NCBI GenBank assembly: GCA_030272585.1
Contig: BSYQ01000015.1
Span: forward strand, 62,001-126,000
Length of the DNA: 64,000 nucleotides
Origin: Bryopsis sp. KO-2023
Lineage: Eukaryota > Chlorophyta > Ulvophyceae > Bryopsidales > Bryopsidaceae
Direction of reading: 5' to 3'
Part shown: positions 1-64,000 of the stretch, piece after piece
How the letters are laid out: each line of letters begins with the position of its first letter
How positions within the stretch are numbered: the stretch's first letter is position 1
The notes under the pieces: model-generated
Database searches by the model: none
What the model saw: only the letters and a program-made list of their open reading frames with translations
Told to the model about the DNA's origin: nothing
Program-made: the position numbers and the translations under genes

Positions 1-3000
1 ATCTGCAGACCTAACAAAGTCCCAATCAAGCTTCAAGGATTTCATCCAAAGGTGGCAGCAGTCCAAGATCCACAGGAGATCAATCTACTCTCAGCCAGTG
101 AAGCTAAGAGATGCCTGAAGAACAGAGATGGAGAAGCATACCTGGTGCTGGTCAGGAAAACACAGGATCCTCAAGCATCAGGAGAAATCAATGCAGCCAA
201 GCAGATCAGGAATCCTGGTGAATCAATGGAAGTCAAGGGTACAGAGGATGGTACAGATGCAAATTTCAAAAGCATGGTTGATGGACTGGATGATGAACTC
301 AAGGAGCTAAAGGATGTCCTGAATGATTATAAGGATGTCTTCCCAATGGATCTACCCAGTCATCTACCACCTCACAGACCATGGGACATGAAGATTCCTC
401 TGAAGGATGATGCAAAACCAATTTTTGGCCCATTATATAAGCAGAGCCCAAAAGAATTGGATGCCTTAAAGGAGCAGTTGGACTACTTACTGGAGAAAGG
501 GATGATAAGACCAAGCCACAGCAATTTTGGAGCACCTGTACTCTTTGTCCCCAAACCTGGAGGGGCATTGAGATTCTGTGTGGACTACAGAGCATTAAAC
601 AGGGCTACCAAGATCACCCAATTTCCCATCCCCAGGATGGATGAGATGTTGGACAGGCTGGGGCATGCAAAATATTTCAGTAAAGTGGATCTCAGGGCAG
701 GATTCTGGCAGTTGAGGATGGCTCCAGGGGAAGAAGGAAAAACAGCATTCAGGACCAAATATGGACAATATGAATTTTTAGTCATGCCAATGGGACTGAG
801 TGGATCTCCTGGACATTTTATGTCCATGATGAATGAGATCTTAGCTCCATTCATTGATAAATTTGTCCAAGTGTTTTTGGATGACATCCTGATTTATTCC
901 TCTACACCTGAAGAGCATGCCCAACACATGAAGCTAGTACTGGAGGCCCTCAGGAAGCATAAGCTATATGCAAAGCTGGTTAAATCTGCAGTGGGCAAGA
1001 AGGAAGTGGATTTTCTGGGAACATGGGTCACTCACCAAGGAGTTCAGCCTATGGCTGACAAGCTGGATGCCATCAAGCAGTGGCCTATACCATCAAATGT
1101 GCATGATGTCAGGAGCTTCCTGGGATTATGTTGTTTCTACAGAAGATTTGTGGCCAATTTCAGTGGTAAAGCTGCAGCATTGACCAACCTGACCAAGGGG
1201 AATCAACAATTCATCTGGGGTGAAGAAGAAAAACAAGCATTTGAGGATCTCAAGGATGCACTTTGCTCAGCACCTGTCCTGATACATCCAAGGGAGGATT
1301 GGCCTTGGATTGTGGCTACTGATGGCAGTCAATCAGGAGTGGGGGGAGTTCTAATGCAGGAAGGGCCAGATGGATTGCATCCTGTAGCATTTGAATCCCA
1401 CAAGCTGACAGATGCAGAATCAAGGTATCCTATACATGAGATTGAGCTGTTGGGGATTGTCCACTGCTTAAAAAAGTGGAGAGCATATTTGGAAGGCAGA
1501 GAGTTTGTTCTCAGAACAGACAACCAGTCATTGGTTTGGCTGGATTCTCAACAACATCTGAGCAGGAGACAAGCTAGATGGGTGGAGTTTTTGGCTCCAT
1601 TTCGATTCCAAACTGTTCACATCCCAGGGAAGGATAATGTGGTGGCTGATGCACTCTCAAGATGTCCACATCCAGTGGATCCAAGGGATTCTGGAAGTGG
1701 AGGGGGAGATTTGAAGGCATCTACACCAACTGGCACAACAAAAACTCTTGTACAGCATGATGGCAAGGTTCAGAGGTACCAAGGCTTGGGGGCCTGGGGG
1801 GAGAATCATCCACAGGATCTTGTGTTTGATGAACAACCAGGAGAGCCATTGGGTTCCAGATTGGTGAAGGTTACTGGATGCCAAACTGGAAAGCTGCCTG
1901 AGAGACTGAAAACAGATGTGATGCCAAGTGATGCAAGAGGAGGTACCAAATGGGGTACTGGAAAAGGATTGTCAAGATCTGATGAACAAATCAATGCACT
2001 GGAGAAGTCATCCATGGAACCTATGGCTCAAGGGAGTCCAAAGGAGGTTGCTGATGCTCAGATGAATGATGAACATTGCAAGGAAATCCTGAAGAGATTG
2101 GATTCTGACATCCAGACCCAAAGGGTGTTCAAGATGTCTACTGATGGAGTTCTACAGACTGTGGAAGGGAAGATTGTAGTGCCACAGAGTCTGAAAGCAA
2201 TGGTGATGAAGGAAGGGCATGACAGTTTGATTGGAGGACATAAGGGCAAGGAGAGGACCTTGTCTACACTGCAACAACACTTTTGGTGGAAGAAGATGTC
2301 TCAAGATGTGGCCCAGTATTGCAGGAGCTGTCCTGTATGCCAGAAAACTAAATCATCTACCCAAAAGATGGCTGGAGATCTTCAGCCTTTGCAAATCCCC
2401 AACAGGAGATGGAGTTCAGTGAGTCTGGATCTCATCACAGGACTACCAAGGACAGAGAGGGGGATGGATGCTATTGTGGTGTTTGTGGACAGGATGTCCA
2501 AGATGTCCCACTTCTGTGCAACCAAGGGAACCATTGGAGCTGTGGGAATGGCCAGGATGCTGTTTGATGAGGTTTGGAGGCATCATGGAATGCCTGAGGA
2601 TTTGGTATCTGACAGGGATGCCAGATTCACCTCTGAGTTGTGGAAGGAATTGATGAAGCTGGTAGGAACCACATTGAAGATGTCATCTGCCAGGCATCCA
2701 CAATCAGATGGCCAGACAGAAAGGCTCAACAGAATCCTGGAAGAGAGCCTCAGAGCTTATGTCAGCCATTCACAAACAGACTGGGATTTGAAATTGAGTG
2801 CAGCTGAATTTGTGTACAACCAAGGGAAACAATCCAGCACTGGGTATAGCCCATTCTATTTGAATTCTGGAGAAGAACCTTTGGTGCCTGCAGCCTTGTT
2901 GGGGAGGAAGAAGATTGAGACACCCATCAGAGGTGTGGATGAAATTTTGAATGATCTGAAGATGGATGTGGAGGTGGCCAAGACATGCATTGCCAGAGCT

Positions 3001-3540
3001 CAGAATAGACAAAAGCAGAATGCAGACAAGCATAGGAGAGAAGATGAGTTCAAGGTGAATGATGTGGTCCTTCTGAGTACAAAAGACTTGAAGCTGGCTG
3101 GGGATAGATGCAAGAAGTTGGGTCCAAAGTATGTGGGTCCATTCAAGATTCTGAAGAGAGTGGGCCAAGTGGCCTATGAATTGGAAGTCCCTCAACAGTG
3201 GAGTCTACATCCAGTGTTCCATATCTCAAAGCTGAGGAGATACATCCAGGATGAACAATATGGGGAAAGGGAACCCAACCCAGTTCCTCCTGAGATCATT
3301 GATGGAAACACAGAGTTCCATGTGGAGAGGATATTGGATCACAGAGAGATCAGAAGAGGCAGAGGCAGGGGGAGGACCTCAAGAGAGTTCCTCATCAGAT
3401 GGCAGGGGTATGATAGAGGCCATGACAGTTGGGAGCCTATCAGGAATCTGGAAAACTGCCCAGAAATTGCAGCAGCATATTTCCAGCAAAACAATCTGGA
3501 GGCATCAATCCAGGAAAGGAGGATTTGGAAATGGAGTTGA
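1..3540 (+). CDS. Ty3/gypsy chromovirus pol polyprotein, 5' truncated by the window
   Basis: The frame is open from base 1, so the start codon lies outside the window and GTG at 52 is not a credible start. Domains in order, numbered from base 52: a linker ending in a protease-type tail; reverse transcriptase with the FLDD form of the catalytic box (VFLDDILIYS, about residues 275-285); RNase H with an ATDGSQSG motif near 425; an integrase zinc module HxxxxxH..CxxC (GGHKGKER, CRSCPVC, about 725-765); integrase core with SDRDARF and a DGQTER glutamate (about 850-890); and a C-terminal chromodomain (RWQGYDRGHDSWEP, about 1115-1130). The last domain places it in the chromovirus branch of Metaviridae. 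A polypurine tract and LTR follow the stop codon. No internal stop or frameshift is visible, so this copy may be young. Gag and most of the protease are off-window. Confidence 0.95.
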   Translation: MCRPNKVPIKLQGFHPKVAAVQDPQEINLLSASEAKRCLKNRDGEAYLVLVRKTQDPQASGEINAAKQIRNPGESMEVKGTEDGTDANFKSMVDGLDDELKELKDVLNDYKDVFPMDLPSHLPPHRPWDMKIPLKDDAKPIFGPLYKQSPKELDALKEQLDYLLEKGMIRPSHSNFGAPVLFVPKPGGALRFCVDYRALNRATKITQFPIPRMDEMLDRLGHAKYFSKVDLRAGFWQLRMAPGEEGKTAFRTKYGQYEFLVMPMGLSGSPGHFMSMMNEILAPFIDKFVQVFLDDILIYSSTPEEHAQHMKLVLEALRKHKLYAKLVKSAVGKKEVDFLGTWVTHQGVQPMADKLDAIKQWPIPSNVHDVRSFLGLCCFYRRFVANFSGKAAALTNLTKGNQQFIWGEEEKQAFEDLKDALCSAPVLIHPREDWPWIVATDGSQSGVGGVLMQEGPDGLHPVAFESHKLTDAESRYPIHEIELLGIVHCLKKWRAYLEGREFVLRTDNQSLVWLDSQQHLSRRQARWVEFLAPFRFQTVHIPGKDNVVADALSRCPHPVDPRDSGSGGGDLKASTPTGTTKTLVQHDGKVQRYQGLGAWGENHPQDLVFDEQPGEPLGSRLVKVTGCQTGKLPERLKTDVMPSDARGGTKWGTGKGLSRSDEQINALEKSSMEPMAQGSPKEVADAQMNDEHCKEILKRLDSDIQTQRVFKMSTDGVLQTVEGKIVVPQSLKAMVMKEGHDSLIGGHKGKERTLSTLQQHFWWKKMSQDVAQYCRSCPVCQKTKSSTQKMAGDLQPLQIPNRRWSSVSLDLITGLPRTERGMDAIVVFVDRMSKMSHFCATKGTIGAVGMARMLFDEVWRHHGMPEDLVSDRDARFTSELWKELMKLVGTTLKMSSARHPQSDGQTERLNRILEESLRAYVSHSQTDWDLKLSAAEFVYNQGKQSSTGYSPFYLNSGEEPLVPAALLGRKKIETPIRGVDEILNDLKMDVEVAKTCIARAQNRQKQNADKHRREDEFKVNDVVLLSTKDLKLAGDRCKKLGPKYVGPFKILKRVGQVAYELEVPQQWSLHPVFHISKLRRYIQDEQYGEREPNPVPPEIIDGNTEFHVERILDHREIRRGRGRGRTSREFLIRWQGYDRGHDSWEPIRNLENCPEIAAAYFQQNNLEASIQERRIWKWS

Positions 3541-3629
3541 TTGAGATTGAAGTCTACAGTGAGTACAAATGAGAGATATCCCTGAAGAGACAAGGGAATG
3601 AGAAAAGAATTTTAGTCTATGACTGATGG

Positions 3630-3646
3630 GGGTTCAGGGGAGATGG
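3630..3646 (+). other. Polypurine tract preceding the 3' LTR
   Basis: A purine-rich run (GGGGTTCAGGGGAGATGG) directly abuts the TGTTAG start of the LTR. It sits where plus-strand priming occurs in LTR retroelements. The same tract precedes the second LTR copy at 5679. Confidence 0.7.
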
Positions 3647-3884
3647 TGTTAGTGCTGAGACCAGGTCAGCTATTTTCTTTTCTACTGTCTTTGGGATGGT
3701 CTTTCAGATGGGGTGTTCCTTTTTGCTTTCTGGAGAGTCTTTGGGGATTTTCTTTTGCTTTGAGGGGTGTTCTATTTCTTTGCTGGTTTTTCTATGTGCT
3801 TATGGTGACCTTAGGACTGGGGGTCCAGCTTCCCAAGGTCAGGGGGAGTCTTGTGACAGTTTTCTTAGTGGAAGTGGAAGTGTG

Positions 3885-3958
3885 GGCTTAGTGGGATTCG
3901 AACTCGTGATCTCCGGATCGCGAGTCTTACTTTTTCTGTCCGAACCACTCGGCTGAGT
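3885..3958 (-). other. tRNA-like segment A inside LTR copy 1
   Basis: On the minus strand the segment reads as an A-box-like AGCCGAGTGGTT followed, after about 45 nt, by a B-box GAGTTCGAATCC. That is the internal promoter layout of a tRNA or tRNA-derived SINE. The D arm (GCC/GGAC) is plausible but a 7-bp acceptor stem is not evident, so it is tRNA-like rather than a functional tRNA. The same unit is present in LTR copy 2 near 5916-5990. Confidence 0.5.
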
Positions 3959-4035
3959 GTTGGTTGCTGACGGTTAGTTGGGTGACTGACCGGACTAAGG
4001 GACAATTGTGTGACAATGTGTGAATGAGTGAGAAG

Positions 4036-4105
4036 TGGTTCCGGGGAGGATTCGAACCTCCGCCGCAACCGTAACTGTCTTTGACCGGTCCGCACTACAA
4101 GAGTA
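4036..4105 (-). other. tRNA-like segment B inside LTR copy 1
   Basis: The minus strand contains a perfect T arm (GGAGG TTCGAAT CCTCC) matching the B-box consensus. The equivalent in LTR copy 2 (about 6068-6140) also has an anticodon-like hairpin GGACT..AGTCC. A matching 5' acceptor strand was not found, so this is a tRNA-derived fragment. Confidence 0.45.
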
Positions 4106-5085
4106 GTGTGGTGGTGGACTCGGTGTTCTTTGTAAAGTTCCATTGTCTTATACCACTCCCGTGTCTTACAGTCAAAGAGATCACCATCACAAACGTGGAC
4201 CTTACAAAGGCGCATAACTTGGACCAAGTGAACGACTGGTTGAGCCGGATAGACGGGGCAGCGGAGACTATCTCAAAGCAGTTGGCGAAACCACCCCAGA
4301 GTTCCCTTGACGATGACGACAACGAAGAGGTCATAGCGGAAGAACCGACAGGTTCACAACCACCGCTGAGCGCGGAGGACGCACAAACAAAAGCACTCGT
4401 CAAAGCAGCAATGCTCAAAGCACTTGCGGAGAAAGAGAAAGCAGCCGCGGAGAAAAAGGCGGCCGCGGAAAAACAAAAAGCGGACGCGGAGAAAACACAC
4501 GCAGAGAAAAAGGCGGCTGCGGAAAAACAAAAGGCGGACGCGGAGAAAACACACGCGGACGCGGGAAAACAAAAGAAGGCGGACGCGGAGAAAAAGACAA
4601 CCGCCGAAACCAAGAAAGGGGAGCCGTCGACTCAGGCGGATGCGGAAAAAGCGGCGGAAGCGGAAAAAAAGAAGGGCGCGGAGAAAAGCACAAAACGGGG
4701 GATGAAGTGCTATTACCGCGCGGGAACGCAACATGGTGTTGGGGTAAAAACCAGTTGTGGGGCACACTACGTTTGCCCTACACACTGGCCCCATCATCAT
4801 GTAATGGATCGGGTCATCAATCGGTGGCTCGCGGATAAAAGTATCCGGCCGCTCGATATGACCGCGGAGCATCTTCGCCTCGGAAAACGTGCGGAGGATT
4901 TTCTTCCGCTCCCATCGCTTCCACCCCCGGATGCCACTGATCAGCTCACCTTACCATGTCAGGTGTGTCGGGTCAAATCCGCAGCCTTCCCTTCGAAAAC
5001 CGGTGTCAAGGAGCTTGGATCCCGGCTGACATACATCCTACGAACGATGTGGGATCTCGAGGGCTTGGACTCGGATTCCGCTTAA
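4081..5085 (+). CDS. Unrecognised ORF with Lys/Ala/Glu coiled-coil repeats and a Cys/His C-terminal part
   Basis: The 334-codon ORF starts inside LTR copy 1; the part after 4170 is unrelated to the LTR. An N-terminal stretch (VNDWLSRIDGAAETISKQL) is followed by tandem AEKKAAAEKQKADAEK-type repeats, likely a coiled coil, at about residues 115-205. The C-terminal third has spaced Cys and His residues (CYY, SCGAHYVC, HWPHHH, CQVC) that could bind zinc. Its position between two LTRs suggests a Gag-like or cargo protein of a non-autonomous LTR element, but I see no Gag signature such as a CCHC knuckle. The start is uncertain because the first in-frame ATG lies within the LTR and the LTR end (TTACAG) could also be a splice acceptor. 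Confidence 0.4.
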   Translation: MTGPHYKSSVVVDSVFFVKFHCLIPLPCLTVKEITITNVDLTKAHNLDQVNDWLSRIDGAAETISKQLAKPPQSSLDDDDNEEVIAEEPTGSQPPLSAEDAQTKALVKAAMLKALAEKEKAAAEKKAAAEKQKADAEKTHAEKKAAAEKQKADAEKTHADAGKQKKADAEKKTTAETKKGEPSTQADAEKAAEAEKKKGAEKSTKRGMKCYYRAGTQHGVGVKTSCGAHYVCPTHWPHHHVMDRVINRWLADKSIRPLDMTAEHLRLGKRAEDFLPLPSLPPPDATDQLTLPCQVCRVKSAAFPSKTGVKELGSRLTYILRTMWDLEGLDSDSA

Positions 5086-5432
5086 GCACGCGGAATTCAT
5101 CGACAGAGGGAGAGAGAGCGCGAGCTAGAGAGCCAGAGATTCAGAGCCGGACAGAGACAGTTTTTCCTTGGGGGTTTTCGTTATTTCTTTTCTTTTCTTT
5201 TCTTTTCTTTTTCTTTCCTTTTGGGTTCTTCTACGGGTGTGGACACCCTGGGGGGGGGGGGGGGGGGAGTAGTTGATACGTTGTCGCACCCATTTTGCAG
5301 TACGAGTGTGTAGTACGGGTTAGTACGGGTTCTAGGGGTTAAGTTCAGAGAGAACACCTTGTAAATTAATTCTCTGGTTTGTAGTGTGTGTGACCCCAGT
5401 CTCAACCTCAGCAACGACTTCACTAAAACCTA

Positions 5433-5678
5433 CAGGGGCCTAACATAGAGGCCATGATAGCTGGGAACCTATCAGGAATTTGGAGAACTGCCCAGGAATT
5501 GCAGCAGCATACTTTTAGCAAAACAATCTGGAGGCATCAGTCCAGGAGAAGAAGATTTGGAAATGGAGTTGATTGAGATTGATGCAACCAGTGAGTATAA
5601 ATGAGAGATATCCCTGAAGAGACAAGGGAATGAGAAAGGAATTTTAGTCTATGACTGATGGGGGTTCAGGGGAGATGG
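5433..5678 (+). pseudogene. 3' remnant of gypsy pol (chromodomain end) plus polypurine tract
   Basis: The sequence matches 3402-3646 with scattered substitutions: the GAGGCCATGA block, the GCAGCAGCATA block, the end of the ORF and the GGGGTTCAGGGG tract. Only the last part of the chromodomain-encoding region is kept, so it has no coding capacity. Confidence 0.8.
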
Positions 5679-6203
5679 TGTTAGTGCTGAGACCAGGTCA
5701 GCTATTTTCTTTTCTACTGTCTTTGGGATGGTCTTTCAGATGGGGTGTTCCTTTTTGCTTTTTGGAGTCTTTGGGGATTTTCTTTTGCTTTGAAGGGTTC
5801 TCTATTCTCTTGCTGGATTTTCTATGTGCTTATGGTGACCTTAGGACTGGGGGTCTAGCTTCCCAAGGTCAGGGGGAGTCTTGTGACAGTTTTTCTTTGT
5901 GGTAGTGGAAGTGTGGGAACAGTAGGGTTCGAACTCATGATCTCCGGATCGCGAGTCTTTCTATTTTCGTCCTAACCGCTCGGCTGAGTGGTAGTTGGTG
6001 ACGGTTAGTTGGGTGACTGACCGGATTAGGGGACAATTGTGTGAATGTGTGTGAAAGAGTGAGAAGTGGTTCCAAGGAGGATTCGAACCTCCGCCGTAAC
6101 CGTAACTGGACTTTGACCAGTCCGCACTACAAGAGTAGTGTGGTGGTGGACTCGGTGTCCTTATAAAAGTTCCTTTGTCTTTATAACACCCCGTGTCCTT
6201 ACA
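5679..6203 (+). repeat. LTR copy 2
   Basis: This 525-bp copy of the LTR at 3647-4170 begins TGTTAG after the same polypurine tract and ends CCTTACA. It carries the same two minus-strand tRNA-like segments near 5916-5990 and 6068-6140. Small differences between the copies mean they have diverged since duplication. Confidence 0.8.
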
Positions 6204-7022
6204 ATTCACCTTCTGCAATATCTTTCCTATTGTGTTTCCCCCATGTCCTTTACATCCCTCAAAGATTAGCTTGATTAAAAGAAGTGGGGACAAAGGGCAC
6301 GTACAAGGGCAAATTGGTTTCATCCTTATTTGTGGAATATCGTTGCTTCAATGGTAAAAAAGAAAGGAAATTTAAGGGTTGTCGTCAGGGAATTGAAACG
6401 GGCCCATTCTGATGGTCGTTTTTAAAGATTGTTGCACCAAAGCATTGGCACACATGTTACGCGTTACAACAAGCTTGGCACATCATTAAACATTGTTACG
6501 CTGAAATCACCGGCACATTGAAGTATATATATAAGTCGGTGCGTACGGTATGCTAAATATCAAAGTGTCCAGAAACTTGATTTTTGGCAAGAAAACGCGA
6601 AAAATGTAGTTAGCCACCATCCACAACTGGGAATAAATAGAACAAAATGCTCGAGGATGGTTTAGATTATGATGTGTTTGTGAGCGCGTGCACGCATGTG
6701 TATGAGTTCGATAGAACTGAGTGAACGTGTGCGTTAGGGTTATATGTTGTAAAGTGGATGAAGGTTCTGTTCATTCCACACAGAAAACATCAATGTGCTA
6801 CTCTTGCCCAGAATAAACTTGAAAGAAAACACTCTCAATGGCACCTTGGTCACTGGCATTTACAAATCAATAAATTTATTACAAGACTTGCACCATTCAC
6901 TTCGTGAAAAAAAACCCACAAGAGAGGAGATAAATATACGAAAGGGAGAAAATAAAAATCCCTGGCAGGCCCCATTGGACTTCAATTTCTATCACAAGTT
7001 TCTCTGTTTTTCTAATTTTCTT
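6204..7022. other. Intergenic, no gene seen
   Basis: The DNA is AT-rich with scattered short GGCACA repeats near 6445-6515 and no supported ORF. An AATAAA-like sequence near 6810 could serve transcripts from the left. Nothing else is recognised. Confidence 0.5.
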
Positions 7023-10000
7023 TCATTTGTTCAACTTCTTGAGGTTTGCTTTGGCTTTCTCTGCAAGGTCAAGCTTCGGCTCGACCCGGATGATTTTTCC
7101 ATTCCTCCTGTAATATTTCAAGCCCGACCAACTCACGGTTGGCTCCAAGAATGTGTAAAGGGCGCAAATGGGTAGCAGCCCATTCGTTACCAACATTCCC
7201 AGCCACACTTTGAAATAGTGTAAACCGTCCAATTGGATGCTCTCCACTTCCGTAAGGTTGGTCTCTTTTTTTTCCTGTTGGCTGTCAATCGCAGGCATCT
7301 CTTGGACGTACTGCAAAATCGTACCTGAAACAAGACAGACATGAAACGATGAGGGTAAAACTGTGCATGGCTACAGCAGTCAGTTTCACTACCACAACCC
7401 CAGATGCATATTATCGAAATCAAACCTTTCAGAAAACACGATAGAAAGACAAAAAGAGTGAGGATGGCATTTTTGCCTCCCAGCAAAAGCACTGTTGGTG
7501 GGTGTTCCGAATGCAACTCACTGGTAATGAAAACAAGGCCTCCGGTGGCAAATATCCATGTGACCAAGAAAGATATTGTCAAAAAAGTGCTGGCTGGGCA
7601 TCCAGACAGATCGAATGCCGAAGGCCAGTCGACGGATGCGTCTTCCCCACTGAAAACTCTCCGGTTCAACATCGAAAGCAGGTCAATTTGCCACAGCAAC
7701 ACCCTCCATATCCCTGGAATAAAACAGGGGCAGCAGCTCAACCAACTGCCAGAACAAACTCCAAAACTTTTGATTTTTGACAAAAAAGGGAAAACATATA
7801 ATATTTCACAAGACAGCCAAGAGCCATCAGACGACAGAAAATCTGAGCAAACAATATGAGGATAGATCTGGACAGCGCAGTGGGTTTTCATGTTGTTCTT
7901 TCGTCGTTTTGATGTGCAAATCTGGGTGCAGTATTTGACAGTTATTAAAAAGGGTACCTCCCAGCATTAGAGTGGTGAAAGCTATTGACGAGACCACGTG
8001 CACCGCCACCATTGTGTGGTTTATTCTCTTGTTTCGAATGGAGGCGTACGTGTCGCAAACGTACAGCTGTCTTCTTAGATAATTCCAATAGTTGTTCCAA
8101 GAGGGGGTGGACTCCAGTCTGTGTGGCAAACACCAAATTTAAAACAAATCAACAGAACGAAATGATGGCAGTAACTAAGAACAGACCTATTGGAGTCGTT
8201 GATAGGTTGATTATTGGGGGGTGTACCTCTGAGGGAAAACAGCTTCAGTGGGTACCGCAATGACCAGGCCATTCTCAGCACATTTCCCTGCCATGATTAA
8301 ATCGTCAGAATATCCACCTTCTCTCCAGCTTCCAATGATGTTGTACGGGTCGGCCTTCAACAGATCGGACCTCTTGAGCAACATGCAGCCTCCCCAGACA
8401 AACGATGTTCGGCTTGCCACAGAGAAAGGAATCATCAATGGCAAGTGGTAGGCCATTGTGCAGTACGTTAGCAAATTGGAGGACTGTAAGGGGATGTCAA
8501 AAGGATACCCTGAATCACAGTCAGGCAAATATTCAAACAAGAATGAACCAAGCCATTCTTTCTCAAGAAGTTTTGTCAACGTTTGAAAAACAGAAAGGGG
8601 TGATAGCAGATTGCTCGATGTAAAATATGAAAAACAGAACCATGTAACTGATGTGGAGAAATCTATCCCAGTGTGCCTGTTAAATGTGATACAAGGAGTG
8701 GAGGGTGCACGAATTCGGGTTTTCAAGTAATCTTTCGATAAGGTTTTTTCTGAAACGCTCTCCAACACGAGGTAAACCAACCCTTCTCTCTCCTCCAAAG
8801 GAAAAAAAGAACACAAGCAAAGAATAAATAAGATTACCTGTAACAAGAAAGACACTCTCATCGTTTTCGATTTCGTCGACCAAAATGGAGGCCGATCGAG
8901 AGTGCAAAGCAACATCATCGTCTAAAAATATAACATACTTGGAGGTGGAAGAAGTGGTAGAAAGGCCATGCAACATGCTGAACACCAACACAACAAATTT
9001 GAAGGCAGATGTTCAAAATTTGGACGAAGTGTGTTCCATTCAGCAACTCATTTGGATGCCACAATGATTTTGCCAGTTACAGACTGTGGATGAAACTAAT
9101 TTGTTTATATATGTCAAAAGCCCATTCTACAAATGAGCAAACCATGGGGGCTATCCAATCTGGGAGGAAAATTCATGTATGCATGGAAAAAAAAGGATAA
9201 GAGAAAATGGGAGGATTGTGTCCCCATCAAACACAATCAAATTGAATGTCCAACACAGAAACTCACTTGTGAATTTTTTGACTGGACGACTTTGCGGGGC
9301 CAGCAACCTCAATTCTTGATTTCACCTTGAAAGACATATGCGTGTTCAATTGAAAACTTGATCACCCCCTCCCAAAACAACAGTAAAATCGAATAAAAAT
9401 AATGACAACACAAGATATCATTTTTAAGTGAACGACAAAAATCAACTGCAAAAGCTCAGTTAACTCTGGGCCAAAGGGAAAAATGAAAAAAAAAAAAAAA
9501 GCAAAAAGTAAATCAAAAACAAAGCCACAGCTTGCCTAACAACGACAAGAACCCGACCTAAAAATGTTCAAAAGGTAGAAGAAAAGGCAAAGTGCTACAC
9601 CTACCTTAGGGAATTTCTGTATGACAGACGTGAGAGCGGCCAATGCCAGATCCTGCCAAGATTCTACGACGAAAATAAACTCCAAATTTCCTTCATAATT
9701 CAAGGCCAACTGAGTTTTCCAGTTTTCGACACTGTGCTGCCGAACCCCTTTCACAGGGAGCACGATGCTGACACCAGGCCTTTCCATATCTTTCTAAACA
9801 GCGCCAAAAAAAAAGGAATCAATATTTCGAAAGAAAAAGAGAAATCGTTCTAAACAAAGAGTTTCACAGCCACAGAACCCTTTCAGCATAATGTAGCACC
9901 TTCAAAACATGAGGTAATTTTTGAATTGGGTTTTTGGCGTTCAGCATTGGTGCCCTCGTTTTTCGTTTCAAACGTGGAATCGCCATGGCAACGTCTCAAC

Positions 10001-10346
10001 ATATTTGTTCAAACGCATTTCTTTTTTTTTTCCTTTTTTTCCATTTTCTTTGAAAGGCTGGTGTGAAGGGACTTTGGTTGGAACAGGGGCCATATGATTG
10101 GGCCCAATCATAAACCAATTGCCCCGTCCCAAAATTCTTATGCTGCAATGAACCAATTAGCACAGGCATCTATTCAGGTATCGGCAGAAGGGGCAGTGGG
10201 CACCTGAAGGAAATGTTAGTCACCTCATCAGGAGACAAGGCCAAGGTTTTGCTGTTGCTCTTGGCAGCCCTCAGTTGTTTCACTTTTTTGGTCGCACCGT
10301 ACGTCCACCCTGCCCCCAACAAAAACAGCACCAGGCATCCGAATAC
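7023..10346 (-). CDS. UGCG: Ceramide glucosyltransferase (GT21), first exon not placed
   Basis: The enzyme transfers glucose from UDP-glucose to ceramide at the Golgi/ER membrane. Eight phase-consistent exons, listed 3' to 5' of the gene: 7023-7324, 7522-7713, 7958-8118, 8227-8509, 8838-8977, 9267-9325, 9605-9793, 10224-10346, giving 482 residues. An N-terminal membrane segment (FGCLVLFLLGAGW) precedes the GT-A core. Family motifs are GVSIVLPVKG, QKIHN, the metal-binding FLDDDV (about residue 143), WGGCMLL, GGYSDD (about 238) and an NYLRRQ version of the Q/RxxRW region, as in plant-type enzymes. Three more hydrophobic segments lie in the C-terminal third, ending with the PTVSW..LKYYRR block. 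A short exon with the start codon must lie upstream of 10346 and I could not place it. The gene is divergent from lipoyl synthase. Confidence 0.92.
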
Positions 10347-11201
10347 CTGACAAATGAATTACAAAAAAAATCAAGGAGGAAAAAAAACAGTAAAGAAAGA
10401 GAAAAAAAAAACGGGAGAGAGAGGAGAGAGGGACATAACCCTGAGCAAAGAATTGGTGGAGGTTCAATTCATAACTGAGTGTTTTTTCTTTGGGGGGAAT
10501 CCTTGAAAAAGAAAATTGATGTTGAATCAAAGGGGGATGATGCGGATAAAACTAAGGGTCCCCTCCCCTGTCGTAATTATTTTTATTTTCCCTCCGACCT
10601 GCGTCGCGACAATTCCCTTGTTGCAAAGAAATCCTCCACTCGCATCGAGGAAAACCCATATCGCATTTCCTAACTTTTCGATAGATTTCGCCGTCGACAT
10701 TCGAACCTCGACGAAGAAAAAAAGTTTCCAACGGTGCCCGTGCTGTGGGCCAAAAAGAAACTCAACGCGTTTGTTTTTCCTCTATTAGCTTTTTCGTTTG
10801 ACCATCCTCCTCGATCGATTAGCGAACGTCCAATCATCGCCGCTGGCTGGAAAGTGACTGGGCATGTTTTGGTTTCGTTTTTCGTTGCAACTTCTCTTTC
10901 AACATCTGCCACTCTCAAAAGACGTCGCCGGCCGTCATGTCCATTCGACCTTCCCCAAAATACTGCAGGATAGAAACTGGAAAAAACAAAGAATGCCCAA
11001 TACTTTCCCCAAAAGCAACCTATGGACCCAATGGTTGTGATAACACCCACTCTGGAGCTGCTGAACACTGCTGTCAAATCAAACTCCCATCACTCCAGCA
11101 GCTGCTCCATTGCTAAAAATAGATGAACATCCCAACACAAATCCTAAAACACAGCGTTTCTTCCTTCTCGCCAGTGTTTTCTCGCGGTTAGTAGGAGTGC
11201 G
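10347..11201. promoter_or_regulatory. Shared intergenic region between two divergent genes
   Basis: This 0.85-kb stretch separates the minus-strand ceramide glucosyltransferase from the plus-strand lipoyl synthase. It should hold both promoters and the missing 5' exon of the former. Poly-A and GAGA-rich runs occur near 10370-10435. No specific factor site is claimed. Confidence 0.4.
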
Positions 11202-14198
11202 ATGGACGCCGTTGGGCTCGGCAAGGTGATCAGCCGTTGCTGTCACCTAAGGCGACCTTTTCCTAGAAGAGCACCACACCGAACCATTCGCCAAATCGCT
11301 AAAGCCTCGACCGAAACGGTGGGTAAACTGGGGTGCACTTCACTGAAAAGTTTTCCTTTTGCGGTTGGACATTGTGGAAGAATTCATAATACAGGAAAGA
11401 AATATTGAAATGCAGAATACAGAAGAAATGACAGTTGGAGTTTCCAACTTCATGGGCTTTTTTTCAGCCCAGAGGTTTTGGTGGGGAGGTTTGTAGCCCA
11501 TCCTTTTTTCAGCCCATCTTATTCTCGCCAAGAAATTGAAGAAAATGGAAAGAAATGGCAGGTTGCTGAGAAACCGATTGTTCCACTCAAGAAAGAAAAA
11601 AAACACCCTAAAAATCCCTCACCCCCGTGTTTTCAATGCTTACTCCCTGAAATGCATCATCTTGAAATTTCAGGCAGGGTCAACAGATGCTTTCGATGAA
11701 TTGGTTAAAATGGCTGTGAGCGTGGATCCATCTCTGGAAAACTTGGCAAAAGAACATCTGAAAAGGAGGGCAGGCTCGCAGGTGGGTTAAAAAACACTCG
11801 AAGAAACATGTAAAACAATGACAACATTATTATTATTTGTTATCATCGTTTTCACTGGCACAAAGATGTGTTTATCCATGCCGTTTCTTGACATGATGGA
11901 TGAATCTTATCCATCATCTGGCTGAAAATACCTGAAATTTTTGTTGCTGTAAATACTGGGATTTGAAGTTTGGAATGTATAGGGGGCATCTAGCTCCGTC
12001 GTTGGCCCCAATCCTTCGGCGGTGAAAGGCCAAGACAAACCTCCATGGTTGAGGCAACGGGGTGCCCAGGGGGGAAAATACCAAGATTTGAAAGGTCAAC
12101 TCAGAGGCCTGAGCCTGGCCACCGTGTGTGAAGAAGCCCAATGCCCCAACATCGGTGAATGCTGGAACGGAGACACCGGAACTGCGACGATCATGGTGCT
12201 AGGTATGGTGTTCAAACCAGGGACTACATGTTGAGTTCGTTATTCTTCCCCTTTAATTTTTTGCAAGAGGGAGGAGGAGAGAAAATATATATGTATTGTG
12301 AATTAAAAATCGAATACATTGCATGCATGCATTTTTGGCATGCACTGACACTTGATAATATTTTTATTTTTCCATTTTATTTTTTTTTTTTTGGGGGGGG
12401 GGTTGGGGGGAGAAAACAATATCTTGAGGACCAGTGCACAGCGAAGAATATTTTAACAAAAGAACAAAAGAACATTTCCTTTTTATATTTCCTTTTGTTT
12501 TTCAAGATTGGATGTTGTATTGATGCATTTTAATGACGCTCGATTATATTCCTTTGTTTTTTAAGTTTGGTTATTCTCCAAAAAAACTTGATAAGAAAGA
12601 ATTCTATTGTGTAGGCGATACATGCACAAGAGGGTGTCGCTTTTGTGCAGTGAACACTGCTAAGACGCCACCTCCCCCTGACCCCGATGAGCCAGTCAAC
12701 ACAGCCAGGGTGAATCGATTGCTTTCATATTCTTTTTGCATTCAGCTACAGATGTGTTGTTGATCAATATAATTTCGTGCGCCACATTTCTTTTGTAGTA
12801 TTCTTTTTTTTAGTTTTTTTCATCAGTGTTCAACGTACTTTTTCCGAACATAGTTTCAGTTGGAATATTTTGCGTCAACCCTGAAACCCACAAACAGCCT
12901 GTCTTTGCAAAAAGAGGATACTCTCATTTTTATGTTACTTTTATTTTTTTGAAAGGAAATTATCAGGAGTGGTGTTCTTTTTCTATTCAAGCGTGGCACT
13001 TGCAATTCCAGAAAATTGCCACCTGAATTATTTTCAATTTTGGTTTTATTCTTAGATATCCACTGAAGTCCTTTTCGTTTTTTTTTTTATTTTGGATAGG
13101 CTGTCGCGTCGTGGGGCGTTGGCTACATTGTCTTGACTTCTGTGGACCGAGATGATTTACCGGATGGAGGGGCCGAACATTTTGCTGAGACTGTCAGGGA
13201 ATTGAAAATTTTGAAACCGGAGCTTCTGGTCGAATGCTTGACTCCAGATTTCAGAGGGGATGTGGCAGCGGTCAAGCATTTGGCCTCCAGCGGGTTGGAT
13301 GTCTTCGCACACAATATCGAAACAGTGGCAAGCCTACAAGTAAGAGTGGGGTGCTTCTGTTCATTCTTTCAGGCTCCCATTCTTTTTCTCTCGAACAGGG
13401 AAGGAAAAATAATAATAATAATAATTTAAAACATAAGAAAAATAATAAAAGATTCATAAGAGTGCCACGTTCGACTCTCCTTCAACTCTGAATCTATTGT
13501 ATTTCTGAATCTATTCAGTTTAAATAATTCGGTTTCAATATCTCGATAGTATTTTTTTCTGACGACATTTCCTATGACTGGCAGAGGCGCGTGCGTGATG
13601 CCCGTGCTAACTATTTCCAATCGTTGGATGTGTTGAAAACGGCCAAAGAGTGTGGAGTCGTGACAAAATCCTCCATAATGCTGGGCTTGGGGGAAACAGA
13701 CGATGAGATCATCGACACGATGTATGATTTGAAAGACGTTGGCGTCGAGCTCTTGACTCTCGGCCAATATCTTCAAGTGAGCAGATTTTTTTTCCCCTTT
13801 TTCCGATTTTGAACGGATTATTTCTCGCTTGTTCGATTTTTCCTCAGCAATGTGACGTATTGGCTGCACAGTTTTTCAAGCCATCCGATGCTGTGTTTTT
13901 TTGTTTTTTTCCAGAGGTTTCTGTTCGTAGTTGGGCTTCTTGTGTTTGGTAACCCCCTAATATCCTTCCTAAAAACCGTCGATCTTCAATTTTGTGGTGC
14001 TTTTTTTTTCCGCAGCCCACCCCTGCCCATTTGCCAGTGACGGATTATGTGAAGCCGGAGAAATTCGCTGAATGGAAAAAATTTGGGGAAGAAGTGGTGG
14101 GCTTTCATTATGTGGCATCTGGACCTCTGGTGAGGTCTTCCTACAAGGCGGGCGAAGTGTATATCGAATCTATACTCAGGGGGAAAAAGAAATCTTGA
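11202..14198 (+). CDS. LIAS: Lipoyl synthase, mitochondrial type
   Basis: The radical-SAM enzyme inserts two sulfurs into octanoyl-lipoyl domains. Seven exons join in phase: 11202-11318, 11674-11781, 11983-12202, 12615-12709, 13100-13339, 13585-13776, 14016-14198, giving 384 residues. The N-terminus ([24 protein letters not shown]) is Arg-rich and lacks acidic residues, which suits a mitochondrial presequence. Both iron-sulfur sites are complete: [12 protein letters not shown] (about 124-135) for the auxiliary cluster and CTRGCRFC (about 152-159) for the SAM cluster. The terminal RSSY serine motif is present at about 364-367 (VRSSYKAGE). [22 protein letters not shown] and MLGLGE are family-typical. 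The 3' splice site of exon 3 was chosen at 11982 because it alone keeps phase 0. The gene looks intact. Confidence 0.95.
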
Positions 14199-16837
14199 TG
14201 AGCAAGTAAAACTCCTCTTTTTGATATTGGTGCAAAAAACGCTTTTGGGGAGGGTTGAAAAAGATAACCAGGATTGTTCAGTGAATTTCTGCAAGGTTGG
14301 TGGTGGTTTTTGCAGCGGGGGTGTTGGCCCAAGTTTTTTCCATGTGTAGTTTACCATGATATTATCGCTGCACTCCACCTCCTGGAATGATAAACCACGA
14401 GATATTCATCCACAATTGAATTTTTACTCTTCCACTACCGCTATGTCTTTCAAAGATGGTGTTCATTTCTTCTTTTTGCAAAGTTTTGAGTTGCAATGGT
14501 TTACAAAACAAACATGCTTACATAATAAGAAACACGACACCCGCCAAAACAATGAGCTCATTGTAACCCTCACGAAATAAAAGAAAAGAAAAACTGTTTG
14601 GTTCTTAGAGCTTGTCATGATGCCATCCGCAATCTTCCCCCCCACACACACACACACATGGGGTTGAATCTGCGATAAAAAATGACCCCCCCCCCCGGGA
14701 AAAGAAAGAAGGAAAGAGCTGTCTGACTTTCTCCATGGCAATTTTTTCTCTTTGTTTTCCCCGTTTCTTTCTTTCATAATCGTGACCTGATATTAAATCA
14801 TCCGCACCTGAAAAAAAAAAAAACATTCGAACATTCCATGCGGGGCAGGCACACGTACACACACACACACGTGTTTGTTGCAAAAAAGGAAAAAAATATA
14901 TCCCCGGAAGACTGTTTCTTCAAGATACTTTCCATTGCATGTTCATATATAATCAAACATCGACTCTTTATAAATAGAAATATTCTCCTGAAAAAACTGA
15001 GGAACTTTTTCGTTCGCCGACTATCTTTGAATTTATTTTCGCGGCCACTTCTTGTCTCAAAAGTGTGTGTGTGGCTGTGAGTGTGTTTAAAAAAAAAAAC
15101 ATTTTTTTTCTCTCTTGAAGGAAGAATCGTTGATAGTATATTCTGTTCCTTTTTTTTTTCTTTTTCCCTTTCCCTTTTTCGTGTTTTTTTTCATCTCCCA
15201 TAATCATCAACTACTAAAAAACCACGCACATGCCCCCCCAAAAAACTCTGCATACCATAATACCTGTTTGGACAAGGCAATCCAAACGAAAGAAAAAAAA
15301 AAGTGAACCAACACAAAAACTACCCTGACATATACACTGAAAAACGACGTCTACATCTCATTGAATGTCATATCCCAATTGATTTTCCAAAAGAAAAAGT
15401 CCCCCGTGAAAATAGCCCCCCTGTTTTGGTTCTAGTTAGTCTCTTGTCAAATGTTTCTTGCCCATCGCCTCCAATACGAGGAAAACGTGGAAAAAAAAAA
15501 CGTCACAGTGTTTTTCTTTTTGGTATTTTTTTTCTTTTGTACAAGCCACCCCAGACAATACTCCAATCATAAAACTACCCCCCCCACACACAGTGATTTC
15601 CCCCCACAAAAAAAAAAAAAAAGATGTCTAAAGAAAACACAATTCCTTTTTCTTTCCCGTCTCGGCAAGTGTCTTGAAACAAAAATAAAAGTCAATAATG
15701 TCAACACCCATCAGGTGGCCAAAAAAAAACCTCATCGCCCTCTCACTCCTTTTTCTTAATCCTCACTCTTTTTTTTTCCTCTCTTGCAACACCAATCACC
15801 CACCGTCGATGCATGACCTGGGAACCAGTTGGGACCCACCCACCCCCCGAAAAAAGAAGAGAAAAAAAGAGAAAAGAGGGACAAAATATCCCCAGCACCT
15901 GCCAGAAATTTAATTTCTATCAAAGAAGATAGTACTTTGACAAGGATATTCTCGACAAAAACATTGGATTTCATGAAGCCATGAACTATACGAGCTATGA
16001 ATCCATTGGATAAATAACAAGGCATTCCAACCCACCTCTCATTTCCCCCCCTCCCCCTGAAACCCCAACCATTCATCAGCGAAACGTTCTGTAGCTCCCT
16101 CCCTCCAGTAACCCTCACACTTTTTTTTCTCGTCATCACTTTTTTATTTCAAAGTCGTCACTGCAGTAACCCTCACACTTTTTTTCCTCTCATCACCATT
16201 TTTTTCACTTTTTTCTTCTTTTCTTTTTTAACATCTAAATCCTTCCTGTTGAAGGATGGAGAACGTAATTCTGAAAAAGGATAGCCAACCCTTCTTCTTT
16301 TTGCTTTCTTGCTTATTCTAGGATAGCAAAATGTTTTGCAATGTTGGAGAAAGAAGAAAAACAAAAAAATCAATTTTTTCAGTTTTTTACTTTTTTTCAA
16401 TCTCTAGCTCTTCATCCAAAAGATTCTCCCTCTTCAAATATTTTTTCTTCAACTTTTTTTTTGGGGAGGGGAAAAGTGAGGGATTAAAGGAGGGTACTTT
16501 TCCCCACTATAAAATCACCACCAACCAAAAAAATGACTTTCCAAAAAAAAAAGATGCTAATCAATACTCATTTCAAAACATTTCTTTCCCTCCCCACCAC
16601 TCAAAACGAGTAAAAACCTCAAGCGACCTGAGAGCATTGATCACTCTTTTTTCTCACTCTTTCTCACTCCCTCATTCCTTCGTCTCACCTTGATCCTCTC
16701 CTCCACCTCGTTTGCACAAAAGCATGTACCTTCGAAACTATTAATTCACACCTGCCACTTTTTTTATCTCACTTTTTTCTCACTTTTTTTCATCCCTACA
16801 CCACCCTCACCACGAGACTCGATTTTAGCCATCCATA
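14199..16837. other. Intergenic, low-complexity DNA
   Basis: This 2.6-kb stretch is dominated by poly-T, poly-A, CA and C runs, for example near 14640-14700, 14860-14875 and 15590-15625. A direct repeat containing CAGTAACCCTCACACTTT occurs near 16107 and again near 16163. ORFs here are compositional artefacts and no gene is supported. Confidence 0.6.
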
Positions 16838-18454
16838 TCACACTACACCATCTTTGCCTGCAACGCTGTTCATAGCCGGGATGTTGGGCGAACCAGCAGC
16901 ATCGATTCTGTCTAACAGCATGTGCATATCGTCCCTTAAATCTCGCAATTGACTGTTCACACTGGTCTGAAACTCAGAGAAACTCTGCCCAAACCCATGT
17001 TGGATGCAGAACGAGGGGTCGCTGTCGCTTGCCCCCAGTTTCTCGGTTTTCAATTCGCGCTTCTTCACCGCGTGGGGGTGATAAGCCGTTTCCACAATCG
17101 TCTTGGACCTCTTCAAACCTGGGTTGGCATCTTCGTGTCGAGCCTTCCTCACTCTTTTCACCCATTTCATGAAAATGCCGACCAGCGACATCGCCACGCA
17201 CACCCCCAGAATGATCCAGAGACCGACCATGTGGCGGAAATGAACTGCCTGAGTGTCGCTCACTTCCTTGTCGATGGGGCAATCCCGCAGCTGAATCGAA
17301 ACGTACGCCTCTTCCAGCTCCGTCATGGTGCCATTCTCTTGCAGCGCAACCAACACCCTGGAGAAATCCTCCTCGATCGATTTAGACCCGTTCGGGAACA
17401 CGAACCCATAATCGAACGGGCTGAGGGTGTCTCCCAGAACGAACAGGGTGCAGTCCTTGGCACCCAAATGGGTGACCCACGGCTCGTCGTATATCAAGGC
17501 ATCGTAGTTGCTGCCGGGCTTCTTGAACAGCTCCACCTCGTCGTCTTTCTGAGCGGACGTGAAAGTGCGAGAAACATGGATTCGCTGAGTTCTCAGCCTG
17601 GTTTCATACACCCCTCCCGCCACGATTTTCCGCCCGCTCAGGTCCTCTACCGACTTGATCGAGGATTCGATGTTGGTGATGGTCAGAAACGCAGCCAAGT
17701 TGGCCACGTACGTGTTGATCAAAATCAGCACCAGGAAACCGTACCCCACCACGATGATCCTTGCCTCTTGAGAATGCACCGTGAAATTCCCGAAATTGAG
17801 CAACGTCACCAGACTGTCCCAAATCGCCTGTTTCAGCCCTCGAGACCAATCCTGCTTGTGGATAAACCCATGGCAAGACAAGCTCTCGATTATGAACACG
17901 ATCACTGGGATGACTAAACTGGTGAGGGCCATAGCCAGCCACACCGACCAATGCAGGGGGTTCAAAAACGACCACGTGCTCCCTTCGTTGACCTGCCCTC
18001 TCACCAGCACCCCCAGACTCCCTCGGTAAGTTGGGAAAGAGAAATGCAAGCCAGCTTTCAACCTCTGCGTTGTGATCGTGATGCCCCCCACCCCCATGTC
18101 GCACTTCTCCCCTCCAACCAACAAGTCCGACATCATTTCCCCGAAAGGCAAGCAATGGAACTCGTAATTGACTATATTCAAGTCCTCTGCTGCCCTGCGG
18201 AACAGCTCGATGTGGTATCCGCTGGCAGTCGTTGCGTTGGAACAAGTCACCAACGGCTCAAAATGCGCTGTACAAACCCTCATAGTTTTTCCCTTTTCTC
18301 CTCCCAGTATCGTTGCTTTTCGTTTCGGAAGCACCTCATTTCGTTGCTGGCCTTTTTGCACCACTGGCTGAGAAGTTGCTGTGGAAAACTGGGAGGCTAG
18401 CAGTGAAATTGCCAAGATAGTGAAAATCGGCCCCATCGTTCTGGAACCACCCAT
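16838..18454 (-). CDS. Ionotropic glutamate receptor-like channel subunit, single exon
   Basis: The ORF opens at 18523, but I prefer the ATG at 18454 or 18436 because a signal peptide (MGPIFTILAISLLASQFSTA) starts there. Layout: a first ligand-binding lobe with GVGGITITTQRLKAG, equivalent to the agonist-binding Arg loop; M1 (WSVWLAMALTSLVIPVIVF); a pore loop (GLKQAIWDSLVTLLNFGNF); M3 with NTYVANLAAFLTI, a variant of the SYTANLAAFLT gate; a second lobe with YDALIYDEPW; and M4 (HMVGLWIILGVCVAMSLVGIF). The cytosolic tail is short and partly coiled. There is no amino-terminal LIVBP-like domain, so the about 538-residue protein is shorter than animal iGluRs or land-plant GLRs. Ligand and ion selectivity cannot be deduced. 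The lack of introns is unusual beside its split neighbours. Confidence 0.9.
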   Translation of the reverse strand: MGGSRTMGPIFTILAISLLASQFSTATSQPVVQKGQQRNEVLPKRKATILGGEKGKTMRVCTAHFEPLVTCSNATTASGYHIELFRRAAEDLNIVNYEFHCLPFGEMMSDLLVGGEKCDMGVGGITITTQRLKAGLHFSFPTYRGSLGVLVRGQVNEGSTWSFLNPLHWSVWLAMALTSLVIPVIVFIIESLSCHGFIHKQDWSRGLKQAIWDSLVTLLNFGNFTVHSQEARIIVVGYGFLVLILINTYVANLAAFLTITNIESSIKSVEDLSGRKIVAGGVYETRLRTQRIHVSRTFTSAQKDDEVELFKKPGSNYDALIYDEPWVTHLGAKDCTLFVLGDTLSPFDYGFVFPNGSKSIEEDFSRVLVALQENGTMTELEEAYVSIQLRDCPIDKEVSDTQAVHFRHMVGLWIILGVCVAMSLVGIFMKWVKRVRKARHEDANPGLKRSKTIVETAYHPHAVKKRELKTEKLGASDSDPSFCIQHGFGQSFSEFQTSVNSQLRDLRDDMHMLLDRIDAAGSPNIPAMNSVAGKDGVV

Positions 18455-18523
18455 CAATGAGATTGCACACTGTCCCCCCCGTTCGACCTGTGCAAACATA
18501 ACAACACTTTGATAATTGACCAA

Positions 18524-21500
18524 GTTTGATTTGGAAAATGTCCTGAATTCCCAAGTAAAGAAAACAACTTTACTTTTACTCTCTTTTTTTCAATCTTTAT
18601 TTCTGAAGTCCAACCAAGTTCCAGACATTTTGAGTTTGTGGCATTATTCGCCCCCCCAAAAACTGATTTAGTTGAATTAAGAACTGTTACTTGTGAGTGA
18701 GAGTGTGAGAGGGGGTGTTCTGGGTTAGGAGTTTTGGTTCGATTCCTTGAAGGGTGCAGGGGAGTCGCAAAAAGAGCCAAATCTATTCTCAAAAAATTCA
18801 ATCTTCAGGCATGTTGATCAGATTTGCTAAATCGAAAGAAATCGGTTTATTCCACACAATAACTTCCAGAACTGGGGCTTCGAAGCATTTTGGAATTTTA
18901 GAAGCTGTGTATTGTCAACTAGGTTCAATGTAAGGCCATCTTAGATCAGTTTTCTGATTTCGTAGAGTCCCTCCAGCATTTTTCTAGTGCTCTCCCTTTG
19001 AAAATTCGAGCCGTGTGTGAGGGGATAGTTTCTGGTGTATTGAAAGTAACGCGCGGTACAATAAGGAGCATCTGCTACAACGTCTAACAGGAGCCCAGCG
19101 TTGGTTCAGTAAACGTTTCGCGGTTTAAACGTGGTGTGTTTCCGACACTATCAAAACTTGGCATCGAATGGCGCGACCTCAAACTTACGAGCCGAGTGAC
19201 AAGAAAGACTTCCGTTCTTCTTGACGCGCCCAGGGAACCGCAGTTTCTGGCACGGAGCACCTCTCCCTTGAACGCGCGCGCTGGCGACGGAAACAACTTT
19301 TGCACAAAGGGGTTTGCACAGTCACGATGTTCACCGAATTACCAAGCAGACGTTCGAAGTCCAGCGCGAGTGGAGGCCAAGATAGCGCACCTATGACTAA
19401 AGACGCCACCGGATGCGTTACAGAGGATGGGCTCTGAAATAAATGAAAGCCGCTCGACTGGCGCCAGCAAGAACAAAATAGAACGTCTCACTGTCGAGAA
19501 TCGGATCATATGGTTCAGCTATCAAAAAAGTGAATTCTGCACGAAAGAAGCATGGAAAATTTGGGAGCCGCCACTCAACTCAACACACCCAAAACCGCCT
19601 CATGCTGGTTTACTGAAAACAGGCCCCTCCCAGACTGAGTTTTGTACGAAATAGGGTCTTGAGAAGGTCTCAAAAAGTTATATCGATGTTCCAGCGGCTT
19701 TGGCCATCTTGACGACGTCCGATGGCTATCCCGACGTCCACCAACTGTTGCTTTCTTCTTCCTTGACAGTGAATTCTGAGAAGTTTCGGTCCATCCATGT
19801 TCGACAAAATCACCTCATCCAGTACTAGGTCAGCGAAATGAAGAGGAGAAAAAGTAGCGCCACCAACGTCAGAACATCCCGAAGACCTGAAGCTGACGTC
19901 GCGCGTCCCTGGTCAGGGCGGGGTCTTGTCGAGGCCTTGTTTTTGGGCAGCGTATTTTTGGCACCGAATTACCATAAAATACTGCCTGAGAAACGGGTGC
20001 CAATATGGAAAACAGATGAATCTGATACTTGCAGAGCTCCTCGAAACGACGGTGCCCCGAGCTCGTCGAAGACGGTGACAAATGCGGATTTTCTCCAGAA
20101 CGAACTGTTCCAACCCCGCATCGAGTGACGATTGGTGGCTGTTCAAATTTCCCTTTCACAGCACCAGTTTCATCAATCAAAAATGTTGACGCTTGACGCC
20201 AGAAATATGAACAATTTCTTTTCGAGAGGATGGATTGTTTCGCTTAGTTCACACTGGTTCGATGTTTGGGGAGGGCCCCGCTCATGCCCACCGCCCAGGG
20301 TTGGTGCGAGACCAAAGCAAGACGTGAGTGTTGCGAAGTATCCTGTTTGTTTTGTGTGTTGGAACGTTTTTTTGAGACCATATTCCGAGCGAATCGGCGA
20401 AACTGTACTCAAACTGTTACACGTCTCGAGTCCATCTCCAGCGTCTGCTACACTCGTAAACGCCCCTCGCTCGAACGACAGCCGCCTTTTCGACATATTC
20501 TTGAGCGTGCGAGTCGTCAACAAGAGGAATCTACAGATTTGTTCAACCGTCACGGTCAACGTTTTCGATCTGCTTGCGTCCACTTGGCCTTGTTCACAGC
20601 GCGTTGGTTGAGAACTTTTCGAAAAGCTTGATCCTGGACGTCGAAGTTTCTGGCAACTGATCGCGTCCAGGTACTTGTTTCCTTGCATAATCCTTGCAAC
20701 CGTTCGCCTCTGAATGGAAAACAGACGAGTCCCGCTTCGAAGGTTGTCGTAGTGTTCCGAAACAGGTTTGCAGGGAAAAGTATCACTGGCGTCTCCTTTC
20801 TGGACGGTAGGTGTTTTCCGCGTCAAACGGGCTCCGTGCCAAGTCTGCGTTTGTCGCTGGGTACTTTGCTTTGCATGTCACCAGTGGTCCGTCTCCACTA
20901 ATCCACAAGTTTATTGTTGGGAGATGTTCAGTAACAAAAATGCCTCACGTATCGAAGAAAAGATATCTTTCAAATTTAGAATCTTGTTTGGTCGGACGTC
21001 ACCCCCCAGGTCCTTGGAGTCATCAGCCACATTGAGTTATGCACCAGGGCAGGTAGTCCCTGAATTCCCAGGGTCTCAAGAAAGTATAATGCAAAATCAT
21101 CCAGAACCTTGCAGTGGCGACCCAGGGGCTACTGAGCATCACACAGGTCCGCCCGCCATCCCGTCTACACAACGTTGAAAAGCTCCAGACACTTTTACGT
21201 TTGCCACAACTGTAAGGGCAAAGGGGCAAGCTACGTTGTTTGTTTTCTGTTTGCATGTGCGGTCACAGACCTGTTCCTATTTTCATTGGGGGGAAGTCCA
21301 AACAACATTCACAGGAACTTTTGTTTTCCTTCAACTCACACGAGACCATCCCTGGCATCATAACCTCCACCTCCCCCACTGTGCCATCCTGGGAGGGGTA
21401 CACTCGTGGATTATCCAGTTCTGGACATGTTTTCCAATGCAACCCTCCTTTGTTGAACCTCACGCAACATTTGACCTCTGTTTCTTTTCTTTGTTCTGTC

Positions 21501-21531
21501 TGTCTTGTTTTGAATATATTTCGGCCATCAG
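18524..21531. other. Unassigned 3-kb region
   Basis: This stretch is less AT-rich than its neighbours, with several ORFs of 60-217 codons on both strands (longest 20173-20826 minus, 217 codons). None shows a domain I recognise or joins convincingly by splice sites. It may be decayed transposon sequence or lineage-specific exons. The first coding exon of the downstream ARID-HMG gene should also lie here. Confidence 0.35.
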
Positions 21532-24500
21532 ATGAGGGGTTGGATATAAGGCGAAACAAGATTTACCCTCTACCGCATGCCACACACGAGCTCGTGTGTC
21601 AGCATGCATCAATTTTTGAAGATACCCTGAGAGAAGTATGCGGGGCACTCGGCATTTCAGACGACAGAGTTCCTAGAATCGGAGGCAGAGACCTCAACCT
21701 GCATTTACTCTACAAAATGGTCACATCCTTTGGTGGCTGCAGAGAAGTGATAAGAAAAAAACTCTGGAAGGTTGGTATCCCTGTAGTGGAAAGCCACAGA
21801 CTGCACACTCCTTTTCCCACCCTGCCCCAACTCCAAAAAGAAATATGTTGGGATTCCTAATCCATCAGGATAACGGTAATGATGTTTAAACTGCACAAAC
21901 CATGCCATAGAGTGTTGGTTCCCTCGCAACAAAAAATGACTCAGAAAGCTCCTTCCCCCAAAAGGTATGACTGCTGGATTTTGTTAAGAAAATCTGGCAT
22001 TCCTCCAAGGATACTGGTTCTATGTGTATTGTTTCAGGAAGTGTCTGAGCCATTTAATTTACCGCCCACGATCACGTCGGTGTCTTTTGTCTTGCGCAAG
22101 GCTTACATCACCTTTTTGTGGGACTACGAACAAATCTATTGCTTTCGGAGAGTAGGAAGAATGGTGCCTCCACCAGGTAATTCCGGGCAAGATTGATTCC
22201 ACAATCTCATCAAGGTGCCCCCTGTTCAGGCATCGCATCACTTGATCAGTTGTGTAGCGGAGTCAGCTACAGAAGGGCTTCAGCCTCAATGTCAGACCTG
22301 AAGAAAGTATAAGGTGGTCGACTTTTTTTTTCCTCATGTCCAACCAAAATTCAGTCATGAGGCATTTTTCTTTGGTGTTTCTTATACTTCATGCTGGATG
22401 AAATAGAGCGGCAGCGGCAGGCAAACAACAAGAGGGCTTCAGCTAAGCAAAAGCCATCGGTGCCATTCCAAGCAGGGAATACAAGCCAAGACAGGATGGA
22501 GGAGGATGATGACAAGGAAAACAATGATAAATCCAGTAAGGCTCTTGACCATTGTCCATTTTTAGGGGAGTATCTTCAACTAAAACCATACATGCCTTTT
22601 AAGGGCATTTAGTAACGTATATATTTTTTCTCACCCACGAAAATTGCTTCTTGTTCTGCTCATGAGAATATCAGAGCTGGCTTACCTTGGTTTTCTTGAA
22701 ATAGGGGGGTCTGTCTAGCTGGAAAATTCATTAAAATACATGAGATTCAAAGACTAACCCTCAAAAAACAACTAGTGAAACACAACGTCAATCAACTTCT
22801 TTACCTCGTTTTGCCTGCTTTTCTACCGTCCCCCAGCCCCCCTGAAAATAAAAAAGAAAATCTCCTTTTTCGCTGTAGAGGAAGCAAAGCCAGCCAGAAG
22901 CAGTGAAGGGGACGCGCAATCCAGGAGGAAGAAAAAGAAAATCGAGGATTATGAGGATTACATTCCCAACAGCCTCGTAATGGCAAGCAGTGAGGGTGAG
23001 TTCGCCCTATTCTGCAAAAACCCACTTGCTAATTGTGAAAGAGGTTGGTGCTGGATTGAATGGCACCCTCCTTTCAAGATCCATCGCTTGATTACCATTG
23101 ACTGATCAGTCACCAATTTTTTTTCTGCAATTGGGTTGATCGGTTGATTTCTGAGTTTTTTGGTCGGGCTGATGATGGTCCGGGGTTCGAATCCAGACAC
23201 ACAGACAACACTGACAGTTGAGAGTTGGTTTTTTTGTAGATGAGGACCCCAATTCGATTTCCACGGGGACCATGGGCAGGATTTCTGTTGATGGAAAATT
23301 TGGGATGGGTTATTTCGTGAGCACATGCATTGGGAATCAGGATTTTAAGGGAGTTCTTTATTGCCAGCCGGCAAAGGGCGAGGTTAGAGCCAGAAAGAAG
23401 AGTGAACCAGGGCAGGAAGACATGGTGGGGAAGACCCACTGCCGAATCTATGCAATGATTGACTGAATTGGGGTTTTCTACTTACATGCATGGATTCTTC
23501 CAGGGCCAAGTACTGATGTCAACCAGCACTTGAAAAAAACTCAAAAAAGAGCTGTAGTTTCAGGGATTTTTTTGCAACTTTGCAGGTTTGTTTTTCGGCT
23601 TGTTTGGTCTGTTTTCCAAAGCGTTTCGTAATATTTCTCCTTTCAGGAACTTCAGCAGCCAAGGTCACACCGATCTCCGTTCAAATTTTTCGTGGCAGAG
23701 GCAAGGCCACATTTGAAGCAGAGCTACCCTCACCTTACCCAGGTGAAGCAGAGACACATCACGCAAATCAGTGGATATGTGGCTGCCAGCTTTGTATGCT
23801 GGGGGAAAAAAGAGAACTGGCTAGCGCTTTTCATTGGGAAAAGGACAAAACGTTGTGCTGGCATGCTTCGCGCACATTATCGAAACCGACAAGAGTGTCG
23901 CACTCTGCTGAGACGCTGAGAGTCATTAAACAAAAGAATTTAAGGGTTTTGTTTCCCATTTCTGTGGATTTTTTTTTTTCAACAGGAAGGAATTACACAG
24001 AAGCTTTGGGATGTGTGGACCAGCCTTCCTTTCCCCCGACGGGATCCTTTTATTAAACTTTCTACTCGTGATAAGCAAAGATATCATTTGGAAATGGAGG
24101 CCTACAGCCACAGGTAAACCTCTGTTCTCGTTTTTCTGGGATTTTTTTTCTTTCCATACTTGAAACGAAATCAGTTCCTGGTCGAAGGGCTTTCTGGGCG
24201 ATTTTTTTTTTAAATCATTGAACGAGTTTGTGCGAAACTAGAATTATGGCACAAGATGCATCCACTCAAGCAGCACAATGCGCGAAGTCAGTCCGTCGAC
24301 TGCAAAAAACTCTGGTGGAGAGCCAAGTGCCCAATATCCTTCAACCCCCACCAGCACACCCCTTGGAGGTAAGAGCATTGGTTTTTCCAATTTTACCTGG
24401 GATAAAATCGTGACCTAAACATGTATTTACCCAGTTTTCTAAATTGGACTTCATGTTTGATTCCTACGGTTCCATGTATTTCACCAACAGCTAGATTTCC

Positions 24501-25388
24501 TCCATCCCCGTCCTCCACACACTGTTTGTAGTGCTATCATGCTTTTTTGGTTGTTTTTCCTAGCCCATCACAATTATCTCAATGATTATCGATTCAATTA
24601 TACACTACATACACTTTTACGATATCCAGGGTAAAAAGGTATACTGGCTAGAACTTAAACAAGTGCCTAGTCACAAAACGTACGAATGAAAGCCGGGAAC
24701 AAGGGGTGAACGGGAGGAGGGGCAAGTCATCAAACAACTTTTACCTGCGTATGTTCAGGGTATCCACAACAGGCTCCCTTTGAGGTCTTCCAGCAGCAAA
24801 CCCCCTCAGGATTCTTACTCCGCTTCGATGCCCATCGGTATGGCTTCTTTCTGGGATCAAGAGCACAGCTCGGAGGGTCCCCCATCAGGCTCTCTTGGCC
24901 ATTTCCCCACTTTGCCAAGCATCCCGAGTGGACTGGGATTCGAAGCCTCGAATCAACCCCTATCCACGGCCCCTGCCTTGGGAAACACCTTGTTTGACAG
25001 AGCTCACATTCCAGCAGCCCAGGTATCCACCAGGACCCCCGCAAAATTTTCCTTTTTGTGATGCGTTTTAAATTGAAGCCTTTTTGGTGGAGAAGGACTT
25101 GTCGCCACAGTTGTTGTTAACTTTTTCTTCCTGCATGAATGGCCAGGCTTATGGCTATCAAGTCACCCAAGGGGAAGGATGGATTCCACACATGCTGCCC
25201 CAGCACCCTGAATTCGCAACCCTTTCAAATTTTGGACCCATCCCCGTAAGTCGAAATTCAACATACCTTGCTGTCTTCAAATAAAAGCTCCTTTTGATTT
25301 GGATCAACAGTTTTCTGGCCATTCAGGCATCATTGCATTCCATTCTCGTGGTGTGTATGTGAACATCAGGAATTTCTGGGCAGATTGA
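21532..25388 (+). CDS. ARID-HMG box DNA-binding protein, 5' exon missing
   Basis: Eleven phase-consistent exons: 21532-21770, 22038-22176, 22407-22535, 22879-22995, 23240-23382, 23647-23742, 23986-24113, 24242-24368, 24759-25022, 25147-25245, 25311-25388, about 520 residues. Exons 1-2 encode an ARID domain (LHLLYKMVTSFGGCREVI, then SEPFNLPPTITSV, YITFLWDYEQ). Exon 4 has a basic RRKKKKIEDY stretch. Exon 5 carries GRISVDGKFGMGYFVS followed by DFKGVLYCQP, matching the block found between ARID and HMG in plant ARID-HMG proteins. Exons 6-7 encode an HMG box (SPFKFFVAEARPHLKQ, LWDVWTSLPF, DKQRYHLEMEAY). The tail is Pro/Ser/Gln-rich. It is expected to act as a nuclear architectural or transcription factor. 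The first coding exon, ending in phase 1 before 21532, was not found. The exon 5 donor at 23383 (GTTAGA) is weak; GTGGGG at 23425 would also keep frame. Confidence 0.85.
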
Positions 25389-26563
25389 GTTGCATTTCGA
25401 ATTTTCGGAAGAATTCGTCCTTGTACCTTTTCTCTGGAGATGTACCTGAATTTCTTACGCTCGTATCTCAGTTTTGTTAATTCCTTTTGGAATATTATCC
25501 AAGTGCATAATTTGATCATCCACTGCAAGTCGTATCGATCATTGCCCCAAACAGCTACATGATCCCCGATGCATTGTATTTAAAGATAAAATAACATAAA
25601 TTCCAAACCGCCAAAACTATTCGACTCAAATCCTGATTTCATGAAAATTTCCTTTTGTGTCTGGTAGGGTGTGCCGGCCTTTTCACTTGCACCCCCCAAC
25701 AATCAATTCTGAGCCCATCAAGGGCTCCAGAATTTTCTGAACATTTAGTTGGGGCTTTTCTGTTTTAGTTATTGGAATCGTTCACTTTAAAGGGGAAAAA
25801 AACAACAACACATGCACACGCACGCACACGCAAAACAATACTTCAAAATGAATGTGGTATGGGAGCAGGGCAAAGGAAAGAGAAAAAACAAACTACATAG
25901 AACAGTGACATCGGTGAATCTAGAAACATACCTAAAAAAGAAAAATCATATTTAGACAGCAACACAAATCTGGGGAACTCCAACGAAAAAGAAAGAAGAT
26001 ATGATATGATTTTTTCAATGTTTTGTTTTTCAAGTATTATATCCTTTCTTTCTGTTGTTTTTTTCTTTTCAAGGCTGGACTGGGGTTCTTTCGCTTTTTC
26101 TTTCGAATGTTTTCTTTTTGATTTCGATTCAGCGAAGGAATCTTTTTTTTTTTCAGAGAGAGGTAGGGACGGGGGGGGGAGACACAGAGAAAAGTTGTCA
26201 AGTGGGCAAAAAAAAATTATGGAAAAAAAGTGAAAAAAAAAGAAAAAAGTTCTTGGGTGGGATTGAGGGATTATGGGGAAAATGAGTAACGAAAAAAAAA
26301 AAAACTGGAAAAACAAGGCAACTGAAAAAACATGGGTAGTTGTGATGCTTTGAATATTATTCAGCATCCAGGATCATTGTTGTCTCTACATTTTTGATGT
26401 CGGGATATGACATTCGACTGACTGACAAGTGACTGTCTGTCCGTAACTATATCTATGTCTATTTAGCTTACTTTTCTTTGTAAGATGGAAAAGGAGGATT
26501 ACACAATATTTCTGTGTATGGGATTTTGGGGTCGGAATTGAGGAGGAGGGGTTTGTCGGTGGG
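25389..26563. other. Intergenic
   Basis: AT-rich with poly-T and poly-A blocks near 26060-26320, which generate Phe/Lys-rich spurious ORFs. No gene is supported. Confidence 0.5.
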
Positions 26564-27027
26564 CAGAGATAGGACTTGGGCCGATTTTTTGGTCCGGCTC
26601 CGGTCCGGTCCGGTTACGGTCGGGTTACGGTCACCGTACTACGGCCGTAATTCCGTACCGTAACCGGAGTAATATGCTGTTTTTACGGTACGGAACAGGT
26701 ACGGTATAGCTACGGCAGGCCCTAAATCATCTTGAAGTAGTGTGGTTCAGTGCTAAAGCGTTAGGCTGCAGTCTGTAGGGTCGCAGGTTCGAATCCCCCT
26801 GGGTTCCTTTGGAATCGCGGGACCTCGCGGGGGTCACTTTCTACGGTTTACGGTTGGTACGGCCGTTACGGTCATTACGGTCCGGTACGGAGCGGTACGG
26901 AGCGGTACGGAGCTACGGTTACGGCCGTAAAAGTACGATTTTCCGACGAAAATTGTACTCCGGTTACGGTCCGGTTACGGCGTTACGGTACGGTTACGGT
27001 GACCGTAACCGTAAAGTCCTATCACTG
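26564..27027 (+). mobile_element. hAT-like MITE carrying a tRNA-like gene, copy 1
   Basis: This 464-bp element has terminal inverted repeats CAGAGATAGGACTT / AAGTCCTATCACTG (one mismatch) and is flanked by a perfect 8-bp duplication TCGGTGGG at 26556-26563 and 27028-27035. The CAGAG start and 8-bp duplication are hAT hallmarks. The interior is packed with direct and inverted TACGGT/ACCGTA hexamers on both sides of a tRNA-like core. No transposase is encoded. A second copy, roughly 95% identical by eye, lies at 52380-52844. Confidence 0.88.
26738..26807 (+). other. tRNA-like core of MITE copy 1
   Basis: An A-box-like TGGTTCAGTGCT and a perfect B-box GGTTCGAATCC (26786-26796) flank a CTGCAGTCTG segment resembling the anticodon region of a Cys (GCA) tRNA. 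The anticodon stem is imperfect, so it is best called tRNA-derived. The pol III promoter elements look intact. Confidence 0.6.
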
Positions 27028-27597
27028 TCGGTGGGTGATTGACAGACATATGACGAACTATGAATTATCTGGAATATTTTCTGTCTGGGCTGTTCAGTCC
27101 AGAGTGGCGATGGCTTTTTCGTACACGCTCAGAAGAGTGCAGGTCCTGTTTCGTAGCAGGAGAAGGAGAAAAAAGATGCATGGTTGGGATTTTGGGGGGT
27201 TGAGTATTGTGGGAGAATGTGTCCATCCTTTTTCGTGGGGTGGCTCGTCAACTGCACCACAGTTGGAACTCGTGTACATGTAAATTACGTGTAATGCACT
27301 TTTGATAATGTGTCATCAATGAGCGGTACATGCGCCTATGCGCCTATGAGCAGAATCAGTCTTTTTTTTTTTTGAGAAAGTGGCTGTGCTGCTCATTACG
27401 ATTTCAGGCACATGTTTCGATAGCTCCTATCAATTTTTCTCTCACCCTTCCTTTTATCAAAAGTATGCCTGTCATATATTTTAGATACATTCGCAGAGTA
27501 GTTTTACAAGCAAAGAGGGCGTTCGATATATCAAGAACAACATAAATATGGTACTAGCTATAACCTTCTCCTAAACCGAGCTAACTTTCAACAGAAC
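27028..27597. other. Intergenic
   Basis: Contains the right target-site duplication of the MITE. No ORF or RNA gene is supported. Confidence 0.5.
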
Positions 27598-29620
27598 TCA
27601 CAAGCTCTCCACGAGCCTATTTGTTAACGTTTCCGCGAAAGATTCTTCAACTTTTTCCACGAACAGATGCACTACCGCCTTTGGAATGGTCACCAGAATT
27701 TGCTCTTTCACACGATCGATATATTGAACCAAGGCCTTGGAGAAAACTTCAATGTTCTCCTCCATGTCCATTGGGTGGTATTCAGTGTCGCCGTCCGCCC
27801 CATTCTTTAGCGCAGAGGGTTCGTTTTCAGCTTTCGATATTGGACCTTCTTCCAAAGAGTCCACAGAATCGAGATTCGCAGCTCCAGAATTCTCTTCAGC
27901 ACTCTCTATATCAGTTGGTTCGCTGGGCAACTCCAGGCCAACCTTTCCCATAGTTTTCACAGGTACCCTGCCACACAAGGGTTCCAGAGCCTGCATCCAG
28001 AGTTCTTTAACTTGATGGCTGGGGGCTCTGAAACGCAGCGTTGTTCTGTGTTTGTGGGGCACCGTAGATTCGGATGGGTCAAGGGGTTTCAGTATGAATA
28101 TGCGGCTACTGCTTTGCTTCGCGACGGCCCCTTTCTCCTTTTTCTTTGCCGAGATGGACTCGACCAGCTGCATTTTGGACATGTCGACAGCGTAGAGCGG
28201 TTCCCTCGACGCATCCTGTTGGGGGACAATTTCGATCAGCCAATTCGTATCGAAACATACATCTTCCCACCCGTGTACACATATTTGTTGAACGTACTGT
28301 CGAGAAGGGATGCAGTATATCAGAAAATTACCTTGTGTACAAAGAGTTGCTGTGTTTTAGGCTGAACAACACACCACCGCATTGCCCAACCGCCTGTTTT
28401 CTCGTTCCTTTTGTCCAGGTGCCCCATTATGAACCTTCTGGAGTCTGGGGTCTCCGCAGGCACACTATCGCGGGGCTTTTCTTGAGTCATTTGGAGCTCT
28501 TTTCTCCCATTTTCACGAAAGAGCTGTCGCAGAATTTTTATATCTGGCATTTCGTGTTCCATTGCGACAAGCTGCTCAACCATTTTGTTTGCATCTTTGA
28601 ACCATGTCGACAGAATCGCATCGCAGTGTGCGAATGCGCGGGCCTCCAAGTCCTCTGCAGCTCTCTGATTTCCTGCCTGCAAACATGGGCGATCAGCGAC
28701 CGAACGTAGACTGGAGTTTAGATTCTGTGGCGGCTGCAATGTAGCTCGACTGTACCTTTTTGAGAAGTTCGGCTCTGCATTCTTCAAAGGAAGCCTTTAC
28801 GTCCGTAACTACAAATTTCTTTATCTTGGCCATCTCGGCTTGGAACGGCTGTTCAAGCTTCTCCATAGCGATTTTGATGGCGTATCGAACTGTTTTTTCC
28901 GGAAACCTCACAAAGCTCTCGTACCCTTCAGCGATGTCGATCATTTGTCGGAGTTCTGCGACCGTCATATTACAATCTATGGACTGAACTGTGGCAGGCA
29001 GTTCGGTATCTAAAACTTCTCTTATCTGCAAGAGAGCTCCATTTGGGTATTCCTGAAAGGCCCAGCGACACTCTTAGTTTGTGAGCCAGTTCCATGACTT
29101 TGGCCAACGAGCTCGTCGAGCGACCTAGAGGTGGACTCATAACTGCACTCAGGACATACGAAAGCTTCCTGATACGACTCGATCATGCGTACCTGAATCT
29201 TCTCCTGCACTGAAGTGGATATAGCTTTTGCGACAGCGATGGTCTGCAGAAAAGACATGAATGTCAGCAGAAATATTAAAAAAAACACGTTTTGCATGCG
29301 CAGCCAAAGGGAAACGGAATTTCAAACTGCTTTCTTTCGGGATGAGTGTGCACTTACTTCGAAGAAGTCAGCTTTGTTGATAATTCCGGCAGCCGCCATT
29401 GTCTCGAATGTTGTAAGCTCAAGAGAGAATGGTGAGGTTGTGTCCATTTCTTCATTATCTATGAACCGCTGCTGCCCTTGTGCGTATTCGATCCGTTCGA
29501 GCAAGCTCCAGTGTTCTCTGTTAGCCGGCAAATGTTACGAAGCCAAGAATTTTGAGGAAGAGCCCACGATTTCTTTTCGAACATTCTTAGAATCGATCAC
29601 CGTTTCCAAGAAAATCTCAT
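27598..29620 (-). pseudogene. Dynamin (DRP2-like) fragment: stalk, PH and GED without a GTPase domain
   Basis: Exons, 3' to 5' of the gene: 27598-28215, 28332-28676, 28756-29025, 29193-29243, 29358-29517, about 480 residues in phase. From the N-terminus: a stalk (VAELRQMIDIAEGYESFVRF, then an EQPF helix), a PH domain (GHLDKRNEKTGGWAMRWCVV ... PSHQVKELWMQAL) with a Lys-rich insert as in plant DRP2 proteins, and a GED with IPKAVVHLFVEKVEESF. Upstream the frame runs on to about 29620 but contains an in-frame TAA near 29534. The TAA lies within a 21-nt GT..AG interval (29518-29538), too short for a normal intron. No G1 (GxxxxGKS) or other GTPase motif occurs in the 1 kb before the next gene. The gene is therefore truncated or decayed, unless distant 5' exons exist. 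Confidence 0.7.
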
Positions 29621-30897
29621 CGAAGAACATGCACTGGGCAATACCACTGAACAAGAGCCAATTCAATACAGTTCCGGCTTGCTGTGTTTTCGCTATTGGG
29701 CCTCAACGATGTGTTCTCATCTCCGCAGAATACAGTGCTATCTGGCATTTGTGTCGCGTATCCACTGTTAGAGCATGACGAAATTGATAGCCGTCTGCCA
29801 CCCCATTACACCAGTTCACAGAAGGCTATCAGGACTGTCGATCAAGGTCCTTATGAGGCCACTTCATTTTTCCCAGTGGAGATATGGGCCACATTTTGAA
29901 CATCACAAAGCACCAATAATGCAATAGCTGTTTACTTTCTTGATTCCAGTTTGGAGTAAAACTGAGCAATTCTGGTGAGTTCAGGGGCGCCATCCGTCCT
30001 TTTGACCCAAATTTAGGGCCGCCTAAAGACATTGAAAGCTAAGAAAAACTAATCCCAGATCCCCAGTACTAACACAAGTCCTTAACTTGTAATTTGCACG
30101 CGTGCCACTACGCTCATCATTGCGTCAGACACAGACACCATCTTTGCTCAACTGTGGGAACACGCAAGCGTCGTCCGAAACGTGACTTTCTCTTCCTGAT
30201 GGTATTTGGTACAAGCCTTCCATTACTTGTCTGGACCTGGGCCGTCCTGTGGTAGGAAATAATTGTTTTTCTCTCTTTCGCCCTTGGGCTGTGCAAGAGT
30301 GTTTCTTGCACAGAAGGAGGGAGAAAGGCGTCTGTGGTCGCCCTGTCGAGATGGGCATTCTCAAGACTTGGAAAACGATAGGGAAGCTATCGTTTCGCAG
30401 AAAACATAAAAAGACGCGTTCCCTATCTGCGGGTACCAACACCAAGGTGCGACAATAGGCGGCTGAGAGAAATACCAAGACAGGCGTTTCGGAGTTCCGT
30501 TATCCGCGGGCGGTTGTTTTCTTGCACACTACACCACAGCTGTATCCCTGTATCGCCGCCTCCTTTCTTCTATTATTAGTTTCGGGAAACTTCACTGGGT
30601 ATGACGTTCTTTTGCGGGGGGTAGAACGAGAGGCAGAGTCGTCGGGCTCGTGCCTGGTCCACGCCTGTGCGTATTCAGGGCGAGAACGAGTCGACGGTGC
30701 TAGTCACGTTGTGGGAGGATGTGCAGGCTGTCAGTTTTAATTCCGTGATCAGACAAAGGGACAGGGATGCATTCACTCGTGCCCTCGCCTCAGTTTCAAA
30801 CATCGTGATTTGGGAGCCAGAGAATGTGGCGAAACACGCCACATGTATCCGTGAGTGTACGGATATGTGCGATTCTGCGTTCTGAGGATTCTGTTCC
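29621..30897. other. Intergenic or 5' region of the next BTB gene
   Basis: No supported coding exon. The sequence TGCTTGCTCAG before 30909 resembles a splice acceptor, so a short 5' exon of the downstream gene may lie here. Confidence 0.4.
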
Positions 30898-32439
30898 ATG
30901 CTTGCTCAGACTGGACAACCAACATCTGCAAGCCAAGCCTTCAACCACCCGGAATCCTTTGACACCATCGTTAATGGGCCAAACGAGAATAAGTTCTACT
31001 GTTTCAGGTCCATCCTCCTAGCAGGAAGTTCACTTTTTCGCGAGATGCTGAATCCTAGAAATGTTGGGGATCCCCCAAATGAAGTGTACATCCTTGATGT
31101 TCAACCTGAGGTGTTGGAGGGGTTGCTGAGGTTCTTGCACACAAGGGAAATCAATCTCACAGTGGCGTCGTTGTTTCAATTCTTGGTCGTTGCAGACAAG
31201 TTCGATATCCCAGCTTTGAAAGATGCATGCTTGTCTTTTGAAAGAGAAAAGTTGGAGGTGAATATCGGAAACTGTTGTTGGATACTGTCCGAATCCATCA
31301 AAATAAAGTACACAGATTTAGCACATCGATGCATGGATTTTGTTGTGAGCAACGTGGGGCGCTTGAATACTTCTGAACAGTTCCTGGAGCTTGATCATGG
31401 GATCCTGGTGGAGCTGTTGAAGCATGCTAGTGAGATGTTCCATGACTACAGATTGAAGTTTGGTGTGTTTTCTGACCTGGTGAAAGGGATCCGCTTGTGG
31501 ATCGATCACACTGAGAAAAAAGCAGCAGTGACTGAGGTTCTGAATTCGTTGCCATTTGAAATCTGTTCACAATATGAGCTCGCGGAACTGATGTCCACCA
31601 AAGCTGTACAGGAAAACCCTGGCATTGCAACAGCAATTGTGAGAGGTGTGAAGGCAGGGTTTTCTCCAAAAGCGGATTCGATAATGCCAAAAGGGCAGTT
31701 GCTGAAGGAGTTTGAAGGGGAGAGCTCAAGGGCCTTCATACCATGGAACAGTAGATGGAAAGGGTGGACGGTTCCTGAGACTGGTTGGTATTACATTCTT
31801 GCGAAAGGTGGGAAGGGTGCTTCGGCTAAGAAAGGGACAGACAAGGGGGTATTTCAAGGGGGAAATGGGACGATTGCTGGCGGAGCATTGTTCCTTTATC
31901 AAGGGGACAAACTGAGGATACTGGTCGGGAAAACTGTCAGTGGAGGTGGGGGGAGCTGTGTGGTTTTGATCCCAGGGCGGCCTAACTTTCGACCATTGCT
32001 CTTGCTAGTTGCGGGTGGGGGTGGGGGTGGAGGAATTCACAAGTCTGGTGGCACTGCACAGTTGGATGTCGGCCTCAGCTTGATGGATTCGATCACGTCC
32101 GGCATTGGTTCAAGTGGAAAGCAGTTCAAGCTAGTAGATTACAGTGGACATGGCTGCGGTGATATGATTTCTGTCAACAGAAATCCTTCAGCATACAAGG
32201 GTCCTTGCAGCTGGTGCGATGGTGGGAAAGGAGGGGGGCCAAAAGTTATTATTGGAGGAAAGCACGGTGGGGGAGGGGCTGGATTCCATGGGGGCCGTGG
32301 TGATTTGAAAAAGGGTGGCTCTGGTGGAGGCACGTTTGTTTCGATTTCCGCAGTGAACGTCTTTTGTCACGCTGGCAATGAGCTGGATGCAGGCATCAAA
32401 ATATTCAAAGGTAGAGACATCCCGAAGGATGTTACGTAG
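30898..32439 (+). CDS. BTB-BACK protein with C-terminal glycine-rich (ALK/LTK-type) domain, paralog 1
   Basis: A 513-residue ORF without introns. Residues about 20-115 are a BTB/POZ fold (SFDTIVNGPNENKFYCFRSI, LFREML, LLRFLHTREI). About 120-240 is BACK-like helical. About 280-510 is a glycine-rich beta domain with WYYILAKGGKGA, GGALFLYQGDKLRILVG, GGGGSCVVL, VAGGGGGGG and GGSGGGTFVS, the pattern of the glycine-rich domain family also found in ALK/LTK extracellular regions. BTB proteins usually recruit cullin-3 or oligomerise; here the C-terminal domain would replace a Kelch propeller as the binding module. That role is inference. The ATG at 30898 may be real, or an acceptor at TTGCTCAG may join an upstream exon. 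The next gene is a tandem paralog. Confidence 0.8.
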   Translation: MLAQTGQPTSASQAFNHPESFDTIVNGPNENKFYCFRSILLAGSSLFREMLNPRNVGDPPNEVYILDVQPEVLEGLLRFLHTREINLTVASLFQFLVVADKFDIPALKDACLSFEREKLEVNIGNCCWILSESIKIKYTDLAHRCMDFVVSNVGRLNTSEQFLELDHGILVELLKHASEMFHDYRLKFGVFSDLVKGIRLWIDHTEKKAAVTEVLNSLPFEICSQYELAELMSTKAVQENPGIATAIVRGVKAGFSPKADSIMPKGQLLKEFEGESSRAFIPWNSRWKGWTVPETGWYYILAKGGKGASAKKGTDKGVFQGGNGTIAGGALFLYQGDKLRILVGKTVSGGGGSCVVLIPGRPNFRPLLLLVAGGGGGGGIHKSGGTAQLDVGLSLMDSITSGIGSSGKQFKLVDYSGHGCGDMISVNRNPSAYKGPCSWCDGGKGGGPKVIIGGKHGGGGAGFHGGRGDLKKGGSGGGTFVSISAVNVFCHAGNELDAGIKIFKGRDIPKDVT

Positions 32440-34351
32440 CTAGAAAACGTCTCAAAGTTATGTTTGTGTTAGTGGGGGGAGGTGCGGAGAGGACCTTGAT
32501 CTAAGTTTGTTTAGAAATCTGTGTTTTTTTCAAGAATTGTAGGGAAGTTTAGAATGAATTCATTAATTGGCAAGGAAGGAAATTGTGCCAATTGGTTTTG
32601 AGGGGGGGGAGGGGGGGCTGGGGGGGGGCATTGCATAAGATGCTCGATGGTTTATGTGGGGGGTTTGACACCGTTAGAATTGATCATGTGGACGCCGGAG
32701 ATTGCAAGGGCAACAGTGGGAATTGGGTTCGGAGCATAACAGGTAGTTAGTAACTAAACTCCGAAGTAGAGAAAAGTATTTCGTGACTTTACGGGTCAAT
32801 GGGTTCAGCCATGATCCTGACTTCTGGTTTTCCGAAATTGACACCTAGTGATCGAATGAGATTTAATGTAGGAACCGTTTTAGCATGAATAGAAAAGTTT
32901 TTTTTTAGAGGGAATGTAGCAAGGGGGTGAGACTGAAACCAAAGGATACAAATTAGATTGGAACCATTTTTGGTTTTTGTGAGTTTTCCACCACTGGAAC
33001 TCTCTCTGGGAAACCCTCAAGTGCGTGGAGAACGCGTGAAAGGAGCCATAGCAGTGTTAGAACGGAAAAAAAACGATTGTCTACGTTAGCAAAAAATGTT
33101 GCTCTGTGTCAGAGCTTGAGTCCAGTCAAAGAGGAACGAAAGTGCTTTGCTGGAATGGTGTGGGTATGTTATTCATACCAGTCTTAATTTAGTGTTGATA
33201 GGGTTTCTATGCGGGGGTTTACTGATGGATTGACTGTGAAGGATATCCTCGACATCTCGTTGCCTGTAACAACATTACAACTTTTCTTCTTTCTTTTGGT
33301 TTCTTTTGGACTGTGCGAACTGATCATGGAGCAACTCTGGGTTCTCCTGGAGATAAACAGCCACCTATCGAAATTCTTTGGCAATTAACTCTTGCAGTAC
33401 GATCTTGGTAGCAATGGTTTGTCGGTGATCAGTTCGTTAGTGCCTCCTGCTCTGGGCTGGAGCTCGTGCAAGTACATCTACAAGCTTGCTCCTGAAGGGA
33501 TACACTTGAGGTTAATCCTTTTCTTCAGTACGAAACTCACTGAACAAGGGAGGATCGAGTGCCCATGCACTGCAATCGCACTGTCCCTATTTTGTTTTCA
33601 TTTTCCTTGAGTCAACACCCAAGGCGTTTTGTCCCCCTTGCGTCACTGCGAATTCGGTTGGTTTTTGCAATCTAGTACTCTGGGGGCAGAGAGTCGATGT
33701 TGAAAGCGCCAATCTACAAGTGTCGGTTACACCATGGGAACTACACTAGAAACTATCCAGACCGTAGCTTTCTGCATGCTGGCAAAACCTCCTCCGACAC
33801 TCGCTCGTCAGGCTCGCGTACTGCTGAATGGGAAATTCGTAAACTTTTTTTTTGGACAGGTCTTCTGGACAAATCTCGCCCTGCCGTCATAACACAACTT
33901 ACTTACGTTCCCTCGTTCTGCTGTCCCGCGCTCACTTTTCACCTTGCATAAAAAAGTTGCTGCCAGCTACGACACAGTGGAAACATCGTCGAGACTGTGA
34001 GTCGACTTCGGGCGAATCTGCAGCACAATCGGGTAGCTTTGTCGAGACGTGAGAGTGACGGAGCAAGGAAACTCCGGAACTCCGTGCTGAAGATATGGCA
34101 AGTTCGAAAACACCCTAAAAACTATTTTGGAGCAACTTCTGTGTCTCACAACCTCTTTTCGAACTTGCGTTGGTCTATGAGGACAGCGCGCGCGTTCACC
34201 CGAACGAAACAGAAGCCCTTGGAAACTCCCAACAGAACTCGGGCTGGCAATTGTCACGCTAATAAAAAAGCTGTGCTCTCACTGCTGGCAGCTCTCTCAG
34301 GGGTGGTGGTTCTGCAGTTGAGAAATCCCCCTTCTGAATCTTTCCAAATCA
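32440..34351. other. Intergenic between BTB paralogs
   Basis: No supported exon. G-rich runs occur near 32600-32630. The missing first exon of the next BTB gene is probably here; ORFs around 33997-34371 have no recognisable domain. Confidence 0.4.
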
Positions 34352-36135
34352 TTGCAGGTCAAATTCGATGAGGCCAGCTCCATTGTGGATGTGATAGCCA
34401 GGCACTTCAATGATTCCAACCACTGTGATACAATCGTCTGGGGACCTGATGGCAACTCCTATCGTTGCTTTCGATTTCTGTTGTGTGCAAGCAGTCCAGT
34501 GTTTGAGCGGATGTTCGACTCAGACATGGTTGAGGGCAGATCTCGGGAAGTCCACATTCAAGAGGTCGACGCTCAAGCTTTGGAGAAAGTCCTTAAATTC
34601 CTGCACAGTGGTCAAATAGAAATCAATGAAGATAATCTCTACCCTTTGCTTGCCATAGGCGACGAGTTTGAGATCCAATCAGTCACCAATCTTTGTGAAA
34701 GATATGCCAATGATCATCTGGCTATAAATGAAAGCAACTGGTTCAAGCTTCTAACACAAGGCCTAATGGCAGCAGGGAGAATGGACTCTATTCTGACCAG
34801 ATGCCAGGAGTTCATTTTCAAGAACTTTGTTCTGATCGTGACAGCGAAAGAATTCTTGGATCTGGATTTTGAGGTCGTGAAAGGGGTTGCCATGGGGGCA
34901 ACAAGTGAGAATGCTTCTGGGAATTTGGACAGCGAAACATACTACGAAGTCATAAAAGGACTCATGGGTTGGCTGGAGGTTGGGGAAAACAGTGAACACG
35001 GCACAGAGCTTTTCGACCACCTGGATTTAGCGGTGCTTTCCGCAAACGAACTTTCCGATCTTTGTGCGAGCGAAGTGATGCAGAAAAGGCCAGAGCTGTC
35101 TGTGAGCGTTGTGAAGGCTCTGGCAGCACAACCACCCACTCCCAGAACCCCCCCATCCATGCACTCCCGTCACATCAGTTTGACGGAAAACGACATGCCT
35201 GCAGTGTATGAAACAAGTAGGCAAGGTGTTTGGAATGAGTGGGTCGTTCCCGTGAGAGCTTGGTACTACATTCGATGCAGGGGTGCGAATGGGGCTGGTG
35301 GGGTGGATGGGTCAACAGTCAGGGGTGGACATGGGGCGGAAGTGGGAGGAGCTTTTTACCTTCAACAAGAAGATAAGATCAAAATATTGTTGGGATGGAC
35401 AAGGCGGGGAGGGGGGGCGAGCTGCGCAGTCATTGTGCCAAGCAAATGGAGAAAGAAACCTCAGTTAGTACTGGTTGCAGGTACGGCGGACATGTTGAAA
35501 TATGGATGTGAACAGGGCATCTCTGTGGGTTGATCCCATAAGAAATCTCAACCGGTCATGACAAAAAAACTGCTGAACTGTTGTTTCACTTTGTGGAGAG
35601 CTTGGGAAATGTAGGTAATGTAGGTAGCCCACATCCACCAAAGTAATGTGGGTGTACGAGCAGGCAGTCATCCCACCAACTGTGTCACAGTTCAAAAACA
35701 TGGATAAAACCCTTCAACCTCATCTCTGAGTTCTATGTGCTGAACACAGGTGGGGGTGGGGCAGTGGGTGGAAATCACAGCCGTGGCCGAAATGGAAAGC
35801 TCCATGAAGGGCAGTCGATCAGCGATCCGAAAGAGGTGGCCGGCAATCACGGCTGTGGGGAACAAATAACAAAACGGATTTCGATGTGCTCTGTTTGCCC
35901 CAGCTCCCTGTTCTTGAAGGGGGTATGTCTGTGGTGTGATGGGGGCATCAAGGGTGGCGGGGGGGGTTACACTGTGGGAAAAGGGAGTGTGATGAGTGGG
36001 GGTGAAGGTGGAGGTAGCTTCGTCAGTAGTATTGGTGAGAATGTTAGGAGGGGGCATTTCTCCTCAGCATTACCATCTGTTAGCATTTGGAATGGAAGGG
36101 AACTTAGAGATGTTTGCTTAAGCGGTCGGTCTTAG
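34352..36135 (+). CDS. BTB-BACK protein with glycine-rich domain, paralog 2
   Basis: Two exons, about 34360-35480 and 35750-36135, join in phase within the glycine-rich domain (LVLVAG|GGGGAVGG). The order matches paralog 1: BTB (HCDTIVWGPDGNSYRCFRF, VFERMF, VLKFLHSGQIEI), BACK-like helices, then WYYIRCRGANGAGG, GGAFYLQQEDKIKILLGW, GGGASCAVIV, CLWCDGGIKGGGGG and GGEGGGSFVS. No in-frame ATG precedes the BTB core and TTTGCAG at about 34353-34359 looks like an acceptor, so a 5' exon is missing. Compared with paralog 1 an intron has been gained or lost inside the glycine-rich domain. Confidence 0.78.
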
Positions 36136-38347
36136 TCTCAAATGCCGATCAGTGTTGGATAAGTTTGCAATTCCGAAACACTTCAAAAAATGATTCTCTC
36201 TGCATTAAAAAGAGGAAACGATAACAAGACATAACAGATTATGTGTATGTCTGACATGCAAATGAGAATCGGTTTCAACAGCATCTTGTACCAGAGCTGT
36301 TGGAGGTGATTTTGGGGCTTGCAATTTTCAGGGGAATTTTCTATCCGTAGGGTGAAGTGGCCTTGCGTTTCTTGTTTTTTTTTTGGGGAATTTTTTTTGT
36401 CGGTTGGAGCTAGAGGAATACCCCCCCAGCAGTTTGTAAAAAATGGAGGGGATATAAAAAAAAAACGATAAAAAAATAAAACGAGGCTCGTAATAGAGGG
36501 GCACACGAAAGAGAGTGAGAAAAAGAGAGAGAGAGAGAAAAGGAAAAAAGAAGCCAATAAGAAAAAAAAAGCAAGATCATATTCAGTGTATTTTTTTTTT
36601 CGTGGTGAGAGAATCCTTCATCGCCCCGAAAAGTGAGTTTGGGAAGTGCTTTACCTTGACGATGCTACACATGCTGTTGTTCTGGTGAGAAGTTTTACCT
36701 TGGTAGGAGGTACTCTAGGTCGGTGGGCTGCGGGGGTTCAATCACAAGTGTGTAGGCTAGATATCATGGGAAGGAAAACTATGCACGGAACACGTTTACT
36801 CTGACCTCCGCCTACGACTTATCGACCTAGCATTGTGGTCAAGTGCAGGATTGGGGGGAAACATCGAAAAGTTTTATCTGTCATTGTACAGTTGTTGCAT
36901 TTATTTTAACGTGGAGGTCAGAATGTGCCCGCACACAGAGTTTTGCTACAGTCATTATGTTGTATAGAAGTAACTATAAAATCAAAAAGGAAACAGGGGT
37001 TTTGGGGGGGGAAGGGGGGGGAGGTTGGAGGGGAACATTCAGTCTGCTGAGATTGTCATGGAGAAAAGAAAAAGTAAAGTCAATGTGTTTTTGATGCGAT
37101 GCATTTTTTCATGCTGTTCTTTTTGTGAAGATTTTTGAACAGCAATACGGAGACGATTGGAGGGTGGTGGTGGGGATGTGAGGATGGGGAAAAGCAGGGA
37201 GGTTGTGAGAAATAACGACTTCAACTACAAAATGTAATATGGTCTCTGGCGAAAAAATCCGCGAAGTTGGATATGCTCGAACAAAAGACAAGCATGTGTC
37301 TTTCAAAACCCCTCCTATTCGCTCGATGCTCTCCGCAATGTTTTTCCTTCGTGGGAGGATAATGTAGCGGATATGGGGATTGGCGATGTGTTGGCGCCGT
37401 GTGGTAAAGAAGCCGCACGCTCGTTTGTTCATGTGCCATTTGAAGCAGGTCGTAATAAGAGAGTTTCACTCAACGTCCTACCCCAACAAACGAACGAGCA
37501 AACGCACGAAAGGGATGTGCGAAGGCACCACATATTTTTGTCAACACAAGAGAATTTCCATGCACATCCGATTCGTGAAAATGGAGGCGAATCGTTTCCA
37601 AAAGCCACACACAGAAAGAGCTTTGTTCTACTTTTTGCACTTTAGGCGCCCGAATCGCACGCCTGACGTCACGATCCACACACCCAATCACAAACCCCCT
37701 ATAATTCACTCGTTACACAATTCCGATTACTTCAACTCTCCTATCCCAATGCCTCGCTCCTGCGCCCAATATGGAGGTGCGTTCACCAACGCGACCCCAA
37801 AAGTTCGATTTTTTCCAACGGATGTGCTTCGCAACAGCGCTGGGCCAGCTCGCCGCCATGATAGAGTGGTGGCGCACAGTCTCGGGGACGACATAAAGAA
37901 TTTTTTCGACTCCATGGCGTTCGAAAAGTGGGCGCCGAGAAGCTCGCAGGCGTGGAGGTTGGGGCAATCACCGACGAGATCCGCGACAAATGACGCTGCA
38001 AAAAAACGGAGGGGTATTCATTTGGATCAGTGTTTTTTAATCGCTCTAGAATCGTGGGAACGTGAGGATTTCAGTACTTTAAAAAAACTGAAATGGTGAA
38101 TCTCTTTGCTTGGATGAGCATTGTATTACGTTTAGGGTTTGGATGAGGATATGCATAGAATTGGATGTGTTCCAGAATTGAAAAACAATCAACACCGATA
38201 TGTTTACATAATCACTGCCTTTTCCTGGTGTTTTTCTCTCTCTTCCTATTTTTTTGTTGGATGGGTGAGATGAGAAATCACATTTCATATGCCTCCTCTG
38301 ATTTCCATAATTTCTTCAATATTTTTGTTGGGGGGGGGGGGGTTCAG
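36136..38347. other. Mostly intergenic; possible first exon of the DUF3067 gene near 37741
   Basis: 36.2-37.7 kb is low-complexity with no supported gene. From an ATG at about 37748, a stretch rich in basic and hydroxylated residues (MPRSCAQYGGAFTNATPKVR) runs to a candidate donor near 37930. It could be a plastid transit peptide exon for the downstream gene. The phase of the join was not resolved. Confidence 0.3.
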
Positions 38348-39474
38348 ATGAGCTGTTCAAGTCTTTGGACGAGAGCATCAAGCAGTCCAGGGATGAGGAG
38401 GAGGAGGCAACACGCAGGGGGGCGCAAGACATTTCTGATGTGGAGGATCCGCTGAAATCGATCAGCGAGAGTACGGACGAAGAATTTGCGTCAGCATTGA
38501 ATGCAAAAATTGGTGAACTTGCGGAATCCTCGTGGGACTCTGAGGATGGAGAGGCTCTCGATGAATACGAAGGAGATCTGAGTGGTGGGGGTCACTGGCT
38601 AAGTGTTTTAGTGAACTTAAAGCCCACCTTTTTTTTTTTTTTTGGAGGGGGGGGTCAGAGGGATGTCCTGGTCGATCATTTGGTGTTTTTACTTTTATTT
38701 ATTTTTTCTGAAACATTTTTGGAGTGTATAACATCAAGGCTGAAAGAGAAAATTACGCTTCCATTCCAAAGTAACCCTGGACCTGTGCATTCTAGCACGA
38801 AAGTCCACTGGCGATTCTCGTTCATTGTTTTCCTTTGAGTTTATTTTCTTTCCTTTCCCGTCAGGTCAAGAGCTGCGTGAGCTGATCTTTGAGAAATTCG
38901 GCAAATTTTATGATGCTGAGTTTGCGAGGAGAAACTTTGCTGGGAAATCATTGGTAAACCCTTGCTTGTGAATACTGTTGATATGCCTTCATGCTTTCTT
39001 TCCCTGCATATGTTTCTAGCTCCGAGAAATATTCGATGCATGCTTGCTGTTCACTTTTTGTTTTGTTTAGGTTTCCCTGAACATCATGTGGGTCCATCTC
39101 CAGCAGCGCTCTTTTCCAATGACAGACGGCGATTACAATGAAAAATTGGATGGCATGGCATATTTACTCAACACATGGAACCGGGCAGAGAAGGTATCGT
39201 TTTCAAAATAGCCACTGGGAACCCGTTCTCCAAATAAACAGTTGTCTCCAAAAGTGTTGCAAGACTTTCTTCAAATTTTGCCTTTTTTTTCTAGGTCATT
39301 CATGCGTTAGAATTCGGGAAAGTGAATTTTGCTTTTCTTCAGGTTCGCAAGTTTTTGAAAGCTCCAAGGAAATCTGCCAAAGGTTTGCCATCCAAACCCA
39401 TTGTGGGATGTGCTGTCAGCATCCAATTGGACCTCGAGGATGAAGTCATTGAAGAATGGTTTAAACAGCGTTGA
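38348..39474 (+). CDS. DUF3067 family protein (cyanobacterial/plastid), 5' partial
   Basis: Exons 38348-38584, 38865-38953, 39071-39193, 39343-39474 join in phase, about 193 residues. The first exon is acidic (SRDEEEEATRR, DSEDGEALDEYEGD). The rest matches the DUF3067 pattern of about 100 residues: QELRELIFEKFGKFYDAEF, SLNIMWVHLQQRSFPMTD, MAYLLNTWNRAEK, VRKFLKA, GCAVSIQLDLEDEVIEEWF. The last acceptor is placed at 39342 rather than 39294, because the 16 codons between interrupt the family pattern. The family is known from cyanobacteria and plastid-bearing eukaryotes and has no established biochemical function. Its presence is the best hint that the host is photosynthetic. Confidence 0.8.
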
Positions 39475-40274
39475 GCTGTGTATCGATTCGCAGTGCAAAT
39501 CCAGAACATGGGGAGGTGTTGGTTGATTGCTTTTCTTCTTTCATTTTTTTTTTCTTTTCTGTGTCTGATTTGATTTCATTCTTTGTTATTTATTAGAAAG
39601 GGGTGCTGGAAGCGAAATATCTGTGTTGGTGGGTGTTTCCTCTGTGTGTGTTTGTAAAGTGTTCATGGTTTCTCTGTGTATTAAAAAAATAAAATCGGTA
39701 AAATCGGAAAATCGGTGTCCACCAAAATTTTGAACTCGCTTGCATCCAAAACAGCACTCTGTATGATGGGTCTGGCCTGTGATACTTTTTAAAAAAATTT
39801 CACGGTTTCTCCACACAGATATTCGCATTCTGTAGTTAACTGTATTGAAGTGGGAATTTCAAGTGTGAGATTGGGATGTAGTTTGTGGTGTTGGCTAAGG
39901 GGTGATGAGTATAGTCTCTGTTGTATCACGGCACCCCTCACTGCAAGCCGTTAGAAATACAAAATCAAAATCGTAAAAACGATCCCCGAAAGTGTAACGC
40001 CCAAGCGTAAGGTGCTCGCTTCCGGGGTGTTTCGCCAGCCTGCCAGTAAAATGGGAGTCAGTCCTTTTTACACAGCCGGCTGAATAGGATCCGCGATCCA
40101 TTTCCATCCCCCTGCGAGCCCCTGAGTCCATTGAGATCCCCTCCTAGACCTCAGCAAGGAAAAGAAAGAACATCAGAAACTACAAATTTTTGTCGGTATG
40201 CAGCTCCACCATGTGTAACTGCTGGGACGATCGCGACCACAGCGTGCGATCAGCGCTTGCTCGCGTGCCAAACG
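39475..40274. other. Intergenic
   Basis: No gene supported. Short T-rich runs near 39540 and AT-rich direct repeats (AAATCGG) near 39690-39715. Confidence 0.5.
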
Positions 40275-41072
40275 ATGGAGGTGCCGCCGCCAACGTATTG
40301 CACACGCGACATCGAGGTCGGAGAATACGATCCCCCCGAAGTGTCCAAAAACAAAGGAGGCGTCTCCGAAACCGTCATTTTTTTCGTGGGGAATGACAGA
40401 AACGGTTTGGTGGGTCGAAAGGAAGTTTTCGCCAAACACTGTTTGCGCGTCGACGGGTGCAGGGAGTGGATGGAGTTCGAAAGAGATCAGAAGCGCGTTG
40501 GGAAGCCCACGTGCATATACCTTCCCGACTTGACCAGGAAGGGTGTGGAACCTTGCCTACAATTCGTCGAGACGGGCACCTGCAGGTTCAAATCGTCTAT
40601 TCTTTGGGAAGTTTTCGACGCCGCCGTATTTTTGAACCTGGGCCCCATAGCAAGGGCCTGCGTTCCTCACGTAGTCGCTGATCTGCGTCCGGTAACGGCG
40701 TGGCGAGGTTTGGAAAATGGGTTGATGATGGGATCTCGAGACCTGACGGACGAAGCTCTGGAGGCAACCGTCAGAATGCTGCCAAAGGTTTTAGAAAACA
40801 CCGACATGACCGCGAGTTGGATCACGTCTGGGGCGTGGCTGAAAGTGTTGAAGAACAAACACCTTCCAGTGAGCGAATCGACGCTGGCTGAAAAAGTTTT
40901 GGACTGGGTGGGATCCATGAAAGAGGGCGCGGCGGCGGTGTGGAAAGTGCTGGAACACGTTTCGTGGGCGACGATTGTGGATGTCGACACGGAGCTGTAC
41001 AGAAAAGCCATCGCTATTGACGCATTTCGTGACGGGTTGGAAAAGCAGGTGGGGGCTGTCGAGACATGCTGA
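40275..41072 (+). CDS. Divergent BTB/BACK-like protein, single exon
   Basis: From the ATG at 40275 (the open frame extends to 40131 without an ATG) the product is 265 residues. ETVIFFVGNDRNGLVGRKEV with LCLQFV-type helices resembles a degenerate BTB. The helical C-terminal half (LVLENTDMTASWITS, WLKVLKNKHLPVSE, VLDWVGSM) resembles a BACK domain. No Kelch, MATH or glycine-rich partner follows. It lies in a local cluster of BTB genes and just upstream of a LamG-like gene in the same orientation, which could be its former C-terminus. Assignment rests on pattern only. Confidence 0.5.
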   Translation: MEVPPPTYCTRDIEVGEYDPPEVSKNKGGVSETVIFFVGNDRNGLVGRKEVFAKHCLRVDGCREWMEFERDQKRVGKPTCIYLPDLTRKGVEPCLQFVETGTCRFKSSILWEVFDAAVFLNLGPIARACVPHVVADLRPVTAWRGLENGLMMGSRDLTDEALEATVRMLPKVLENTDMTASWITSGAWLKVLKNKHLPVSESTLAEKVLDWVGSMKEGAAAVWKVLEHVSWATIVDVDTELYRKAIAIDAFRDGLEKQVGAVETC

Positions 41073-41331
41073 CGACGATAAGGCATCCCGTGGCTATTTT
41101 TGCACATGCATTCGCTCACCATCAATGACGTTGCGTAAAAATGAAAGAGGTTCTTGCGTCTTTGGATCGGTTGCGCCACAATTCACACGGTGCCCATCTG
41201 CTGCATTTGATTATCCAGTTTCTCTCTCTCTCTCTTCGCCTAAGATGGTCATCAAAAAGTAGGAAAGAGTGGACGGAAATCTGGGCTTCTGGGATGCCCA
41301 ACACCTGGCACTACGTATCTGAATCGAAATA

Positions 41332-42153
41332 ATGTCAATTGTTCGGGCGTCAACACCCATCCTCCTTCAAGAATTTCAATCGGCCTCGTATATAGTGGAC
41401 GTGCATCTTTTTGTGTATGGTCCTGGCATGAAGGGCATCCTGAATCCAGCATCTCTGAGTGTAGAAGACATGCCAGAAAGCATGAAGCGGAGAAAATTTG
41501 GGGTCTTTGAGCTGGACCCCATCCATTGCTCACCTTACACCGATGTCGGCCCTCCAAGGCCACATGGCAGATTGCAGTGGGAGGATTTTGAAGGTGCACC
41601 ACGTAGCAACGGCTTGCATGTCGATCACATGTCTTTTCTGGTGATTCCCGATCCAGAAGGCAGACTGAATGCTACTAAATCTTTCTCGGTGGAAACGTGG
41701 GTTCGACACGACTTCATTGGACAGCCATATGAAGGCCCGATCGTGTGCAAATCTGGGAGTGGATGTGGTTGGGAATTGCGCACTTCAAACTCCCAGGTCC
41801 AATTCATGGTGACGCTGATGAATGGACGCGGGGAAGAGTGGCATGAGCTGGTTGGGATTGACATCGAACGGAACCCAAGCCATTGGTTTCATTTGCTGGG
41901 GACATTCGATGGATCGATGGTTCGGCTGTATGTGGATGGGAGTATGGAGGGGCTGTTAAGGCTTCCTGATTGGAATACCGCTGGAGGGGACGATCGATTG
42001 ATTGACTCAGATTGCCAAATCATTGATTTTGATGGGGACCTGTGTGTTGGAGCCCATTCGCACGCTGGATGGAGGCAAGAGAAGAGCTTCCAAGGGGATA
42101 TTTGTGGGTTGTCGATTGTGACAAATCAAATGTTGACTTCAACTGGTGCCTGA
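41332..42153 (+). CDS. LamG/concanavalin-like domain protein
   Basis: A 273-residue single-exon ORF. Residues about 115-260 follow the LamG-like jellyroll pattern: KSFSVETWVR, GPIVCKSGSG, WELRTSNSQVQFMV, HWFHLLGTFDGSMVRLYVDG, LCVGAHS and GDICGLSI. The N-terminal stretch EFQSASYIVDVHLFVYGPG resembles the start of the nearby BTB domains. This suggests the gene was once, or still is, part of a BTB-BACK-LamG protein with the ORF 260 bp upstream. No signal peptide is visible. Ligand unknown. Confidence 0.7.
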   Translation: MSIVRASTPILLQEFQSASYIVDVHLFVYGPGMKGILNPASLSVEDMPESMKRRKFGVFELDPIHCSPYTDVGPPRPHGRLQWEDFEGAPRSNGLHVDHMSFLVIPDPEGRLNATKSFSVETWVRHDFIGQPYEGPIVCKSGSGCGWELRTSNSQVQFMVTLMNGRGEEWHELVGIDIERNPSHWFHLLGTFDGSMVRLYVDGSMEGLLRLPDWNTAGGDDRLIDSDCQIIDFDGDLCVGAHSHAGWRQEKSFQGDICGLSIVTNQMLTSTGA

Positions 42154-43021
42154 AGCCTGTACTCTGTGCAAATCGACAACTTGAATTAAGTTTTGGCTAT
42201 CTTCCATTTTTGTTCAGTATTTATTGTTTCGAACAGTGCACAGGACCAATTCCTGTACACCCAAATTTGGAAGGCTATGATGACCCAAGCTTGTTTTCCT
42301 TTCCACACTTGCTGGCAATAGACAATCTGGCAATAGTAACACATCCTAGTATTTATATGTTGGGGTCATCGGCCACTAACGGTTAATTTTTTTGAGGGTT
42401 ATTATACATCTGGCTGTTGCCGCCTTATCCGAGGCAACTCATCCCTGATGATCGCTGGTCTTCGATGTGAACTCATGGGAAAAGACTGCTCCATTTTCGC
42501 GTGTCAAGTTTTTAAAGCTCAATTTTTTTTGTGGCTTCTACTTTTCAGCCTTTTCATTTGTCTCGAGGGACATTCTTCGGGAAAAAGAATGACGATCGTT
42601 TGATTGCTTTGTAGTACTCGATCTTGTCTTTTCCATGTCCAGAGATAACAAACAAACAAACAAACATCAATTACAAACATCAATGTCCAGAGATATTAAA
42701 GTCACAAACGTATCGGCCATTGCCCTCGCTGTCCATCACTCCCCGAAAAAAAAAACGTACGTCAATCTACTGTTGCCAGAGCCTCAGCACTGTGACACCG
42801 ACAAATGAAACTTCAAACACCCTTCCCCATTGCCACGAAAACATTGTCGCCCTGGGGTTATCGACCGACCGTATCGAAGAAGTAAAGATCTGAAACGCCT
42901 AGGTGTTGAACCGAACCTTGCAGCGTACAAAAGCTTGAAAACAAAAACACTGGTCTCACGGATCGAAGGTACCCTCATGGACTGAATTCCCAACCAAGGG
43001 CGTCCACAGCGCGAAAATCCA
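42154..43021. other. Intergenic
   Basis: No gene recognised. A short tandem ACAAACAA repeat lies near 42650-42680. Confidence 0.5.
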
Positions 43022-43240
43022 CTACTCAAAGAGATCGAGGTCGCCTGGGACCAAAATCCTGCGCGTCTTGTACCGTCTCTGTTTGGTCTTTCCAATCACG
43101 CGCCTGGCTTCCAGACCAGACAGCCGCCTGCTAACGCCCAACTTCGACGTGGAAATCCGGTGGCGGACGGACGGTTTCTGCTGATCCGTCCTGGTTCGAT
43201 CACTGTTCGCGTTCTCGATTTGGTCGTCTTGGTTAACCAT
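43022..43240 (-). CDS. Small basic hypothetical protein (72 aa)
   Basis: The ATG follows a TTTACAG/TTTCAAG acceptor-like sequence on the minus strand, so a non-coding 5' exon is possible. The product is Arg/Lys-rich (GLEARRVIGKTKQRRYKTRR) with an acidic end (PGDLDLFE). No family recognised. It may be a spurious ORF. Confidence 0.3.
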   Translation of the reverse strand: MVNQDDQIENANSDRTRTDQQKPSVRHRISTSKLGVSRRLSGLEARRVIGKTKQRRYKTRRILVPGDLDLFE

Positions 43241-44722
43241 CTTGAAAAAGCTGTAAATTCAGAAAAACAGACTGCAATATCGCGCTGGCTGTTGAAATTT
43301 CGAGTCGATTGTGGCTGGGCTGGTTTGTATGGGCCAGTGGGATGGGGTCGTCACACCACTTCTGGGAATCTTGCTGAGGCGTCCGCCTGTCTTCTGAACG
43401 AGCGTTGATACGTCTTTTCAAAGCAGGTACGTGTTCACTTGATGTTAATACTTCATTGGTGGCATCGGCTCGTCTCGGGTTTCGCCGAACGCTTTGGGAA
43501 GGACCATTGCTGGCAGTGCCTGCCGCACAGTCCAGAGCAGAAACAACACGAAGAGGTGCTGGTTGAGTTATTTGTTTGGATGTTTGCACTCGTGTTGAAA
43601 CCCATATCGCATGTATGTGATTGATTGATCTCCTTATGATTTGATTGCTAATTTCACATGTCCCAAATAAAAATAAAAAAGCAAATAAATCTGTAGCCTC
43701 AATAAAAAAAATATACATAGCTTTTCATAGAAATTGGGGATCGTTCCAAGAAAGCAAACCCTTGCGGTAATATCGATCGGTTGATTGAGATATGGAGAGA
43801 GAGAGAGAGCAGAGAAAGAGAAAAGTGTTGGCAAAGGACTCTACAAGAAAAAATCCAAATCCAAGCCCCAGGGGACTGTGGACTGCCTCCCAGTGTGAAG
43901 GGTATTGAAACATAGCTGGGGGTGCCCTCTCTCTAGAGCTCTTTGGGCGGTCTGGCTTGTTAAATTAACTTAACGAATTCTTGTGGTCTTCAGGACCTCT
44001 TGAGACACGATTTGTTCTTGCTCCACAATTTCTTAGCGTCACTGTGGCAACAAGAATTGATTGGAGCTGAAGGGCTACTAAATGAGACGATCGATTTGTC
44101 TAGTCCAGCAATTCACTCCTAGGGCAAGGTAAGTAATTGGGCAACTCTGCACTGGCCTGGAGCTGAGATCAACATCACAAGAAAGAGAACAGCACCTCTT
44201 ACATTGTATCTTTCCTGAGGTCCTTCACGAAAATTATTTCAGTACTTCTTTTTAGATCTCACATTCGTCATTAAAGTAATGCCAACTTACTTAATCAAGC
44301 AACGCAAGCTAAACATTGTAACACGTGTGGGTACCAGTTGGTAAACTTTTCTGTGTCAGTCAGTTTAGTATCACAGATTAAGGAGATTATTTTGTTCGTG
44401 GAGTATTTGTTAACGCTACAAAGGCATGCTAGCTTCAAAATACCACCATTTGTTTTGAAGTTTCAAACTGTCATTTTTACAACGAAAATAAGTGACATAT
44501 CCACATTGATAACTTGATCAAATTGTTCACGTTCCTAGAATGAAAAAAATTAACCACAATTCTCCTGATGAGAAACAGTCACAGAAAAAAGTATAAGATT
44601 CCACTCCAGCAACAAATAAACCTTCTTAATTTTAAACCATCTTTCCAAAACCAACCCACCCAAGCAGTAGGTACGAAATTCGGCCGAATTTCAACTGCTA
44701 CTAGCCAAAATTCAGCAGAATT
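43241..44722. other. Intergenic
   Basis: AT-rich, with a GAGAGA microsatellite near 43795-43812. No supported gene. Confidence 0.5.
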
Positions 44723-47700
44723 TTAACCATGGTAACTTCCAGAGATGCGGACCTTGCTTGTGCAAGATTTCTCACACTTCCTCTGGGGAATCTTCTCGCA
44801 CTCCTTGGTGTAGGAGGTTTTGCAATCCTTCTCATAAACAGTCTTGCAGACGTCTTCGTACACCTTCTTGCACTCATCCTTGTATTCAGTCTTGCAGACG
44901 TCCTTCTTGACGTCCTTGCAGACATCGTTGTAGACCGTCTTGCAGACATCGTCGTAGTACGGAGTGCACTTCTCCACATACGAGGTATTACACTCATTTT
45001 TGTATTCAGTCTTGCACTCCTCCTTGTGCTCAACGTCACAGTTCACAGTCGGAATGTACTTGCAGGTTTCTGGGGTGGTGTGGCACTTGCCATAGTGATC
45101 GCAGACCTGGAACAAGAAAAAAGCACGCAACGAAAACATCAGCGACAAGTCACGACGCCAGCACGGGACGTGGATCTGATTGCATGAGCTGAACCACGTA
45201 TTCTACCTTCTTTCCAGGCCAGCACTTTTTCTCGGACCCCTTCTTGCAGGCCTTGTGTGGGACCTTCTTGCAAACCTTGTTTGGCACATCCTTGCATGTT
45301 TTGTGGGGAACTTCTTTGCAGTTCTCTTTCTTCACCTTCTCACAAACCTGCAAACAACAAATGCGACAAAATCTCACCCCACCTAAAAGAACGAGGGTCT
45401 TCGATTCGGCGCCGCCAGAGCGCACTGCGCAGGTGGACGTACCTCCTCTGGAACCTGCTCGCACTTCTTCTCATACTCAGGGTGGCACTTTTCGAAGGGC
45501 ACCTGCTTGCACTCGTCCTTTGGAATCTTGTCGCATTTCTGTTTCGGCACATCTTTGCACACTTCCTGGGGAACATCGCGGCACTTGTCTGTGTACGTGG
45601 TGTGGCATTTTGGCTCTGCAAACACACAGAGGGGCCGTCAACGCACAGCCCGAAGTGCCACGAGATTAACAAAGCTCCTGCAGAAAACCTTACCGCACTT
45701 GTGACCGTAGCTGCCCAACAACACTATGGGAAAACCCGCTCTGTGCGGGGTTGGTCGAATCTCCGCCAAATATCGAAGAACGTCGAACTGACGAATTAAG
45801 ACCCGAAACAGAACAGAAACGTATCAGGAACGGTCGGATGTACCTGGGTTCGACTCCCAGGCGTTCCAATCCCCTTACAACTGGGGTCGCGAAAAAGTCG
45901 TCAGCGACTGGAATTCGCGACCCCGCACAGATGTCTGTGCGGGGTTATAAACACCGCACATGAGATCAACGCCGCACAGAGATCTGTGCGGGGTGACCAT
46001 AAAAAGAGGGAATTTTCTTAAAACAAAAACACACACAAGTGCCCACAGTCCCCGAATCCCAAGCAACCCATCTGTCCATCCAAACCCACAAGGTTTAATA
46101 GCCCAAACACCATCCACACAATGTACCCCACACAGAAGTCCACAACCCCGGCCCACACAGCCACATGCCCCGCACAAACACCGCGAAGAAAAAGAAGGAA
46201 GATCTTTTTACTCTTTCACTTGCTCTTTCGAGCAGTTTTCGGGGTTTTGGGGGAAATTCATTCAAAAAAACACACACAGAGTTGTGCCCACAGTCTCCGA
46301 ATCCCAAGCAACTCATCCGTTCATTGAAACCCGCAAGGTTTAATAACCCACAATATCATCAGAAAAAACTATAAGTGCACGCACGTTAGTCGGAATAAAA
46401 AAAGGCCGCAGAGGGCTGTGTGCGGCGTTCCGACTCCGCACGATACGCATTCATAACAATACCAAACAAGAAAACCCAGTCCCCGAAGCTCAAAAAAACC
46501 TTGACGTTCATCCAAATCGATCAACTTCGGCTAATCTTGCCATGTCGAACCAAAAATGCCACACACAAAAAAAACAGGAAAACCACCACCACCGCACAGA
46601 AACCTCAACAGCCACGCACACAAACCCATACACCCCGCACAGACCTACTTTCTTCGGAACGAGCGACGTTTTGGGGACGGCGAACGTTCCTCCTCGGCCA
46701 CAAAACAACAGCCTCGCACACACGCACACGCACCCCGCACACACGCGCGTAAACCCCGCACCGCCGTTTACTTCTTGCGCGACGACCTGCGTTTTTTTGG
46801 TGAATCCTCCTTCGCCTTCTTGGACCTCCGCATTTTCTCGGCCTTTTCCAGAGCCTTCTGCCTGATGGACTTCTTCCCACTTTCGTACAACTGAGCCCTG
46901 TCCCACTTTTTTTTGGGCGGTTCATCCTCCCCCGCACTTGACTCGTAGTCGGGTTCGACATCGTCATCGACGTCCTGTGCGGGGTCCATGGGATCTTGTG
47001 CGGGGCTGTCGTCATCGTCTTCAGCGCCGGATCCTGTGGGCGCATCCTCGGCAACTGGTGCTGGAAGACCGGAAAGCGCTGCCTGGGCACTGTCGGAGAA
47101 AGGTCCTGAGGCACCGGAGGCACCGGAGGGACCACCGGTGTCATGACTTCCGGATACCTCTTCTGGGTCGCACACACTAGTTTTAGCCCCGCACACACAC
47201 AGATGAACCCCGCACACCAGAACATCAACAAACAGGTTAAAAACACTGACTTTTTGAACCACGCACAGAAGTCCTTGGACCCCGCACAACACAGGAAAAT
47301 AAAATATTTCAAAACCCAATGAATTCCTCACCTGGAGCCAGTGGAGGCGGCTGCAGTACACGGGGCACGGTTCGCTCCATCGGCTGCTTCCCACGGGCGA
47401 TGTCCTCCGGGGTCTCCTCGGGTGGTGGTTGACGGACCTGCGCGCACACGAGAAATCAGTCAGCGCACGGAGTATCTTAAGCCCCGCACAGAAGACCTTA
47501 CACCCCGCACAGATACCGAAACAGCAACACTTAACGGAACACGCACAAAGACAATCGAGGCCCGCACAGACGAATTACTAAAAACCACGCACAGAAGTTC
47601 CACAACCCCGCACAGAGGCGTTTGGGACACGCACACATGTTGTTTCACTCACCACACTGTCTTGAAGCAGCGTTCCCGTCTCGTCAAACCTTCGCTTCAT

Positions 47701-50700
47701 GGCCTTCACCTCGTCCACCCACGCTCCTTCTGTTGTGAACCACTCGTCGTTAGGGACGAGGGCGGAGCGCAGGTGGACGGTATCCGTGATCTTCTCACTC
47801 CGGGTGGCATTTTCTGTCTCGAGGGCGTCTATTCGCTTCTTATGCGCCTTAATATTGCGCCTGCTGTCCTGTATCCTGCAACCCCGCACAGAATCCAGTG
47901 AGCCACGCACACACTAAACCGAACCCCGCACACTGAGACCACCCCACAGACCCGCACACACTAAACCCCACCCCGCACAGAGCAGAAAAAGGGTACTTAC
48001 CTGTCGACCACTCTTTGGGAAAGAGTGCGGTGCCCGATGTAGAATCCCATACGGCCCCCAACCACGCCCGATTGATTTTGGGCGTGGAAGAGGATCCTGA
48101 ACAGCGTCATCCTCATCAATTCGAGAAGGCGCGGGCGGGTGCTTGCCGATACCACATTTCCTCCAACCTGCATACCACGCACAAACAACCGTCAGCCCCG
48201 CACACAGTATTACAAACCCCGCACACACGCACAAACACCGCACACACACACACACCAACACCCCGCACACACGCAAACCCACCCCGCACAGAATGGACAT
48301 CGCTGGTTGTACTTACCGTTATCCCGTCAGGCATGTTTTGCCTTGAGGCGAGCATCCTCATCGGGTTGCGGAGCGTCGGAACGATTTCTTGTGGCCAGTA
48401 CTGGTTGATCAGCTGCGAGATAAACACACATCAGGAAAAAAGTTAATTAACGAACTGGAATCCCCGCACGAAGGGCGTGGAGCCCCGCACAGACGTTTTT
48501 TAGCAAACCATTGAAGGAAGTGGTGCATGGAATTTTGTGCACCGCACCAAACCATCCGGACCCCGCACAGGGCTTGAATTACCTTATTTAGCCACCCAAA
48601 CTCTTTTTCGTTTGGGTAGTGGCGCCTGGTTTTCCCGCCCTTCACCCGCTTCTCGATGAGCCTCCCGTCGAGTGTGCCCGTGATGCTCTCTGCCATGGTA
48701 TTCTTTCCCGAGGGCAAATGAGCAGGCATGGGAGTCGCCATAGCAACGAGCATCTCCTTCGCCGCCTCGACCACAGCCTGTACACCGCACAAAGGCGTTA
48801 CAACCCCGCACCGCAATGTTGAAACCCCGCACAGATTCACAAAGAACAGGAAACACCAAACACCGCACAGAAGCACAACAGCACCGCATACGACAACATC
48901 CACCCCGCACACACTCACCATATCGATGGGCTCTATCACTGCATAGCCAATGGATTCCACCACATGCAGGTAGCTCTCCATATTTTGGATGGTGGAGGCG
49001 AGGGCATCATCGATGACGTTGAATATGGGCTTGTTTATCGTCTTTGTCGACCAGAAGTGTATTTTTCTGCCAGCGAAAGTCTGAACAAAAAGACAACATA
49101 GAATTTAGAGACAACCCCGCACACGGCCCCTGTGGCCCCGCACAAATCGAGACGGAATTCCCTGTACCCCCGCACAACAATTCGTAAAGCCCGCACGAAT
49201 ATATGGACACCCCGCACAAAAACCCTGTACCCCGCACAGCGAAAAACGTTTTACCCCACAGATCACAAGTTGTCAAACCGAGCCGCCTTTGCGAATAACA
49301 GTCGTCTTCGTGGAACCAGATTTTTTCCTCACCGCCATAAGAGCCGACGCCGTAAAAGGCCTCAGTTCGCCGTACTCCTCGAGGATCTCGCGCTCCCTCC
49401 CCTCGTTGTCGCCAGTCATTTTGTTAAGCACTTCCTCAAGTGCTCCGATCTCGTTAAGGGTAAGCACAAGAAAGAAAACAATCATTTTTGCAAAACGATA
49501 GAAAGGTAGGCCGCACACACCCAGTTCACCAGGGTTCTCGAGCTCGATTGCCCCGCATGAAGCGCCAGGGGTGGGTTACATTATTTATAAACTAATTAGT
49601 GTGACTTGCGTAATGTGGGCTGCTTTAGTTTCTGTCCCTTTCCGTCTCACTTGTTGTTTCCTTGCCGTTAGCGTTAAAGATGCCCAAGCCCGTGGGCTAC
49701 GCCGCCTTGAAGAGACACCTGCAAACTGAAGACCCCTGCTGCCCAGCATGTGGACAGCGAATCGGCAGCATCACTTCCTGGAAGAGACATAAGCGCGACG
49801 GTGGAACTTGCCCGAACGAGGATCGGCTTGAAAGGGAGCTGCTCGAGATGGCTGCAGGTAAGTTTTAGCCTGGAAATATGTTTTTTTCGCTTCCTTTCCA
49901 CACCTGACGCGCGTGCGGTGCCCCGACAGCGCTTGACGGCGGCACAGACCCGGCACAGACCCCGGTGAACCTCGCACATAATACGATGGACCCCGCAGGA
50001 GTATCCGTGGTGCCCGTACAGAATACGGTGGACCCCGCAGGACCATCCGTAGTGCACGCACAGAATACGGTGGACCCCGCAGGACCATCCGTAGTGCACG
50101 CACAGAATACGGTGGACCCCGCAGGACCATCCGTGGTGCACGCACAGGATGGGGATGCGGCTCTTTCCGAAGACGGCTTTGCTGATGACATTCCTGATGA
50201 ATTTGTTGATGAACATGTTGAGGAGGTGGATGAAGAGGAGGTGGATGAAGAGGAGGAGGAGGAAGAGGAAGAGGAAGAGGAGGAGGAGGAAGAGGAAGAG
50301 GAGGAGGAGGAAGAGGAAGAGGAGGAGGAGGAAGAGGAAGAGGAGGAGGAGGAGGAGGGAGAGGAGGATGAGGGAGAGGAAGGGGATCAGGGAGACGAGG
50401 AGGAGGAGTTTGACGTACAGGGAAACGCCACCCTCAGGCAGCCCCTGTACGCCACATGCAGCATGTCCCTTGTCCAGGTACGTGTGCGGCGCATTGTGAC
50501 TTCTGTGCGGGGTTGTCAAACAACCCCGCACAGAGGAACTGAGACCCCTCCACAGGAAACCAGAAACCCCGCACAGAAGTCATTTTACCTTATTCCCTTC
50601 TCATTGCTCTTCTAACCCTTCTGACCTTCTGTTTCAGGTGATGATAGTCCTTTGGCATCTGAAAGTCCACTCGGGAATGACACGGGAGACATTCGAGACC

Positions 50701-53700
50701 CTTCTGAGGTTGATGGCCGCGGTACTTCCGAAGCCCAACTCCTTACCGACGACATTCGCATCGTTCAAGGGGATGATGAAGGTGCGCCACCTGAAGAAAC
50801 AAACCTACCTGATGTGTCAGAAGGGTTGCCGAGCCTACAAGGAGAACAGGTAAGAGAAATCTCTGTGCGGTGTGAACGTACCTCTGTGCGGGGTTGTGTT
50901 GTCATTGTGCCGGGTGAGGCTGATTAGGTTGACGAATGTGTTTGTGGGCCAGGGGGCTTCTGTGCGGGGTAAACGAAGTCCTGTGCGGGGTATAATGGCT
51001 GTTGTGCCGGGTCAGGCTGTAGCAGGAAAACAATAGAGAAAAAAAAGAAAAAAAAGCAAACCCACAAAATTCAGAGTATAGCGGGACTCGAACCCACCAC
51101 CAGCAAAGCTACAGTCATGCACTCTAACAACGCAAACCAAGCGAACACGATATCCTTGAATCTGAACGCTTCCTATCACCCCCTTTAGCGTTATAACGCC
51201 TGATTAGGGGTTAACTCACAAACACTTACCCCACACACACACACCAATTGTGCTCTAGGGGAATCGAACCCTCGACCACACCGCCTAAGGTTATTCACCT
51301 TATCGATGGAGCACCCTAAACCACGATACTTCACCGATGTTAAGTTATTTTGTAACACTCTTTTAATCTTAATTTTATAGAATTGCAAAAAAATTAAGGT
51401 ATATTATTGCAACAGCCAAGACTCCGTCGTGGTCTGCTTGGATTAGTGCTCAGTATAGTATGACTTGACACCGTGTGGGACGGTGTTCGAACCCTACTCG
51501 GTGCCCTTGGGTTTGGGTTTTGTATTCGTACAAGAGAACCCGTTTTAACCCGTTTCAACCCGTTTTCGGTTTTATTACGGTTTAGTAGAGTATAGCCACA
51601 GAAGCCCCTAAACAATTGTGGTGTGGTGGCCTAGACTCTAGGCCCTAGAGTATCAAAGCGCATGGTCATAGTCTTAAAGGTTGTAGGTTCGAATCTCAAT
51701 AGGTTCTTATGAGTTTGGGGGTAGAATTGTGTGTCGTTGCAACGGTTTTCCGTGATCTGATCGGGGATCGGAACAGTCGGTCTCCGGTGATCTTCTACTT
51801 CGGCGTGAAGTCCGTCCTTCGCATCATGCATGGTAGCTATGCATTTTGCGAAGCGAGGATTCACGCCGCGATGAGATCCTTCTCGGTGAAGTCCACCCCT
51901 GTCATGCAGATATTGGGAGATTTGCTTCCCGACGGGGTGGATCTTCAGGATATCACCACCGGCCTCTATGAGGTCGGTGGTGACTATTTCGGCCTGGGGA
52001 CAGGGAGGCGCCGCAATTACTCGATCGGCGCCTTCTTTATCAGATGTGGTGAGCTGATATATATGTATATATTGGTTGTTTCTCGTTCCTATTGAGGTGA
52101 TTGATGTGAAAAAACACCGGTGTACTGAAGGTTTTCACGTGTGTTCGAATTTTTTCAGACGACCTCCATGACTCCGTCCGGATGCAGGTGGAGAACCACT
52201 ACCCTATTGCCCTCATCCCCGGTCCAAAGGAGCCCGAGAGCTTACAGGGAGTCCTGCGGTTGATTGTGCAGGACTTCCTGAAGCTCATACCTGGTGGGCC
52301 GGGGATGAGGTTGAGGGGATGGTCGCCCTCTGCCTCCGGATCTGGTGGACCCTTGACGCGCTCCGACAGTGTGGACCACCAGAGATAGGACTTGGGCCAA
52401 ATTTTTGGTCCGACTCCGGTCCGGTCCGGTTACGGTCGGGTTACGGTCACCGTACTACGGCCGTAACTCCGTACCGTAACCGGAGTAATATGTTGTTTTT
52501 ACGGTACGGAACAGGTACGGTATAACTACGGTAGGCCCTAAATCACCGTGAAGTAGCGTGGTTCAGTGCTAAAGCGTTAGGCTGCAGTCAGTAGGGTCGC
52601 GGGTTCGAATCCCCCTGGGTTCCTTTGGAATCGCGGGACCCTGCGGGGGTCACTTTCTACGGTTTACGGTTGTTACGGCCGTTACGGTCGTTACGGTCCG
52701 GTACGGAGCGGTACGGAGTGGTACGGTGCTACGGTTACGGCCGTAAAAGTACGATTTTCTGACGAAAATTGTACTCCGGTTACGGTCCGGTTACGGTGGT
52801 TACGGTCCGGTTACGGTGACCGTAACCGTAAAGTCCTATCTCTGTGGACCACTGGGCGTTGCTGTCCAGTGTGACCGGTGATACGCCTTGGCTTGCGAAA
52901 GTCGAGTTAGCACGCGGTCACACTGGACGCAACGCCTGTCCCGACTGTCATGGGACTACGAGCGTCGTCACCACTCGCTCCGGGGTCACTAGTCACAGGT
53001 GTGAAGCTACGTGATGTTGATCTAGTTGCCTTGGTGAACCTGATACACAGTTACGTGGAAACTGACGTGTTCGTCATTTATGTAGGTACATGGGGTATCT
53101 TGCGCCAACCAGGCGTTCCGAGGAGGACATGAGCGAGCTTCTGACACTCCGGCCGGGGCAGGTGTGTCCTTGTTGTCCTTGTTTTTATTATTGTTTTTGC
53201 GACTTCTTCGTTATTCTCTCTTCTTAGCATAAAGTGATCTCATGTTTTTTTTTAAGTCATGATTTTCTCGGTAATTTGATCCTATTTGGTGTTTTTATAG
53301 GACCCCAACTGGACGCCCATCGATCGTGACACGCACAGGACACGTGAGGAGTATTTGCACTTTGCAGCGCTCGCGGACACGTCTGCCTTGGACCCCGTCG
53401 CTGCGCATGTCCGCGGACGATCGGTTCTCCACGACCTTCCGTACTTCGCACCGGAAGTACTGAAGGTCGTGGGGGCCTCTCATTTGATGCTCTTTGGCCT
53501 CGTCAAAGACTTCTTATACGAGGTATGTGTGTTTCTCTTGCTTGTGTTTGATATATACTATGAATGCAAAAGGCTATTAATTGTGTTGTTGAAACCATAG
53601 TTTTTATAGAGTAAAGTTGTTCCCCACTCACTTCCTAAATACACAAACTCAAACTCGACTAACATCCCTCAGCCAAGCGGCGCTTTGACTTGCGCGATCC

Positions 53701-56700
53701 ACATGTGTGACTAAACCGCCCCATCCGATACTAATGGGTTTTATAGTGTGTTGATCGATAGTAACATATGTGTGATTGCCAAGATCCGGAGCCGTCTCCT
53801 TGGAGCTTCGCGGCGTGCAGACCTCGCCCAGTACCGGAGGGCACTTGCCGGCGTCCGACTCCCAACAGATTTTGGGGGTCTGGTGATCGACATCTGTGCT
53901 GACAGGAAACAGCACACGATGTACGATTACGCGTTGCTGGTTCGGTGAGTTCATTCTTCAATAAGGAAGCAAAATGTGTCTGAAACGAAACAGGAATACC
54001 AAAGGTCTCACTTTCATGTACGCTGTACGTGTAGGAGTTATGGGGCTTTCGTGTTCCATTCCTGCCTGCATAGAGACGAGTTCGTGGCCTGGGACCAGCT
54101 CTGCACTGCCGCCACCCACTATACCTCCCACCGAGCCATGGCTGGAGCTACCATGGATGACTGCATCGAGAGAGGCCGTGTGATTCGGGACACGATGTAC
54201 CAGTATGCTCGGTGAGCGACGTTGTGCGGGTGAAAACATTGGCGATTTCGTTTACTGTCATGAGGTTTTCCTTGTTCTTTCGATTGCGACAATACAAAGG
54301 CGACGATTATTCAGTGAATAATATTCACGTCTTAATTTTCACGTTTACAGGAACGTCCAAACCCTTTTTGGGGCGGGGATGTGTACCTTTAACCTCCACA
54401 AAATCATTTGTGTGGGTTATCGGCAAGAGAGCGTACGTGGGGCGATTTCACGTTCGGGGGAGTCGTGGGTCGAGCGAGCGGTTGGACACATCAAGCGTGT
54501 TTCCGCGGGACGTGTCAAGAGATGTGCGGGAGAAATGATTGCAAACGATGTTCTCTCCGACATGTGAGAACTACAGCCAAGTCTCCACCACTTTCGTATG
54601 CTCAAACTAAGTGAACCCAAGAAAAGCAGATAAACATGTTTGTACTATTCCTTTCTTTATGTTTTCGAAGTGTTGAACGATTCAATTTGTGGTTTTAAAG
54701 GGCGTTGAGGGCAAACGCAAACATGCTTTCGCAAGACGAGCAAAGTGTGGTGGACGCTATCATTACTCCCCCGCCGAGGAAGCCGTTGGACACCATCACC
54801 ACCCTGGAGTACACGTTTTCCTTCCTCCCGCGACCTGTATCGGCATCGGACATTCGGACATTCGTGGACGCCATTCGGGAGGCGATTAGGACGTACGTGA
54901 TTCCGCGGAAGCTTGTTGAGTTATAATTGATTGATTCCAAACGGGACGATGCACTAAGCTACCATTGATGTGTTCGTAGGTGGGGCTTCTCTCTTCCGGG
55001 GTGGACTGTGGGCGACCTGCTGCCATACGCCATCCACCGGACTTTCCGGGTCACTCGAGACACGATCCAGGGACGCGAGGAGTTTTTTGCGACTGGGTGG
55101 TCCTCCACGGAGCGAGGTATTAACCTCAAACTGTGTTGCACACTTAAATTTTGGTAAAGGGAATCTCCCCAAGAGTGGTATATTACCGGTTATGAGCTAT
55201 TGTTTTAAAATGTTGTGTTTTGCAGGTGACGACTCGACGTGTCTTTACGTCGAGTACGAGGACGACGAGGGCAGGAAGACGATGTATGGGGGACACGTCC
55301 GTGCCTTGTACACTGTCCGGGATGCTGGGTTCGGACGGTGTCCCCCTCGGGTCGTTGCGATGGTGGACCTGTACCAGCTCGTCTACGTGGATGCTCGATT
55401 CAGGCAGGGTCGTCCGGTGAGGCTCACGAACTTGTTCAAGACGAGGGGGAGAAAGCTTGAGGGTTATCCGGTGCTCTTGGAGGACGCCTTGTCGAAGCTG
55501 ATGTGTTTGAGGGAGGGCCAATCGAGATATTATTGCTTTTACACAGGGGTCTGATGTTGGGTGTTTCGTTCTTTCTTTATTTTCATTTTTGTCCTTTTTT
55601 GTGTTATGAATTGGCGGCCGTAACATTTTGTCTATGTTCTTCAACATAACGGTATATTGCGAGTTCTTTTGTATTAACGGTCACGAAGCTACACTTGAAG
55701 CCCAACACTCGGATAAACTTAGAATCGCAAGGATGAAGCCCAATTAGTAAGGAGATCAACCCAGAAGAAGAAACGAATGTGGAACATTTTCGGACTCAAG
55801 TGACCTGAGTTTAAACCCCACTCCTCCCACTTAACGACCCACAGTACCCATGGAAAAATCCCAGCTCCATGCAGACGTCAAATCCGGTCGTCACATCATC
55901 CGACGTCGTCAGACATGCGCATTACGACACGTGACTAAGGTTTTCAAAATTTTTCTGGTCGCCGTAATCGGGTAAGCGAAGGCTTCTGGAAGAACGCTCG
56001 CGTTCGACCGTGTTAACGAGCGTACTGCCCAGCGTGCAGCGACACGTTGGCGTCAGCGGGAAGGGAACTTCTTGTGTTCGCTATAATCGGGTAAGCGAAC
56101 GCTTCTGGAAGAATCGCCTTCGACCATCTTGACGAGCGTACGAGCGGTCGGCGGCAAGGTACACAGTTCGAGGTGCCCTCGTCTGAAAGTGCACTTCGTG
56201 TGACATGTGGTTTTATGGTGCTTCCAGGGGAGGTCACAGTCGGAAGGGAATCACTCGTCGAGAGCTTTATGGTGAGTAAAAGAGTTCAGAACCTGTGGCA
56301 GTGGAAAAGGCCCCACTGGTGCTGTTAAAGGAGAATGTGGAGACTTATGAAATTTGCAACTGGTTCCCCCAGATTGATCACCTTCAAACCCCCTTGTTCA
56401 TAGCATCAGCGAGCAGCAAACGTTCTTCTCCGTGGACGACGAAATGGTGAAGACGTTTTTCTGAGGGAAATACGAAATTACAAGGGGGAAGGGGTGGCAT
56501 CGGAGAGTGCACGGAGACTGGCGAACGAGGTCAACACACTACGGACGTTGCAGGGATGTCCACAGGCTGTAAGTCACTCGAAATAAAAAAATATATATAA
56601 ATAGACCTGGTCAGCTTTGCCTCCATGTGTCTATGTTGCAACAGTTGAACTGGAAGGTTCAGTCTGTTCTGTTTTTTGCATTACAGACACCCAAAAACAA

Positions 56701-59207
56701 AGAGAGGAGAGAGAAGTCCACCCCTTGAGGTTCCACCCCCCCCCCCCCCCCCCTGAAACTGATTCTGATGCGACGATGATCTCCGAAATGTACGAAGACT
56801 CTGTTTTGAATATCCAGATTTACCAACCTCTCGAAAAAAAAAACAAAAAAGCCTTGGATAGCTGGGATAAGCCCAAATTCTCGTCCCCAAAAAGTTAATT
56901 TCCCTCCCCAACCCCCCCCCCCTTCCCCTTAAAGAAGGGCATAGGAATATCCATTCTTTGTGTATCATGAATTTCTGGCAATTTATCTCGCAGGCTTAGC
57001 AAGGAGGACAACAAAGATTTTTCCAGTGCAAAACACCAAATCTGTATAATCTGTGGAGGCACGATATTCAGGAGGAAGTCAGGTGTGGGAAATTGAATGA
57101 GCAACATCTCTGCCATGGGGCCGACATGGACAGTCCCCAGTGTGTTGAAATACGTGGACAGTGTGTTAACAAACATAAAAAAATGCCCTGCAGTGTTACA
57201 TGGAATTATGCTGTGGGTGCATCAGCAAAATGCATTTCATGTAGCAGGAACCTTTTTTTGCAGTAGTGGAAATAGGCCAAAAAAAGGGAAAATGATGAGG
57301 TGGCTTTTAGTTATCTTTAAATGATTGATTTATTCCAACCGTTGGACGCAAAAAATGTACATAATTTGCATGATACAGTACACACCAAATCCTAGTTCTT
57401 GTTGATTGGGCAGGAACTAACCCCAGCAGAAAAAGGAAGGTGCAGGTGTGTTAGAATGGGCAGCCTGCCCACCCCATGAAAAAAAGGTAACAGCAATTGC
57501 AAAGGGAAGCTGGATAGGGTGATTTCCGCCCCCCCTTTTTTCCACTATGGTGCAACATGCTTGTTTTGTTTCTGGTATCATACTTGCGCATTGTTTTCTT
57601 AAAAAACGTTTTTAGTACTTGGTTTTGATTCAGGGGACAGACTTTGTCAAGACTTTTCCAACCTCAGTGAACCTGGATTCATATGCATATGACAACATAT
57701 GTTGCAGTTATTATGAACATTTGAACAATTACACCTAATGTGCTTTATTCTGCTTGGCTGAAAAAACAATTAAAAAATGGTTAAAGGTAGAAAAATGGTC
57801 AGATGGGTATTTATATGTTCAACGAGCTCTGTATTATTGAAATACAAGCGCAGGGTTGGAATGGCAGGATCAGAGTTCATGGTTTTGGGCTATTTTTTTT
57901 GTTTCTATTTCTGTTTTGGAATAAGTGGGGATGGACAAGTGTTCAATCATAGAATGGGGTGTACATTTCAAAAGGGGTTTTGTCATGTTGTTTTATTGTA
58001 ACAACCATTTTGTCACCATGAATCTGCACATATGTGTTTCTACAATCACCTAGCATATACACAGTGGAACCCCGCACAGGAACGAAAAACGCCGTACAGT
58101 CACCCCGCACACACTTAGAAAGAGCCCGCACAAGGCTGTAACAATCACCCCGCACACACACAGAAGAAGCCCGCACAGTCACCCAGCACAGTCACAAAAG
58201 AAGCCCGCACAAGGCTGTGACAATCACCCCGCACACACAGAAAAGAAGCCCGCGCAGTCACCCCGCACAGTCACCCCGCACACACAGAAAGTAAGCCCGC
58301 ACAGTCACCCCGCACACACAAAAAAGAAACCCGCACAGTCACCCCGCACGGTCACAAAAGAAGCCCGCACACACACAAAAGAAACCCGCACAGGCACCCC
58401 GCACACACACAGATGGAGCCCGCACAAGGCTGTGACAACCACCCCGCACACACACAGAAGGAGCCCGCACAAGGCTGTGACATTCACCCCGCACACACAG
58501 AAAATAAGCCCGCACATTCACCCCGCACACACAGAAAAGGAGCCTGCACAGTCACCCCGCACAGAGGCCCCGCACAGTTGTGCGGGGGCTTGTACCTCGT
58601 GTGCGGGGTGGTTCATGGTCCGCACAGAACCTTGAACACCCATGCACAGGGCAAACAACACCCCGCACGGCTCTGTGCCCCGGTTTGGCCCCGTATTGTG
58701 CGGGGTCCCGATTTAACCCCGCACAGATTGGTGCCCCGCACACGGAGCCTGACGTCTTCCATGTCCACCCCGCACGGCACCCCCGTACAGAGAATAGGCT
58801 GCCCCGCACACTGTACGGGGCTATGGTCCATCTGTACGGGGTCCCACAACGGGAAAGACGTCAGGCTCTGTGTGCGGGGTCCCAATCTGTGCGGGGTTAA
58901 ATCGGGACCCCGCACAATACGGGGCCAAACCGGGGCACAGAGCCGTGCGGGGTGTTGTTTGCCCTGTGCATGGGTGTTCAAGGTTCTGTGCGGGGTCTGC
59001 AAAACACCCCGCACAGACCGCGATTTCCCATAGTGCAATCGGCGATCTGAACGTTCAGAAAATAATGTTACTGTTCCGCCACTCCATCATTCAGAAAGAA
59101 AACGGCTCCATAGAAACTTGAGGATCGTTCCCCCGGCCCATACCCTCAGTTGCCGCAACCATCGCGGTGAGCCCAAGGGCGAAAACAGCTGCGAGCATAA
59201 ACTTCAT
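44723..59207 (-). CDS. Secreted cysteine-repeat protein, split by the CACTA transposon
   Basis: Exons: 59144-59207 (ATG and signal peptide MKFMLAAVFALGLTAMVAAT), exon 2 broken into 59036-59046 and 45694-45721, then 45443-45615, 45207-45347 and 44723-45106. With one CAA copy removed exon 2 is 36 nt and all junctions are in phase, giving 265 residues. After the signal peptide come short repeats of the type C-K-x(3-5)-C, such as QEVCKDVPKQKCDKIP and YEDVCKTVYEKDC, two Cys per 16 residues. This is a secreted, probably disulfide-rich or matrix-type protein; function unknown. The transposon interrupts exon 2. Because exon 2 is a multiple of 3 and both flanking introns are phase 1, skipping it would keep the frame (ATE then EPKC), so a protein lacking 12 residues could still be made if the 13.4-kb intron is spliced. 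Confidence 0.82.
45722..45751 (+). repeat. Left terminal inverted repeat of the CACTA element
   Basis: Starts CACTATGGGAAA and ends with the first TCTGTGCGGGGT motif. It is preceded by the CAA duplication at 45719-45721. Confidence 0.9.
45827..45867 (+). other. tRNA minihelix-like hairpin
   Basis: GGAACG (45827-45832) pairs with CGTTCC (45862-45867). Inside, CCTGGG TTCGACT CCCAGG forms a perfect T arm with the T-loop consensus. D and anticodon arms are absent; only 10 nt separate the two helices. It is a tRNA-derived remnant or a designed-looking minihelix near the left end of the CACTA element. Confidence 0.45.
45883..45944 (+). repeat. Two overlapping perfect hairpins at the left end
   Basis: GGGGTCGCGAA (45883-45893) pairs with TTCGCGACCCC (45914-45924), with an inner AGTCG/CGACT stem. 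Its last CCCC also starts a second palindrome, CCCCGCACAGA TG TCTGTGCGGGG (45921-45944), so the two structures are mutually exclusive. They lie about 160-220 bp from the transposon end. Confidence 0.7.
46768..49485 (-). CDS. CACTA element gene A: unknown 498-aa protein
   Basis: Eight exons, 3' to 5' of the gene: 46768-47162, 47332-47437, 47653-47875, 48001-48167, 48317-48412, 48583-48777, 48919-49080, 49333-49485. All junctions have GT..AG and keep phase. ATG at 49485 is chosen; an in-frame ATG 22 codons later (MTGDNEGRE) is an alternative. No family recognised. Visible features: a helical N-terminal half, a basic KRVKGGKTRRHY patch (about residue 155), a hydrophobic block LLELMRMTLFRILFH, a coiled-coil-prone RNIKAHKKRIDALETEN (about 260), a Pro/Asp/Ser-rich linker containing DPAQ repeats, and a Lys/Arg tail that looks like a nuclear signal (KKRRSSRKK). 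Divergent from the transposase across about 195 bp. By position it could be the second, DNA-binding CACTA protein (TnpA-like); that is inference. Confidence 0.8.
49486..49679. promoter_or_regulatory. Divergent promoter region of the CACTA element
   Basis: These 194 bp separate the start codons of gene A and the transposase gene. TTATTTATAA near 49580-49590 is a TATA-like candidate. The orientation of the TGTGCGGGG motif flips across this region. Confidence 0.5.
49680..55554 (+). CDS. TNP2-like CACTA transposase, disrupted by a MITE
   Basis: Exon model: 49680-49857, 49930-50477, 50638-50849, about 51714-52048 (5' edge uncertain), 52159-52998 (contains the MITE), 53086-53161, 53301-53522, 53784-53944, 54035-54211, 54351-54563, 54701-54892, 54980-55116, 55226-55554. 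Without the MITE and one duplication it gives about 1048 residues in phase. N-terminus: a C2HC-type finger (CCPACGQ..HKRDGGTC), DPAQ/DPAG repeats, a poly-Glu tract. TNP2-like core: VHSGMTRETFETLLRLMAAV, LPTTFASFKGMM, CQKGC; GGDYFGLGTGR (candidate first Asp, about 403); LIPGPKEPES; GDTPWLAKVELARGHTG; ACPDCHG; VLHDLPYFAPEVLKVVGASH; a late GESWVE glutamate (about 796). Where D-x-x-H is expected the sequence is GASH (about 630-633), losing the Asp. Part of the core between CQKGC and the first Asp looks missing or degenerate. This copy is probably inactive. Confidence 0.85.
49980..50147 (+). repeat. Coding minisatellite, 4 x 42 bp
   Basis: Four tandem units at 49980, 50022, 50064 and 50106, each encoding NTVDPAGPSVVHAQ or a variant. 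Each unit contains GGACCCCGCAGGA, a relative of the CCCCGCACAG motif, now translated as DPAG. Confidence 0.9.
50218..50376 (+). repeat. GAG/GAA repeat encoding a poly-Glu tract
   Basis: An almost pure run of GAG and GAA codons gives about 45 Glu in transposase exon 2, after a short VDEEEVDEE lead-in. Length is likely polymorphic. Confidence 0.9.
51075..51150 (-). other. tRNA-like segment 1 in transposase intron 3
   Basis: The minus strand has GGTGGGTTCGAGTCCCGC (B-box/T arm) downstream of GACTGTAGCT, which resembles a Tyr (GTA) anticodon region. An acceptor stem is not evident. Confidence 0.45.
51238..51315 (-). other. tRNA-like segment 2 in transposase intron 3
   Basis: On the minus strand GTGCTCC and AGAGCAC form six acceptor pairs around a T arm (GGGTTCGATTCCCC). 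The anticodon loop TTAGGCG would read AGG (Pro). The D and anticodon stems are weak, so it is a probable tRNA pseudogene. Confidence 0.5.
51440..51515 (+). other. tRNA-like segment 3 in transposase intron 3
   Basis: The plus strand has TAGTGCTCAGTATAG (A-box-like) and GGTGTTCGAACCCTAC (B-box-like). Stems are incomplete. Confidence 0.4.
51632..51702 (+). other. tRNA-like segment 4 in transposase intron 3
   Basis: The plus strand has TGGCCTAGACTCTAGG and GTAGGTTCGAATCTCAATAG. B-box match is good; acceptor pairing is not convincing. Confidence 0.35.
52380..52844 (+). mobile_element. hAT-like MITE with tRNA-like gene, copy 2, inside a transposase exon
   Basis: This 465-bp element has perfect 14-bp inverted ends (CAGAGATAGGACTT / AAGTCCTATCTCTG) and a perfect 8-bp duplication TGGACCAC at 52372-52379 and 52845-52852. 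Interior TACGGT-type repeats and the tRNA-like core match copy 1 at 26564-27027. Insertion adds 473 bp, which is not a multiple of 3, to the transposase coding exon. Confidence 0.92.
52553..52627 (+). other. tRNA-like core of MITE copy 2
   Basis: Same layout as in copy 1, with B-box GGTTCGAATCC at 52602-52612. Differences from copy 1 within the core are few. Confidence 0.6.
55555..58066. other. Non-coding right part of the CACTA element
   Basis: No supported exon. Two imperfect direct repeats containing ATCGGGTAAGCGAA and GCTTCTGGAAGAA lie at about 55962-56026 and 56080-56142. C-runs occur near 56735-56755 and 56908-56922. The TGTGCGGGG motif is essentially absent until about 58070. Confidence 0.5.
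58067..58575. repeat. Right subterminal array of CCCCGCACA motifs
   Basis: Motifs recur every 15-40 bp, alternating ACCCCGCACACACA with AAGCCCGCACAAGG or AGTCACCCCGCACAG, all in the CCCCGCAC orientation on the plus strand. Longer units such as GCCCGCACAAGGCTGTGACA repeat at least four times. Confidence 0.85.
58620..58993. repeat. Long inverted repeat, 139-bp arms
   Basis: The left arm 58620-58758 is the reverse complement of the right arm 58855-58993 with about three mismatches, around a 96-bp spacer. The arms contain several CCCCGCAC/GTGCGGGG motifs. Position is 40 bp inside the right transposon end. It would form a very stable cruciform or hairpin RNA. Confidence 0.88.
59006..59035 (-). 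repeat. Right terminal inverted repeat of the CACTA element
   Basis: On the minus strand it starts CACTATGGGAAA and reaches TCTGTGCGGGGT, with three mismatches to the left repeat in 30 bp. It is followed by CAA at 59036-59038. Confidence 0.9.
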
Positions 59208-59845
59208 GGTTTCGATCGACTGTCGAAAGAAGCAAAGATCCAAAGAAGAGCTGCAAGAGTCTGTAAAAAAATTCAATTGTTTAGGCTTTTTGCCTTTTTT
59301 CCGATCAGCGTCTGCGAAACTTTTCTTTTTCGTAACCAACCGCTGCTCGCTGCGATTCAAATAGTGTCCGGACAGCACCGGACGGACTGGATCCTAGAGG
59401 AGGAAACGCAACGTGCCATCATGCGTCGCATCAATTCCCAAGAAAGACGTTTTTTCAAACCCGATTTGCTCCTGGACCTTGGTGCGACCTTGAGTTTCAC
59501 AGCGCCCTTGAGCTGCTTGTTTCCCACGGCGGCTGGTGCTTCAGCACACCCTTGATTCAAAGGGAAAGAAACGCATGCGTACACTACTGGCACATGCGTA
59601 GTCCTTCCAACCGCCCAATAGACCAGATCCTCTGAAAACCGAGCAAGTTTTTTTGAGGAACCCGCTTGGCAACGCCCGGGCGGTGGATCATTTCCAACGA
59701 AATGTCACTCTTCAAAGCTGCCAAATGGAAATATCACTCTTCGTGTCAATCCCACACCTCACCTTTCGTAAACCATTGAACATGAACTTGGAAGCGCGTT
59801 GCTGCCACAACCTCATTTTCGCTTGCCCAAGGACGGTTGGTGACG
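59208..59845. promoter_or_regulatory. Divergent intergenic region between the Cys-repeat gene and KDSR
   Basis: These 638 bp separate two divergent start codons. The region presumably holds both promoters and 5' UTRs. No specific element claimed. Confidence 0.4.
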
Positions 59846-61171
59846 ATGTTTTGGAACTCCAAGAAATCGTTCGTGGATGTTCACGTCTGCATAACCGGTG
59901 GTTCCGAAGGCTTGGGTCTGGCTTTGGCGCAACAGTTCGTCCAGGAGAGCGCAAATGTCAGTATTATCGCCCGAACGGCCTCGAAGCTGGAGATCGCTGT
60001 GCAAGCTCTCAAGGAATGTTGCAAAGAGTTCCCGACGACGAGCAAAATCATGTGGAGTTCGGCTGACGTAACCAAACCCGAGTCTGTGCAAGAAGCCATA
60101 AACACAGTTCGTGAGAAATTCGGCCCCATCGATGTTTTGATATGTTGCGCTGGCGTCTCCCAACCTGGGCGGTTTTTGGAGTTGGACCTCGACGCTTTTA
60201 AGGCGCAAATGGACGTGAATTATATCGGGACTGTGACTACTGTCAAGGCTGTAGTTCCGGAGATGGTGGAGCGACGCTTGGGGGAAGTCGTCATAATAGC
60301 GTCGGCTTTGGCGGTGATCGGACTCGCGGGCTACAGTGCATACAGTCCGTCGAAATGGGCCCTGAGGGGATTCGCGGACTCCTTGAGGATGGAGCTCCAA
60401 GCGTATGATGTCGGCGTCTCGATTGCGTATCCACCCGACATGACAACGCCTGGCTACGGTGAGCGCATCATTTTTTTTGCGATGCCAAATCAACTACTTT
60501 TGACGATTTTTGATGATGGTGCAGAATGCCTTTGCCCAGAAGATTTTGTTTCCAAATGGAATCAAAAGAAAAAGAGTGAATGAACGAACCGTGTATGGAA
60601 ATATACAGCAAAACTTAACTTCTATTCTCTGTTGCATTCCCTCCCCCACCCCTTTTTAACCGTTAGTCATCAACGTCTACAAAACTCTGCCCACCAAATC
60701 AAACCCTTGATCTACTCCCAACTGACTACATTTTTGAGCTTCCACCAACCCCTTCTTATTGTAATTTTCCAGTCCAAGGAAACGGATGTCTTGTTTTTTC
60801 TTTTTTAACAAGACATATATATATATATATCGTTTGTATTTGCAGAACGTGAACTGAAGCTCACTCCACCGGAAGTCCTTGCTATGCACAACGCCGTTGG
60901 AGACAAGGCCTTTGCCCCTGAAAGAGTCGCTGAACTGATTCTTTCTGGGCTGAAAAAGGGGGTGTACCATTTGCCCACCCCAGATTTTCTACAAACCCTT
61001 AGTCAATCCACGATGGCCAGCCTTTCGCCGTACCCGTTCTTCTTACCCTTTCAAATGTGCATCGCGGGGCTGGTGGTTCCTGTGTCGACGTTTATCACCG
61101 GCTGGTTTGACAGAATAGTGAAAAGACATCTCTTGGAAGCAAAAACGGAGTCGTCAAAAAAAGGCCAGTAG
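59846..61171 (+). CDS. KDSR: 3-ketodihydrosphingosine reductase
   Basis: Exons 59846-60458 and 60846-61171 join in phase 1 for 312 residues. The short-chain dehydrogenase reduces 3-ketosphinganine with NADPH at the ER, the second step of sphingolipid synthesis. It has the Rossmann TGGSEGLG near residue 18, CCAGVSQPG, the catalytic region with YSPSK, and YPPDMTTPG after it. The C-terminus has the hydrophobic membrane stretch (FFLPFQMCIAGLVVPVSTF) and a Lys-rich end (AKTESSKKGQ). The usual N-terminal membrane helix is short or absent from this start, so an upstream exon is possible. It lies next to the convergent lyase gene of the same pathway. Confidence 0.92.
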
Positions 61172-62593
61172 CAAACTGGTCTCAATATCCTTGTTTCTTT
61201 TTTTTTTTTTTTTGAACTGAAATTCAGAAACGCTGCACATCAGTGCTAGAATTTGTGGTGCTTGCTTCAGTTTTTTTGGTAATTATATACCAGATCCATC
61301 AGTCCACACCGTGGGGACAGATGTGCACATATATTTTTATTCATTTTTTGGAAAATAGTATCAGGGAAGCTGTCCCTAACTCGGGAAATTGATGGGCTTC
61401 CAAGTTCTTTCTTCTACTTAATTTTTTTTCACACAGAGGTAGAATCTTGTCCGTTGAAAAATAATCATAAAAAAGTGTTAGATTCTTGTCAGACACTGTT
61501 TGTGCTGCGGTGACTCCAATGGTAGGGGGTCGGGACTGGCAGTGAGTGTAGAGGATAACCAGAAACAGTATCGGATAGGCAGTATATGATATAAACCACA
61601 TAAAACAGGGAAGGAAATACACGCAACCACCTCTTGTTTTTCTGCACGGATTTGTTTACATTGATTGCGAACATTGTGTGTAAAGGGTATTCTTCTCTGT
61701 CCTTCCATGTTTATGCAGTTACATCAAAAACAGTGTGATTCCATCGGGTATACAGAAATCTTATGAGTGGCAAATATCCTAGCAGTGGTGGGCCACAATG
61801 CTTTCTTCAGGGGCATTCAGTGTGGCAAAGGGAGGGGTTTCGAAAAGGGGCACTGTTTGGAATCGAAAGTTGTCCCTGGCATGCACAGGGGGGTGATGCC
61901 CAATTAAGTGAGTCTTATCGTCGCCTCAGAGATAGAGTGTTGGAAAACCTTGAATATCTAAGTTCTGGATGAACATCTGCGAGTGATGAAATGTATCATG
62001 GATCGTGAATTTACCGATGCGATTTTCTTGTATGGAAAATCCACGATGCGTTTTTATCAACTTATATTTTTTAGGGGCATATCAAACGCAACAATATCAA
62101 TGACCACCAAGTTTGCTATCCTGTTTGCTGCCCAGAAAACTCGAAACAGATATGACTGTGGAGCTTGCTGAATAGTATGGTTCACTGAATGCATCCTGGA
62201 TTGGTTCAATGCACATGTCCTACTATATTTGCTAGATACAAAGAATGTTCCACCAAGCAGAGGATACAAAAGCACTCAGTACCCCTACATCGCTGAGAGC
62301 TCCATACCTACGATATGCGATGAAAACCCGTCCTGCCCTACTATATGTACTACTACAAAAAGCTTCGTTGTATGATTCCACGCGTTGATAGGTCCTTCCA
62401 CCACTTCATTGATCAACTGAAGGCATGAATGTATTCCTGATGCAAACTCATGGCTCCAGCATTGCATCTTGGTAGGCATCCAACAGTTCACCCACCACTC
62501 TTCTGTCAGGCATTGAGCACGACGTTCCATAGATCGCTGCAGACCCCCCCTTCACACAGTCAGGGTCTTTCTCCAATGCATCCACGCAAGTCT
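61172..62593. other. Intergenic, nothing recognised
   Basis: Contains a T-run near 61199-61214 and some 60-80-codon ORFs without domains (61763-61972 plus, 62285-62530 minus). No gene supported. Confidence 0.45.
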
Positions 62594-64000
62594 TCAAATC
62601 CTGTGCGTGTGTTTTTTCCAATCCAATGTTGAATGATGCTCAAAACCCACAATAAATTGGATTTGTTGAATACAAACGCTCATGGCCAACAATGCCCCCA
62701 CTCCCTGACTGAAACCAGAGCTGGAAAAAAACCAGAAGAATAGAGAAAAAAGGGAAAGATAAATGACACTGTTTGCGTGAAAAAGATTCAGGCTAAATCG
62801 AAAATAAACGAGGGGAAAACCCCTACCTTCAATAACAGCTCCACCACTTGCGTATGTCTGGCCGTGAAACACATGTGCAACCCCGGGGGGAACTGCAACG
62901 TATTCAAATGCCAGCCCCGTCTTGTCATCAAATCGTGAACTTTGAAAATGTTGATGGATTTTTTCATGGATCGGAAAGCTATCACGGATCCCTGAGGTTC
63001 GCCAATCACTTCTAACTGAGGGAATGAAGTCTCGATCCCTTGCTTAAATCGATCGGCACATTCCAATATTTTCTTGGTGGTGGTTTTGAATCCTGACAGA
63101 CCATGATACATCAAGCTTGCCCATGCAGTGGCTATGAGAGCTCCAGACCGGCTTCCTGCTAGACCTATGCATAAAAAAAAATTCTAAAATTTTGACATTT
63201 TCCCCATCAAAAGAGCACCGAGGACTTGGAAGTATAAGAGATTCAAAATGTCTTTCGTTATTGGTACACGCGCATCTAATGTCAATAGCTGACTGAACAC
63301 TCAAAGAAGTGATCAAAACTCAACAATCGAGACGCATCGCATGCCTACCATAACTGGAAATCATCCCACCGTTCATCCCCCACCCCAATTCTTTAAAGGG
63401 GAAATATGTGCAATCGATGGCAAATCGTGGCCAGGAAACGGAACATTCATAGCCATGATGCATATGCATATCTTACCAGGAGAGATGTACAGGCCGCCTG
63501 TCCAGTCACTGATGCTCGTGTATTGGCACCGCCTCAATTCAGGAAATCTGTACAGCACAACTGATGTCCCCTTGTGCGCCATTCCATACTTGTGAGTGTC
63601 GATCGACATCGAAGTGACACCTTCCACGGAGAAATCAAATTTTGGGACGGGCCTTCCCAGCTCCGATGCGAAATGCAACACAAAACCGCCCAAACATCCG
63701 TCCACGTGCAAGGGCACTCCTGCTCTTTTAGTAATTGCCCCAATTTGTTCGATTGGGTCCACGATTCCGTGAGGATATCCATAGGCGGACGCTACCACCT
63801 GTAAAAAAACAAGGACATCAAGCGCAGAAACATTAGTGAGAGGATAATTGACTTTGATCAATTTTTTCTTCAAAATCAAAATCATCGAGGTGTGGCAAAA
63901 TCATGTGTGTTTTTGTTTTTGTGCCTTCCTTCCCACCACTCCATACACTGCTCACCAGAACGGTATTGCGTCCAAGATTGTTTTTGACAGATCGAGGTGA
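62594..64000 (-). CDS. SGPL1: Sphingosine-1-phosphate lyase, 3' part, 5' beyond the window
   Basis: The PLP enzyme cleaves sphingosine-1-phosphate to a fatty aldehyde and phosphoethanolamine at the ER. Exons from 5' of the gene: 63956-64000+ ([11 protein letters not shown]), 63477-63798, 63164-62827 and a tentative last exon to 62594. Diagnostic stretches are [22 protein letters not shown], the PLP-lysine block [39 protein letters not shown] and [21 protein letters not shown] carries Gly where HVDACLGG is usual. The C-terminal exon is uncertain: GVGALLAMS could correspond to the family's G-x-ALYGMA region, but the tail that follows does not match. Confidence 0.88.

Follow-up and report, generated by a model that had tools for sequence, protein, structure and literature searches.

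The window, a 64,000-nucleotide stretch of the Bryopsis sp. KO-2023 genome, carries a 13.3-kb CACTA-type element at positions 45722–59035, set within a host gene. The element has two genes on opposite strands, a transposase gene and a second gene, and many copies of a short motif, counted here mostly in the looser form TGTGCGG. The features, with the basis for each, are as follows.

45719–45721, no strand: target duplication, left copy CAA, 3 bp (flanks compared)
45722–45751, plus strand: left terminal inverted repeat (TIR), 90% complementary to 59006–59035 and fitting the family TIR pattern
45722–46030, plus strand: left subterminal motif cluster, 6 TGTGCGG (motif count)
46031–46767, no strand: left non-coding stretch, 5 TGTGCGG (motif count)
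46768–49485, minus strand: second gene, 8 exons, 498 aa, open, start codon uncertain (gene model)
49485–49333, 49080–48919, 48777–48583 and 48412–48317, minus strand: second-gene exons 1–4 (gene model)
48167–48001, 47875–47653, 47437–47332 and 47162–46768, minus strand: second-gene exons 5–8 (gene model)
46976–47005, plus strand: motif pair spaced at 21 bp in second-gene exon 8, antisense to the gene, encoding PAQ..PAQ (motif count)
47163–49332, minus strand: the seven second-gene introns, 2–5 TGTGCGG each, 27 sense and 0 antisense (gene model and count)
49680–55553, plus strand: transposase gene, broken in the window copy, 13 exons in copy A (gene model)
49680–49857, 49930–50477 and 50638–50849, plus strand: transposase exons 1–3 in the window (gene model)
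52380–52844, no strand: hAT-like insert in transposase exon 5, 465 bp (14-bp TIRs, 8-bp duplication TGGACCAC)
58041–59035, no strand: right end, with an array of 35 TGTGCGG and a 160-bp inverted repeat, 58599–58758/58855–59014 (motif count, self-alignment)
59006–59035, minus strand: right TIR, pairing with the left TIR
59036–59038, no strand: target duplication, right copy CAA, 3 bp (flanks compared)

The window contains two exact matches to the 12-mer CACTATGGGAAA, inverted relative to each other, at 45722–45733 (plus strand) and 59024–59035 (minus strand); two more window sites match it with one base changed. The terminal repeats and the CAA/CAA duplication mark the same ends, as the preliminary description had claimed. 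Its further claim, that removal of the element leaves an in-phase host exon, holds in part. The alignment of the left host flank to a paralogue (L046, 81%) ends at base 1501, that of the right flank picks up again at 1503, and the overlap at this junction corresponds to the duplicated target bases. Once joined, the host flanks (1100 bases) give full-length, gapped alignments with two uninterrupted paralogues (80% and 72%), so that host paralogues cross the insertion point. The host-strand junction formed by removing the element is open in all three frames, which is compatible with a restored exon but not proof of one by itself. The host gene (44726–45721 and 59039–59208, minus strand) is cysteine-rich and, judged by eye, its product is probably secreted; stretches similar to it lie on contigs C15, C13, C16 and C5.

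The whole genome (91.1 Mb, 28 contigs) was searched with a TIR pattern of 30 bases having 24 fixed positions, with at most two mismatches allowed. This assembly-wide search, which the preliminary description had proposed as a check, returned 105 + 109 = 214 matches and the reversed control returned 0. Twenty-one TIR pairs were examined, comprising the window, 17 others, copy A, a 57.8-kb pair on contig C13 and L043. Identical 3-bp flanks were present in 18/21; the exceptions are L014, a 15.7-kb pair on contig C2 and the 57.8-kb C13 pair. The 3-bp targets vary between copies and include CAA, CCC, TCG, TGG, GTA and others. Homology extending past the ends, which had been named in advance as evidence against the claim, was seen in none of the examined pairs, whose flanks and 3-bp duplications differ. 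Because TIRs and 3-bp duplications recur in sister copies and host paralogues are uninterrupted, 45722–59035 is supported as a real 13.3-kb CACTA-type insertion with exact ends. The C13 pair (C13:1498468–1556279), with TIRs 57.8 kb apart, was considered as one giant element and rejected since its 3-bp flanks differ. The ends of this pair are nearly identical to those in the window, and copies of both genes lie in between.

The window copy is one of many copies of the family and is itself damaged. Full-length matches to the transposase region (2.48 kb) were found at 96–100% identity in at least 14 places, the window included, and other matches were partial. Copies differ much more in the second-gene region (1.46 kb), at 77–100% identity among the best candidates scored. 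In most copies the transposase region stands at about 98% and the second-gene region at about 83%, a contrast which suggests that the second gene either changes faster or has been exchanged. Because copies A, B and C are 99.2–99.96% alike across aligned stretches, the family moved recently. In the copy at C4:1598907 (L041), the coordinates place an insert of roughly 1.1 kb within second-gene exon 7.

The transposase model of copy A (contig C4, 12,897 bp) is an open 1010-aa frame over 13 exons, whose product begins with a short zinc-finger-like part, followed by an acidic stretch and a core of about 809 residues. The 13-exon frame is also open in copy C (1006 aa), and the gene in copy B lacks exon 3. 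In the window, exon 4 lacks 84 bp and exon 5 is split by the 465-bp insert. Because of this deletion and insert, the window copy would, on the gene model, be unable to make full transposase. The terminal 14-mer of the hAT-like insert is absent from the loci of copies A, B and C. The same 14-mer recurs at window position 26564, so there may be further copies of the hAT-like family whose member disrupts the transposase.

The transposase core (809 residues) gave no Pfam match up to E 10, and the spliced core gave no homologue among the best-scored candidates in a protein database search. Pfam matches to the whole transposase were confined to the acidic stretch or were weak zinc-finger matches, and a PDB search yielded two matches, both on the acidic stretch. 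Comparison with a Transposase_21 locus elsewhere in the genome produced chance-level alignments only (best E 0.13, in another part of that locus). In one of these (30% over 54 aa, E 0.58) both sequences read, by eye, VTGD...AC..C...GYL, which may correspond to the second catalytic D and the CxxC of CMC transposases.

The second gene runs divergently from the transposase gene on the opposite strand. Its frame is free of internal stops in 7/8 copies, with the C4 copy counted after leaving out its insert, and has one internal stop in C5. All seven introns are GT..AG in 8/8 copies, and codon positions 1 and 2 are more conserved than position 3 in 7/7 comparisons with the window. The earlier description of two divergent spliced genes agrees with the gene models, and both genes are probably spliced as modelled. 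The second protein has a basic C-terminus. It had no Pfam match and no homologue among the best-scored candidates in the protein database.

Since neither Pfam nor the protein database gave a match to the transposase core, placement among CACTA elements rests on the ends, the duplication and the layout. TIRs that start with CACTA, a variable 3-bp duplication, subterminal repeats in both orientations and the frame of a second protein are all present. A 3-bp duplication is common to CACTA and PIF/Harbinger elements (PMC2213677), and the family could in principle belong to PIF/Harbinger or some other superfamily that combines such duplications with two genes. However, the ends read CACTA/TAGTG. 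PIF/Harbinger elements do have a two-gene layout, but they prefer TWA targets, and the 3-bp targets of the Bryopsis family are arbitrary, not TWA. Such a placement is therefore very improbable.

The Bryopsis element resembles En/Spm, Tam1 and soybean Tgm in its CACTA ends, its 3-bp duplication and its subterminal repeats, which lie in both orientations and are more numerous on the right (PMC2613891); soybean Tgmt*, for example, is described there with 4 subterminal repeats on the left and 24 on the right. A further likeness is that, in the sections of that account cited here, repeats and binding protein are little alike between families, and there are two proteins (TNPA/TNP1 and TNPD/Tnp2), one of which binds the repeats (PMC2613891). 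In contrast to these elements, the Bryopsis second gene lies on the opposite strand and the transposase is not recognised by Pfam. In the same sections their repeats are described in subterminal regions (PMC2613891), whereas those of the Bryopsis element also fill every second-gene intron. The preliminary description knew of no described element with this combination of features. That is too broad for TIRs, subterminal repeats and a transposase accompanied by a second gene, which make up the ordinary CACTA layout; the ends, the duplication and the presence of two genes are all usual for such elements (PMC4158355). What is unusual is the motif arrays inside introns; no paper on this Bryopsis family or on motif-filled CACTA introns was found in the open-licence literature searched.

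Within the window the motif is almost confined to the element. TGTGCGGGG has 61 exact occurrences in the element and 0 in the ~50.7 kb outside it, and TGTGCGG has 86 in the element versus 3 in the rest. The 103 TGTGCG cores of the window yield a consensus close to TGTGCGGGGT, and this motif is often repeated 21 bp apart. Genome-wide, 173 motif pairs were found exactly 21 bp apart with the spacer left free, compared with 0 in the reversed control. Between neighbouring TGTGCGG in the second-gene introns, 6/20 steps are 21 bp (mean 0.46 and never more than 5 across 5000 random placements) and 10/20 are 21 or 42 bp (mean 0.69, maximum 6 in random placements). Spacers inside the listed 21-bp pairs differ widely among themselves. 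These counts, together with the intron arrays, bear out the unusual motif landscape that had been noted earlier.

Orientation depends on where the motif lies. In the second-gene introns TGTGCGG stands at 26–29 sense to 0 antisense in each of 8 copies, whereas orientations at the element ends are mixed (left 3/3, right 6/29). The motif is also present in both TIRs. Only two TGTGCGG lie in second-gene exons, both of them antisense and together forming the PAQ pair; the looser GTGCGG occurs once sense and three times antisense in the window's second-gene exons. Transposase introns 2–3 in the window contain 6 sense and 2 antisense TGTGCGG, with intron 2 alone at 2/2. In copy A, transposase introns 4–12 contain one TGTGCGG, and the transposase exons contain one sense and one antisense. 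A TGTGCG core starts 11–16 nt before the 3' splice site in 5/7 second-gene introns, an observation made post hoc, as was its test, in which random placement reached 5 such introns in 40/20000 trials.

One explanation is that the motifs act in RNA, with UGUGCGGGG in the pre-mRNA serving as a splicing signal for a host factor or an element protein and so setting the amount of second protein. The uniformly sense orientation in the second-gene introns beside mixed orientation at the ends, the antisense orientation of both exonic TGTGCGG, and the position of cores where a pyrimidine tract is expected (post hoc) are all consistent with an RNA signal. However, the same motif is found in both TIRs and both ends, where RNA need not exist. 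Orientation is balanced in transposase intron 2 and in the transposase exons of copy A, and both orientations of GTGCGG occur in second-gene exons. An array that grows by duplication will in any case be mostly of one orientation; the right end is an example (29/35). We consider a signal acting in RNA unlikely.

Non-coding relatives of the element were compared with the coding copies. At E 1e-10 the gene region finds no counterpart in any of the 17 examined, and their motifs lie mainly at both ends; the left-end cluster is retained in most of them. TGTGCGG is absent from deciles 2–7 of length in 13/17, and the same deciles contain 38 in the window and 40 in copy A. The four relatives with middle motifs are L016, L021, C9 and C2_15.7k. 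Because 13/17 lack them, the middle motifs are probably not needed for mobilisation.

The intron motifs are better conserved than the sequence around them. With the window as reference, seven copies compared and gaps counted as differences, motif positions are 93.4–100% identical and intron spacer 69.5–93%; the eight copies share ancestry, so these comparisons are not independent, and positions picked by motif in one copy are biased toward the ancestral state. When random sets of 22 intron 9-mers were drawn, none of 2000 reached the motif identity in 6/7 copies, and 17/2000 reached it in C5. With gaps excluded, motif beats spacer in all 56 ordered copy pairs. The most divergent copy, C7, has 96.5% identity to the window at the motif and 69.5% in the spacer, and 88.6, 89.2 and 79.0% at second-gene codon positions 1, 2 and 3. 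Judged by sequence identity to this copy, the intron motif is better conserved than the second-gene protein code. The contrast drops to 84% motif versus 69% spacer when C7 is the reference and gaps count as differences. Second-gene intron 1 is longer in C7, with 7 motifs rather than 5.

These values bear on a second alternative, in which the intron arrays have no function: repeats from the ends would have moved into the interior through slippage, duplication and conversion, with only introns tolerating them. Few motifs lie in exons, introns tolerate repeats, and the number of motifs per intron changes between copies (5 or 7 in second-gene intron 1), as such spreading would produce. On the other hand, motif identity to C7 remains high where spacers fall to their lowest value, and the spacers of 21-bp pairs are so unlike one another that the similarity of the motifs cannot be put down to recent tandem spread. 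Motif conservation and the random-set tests weaken the case for functionless arrays, and we regard it as decidedly improbable.

We read the motif as a set of binding sites for an element protein that are reused to control the element's own genes. Our preferred explanation, which we hold to be probable though well short of certain, is that this is a recently active CACTA-type family whose second protein binds TGTGCGGGGT and whose intron sites let that protein act on the genes of the element. We infer that one protein cuts and the other binds the repeats. The spliced transposase of about 1010 aa (plus strand) would cut at the CACTATGGGAAA ends and generate the 3-bp duplications. The second gene (minus strand, 498 aa) most likely encodes an accessory DNA-binding protein that corresponds to TnpA/TNP1 and whose predicted site is, most likely, TGTGCGGGGT, often spaced by 21 bp, or two turns of the helix. 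The end clusters of the motif would serve transposition, and selection would keep the sites in the second-gene introns and in transposase introns 2–3.

Intron sites for an element protein have a precedent in Arabidopsis. VANDAL elements are MULEs. In VANDAL21 a short motif gathers in introns and in intergenic and terminal non-coding regions, and the element-encoded VANC21 binds these motif arrays, with loss of DNA methylation (PMC5735166, PMC10398659). The Bryopsis arrays are similarly placed in introns and further non-coding parts. VANC proteins carry highly variable regions, according to parts of the same reports (PMC5735166, PMC10398659), and the Bryopsis second-gene region likewise varies more than its transposase region. 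Compared with VANDAL21 as portrayed in those parts, the Bryopsis element belongs to another superfamily and has a different motif (YAGTATTAY there, TGTGCGGGGT here) that recurs in 21-bp phase, has a fixed sense orientation in introns and occurs in TIRs too. The Pfam and protein database searches showed no VANC likeness of the second protein. Other precedents come from CACTA elements themselves. When the repeats lie within a transcription unit, CACTA protein bound to them reportedly halts RNA polymerase (PMC2613891), or is suggested to prevent intron splicing (PMC4219821). Spm-suppressible alleles and soybean TgmR*, as presented in the relevant passages of these sources, also have protein-binding repeats within a transcription unit, but in a host-gene intron, whereas in Bryopsis they are in the element's own introns.

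The VANC and CACTA-protein precedents point in opposite directions, toward methylation loss and toward blocked transcription or splicing, respectively. Under the binding-site explanation, the second protein might keep the element's genes unsilenced, as VANC does, or it might throttle their transcription or splicing, as in the Spm suppressor function. The locked orientation of the intron motifs is not required by pure DNA binding and counts against this explanation. Together with the cores 11–16 nt before the 3' splice site, the one-handed orientation favours an effect on the transcript.

A more specific version, which we advance tentatively and think rather unlikely, is that the intron sites act as a sensor. 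Element protein bound to the sense sites phased at 21 bp, which stand a short way ahead of most 3' splice sites in the second gene, would control splicing or transcription of the second gene, and the level of its product would follow the number of sites in the genome. If true, this would be self-regulating copy-number control in a eukaryotic DNA transposon. It would also be a second origin of VANDAL-like intron motif arrays, beyond land plants and in another superfamily.

Because most of the examined non-coding relatives lack them, the internal sites can be separated from those needed for jumping, and selection on the internal sites is measurable. The question raised in Arabidopsis, why some transposons load introns with sites for their own protein, becomes testable in a green alga and in another superfamily. 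The Bryopsis family also offers a test of whether such control through intron sites evolves repeatedly.

An Rfam search of the window gave no match. Elsewhere in the window, positions 1–3537 (plus strand) contain a Ty3-type retrotransposon frame with reverse transcriptase, RNase H, integrase and chromodomain, and positions 16841–18589 (minus strand) an ionotropic glutamate receptor-like gene with relatives in Bryopsis and Ostreobium. On another contig, C27:134464–147043 carries cox1 split across more than 12 kb and is probably mitochondrial, presumably part of a large, intron-rich mitochondrial genome. When virus contigs were searched for the motif pair, one contig matched. This contig (L044, IMG/VR) has a run of CCCCGCACA repeats with the same core motif at positions 1–180, near the contig end.
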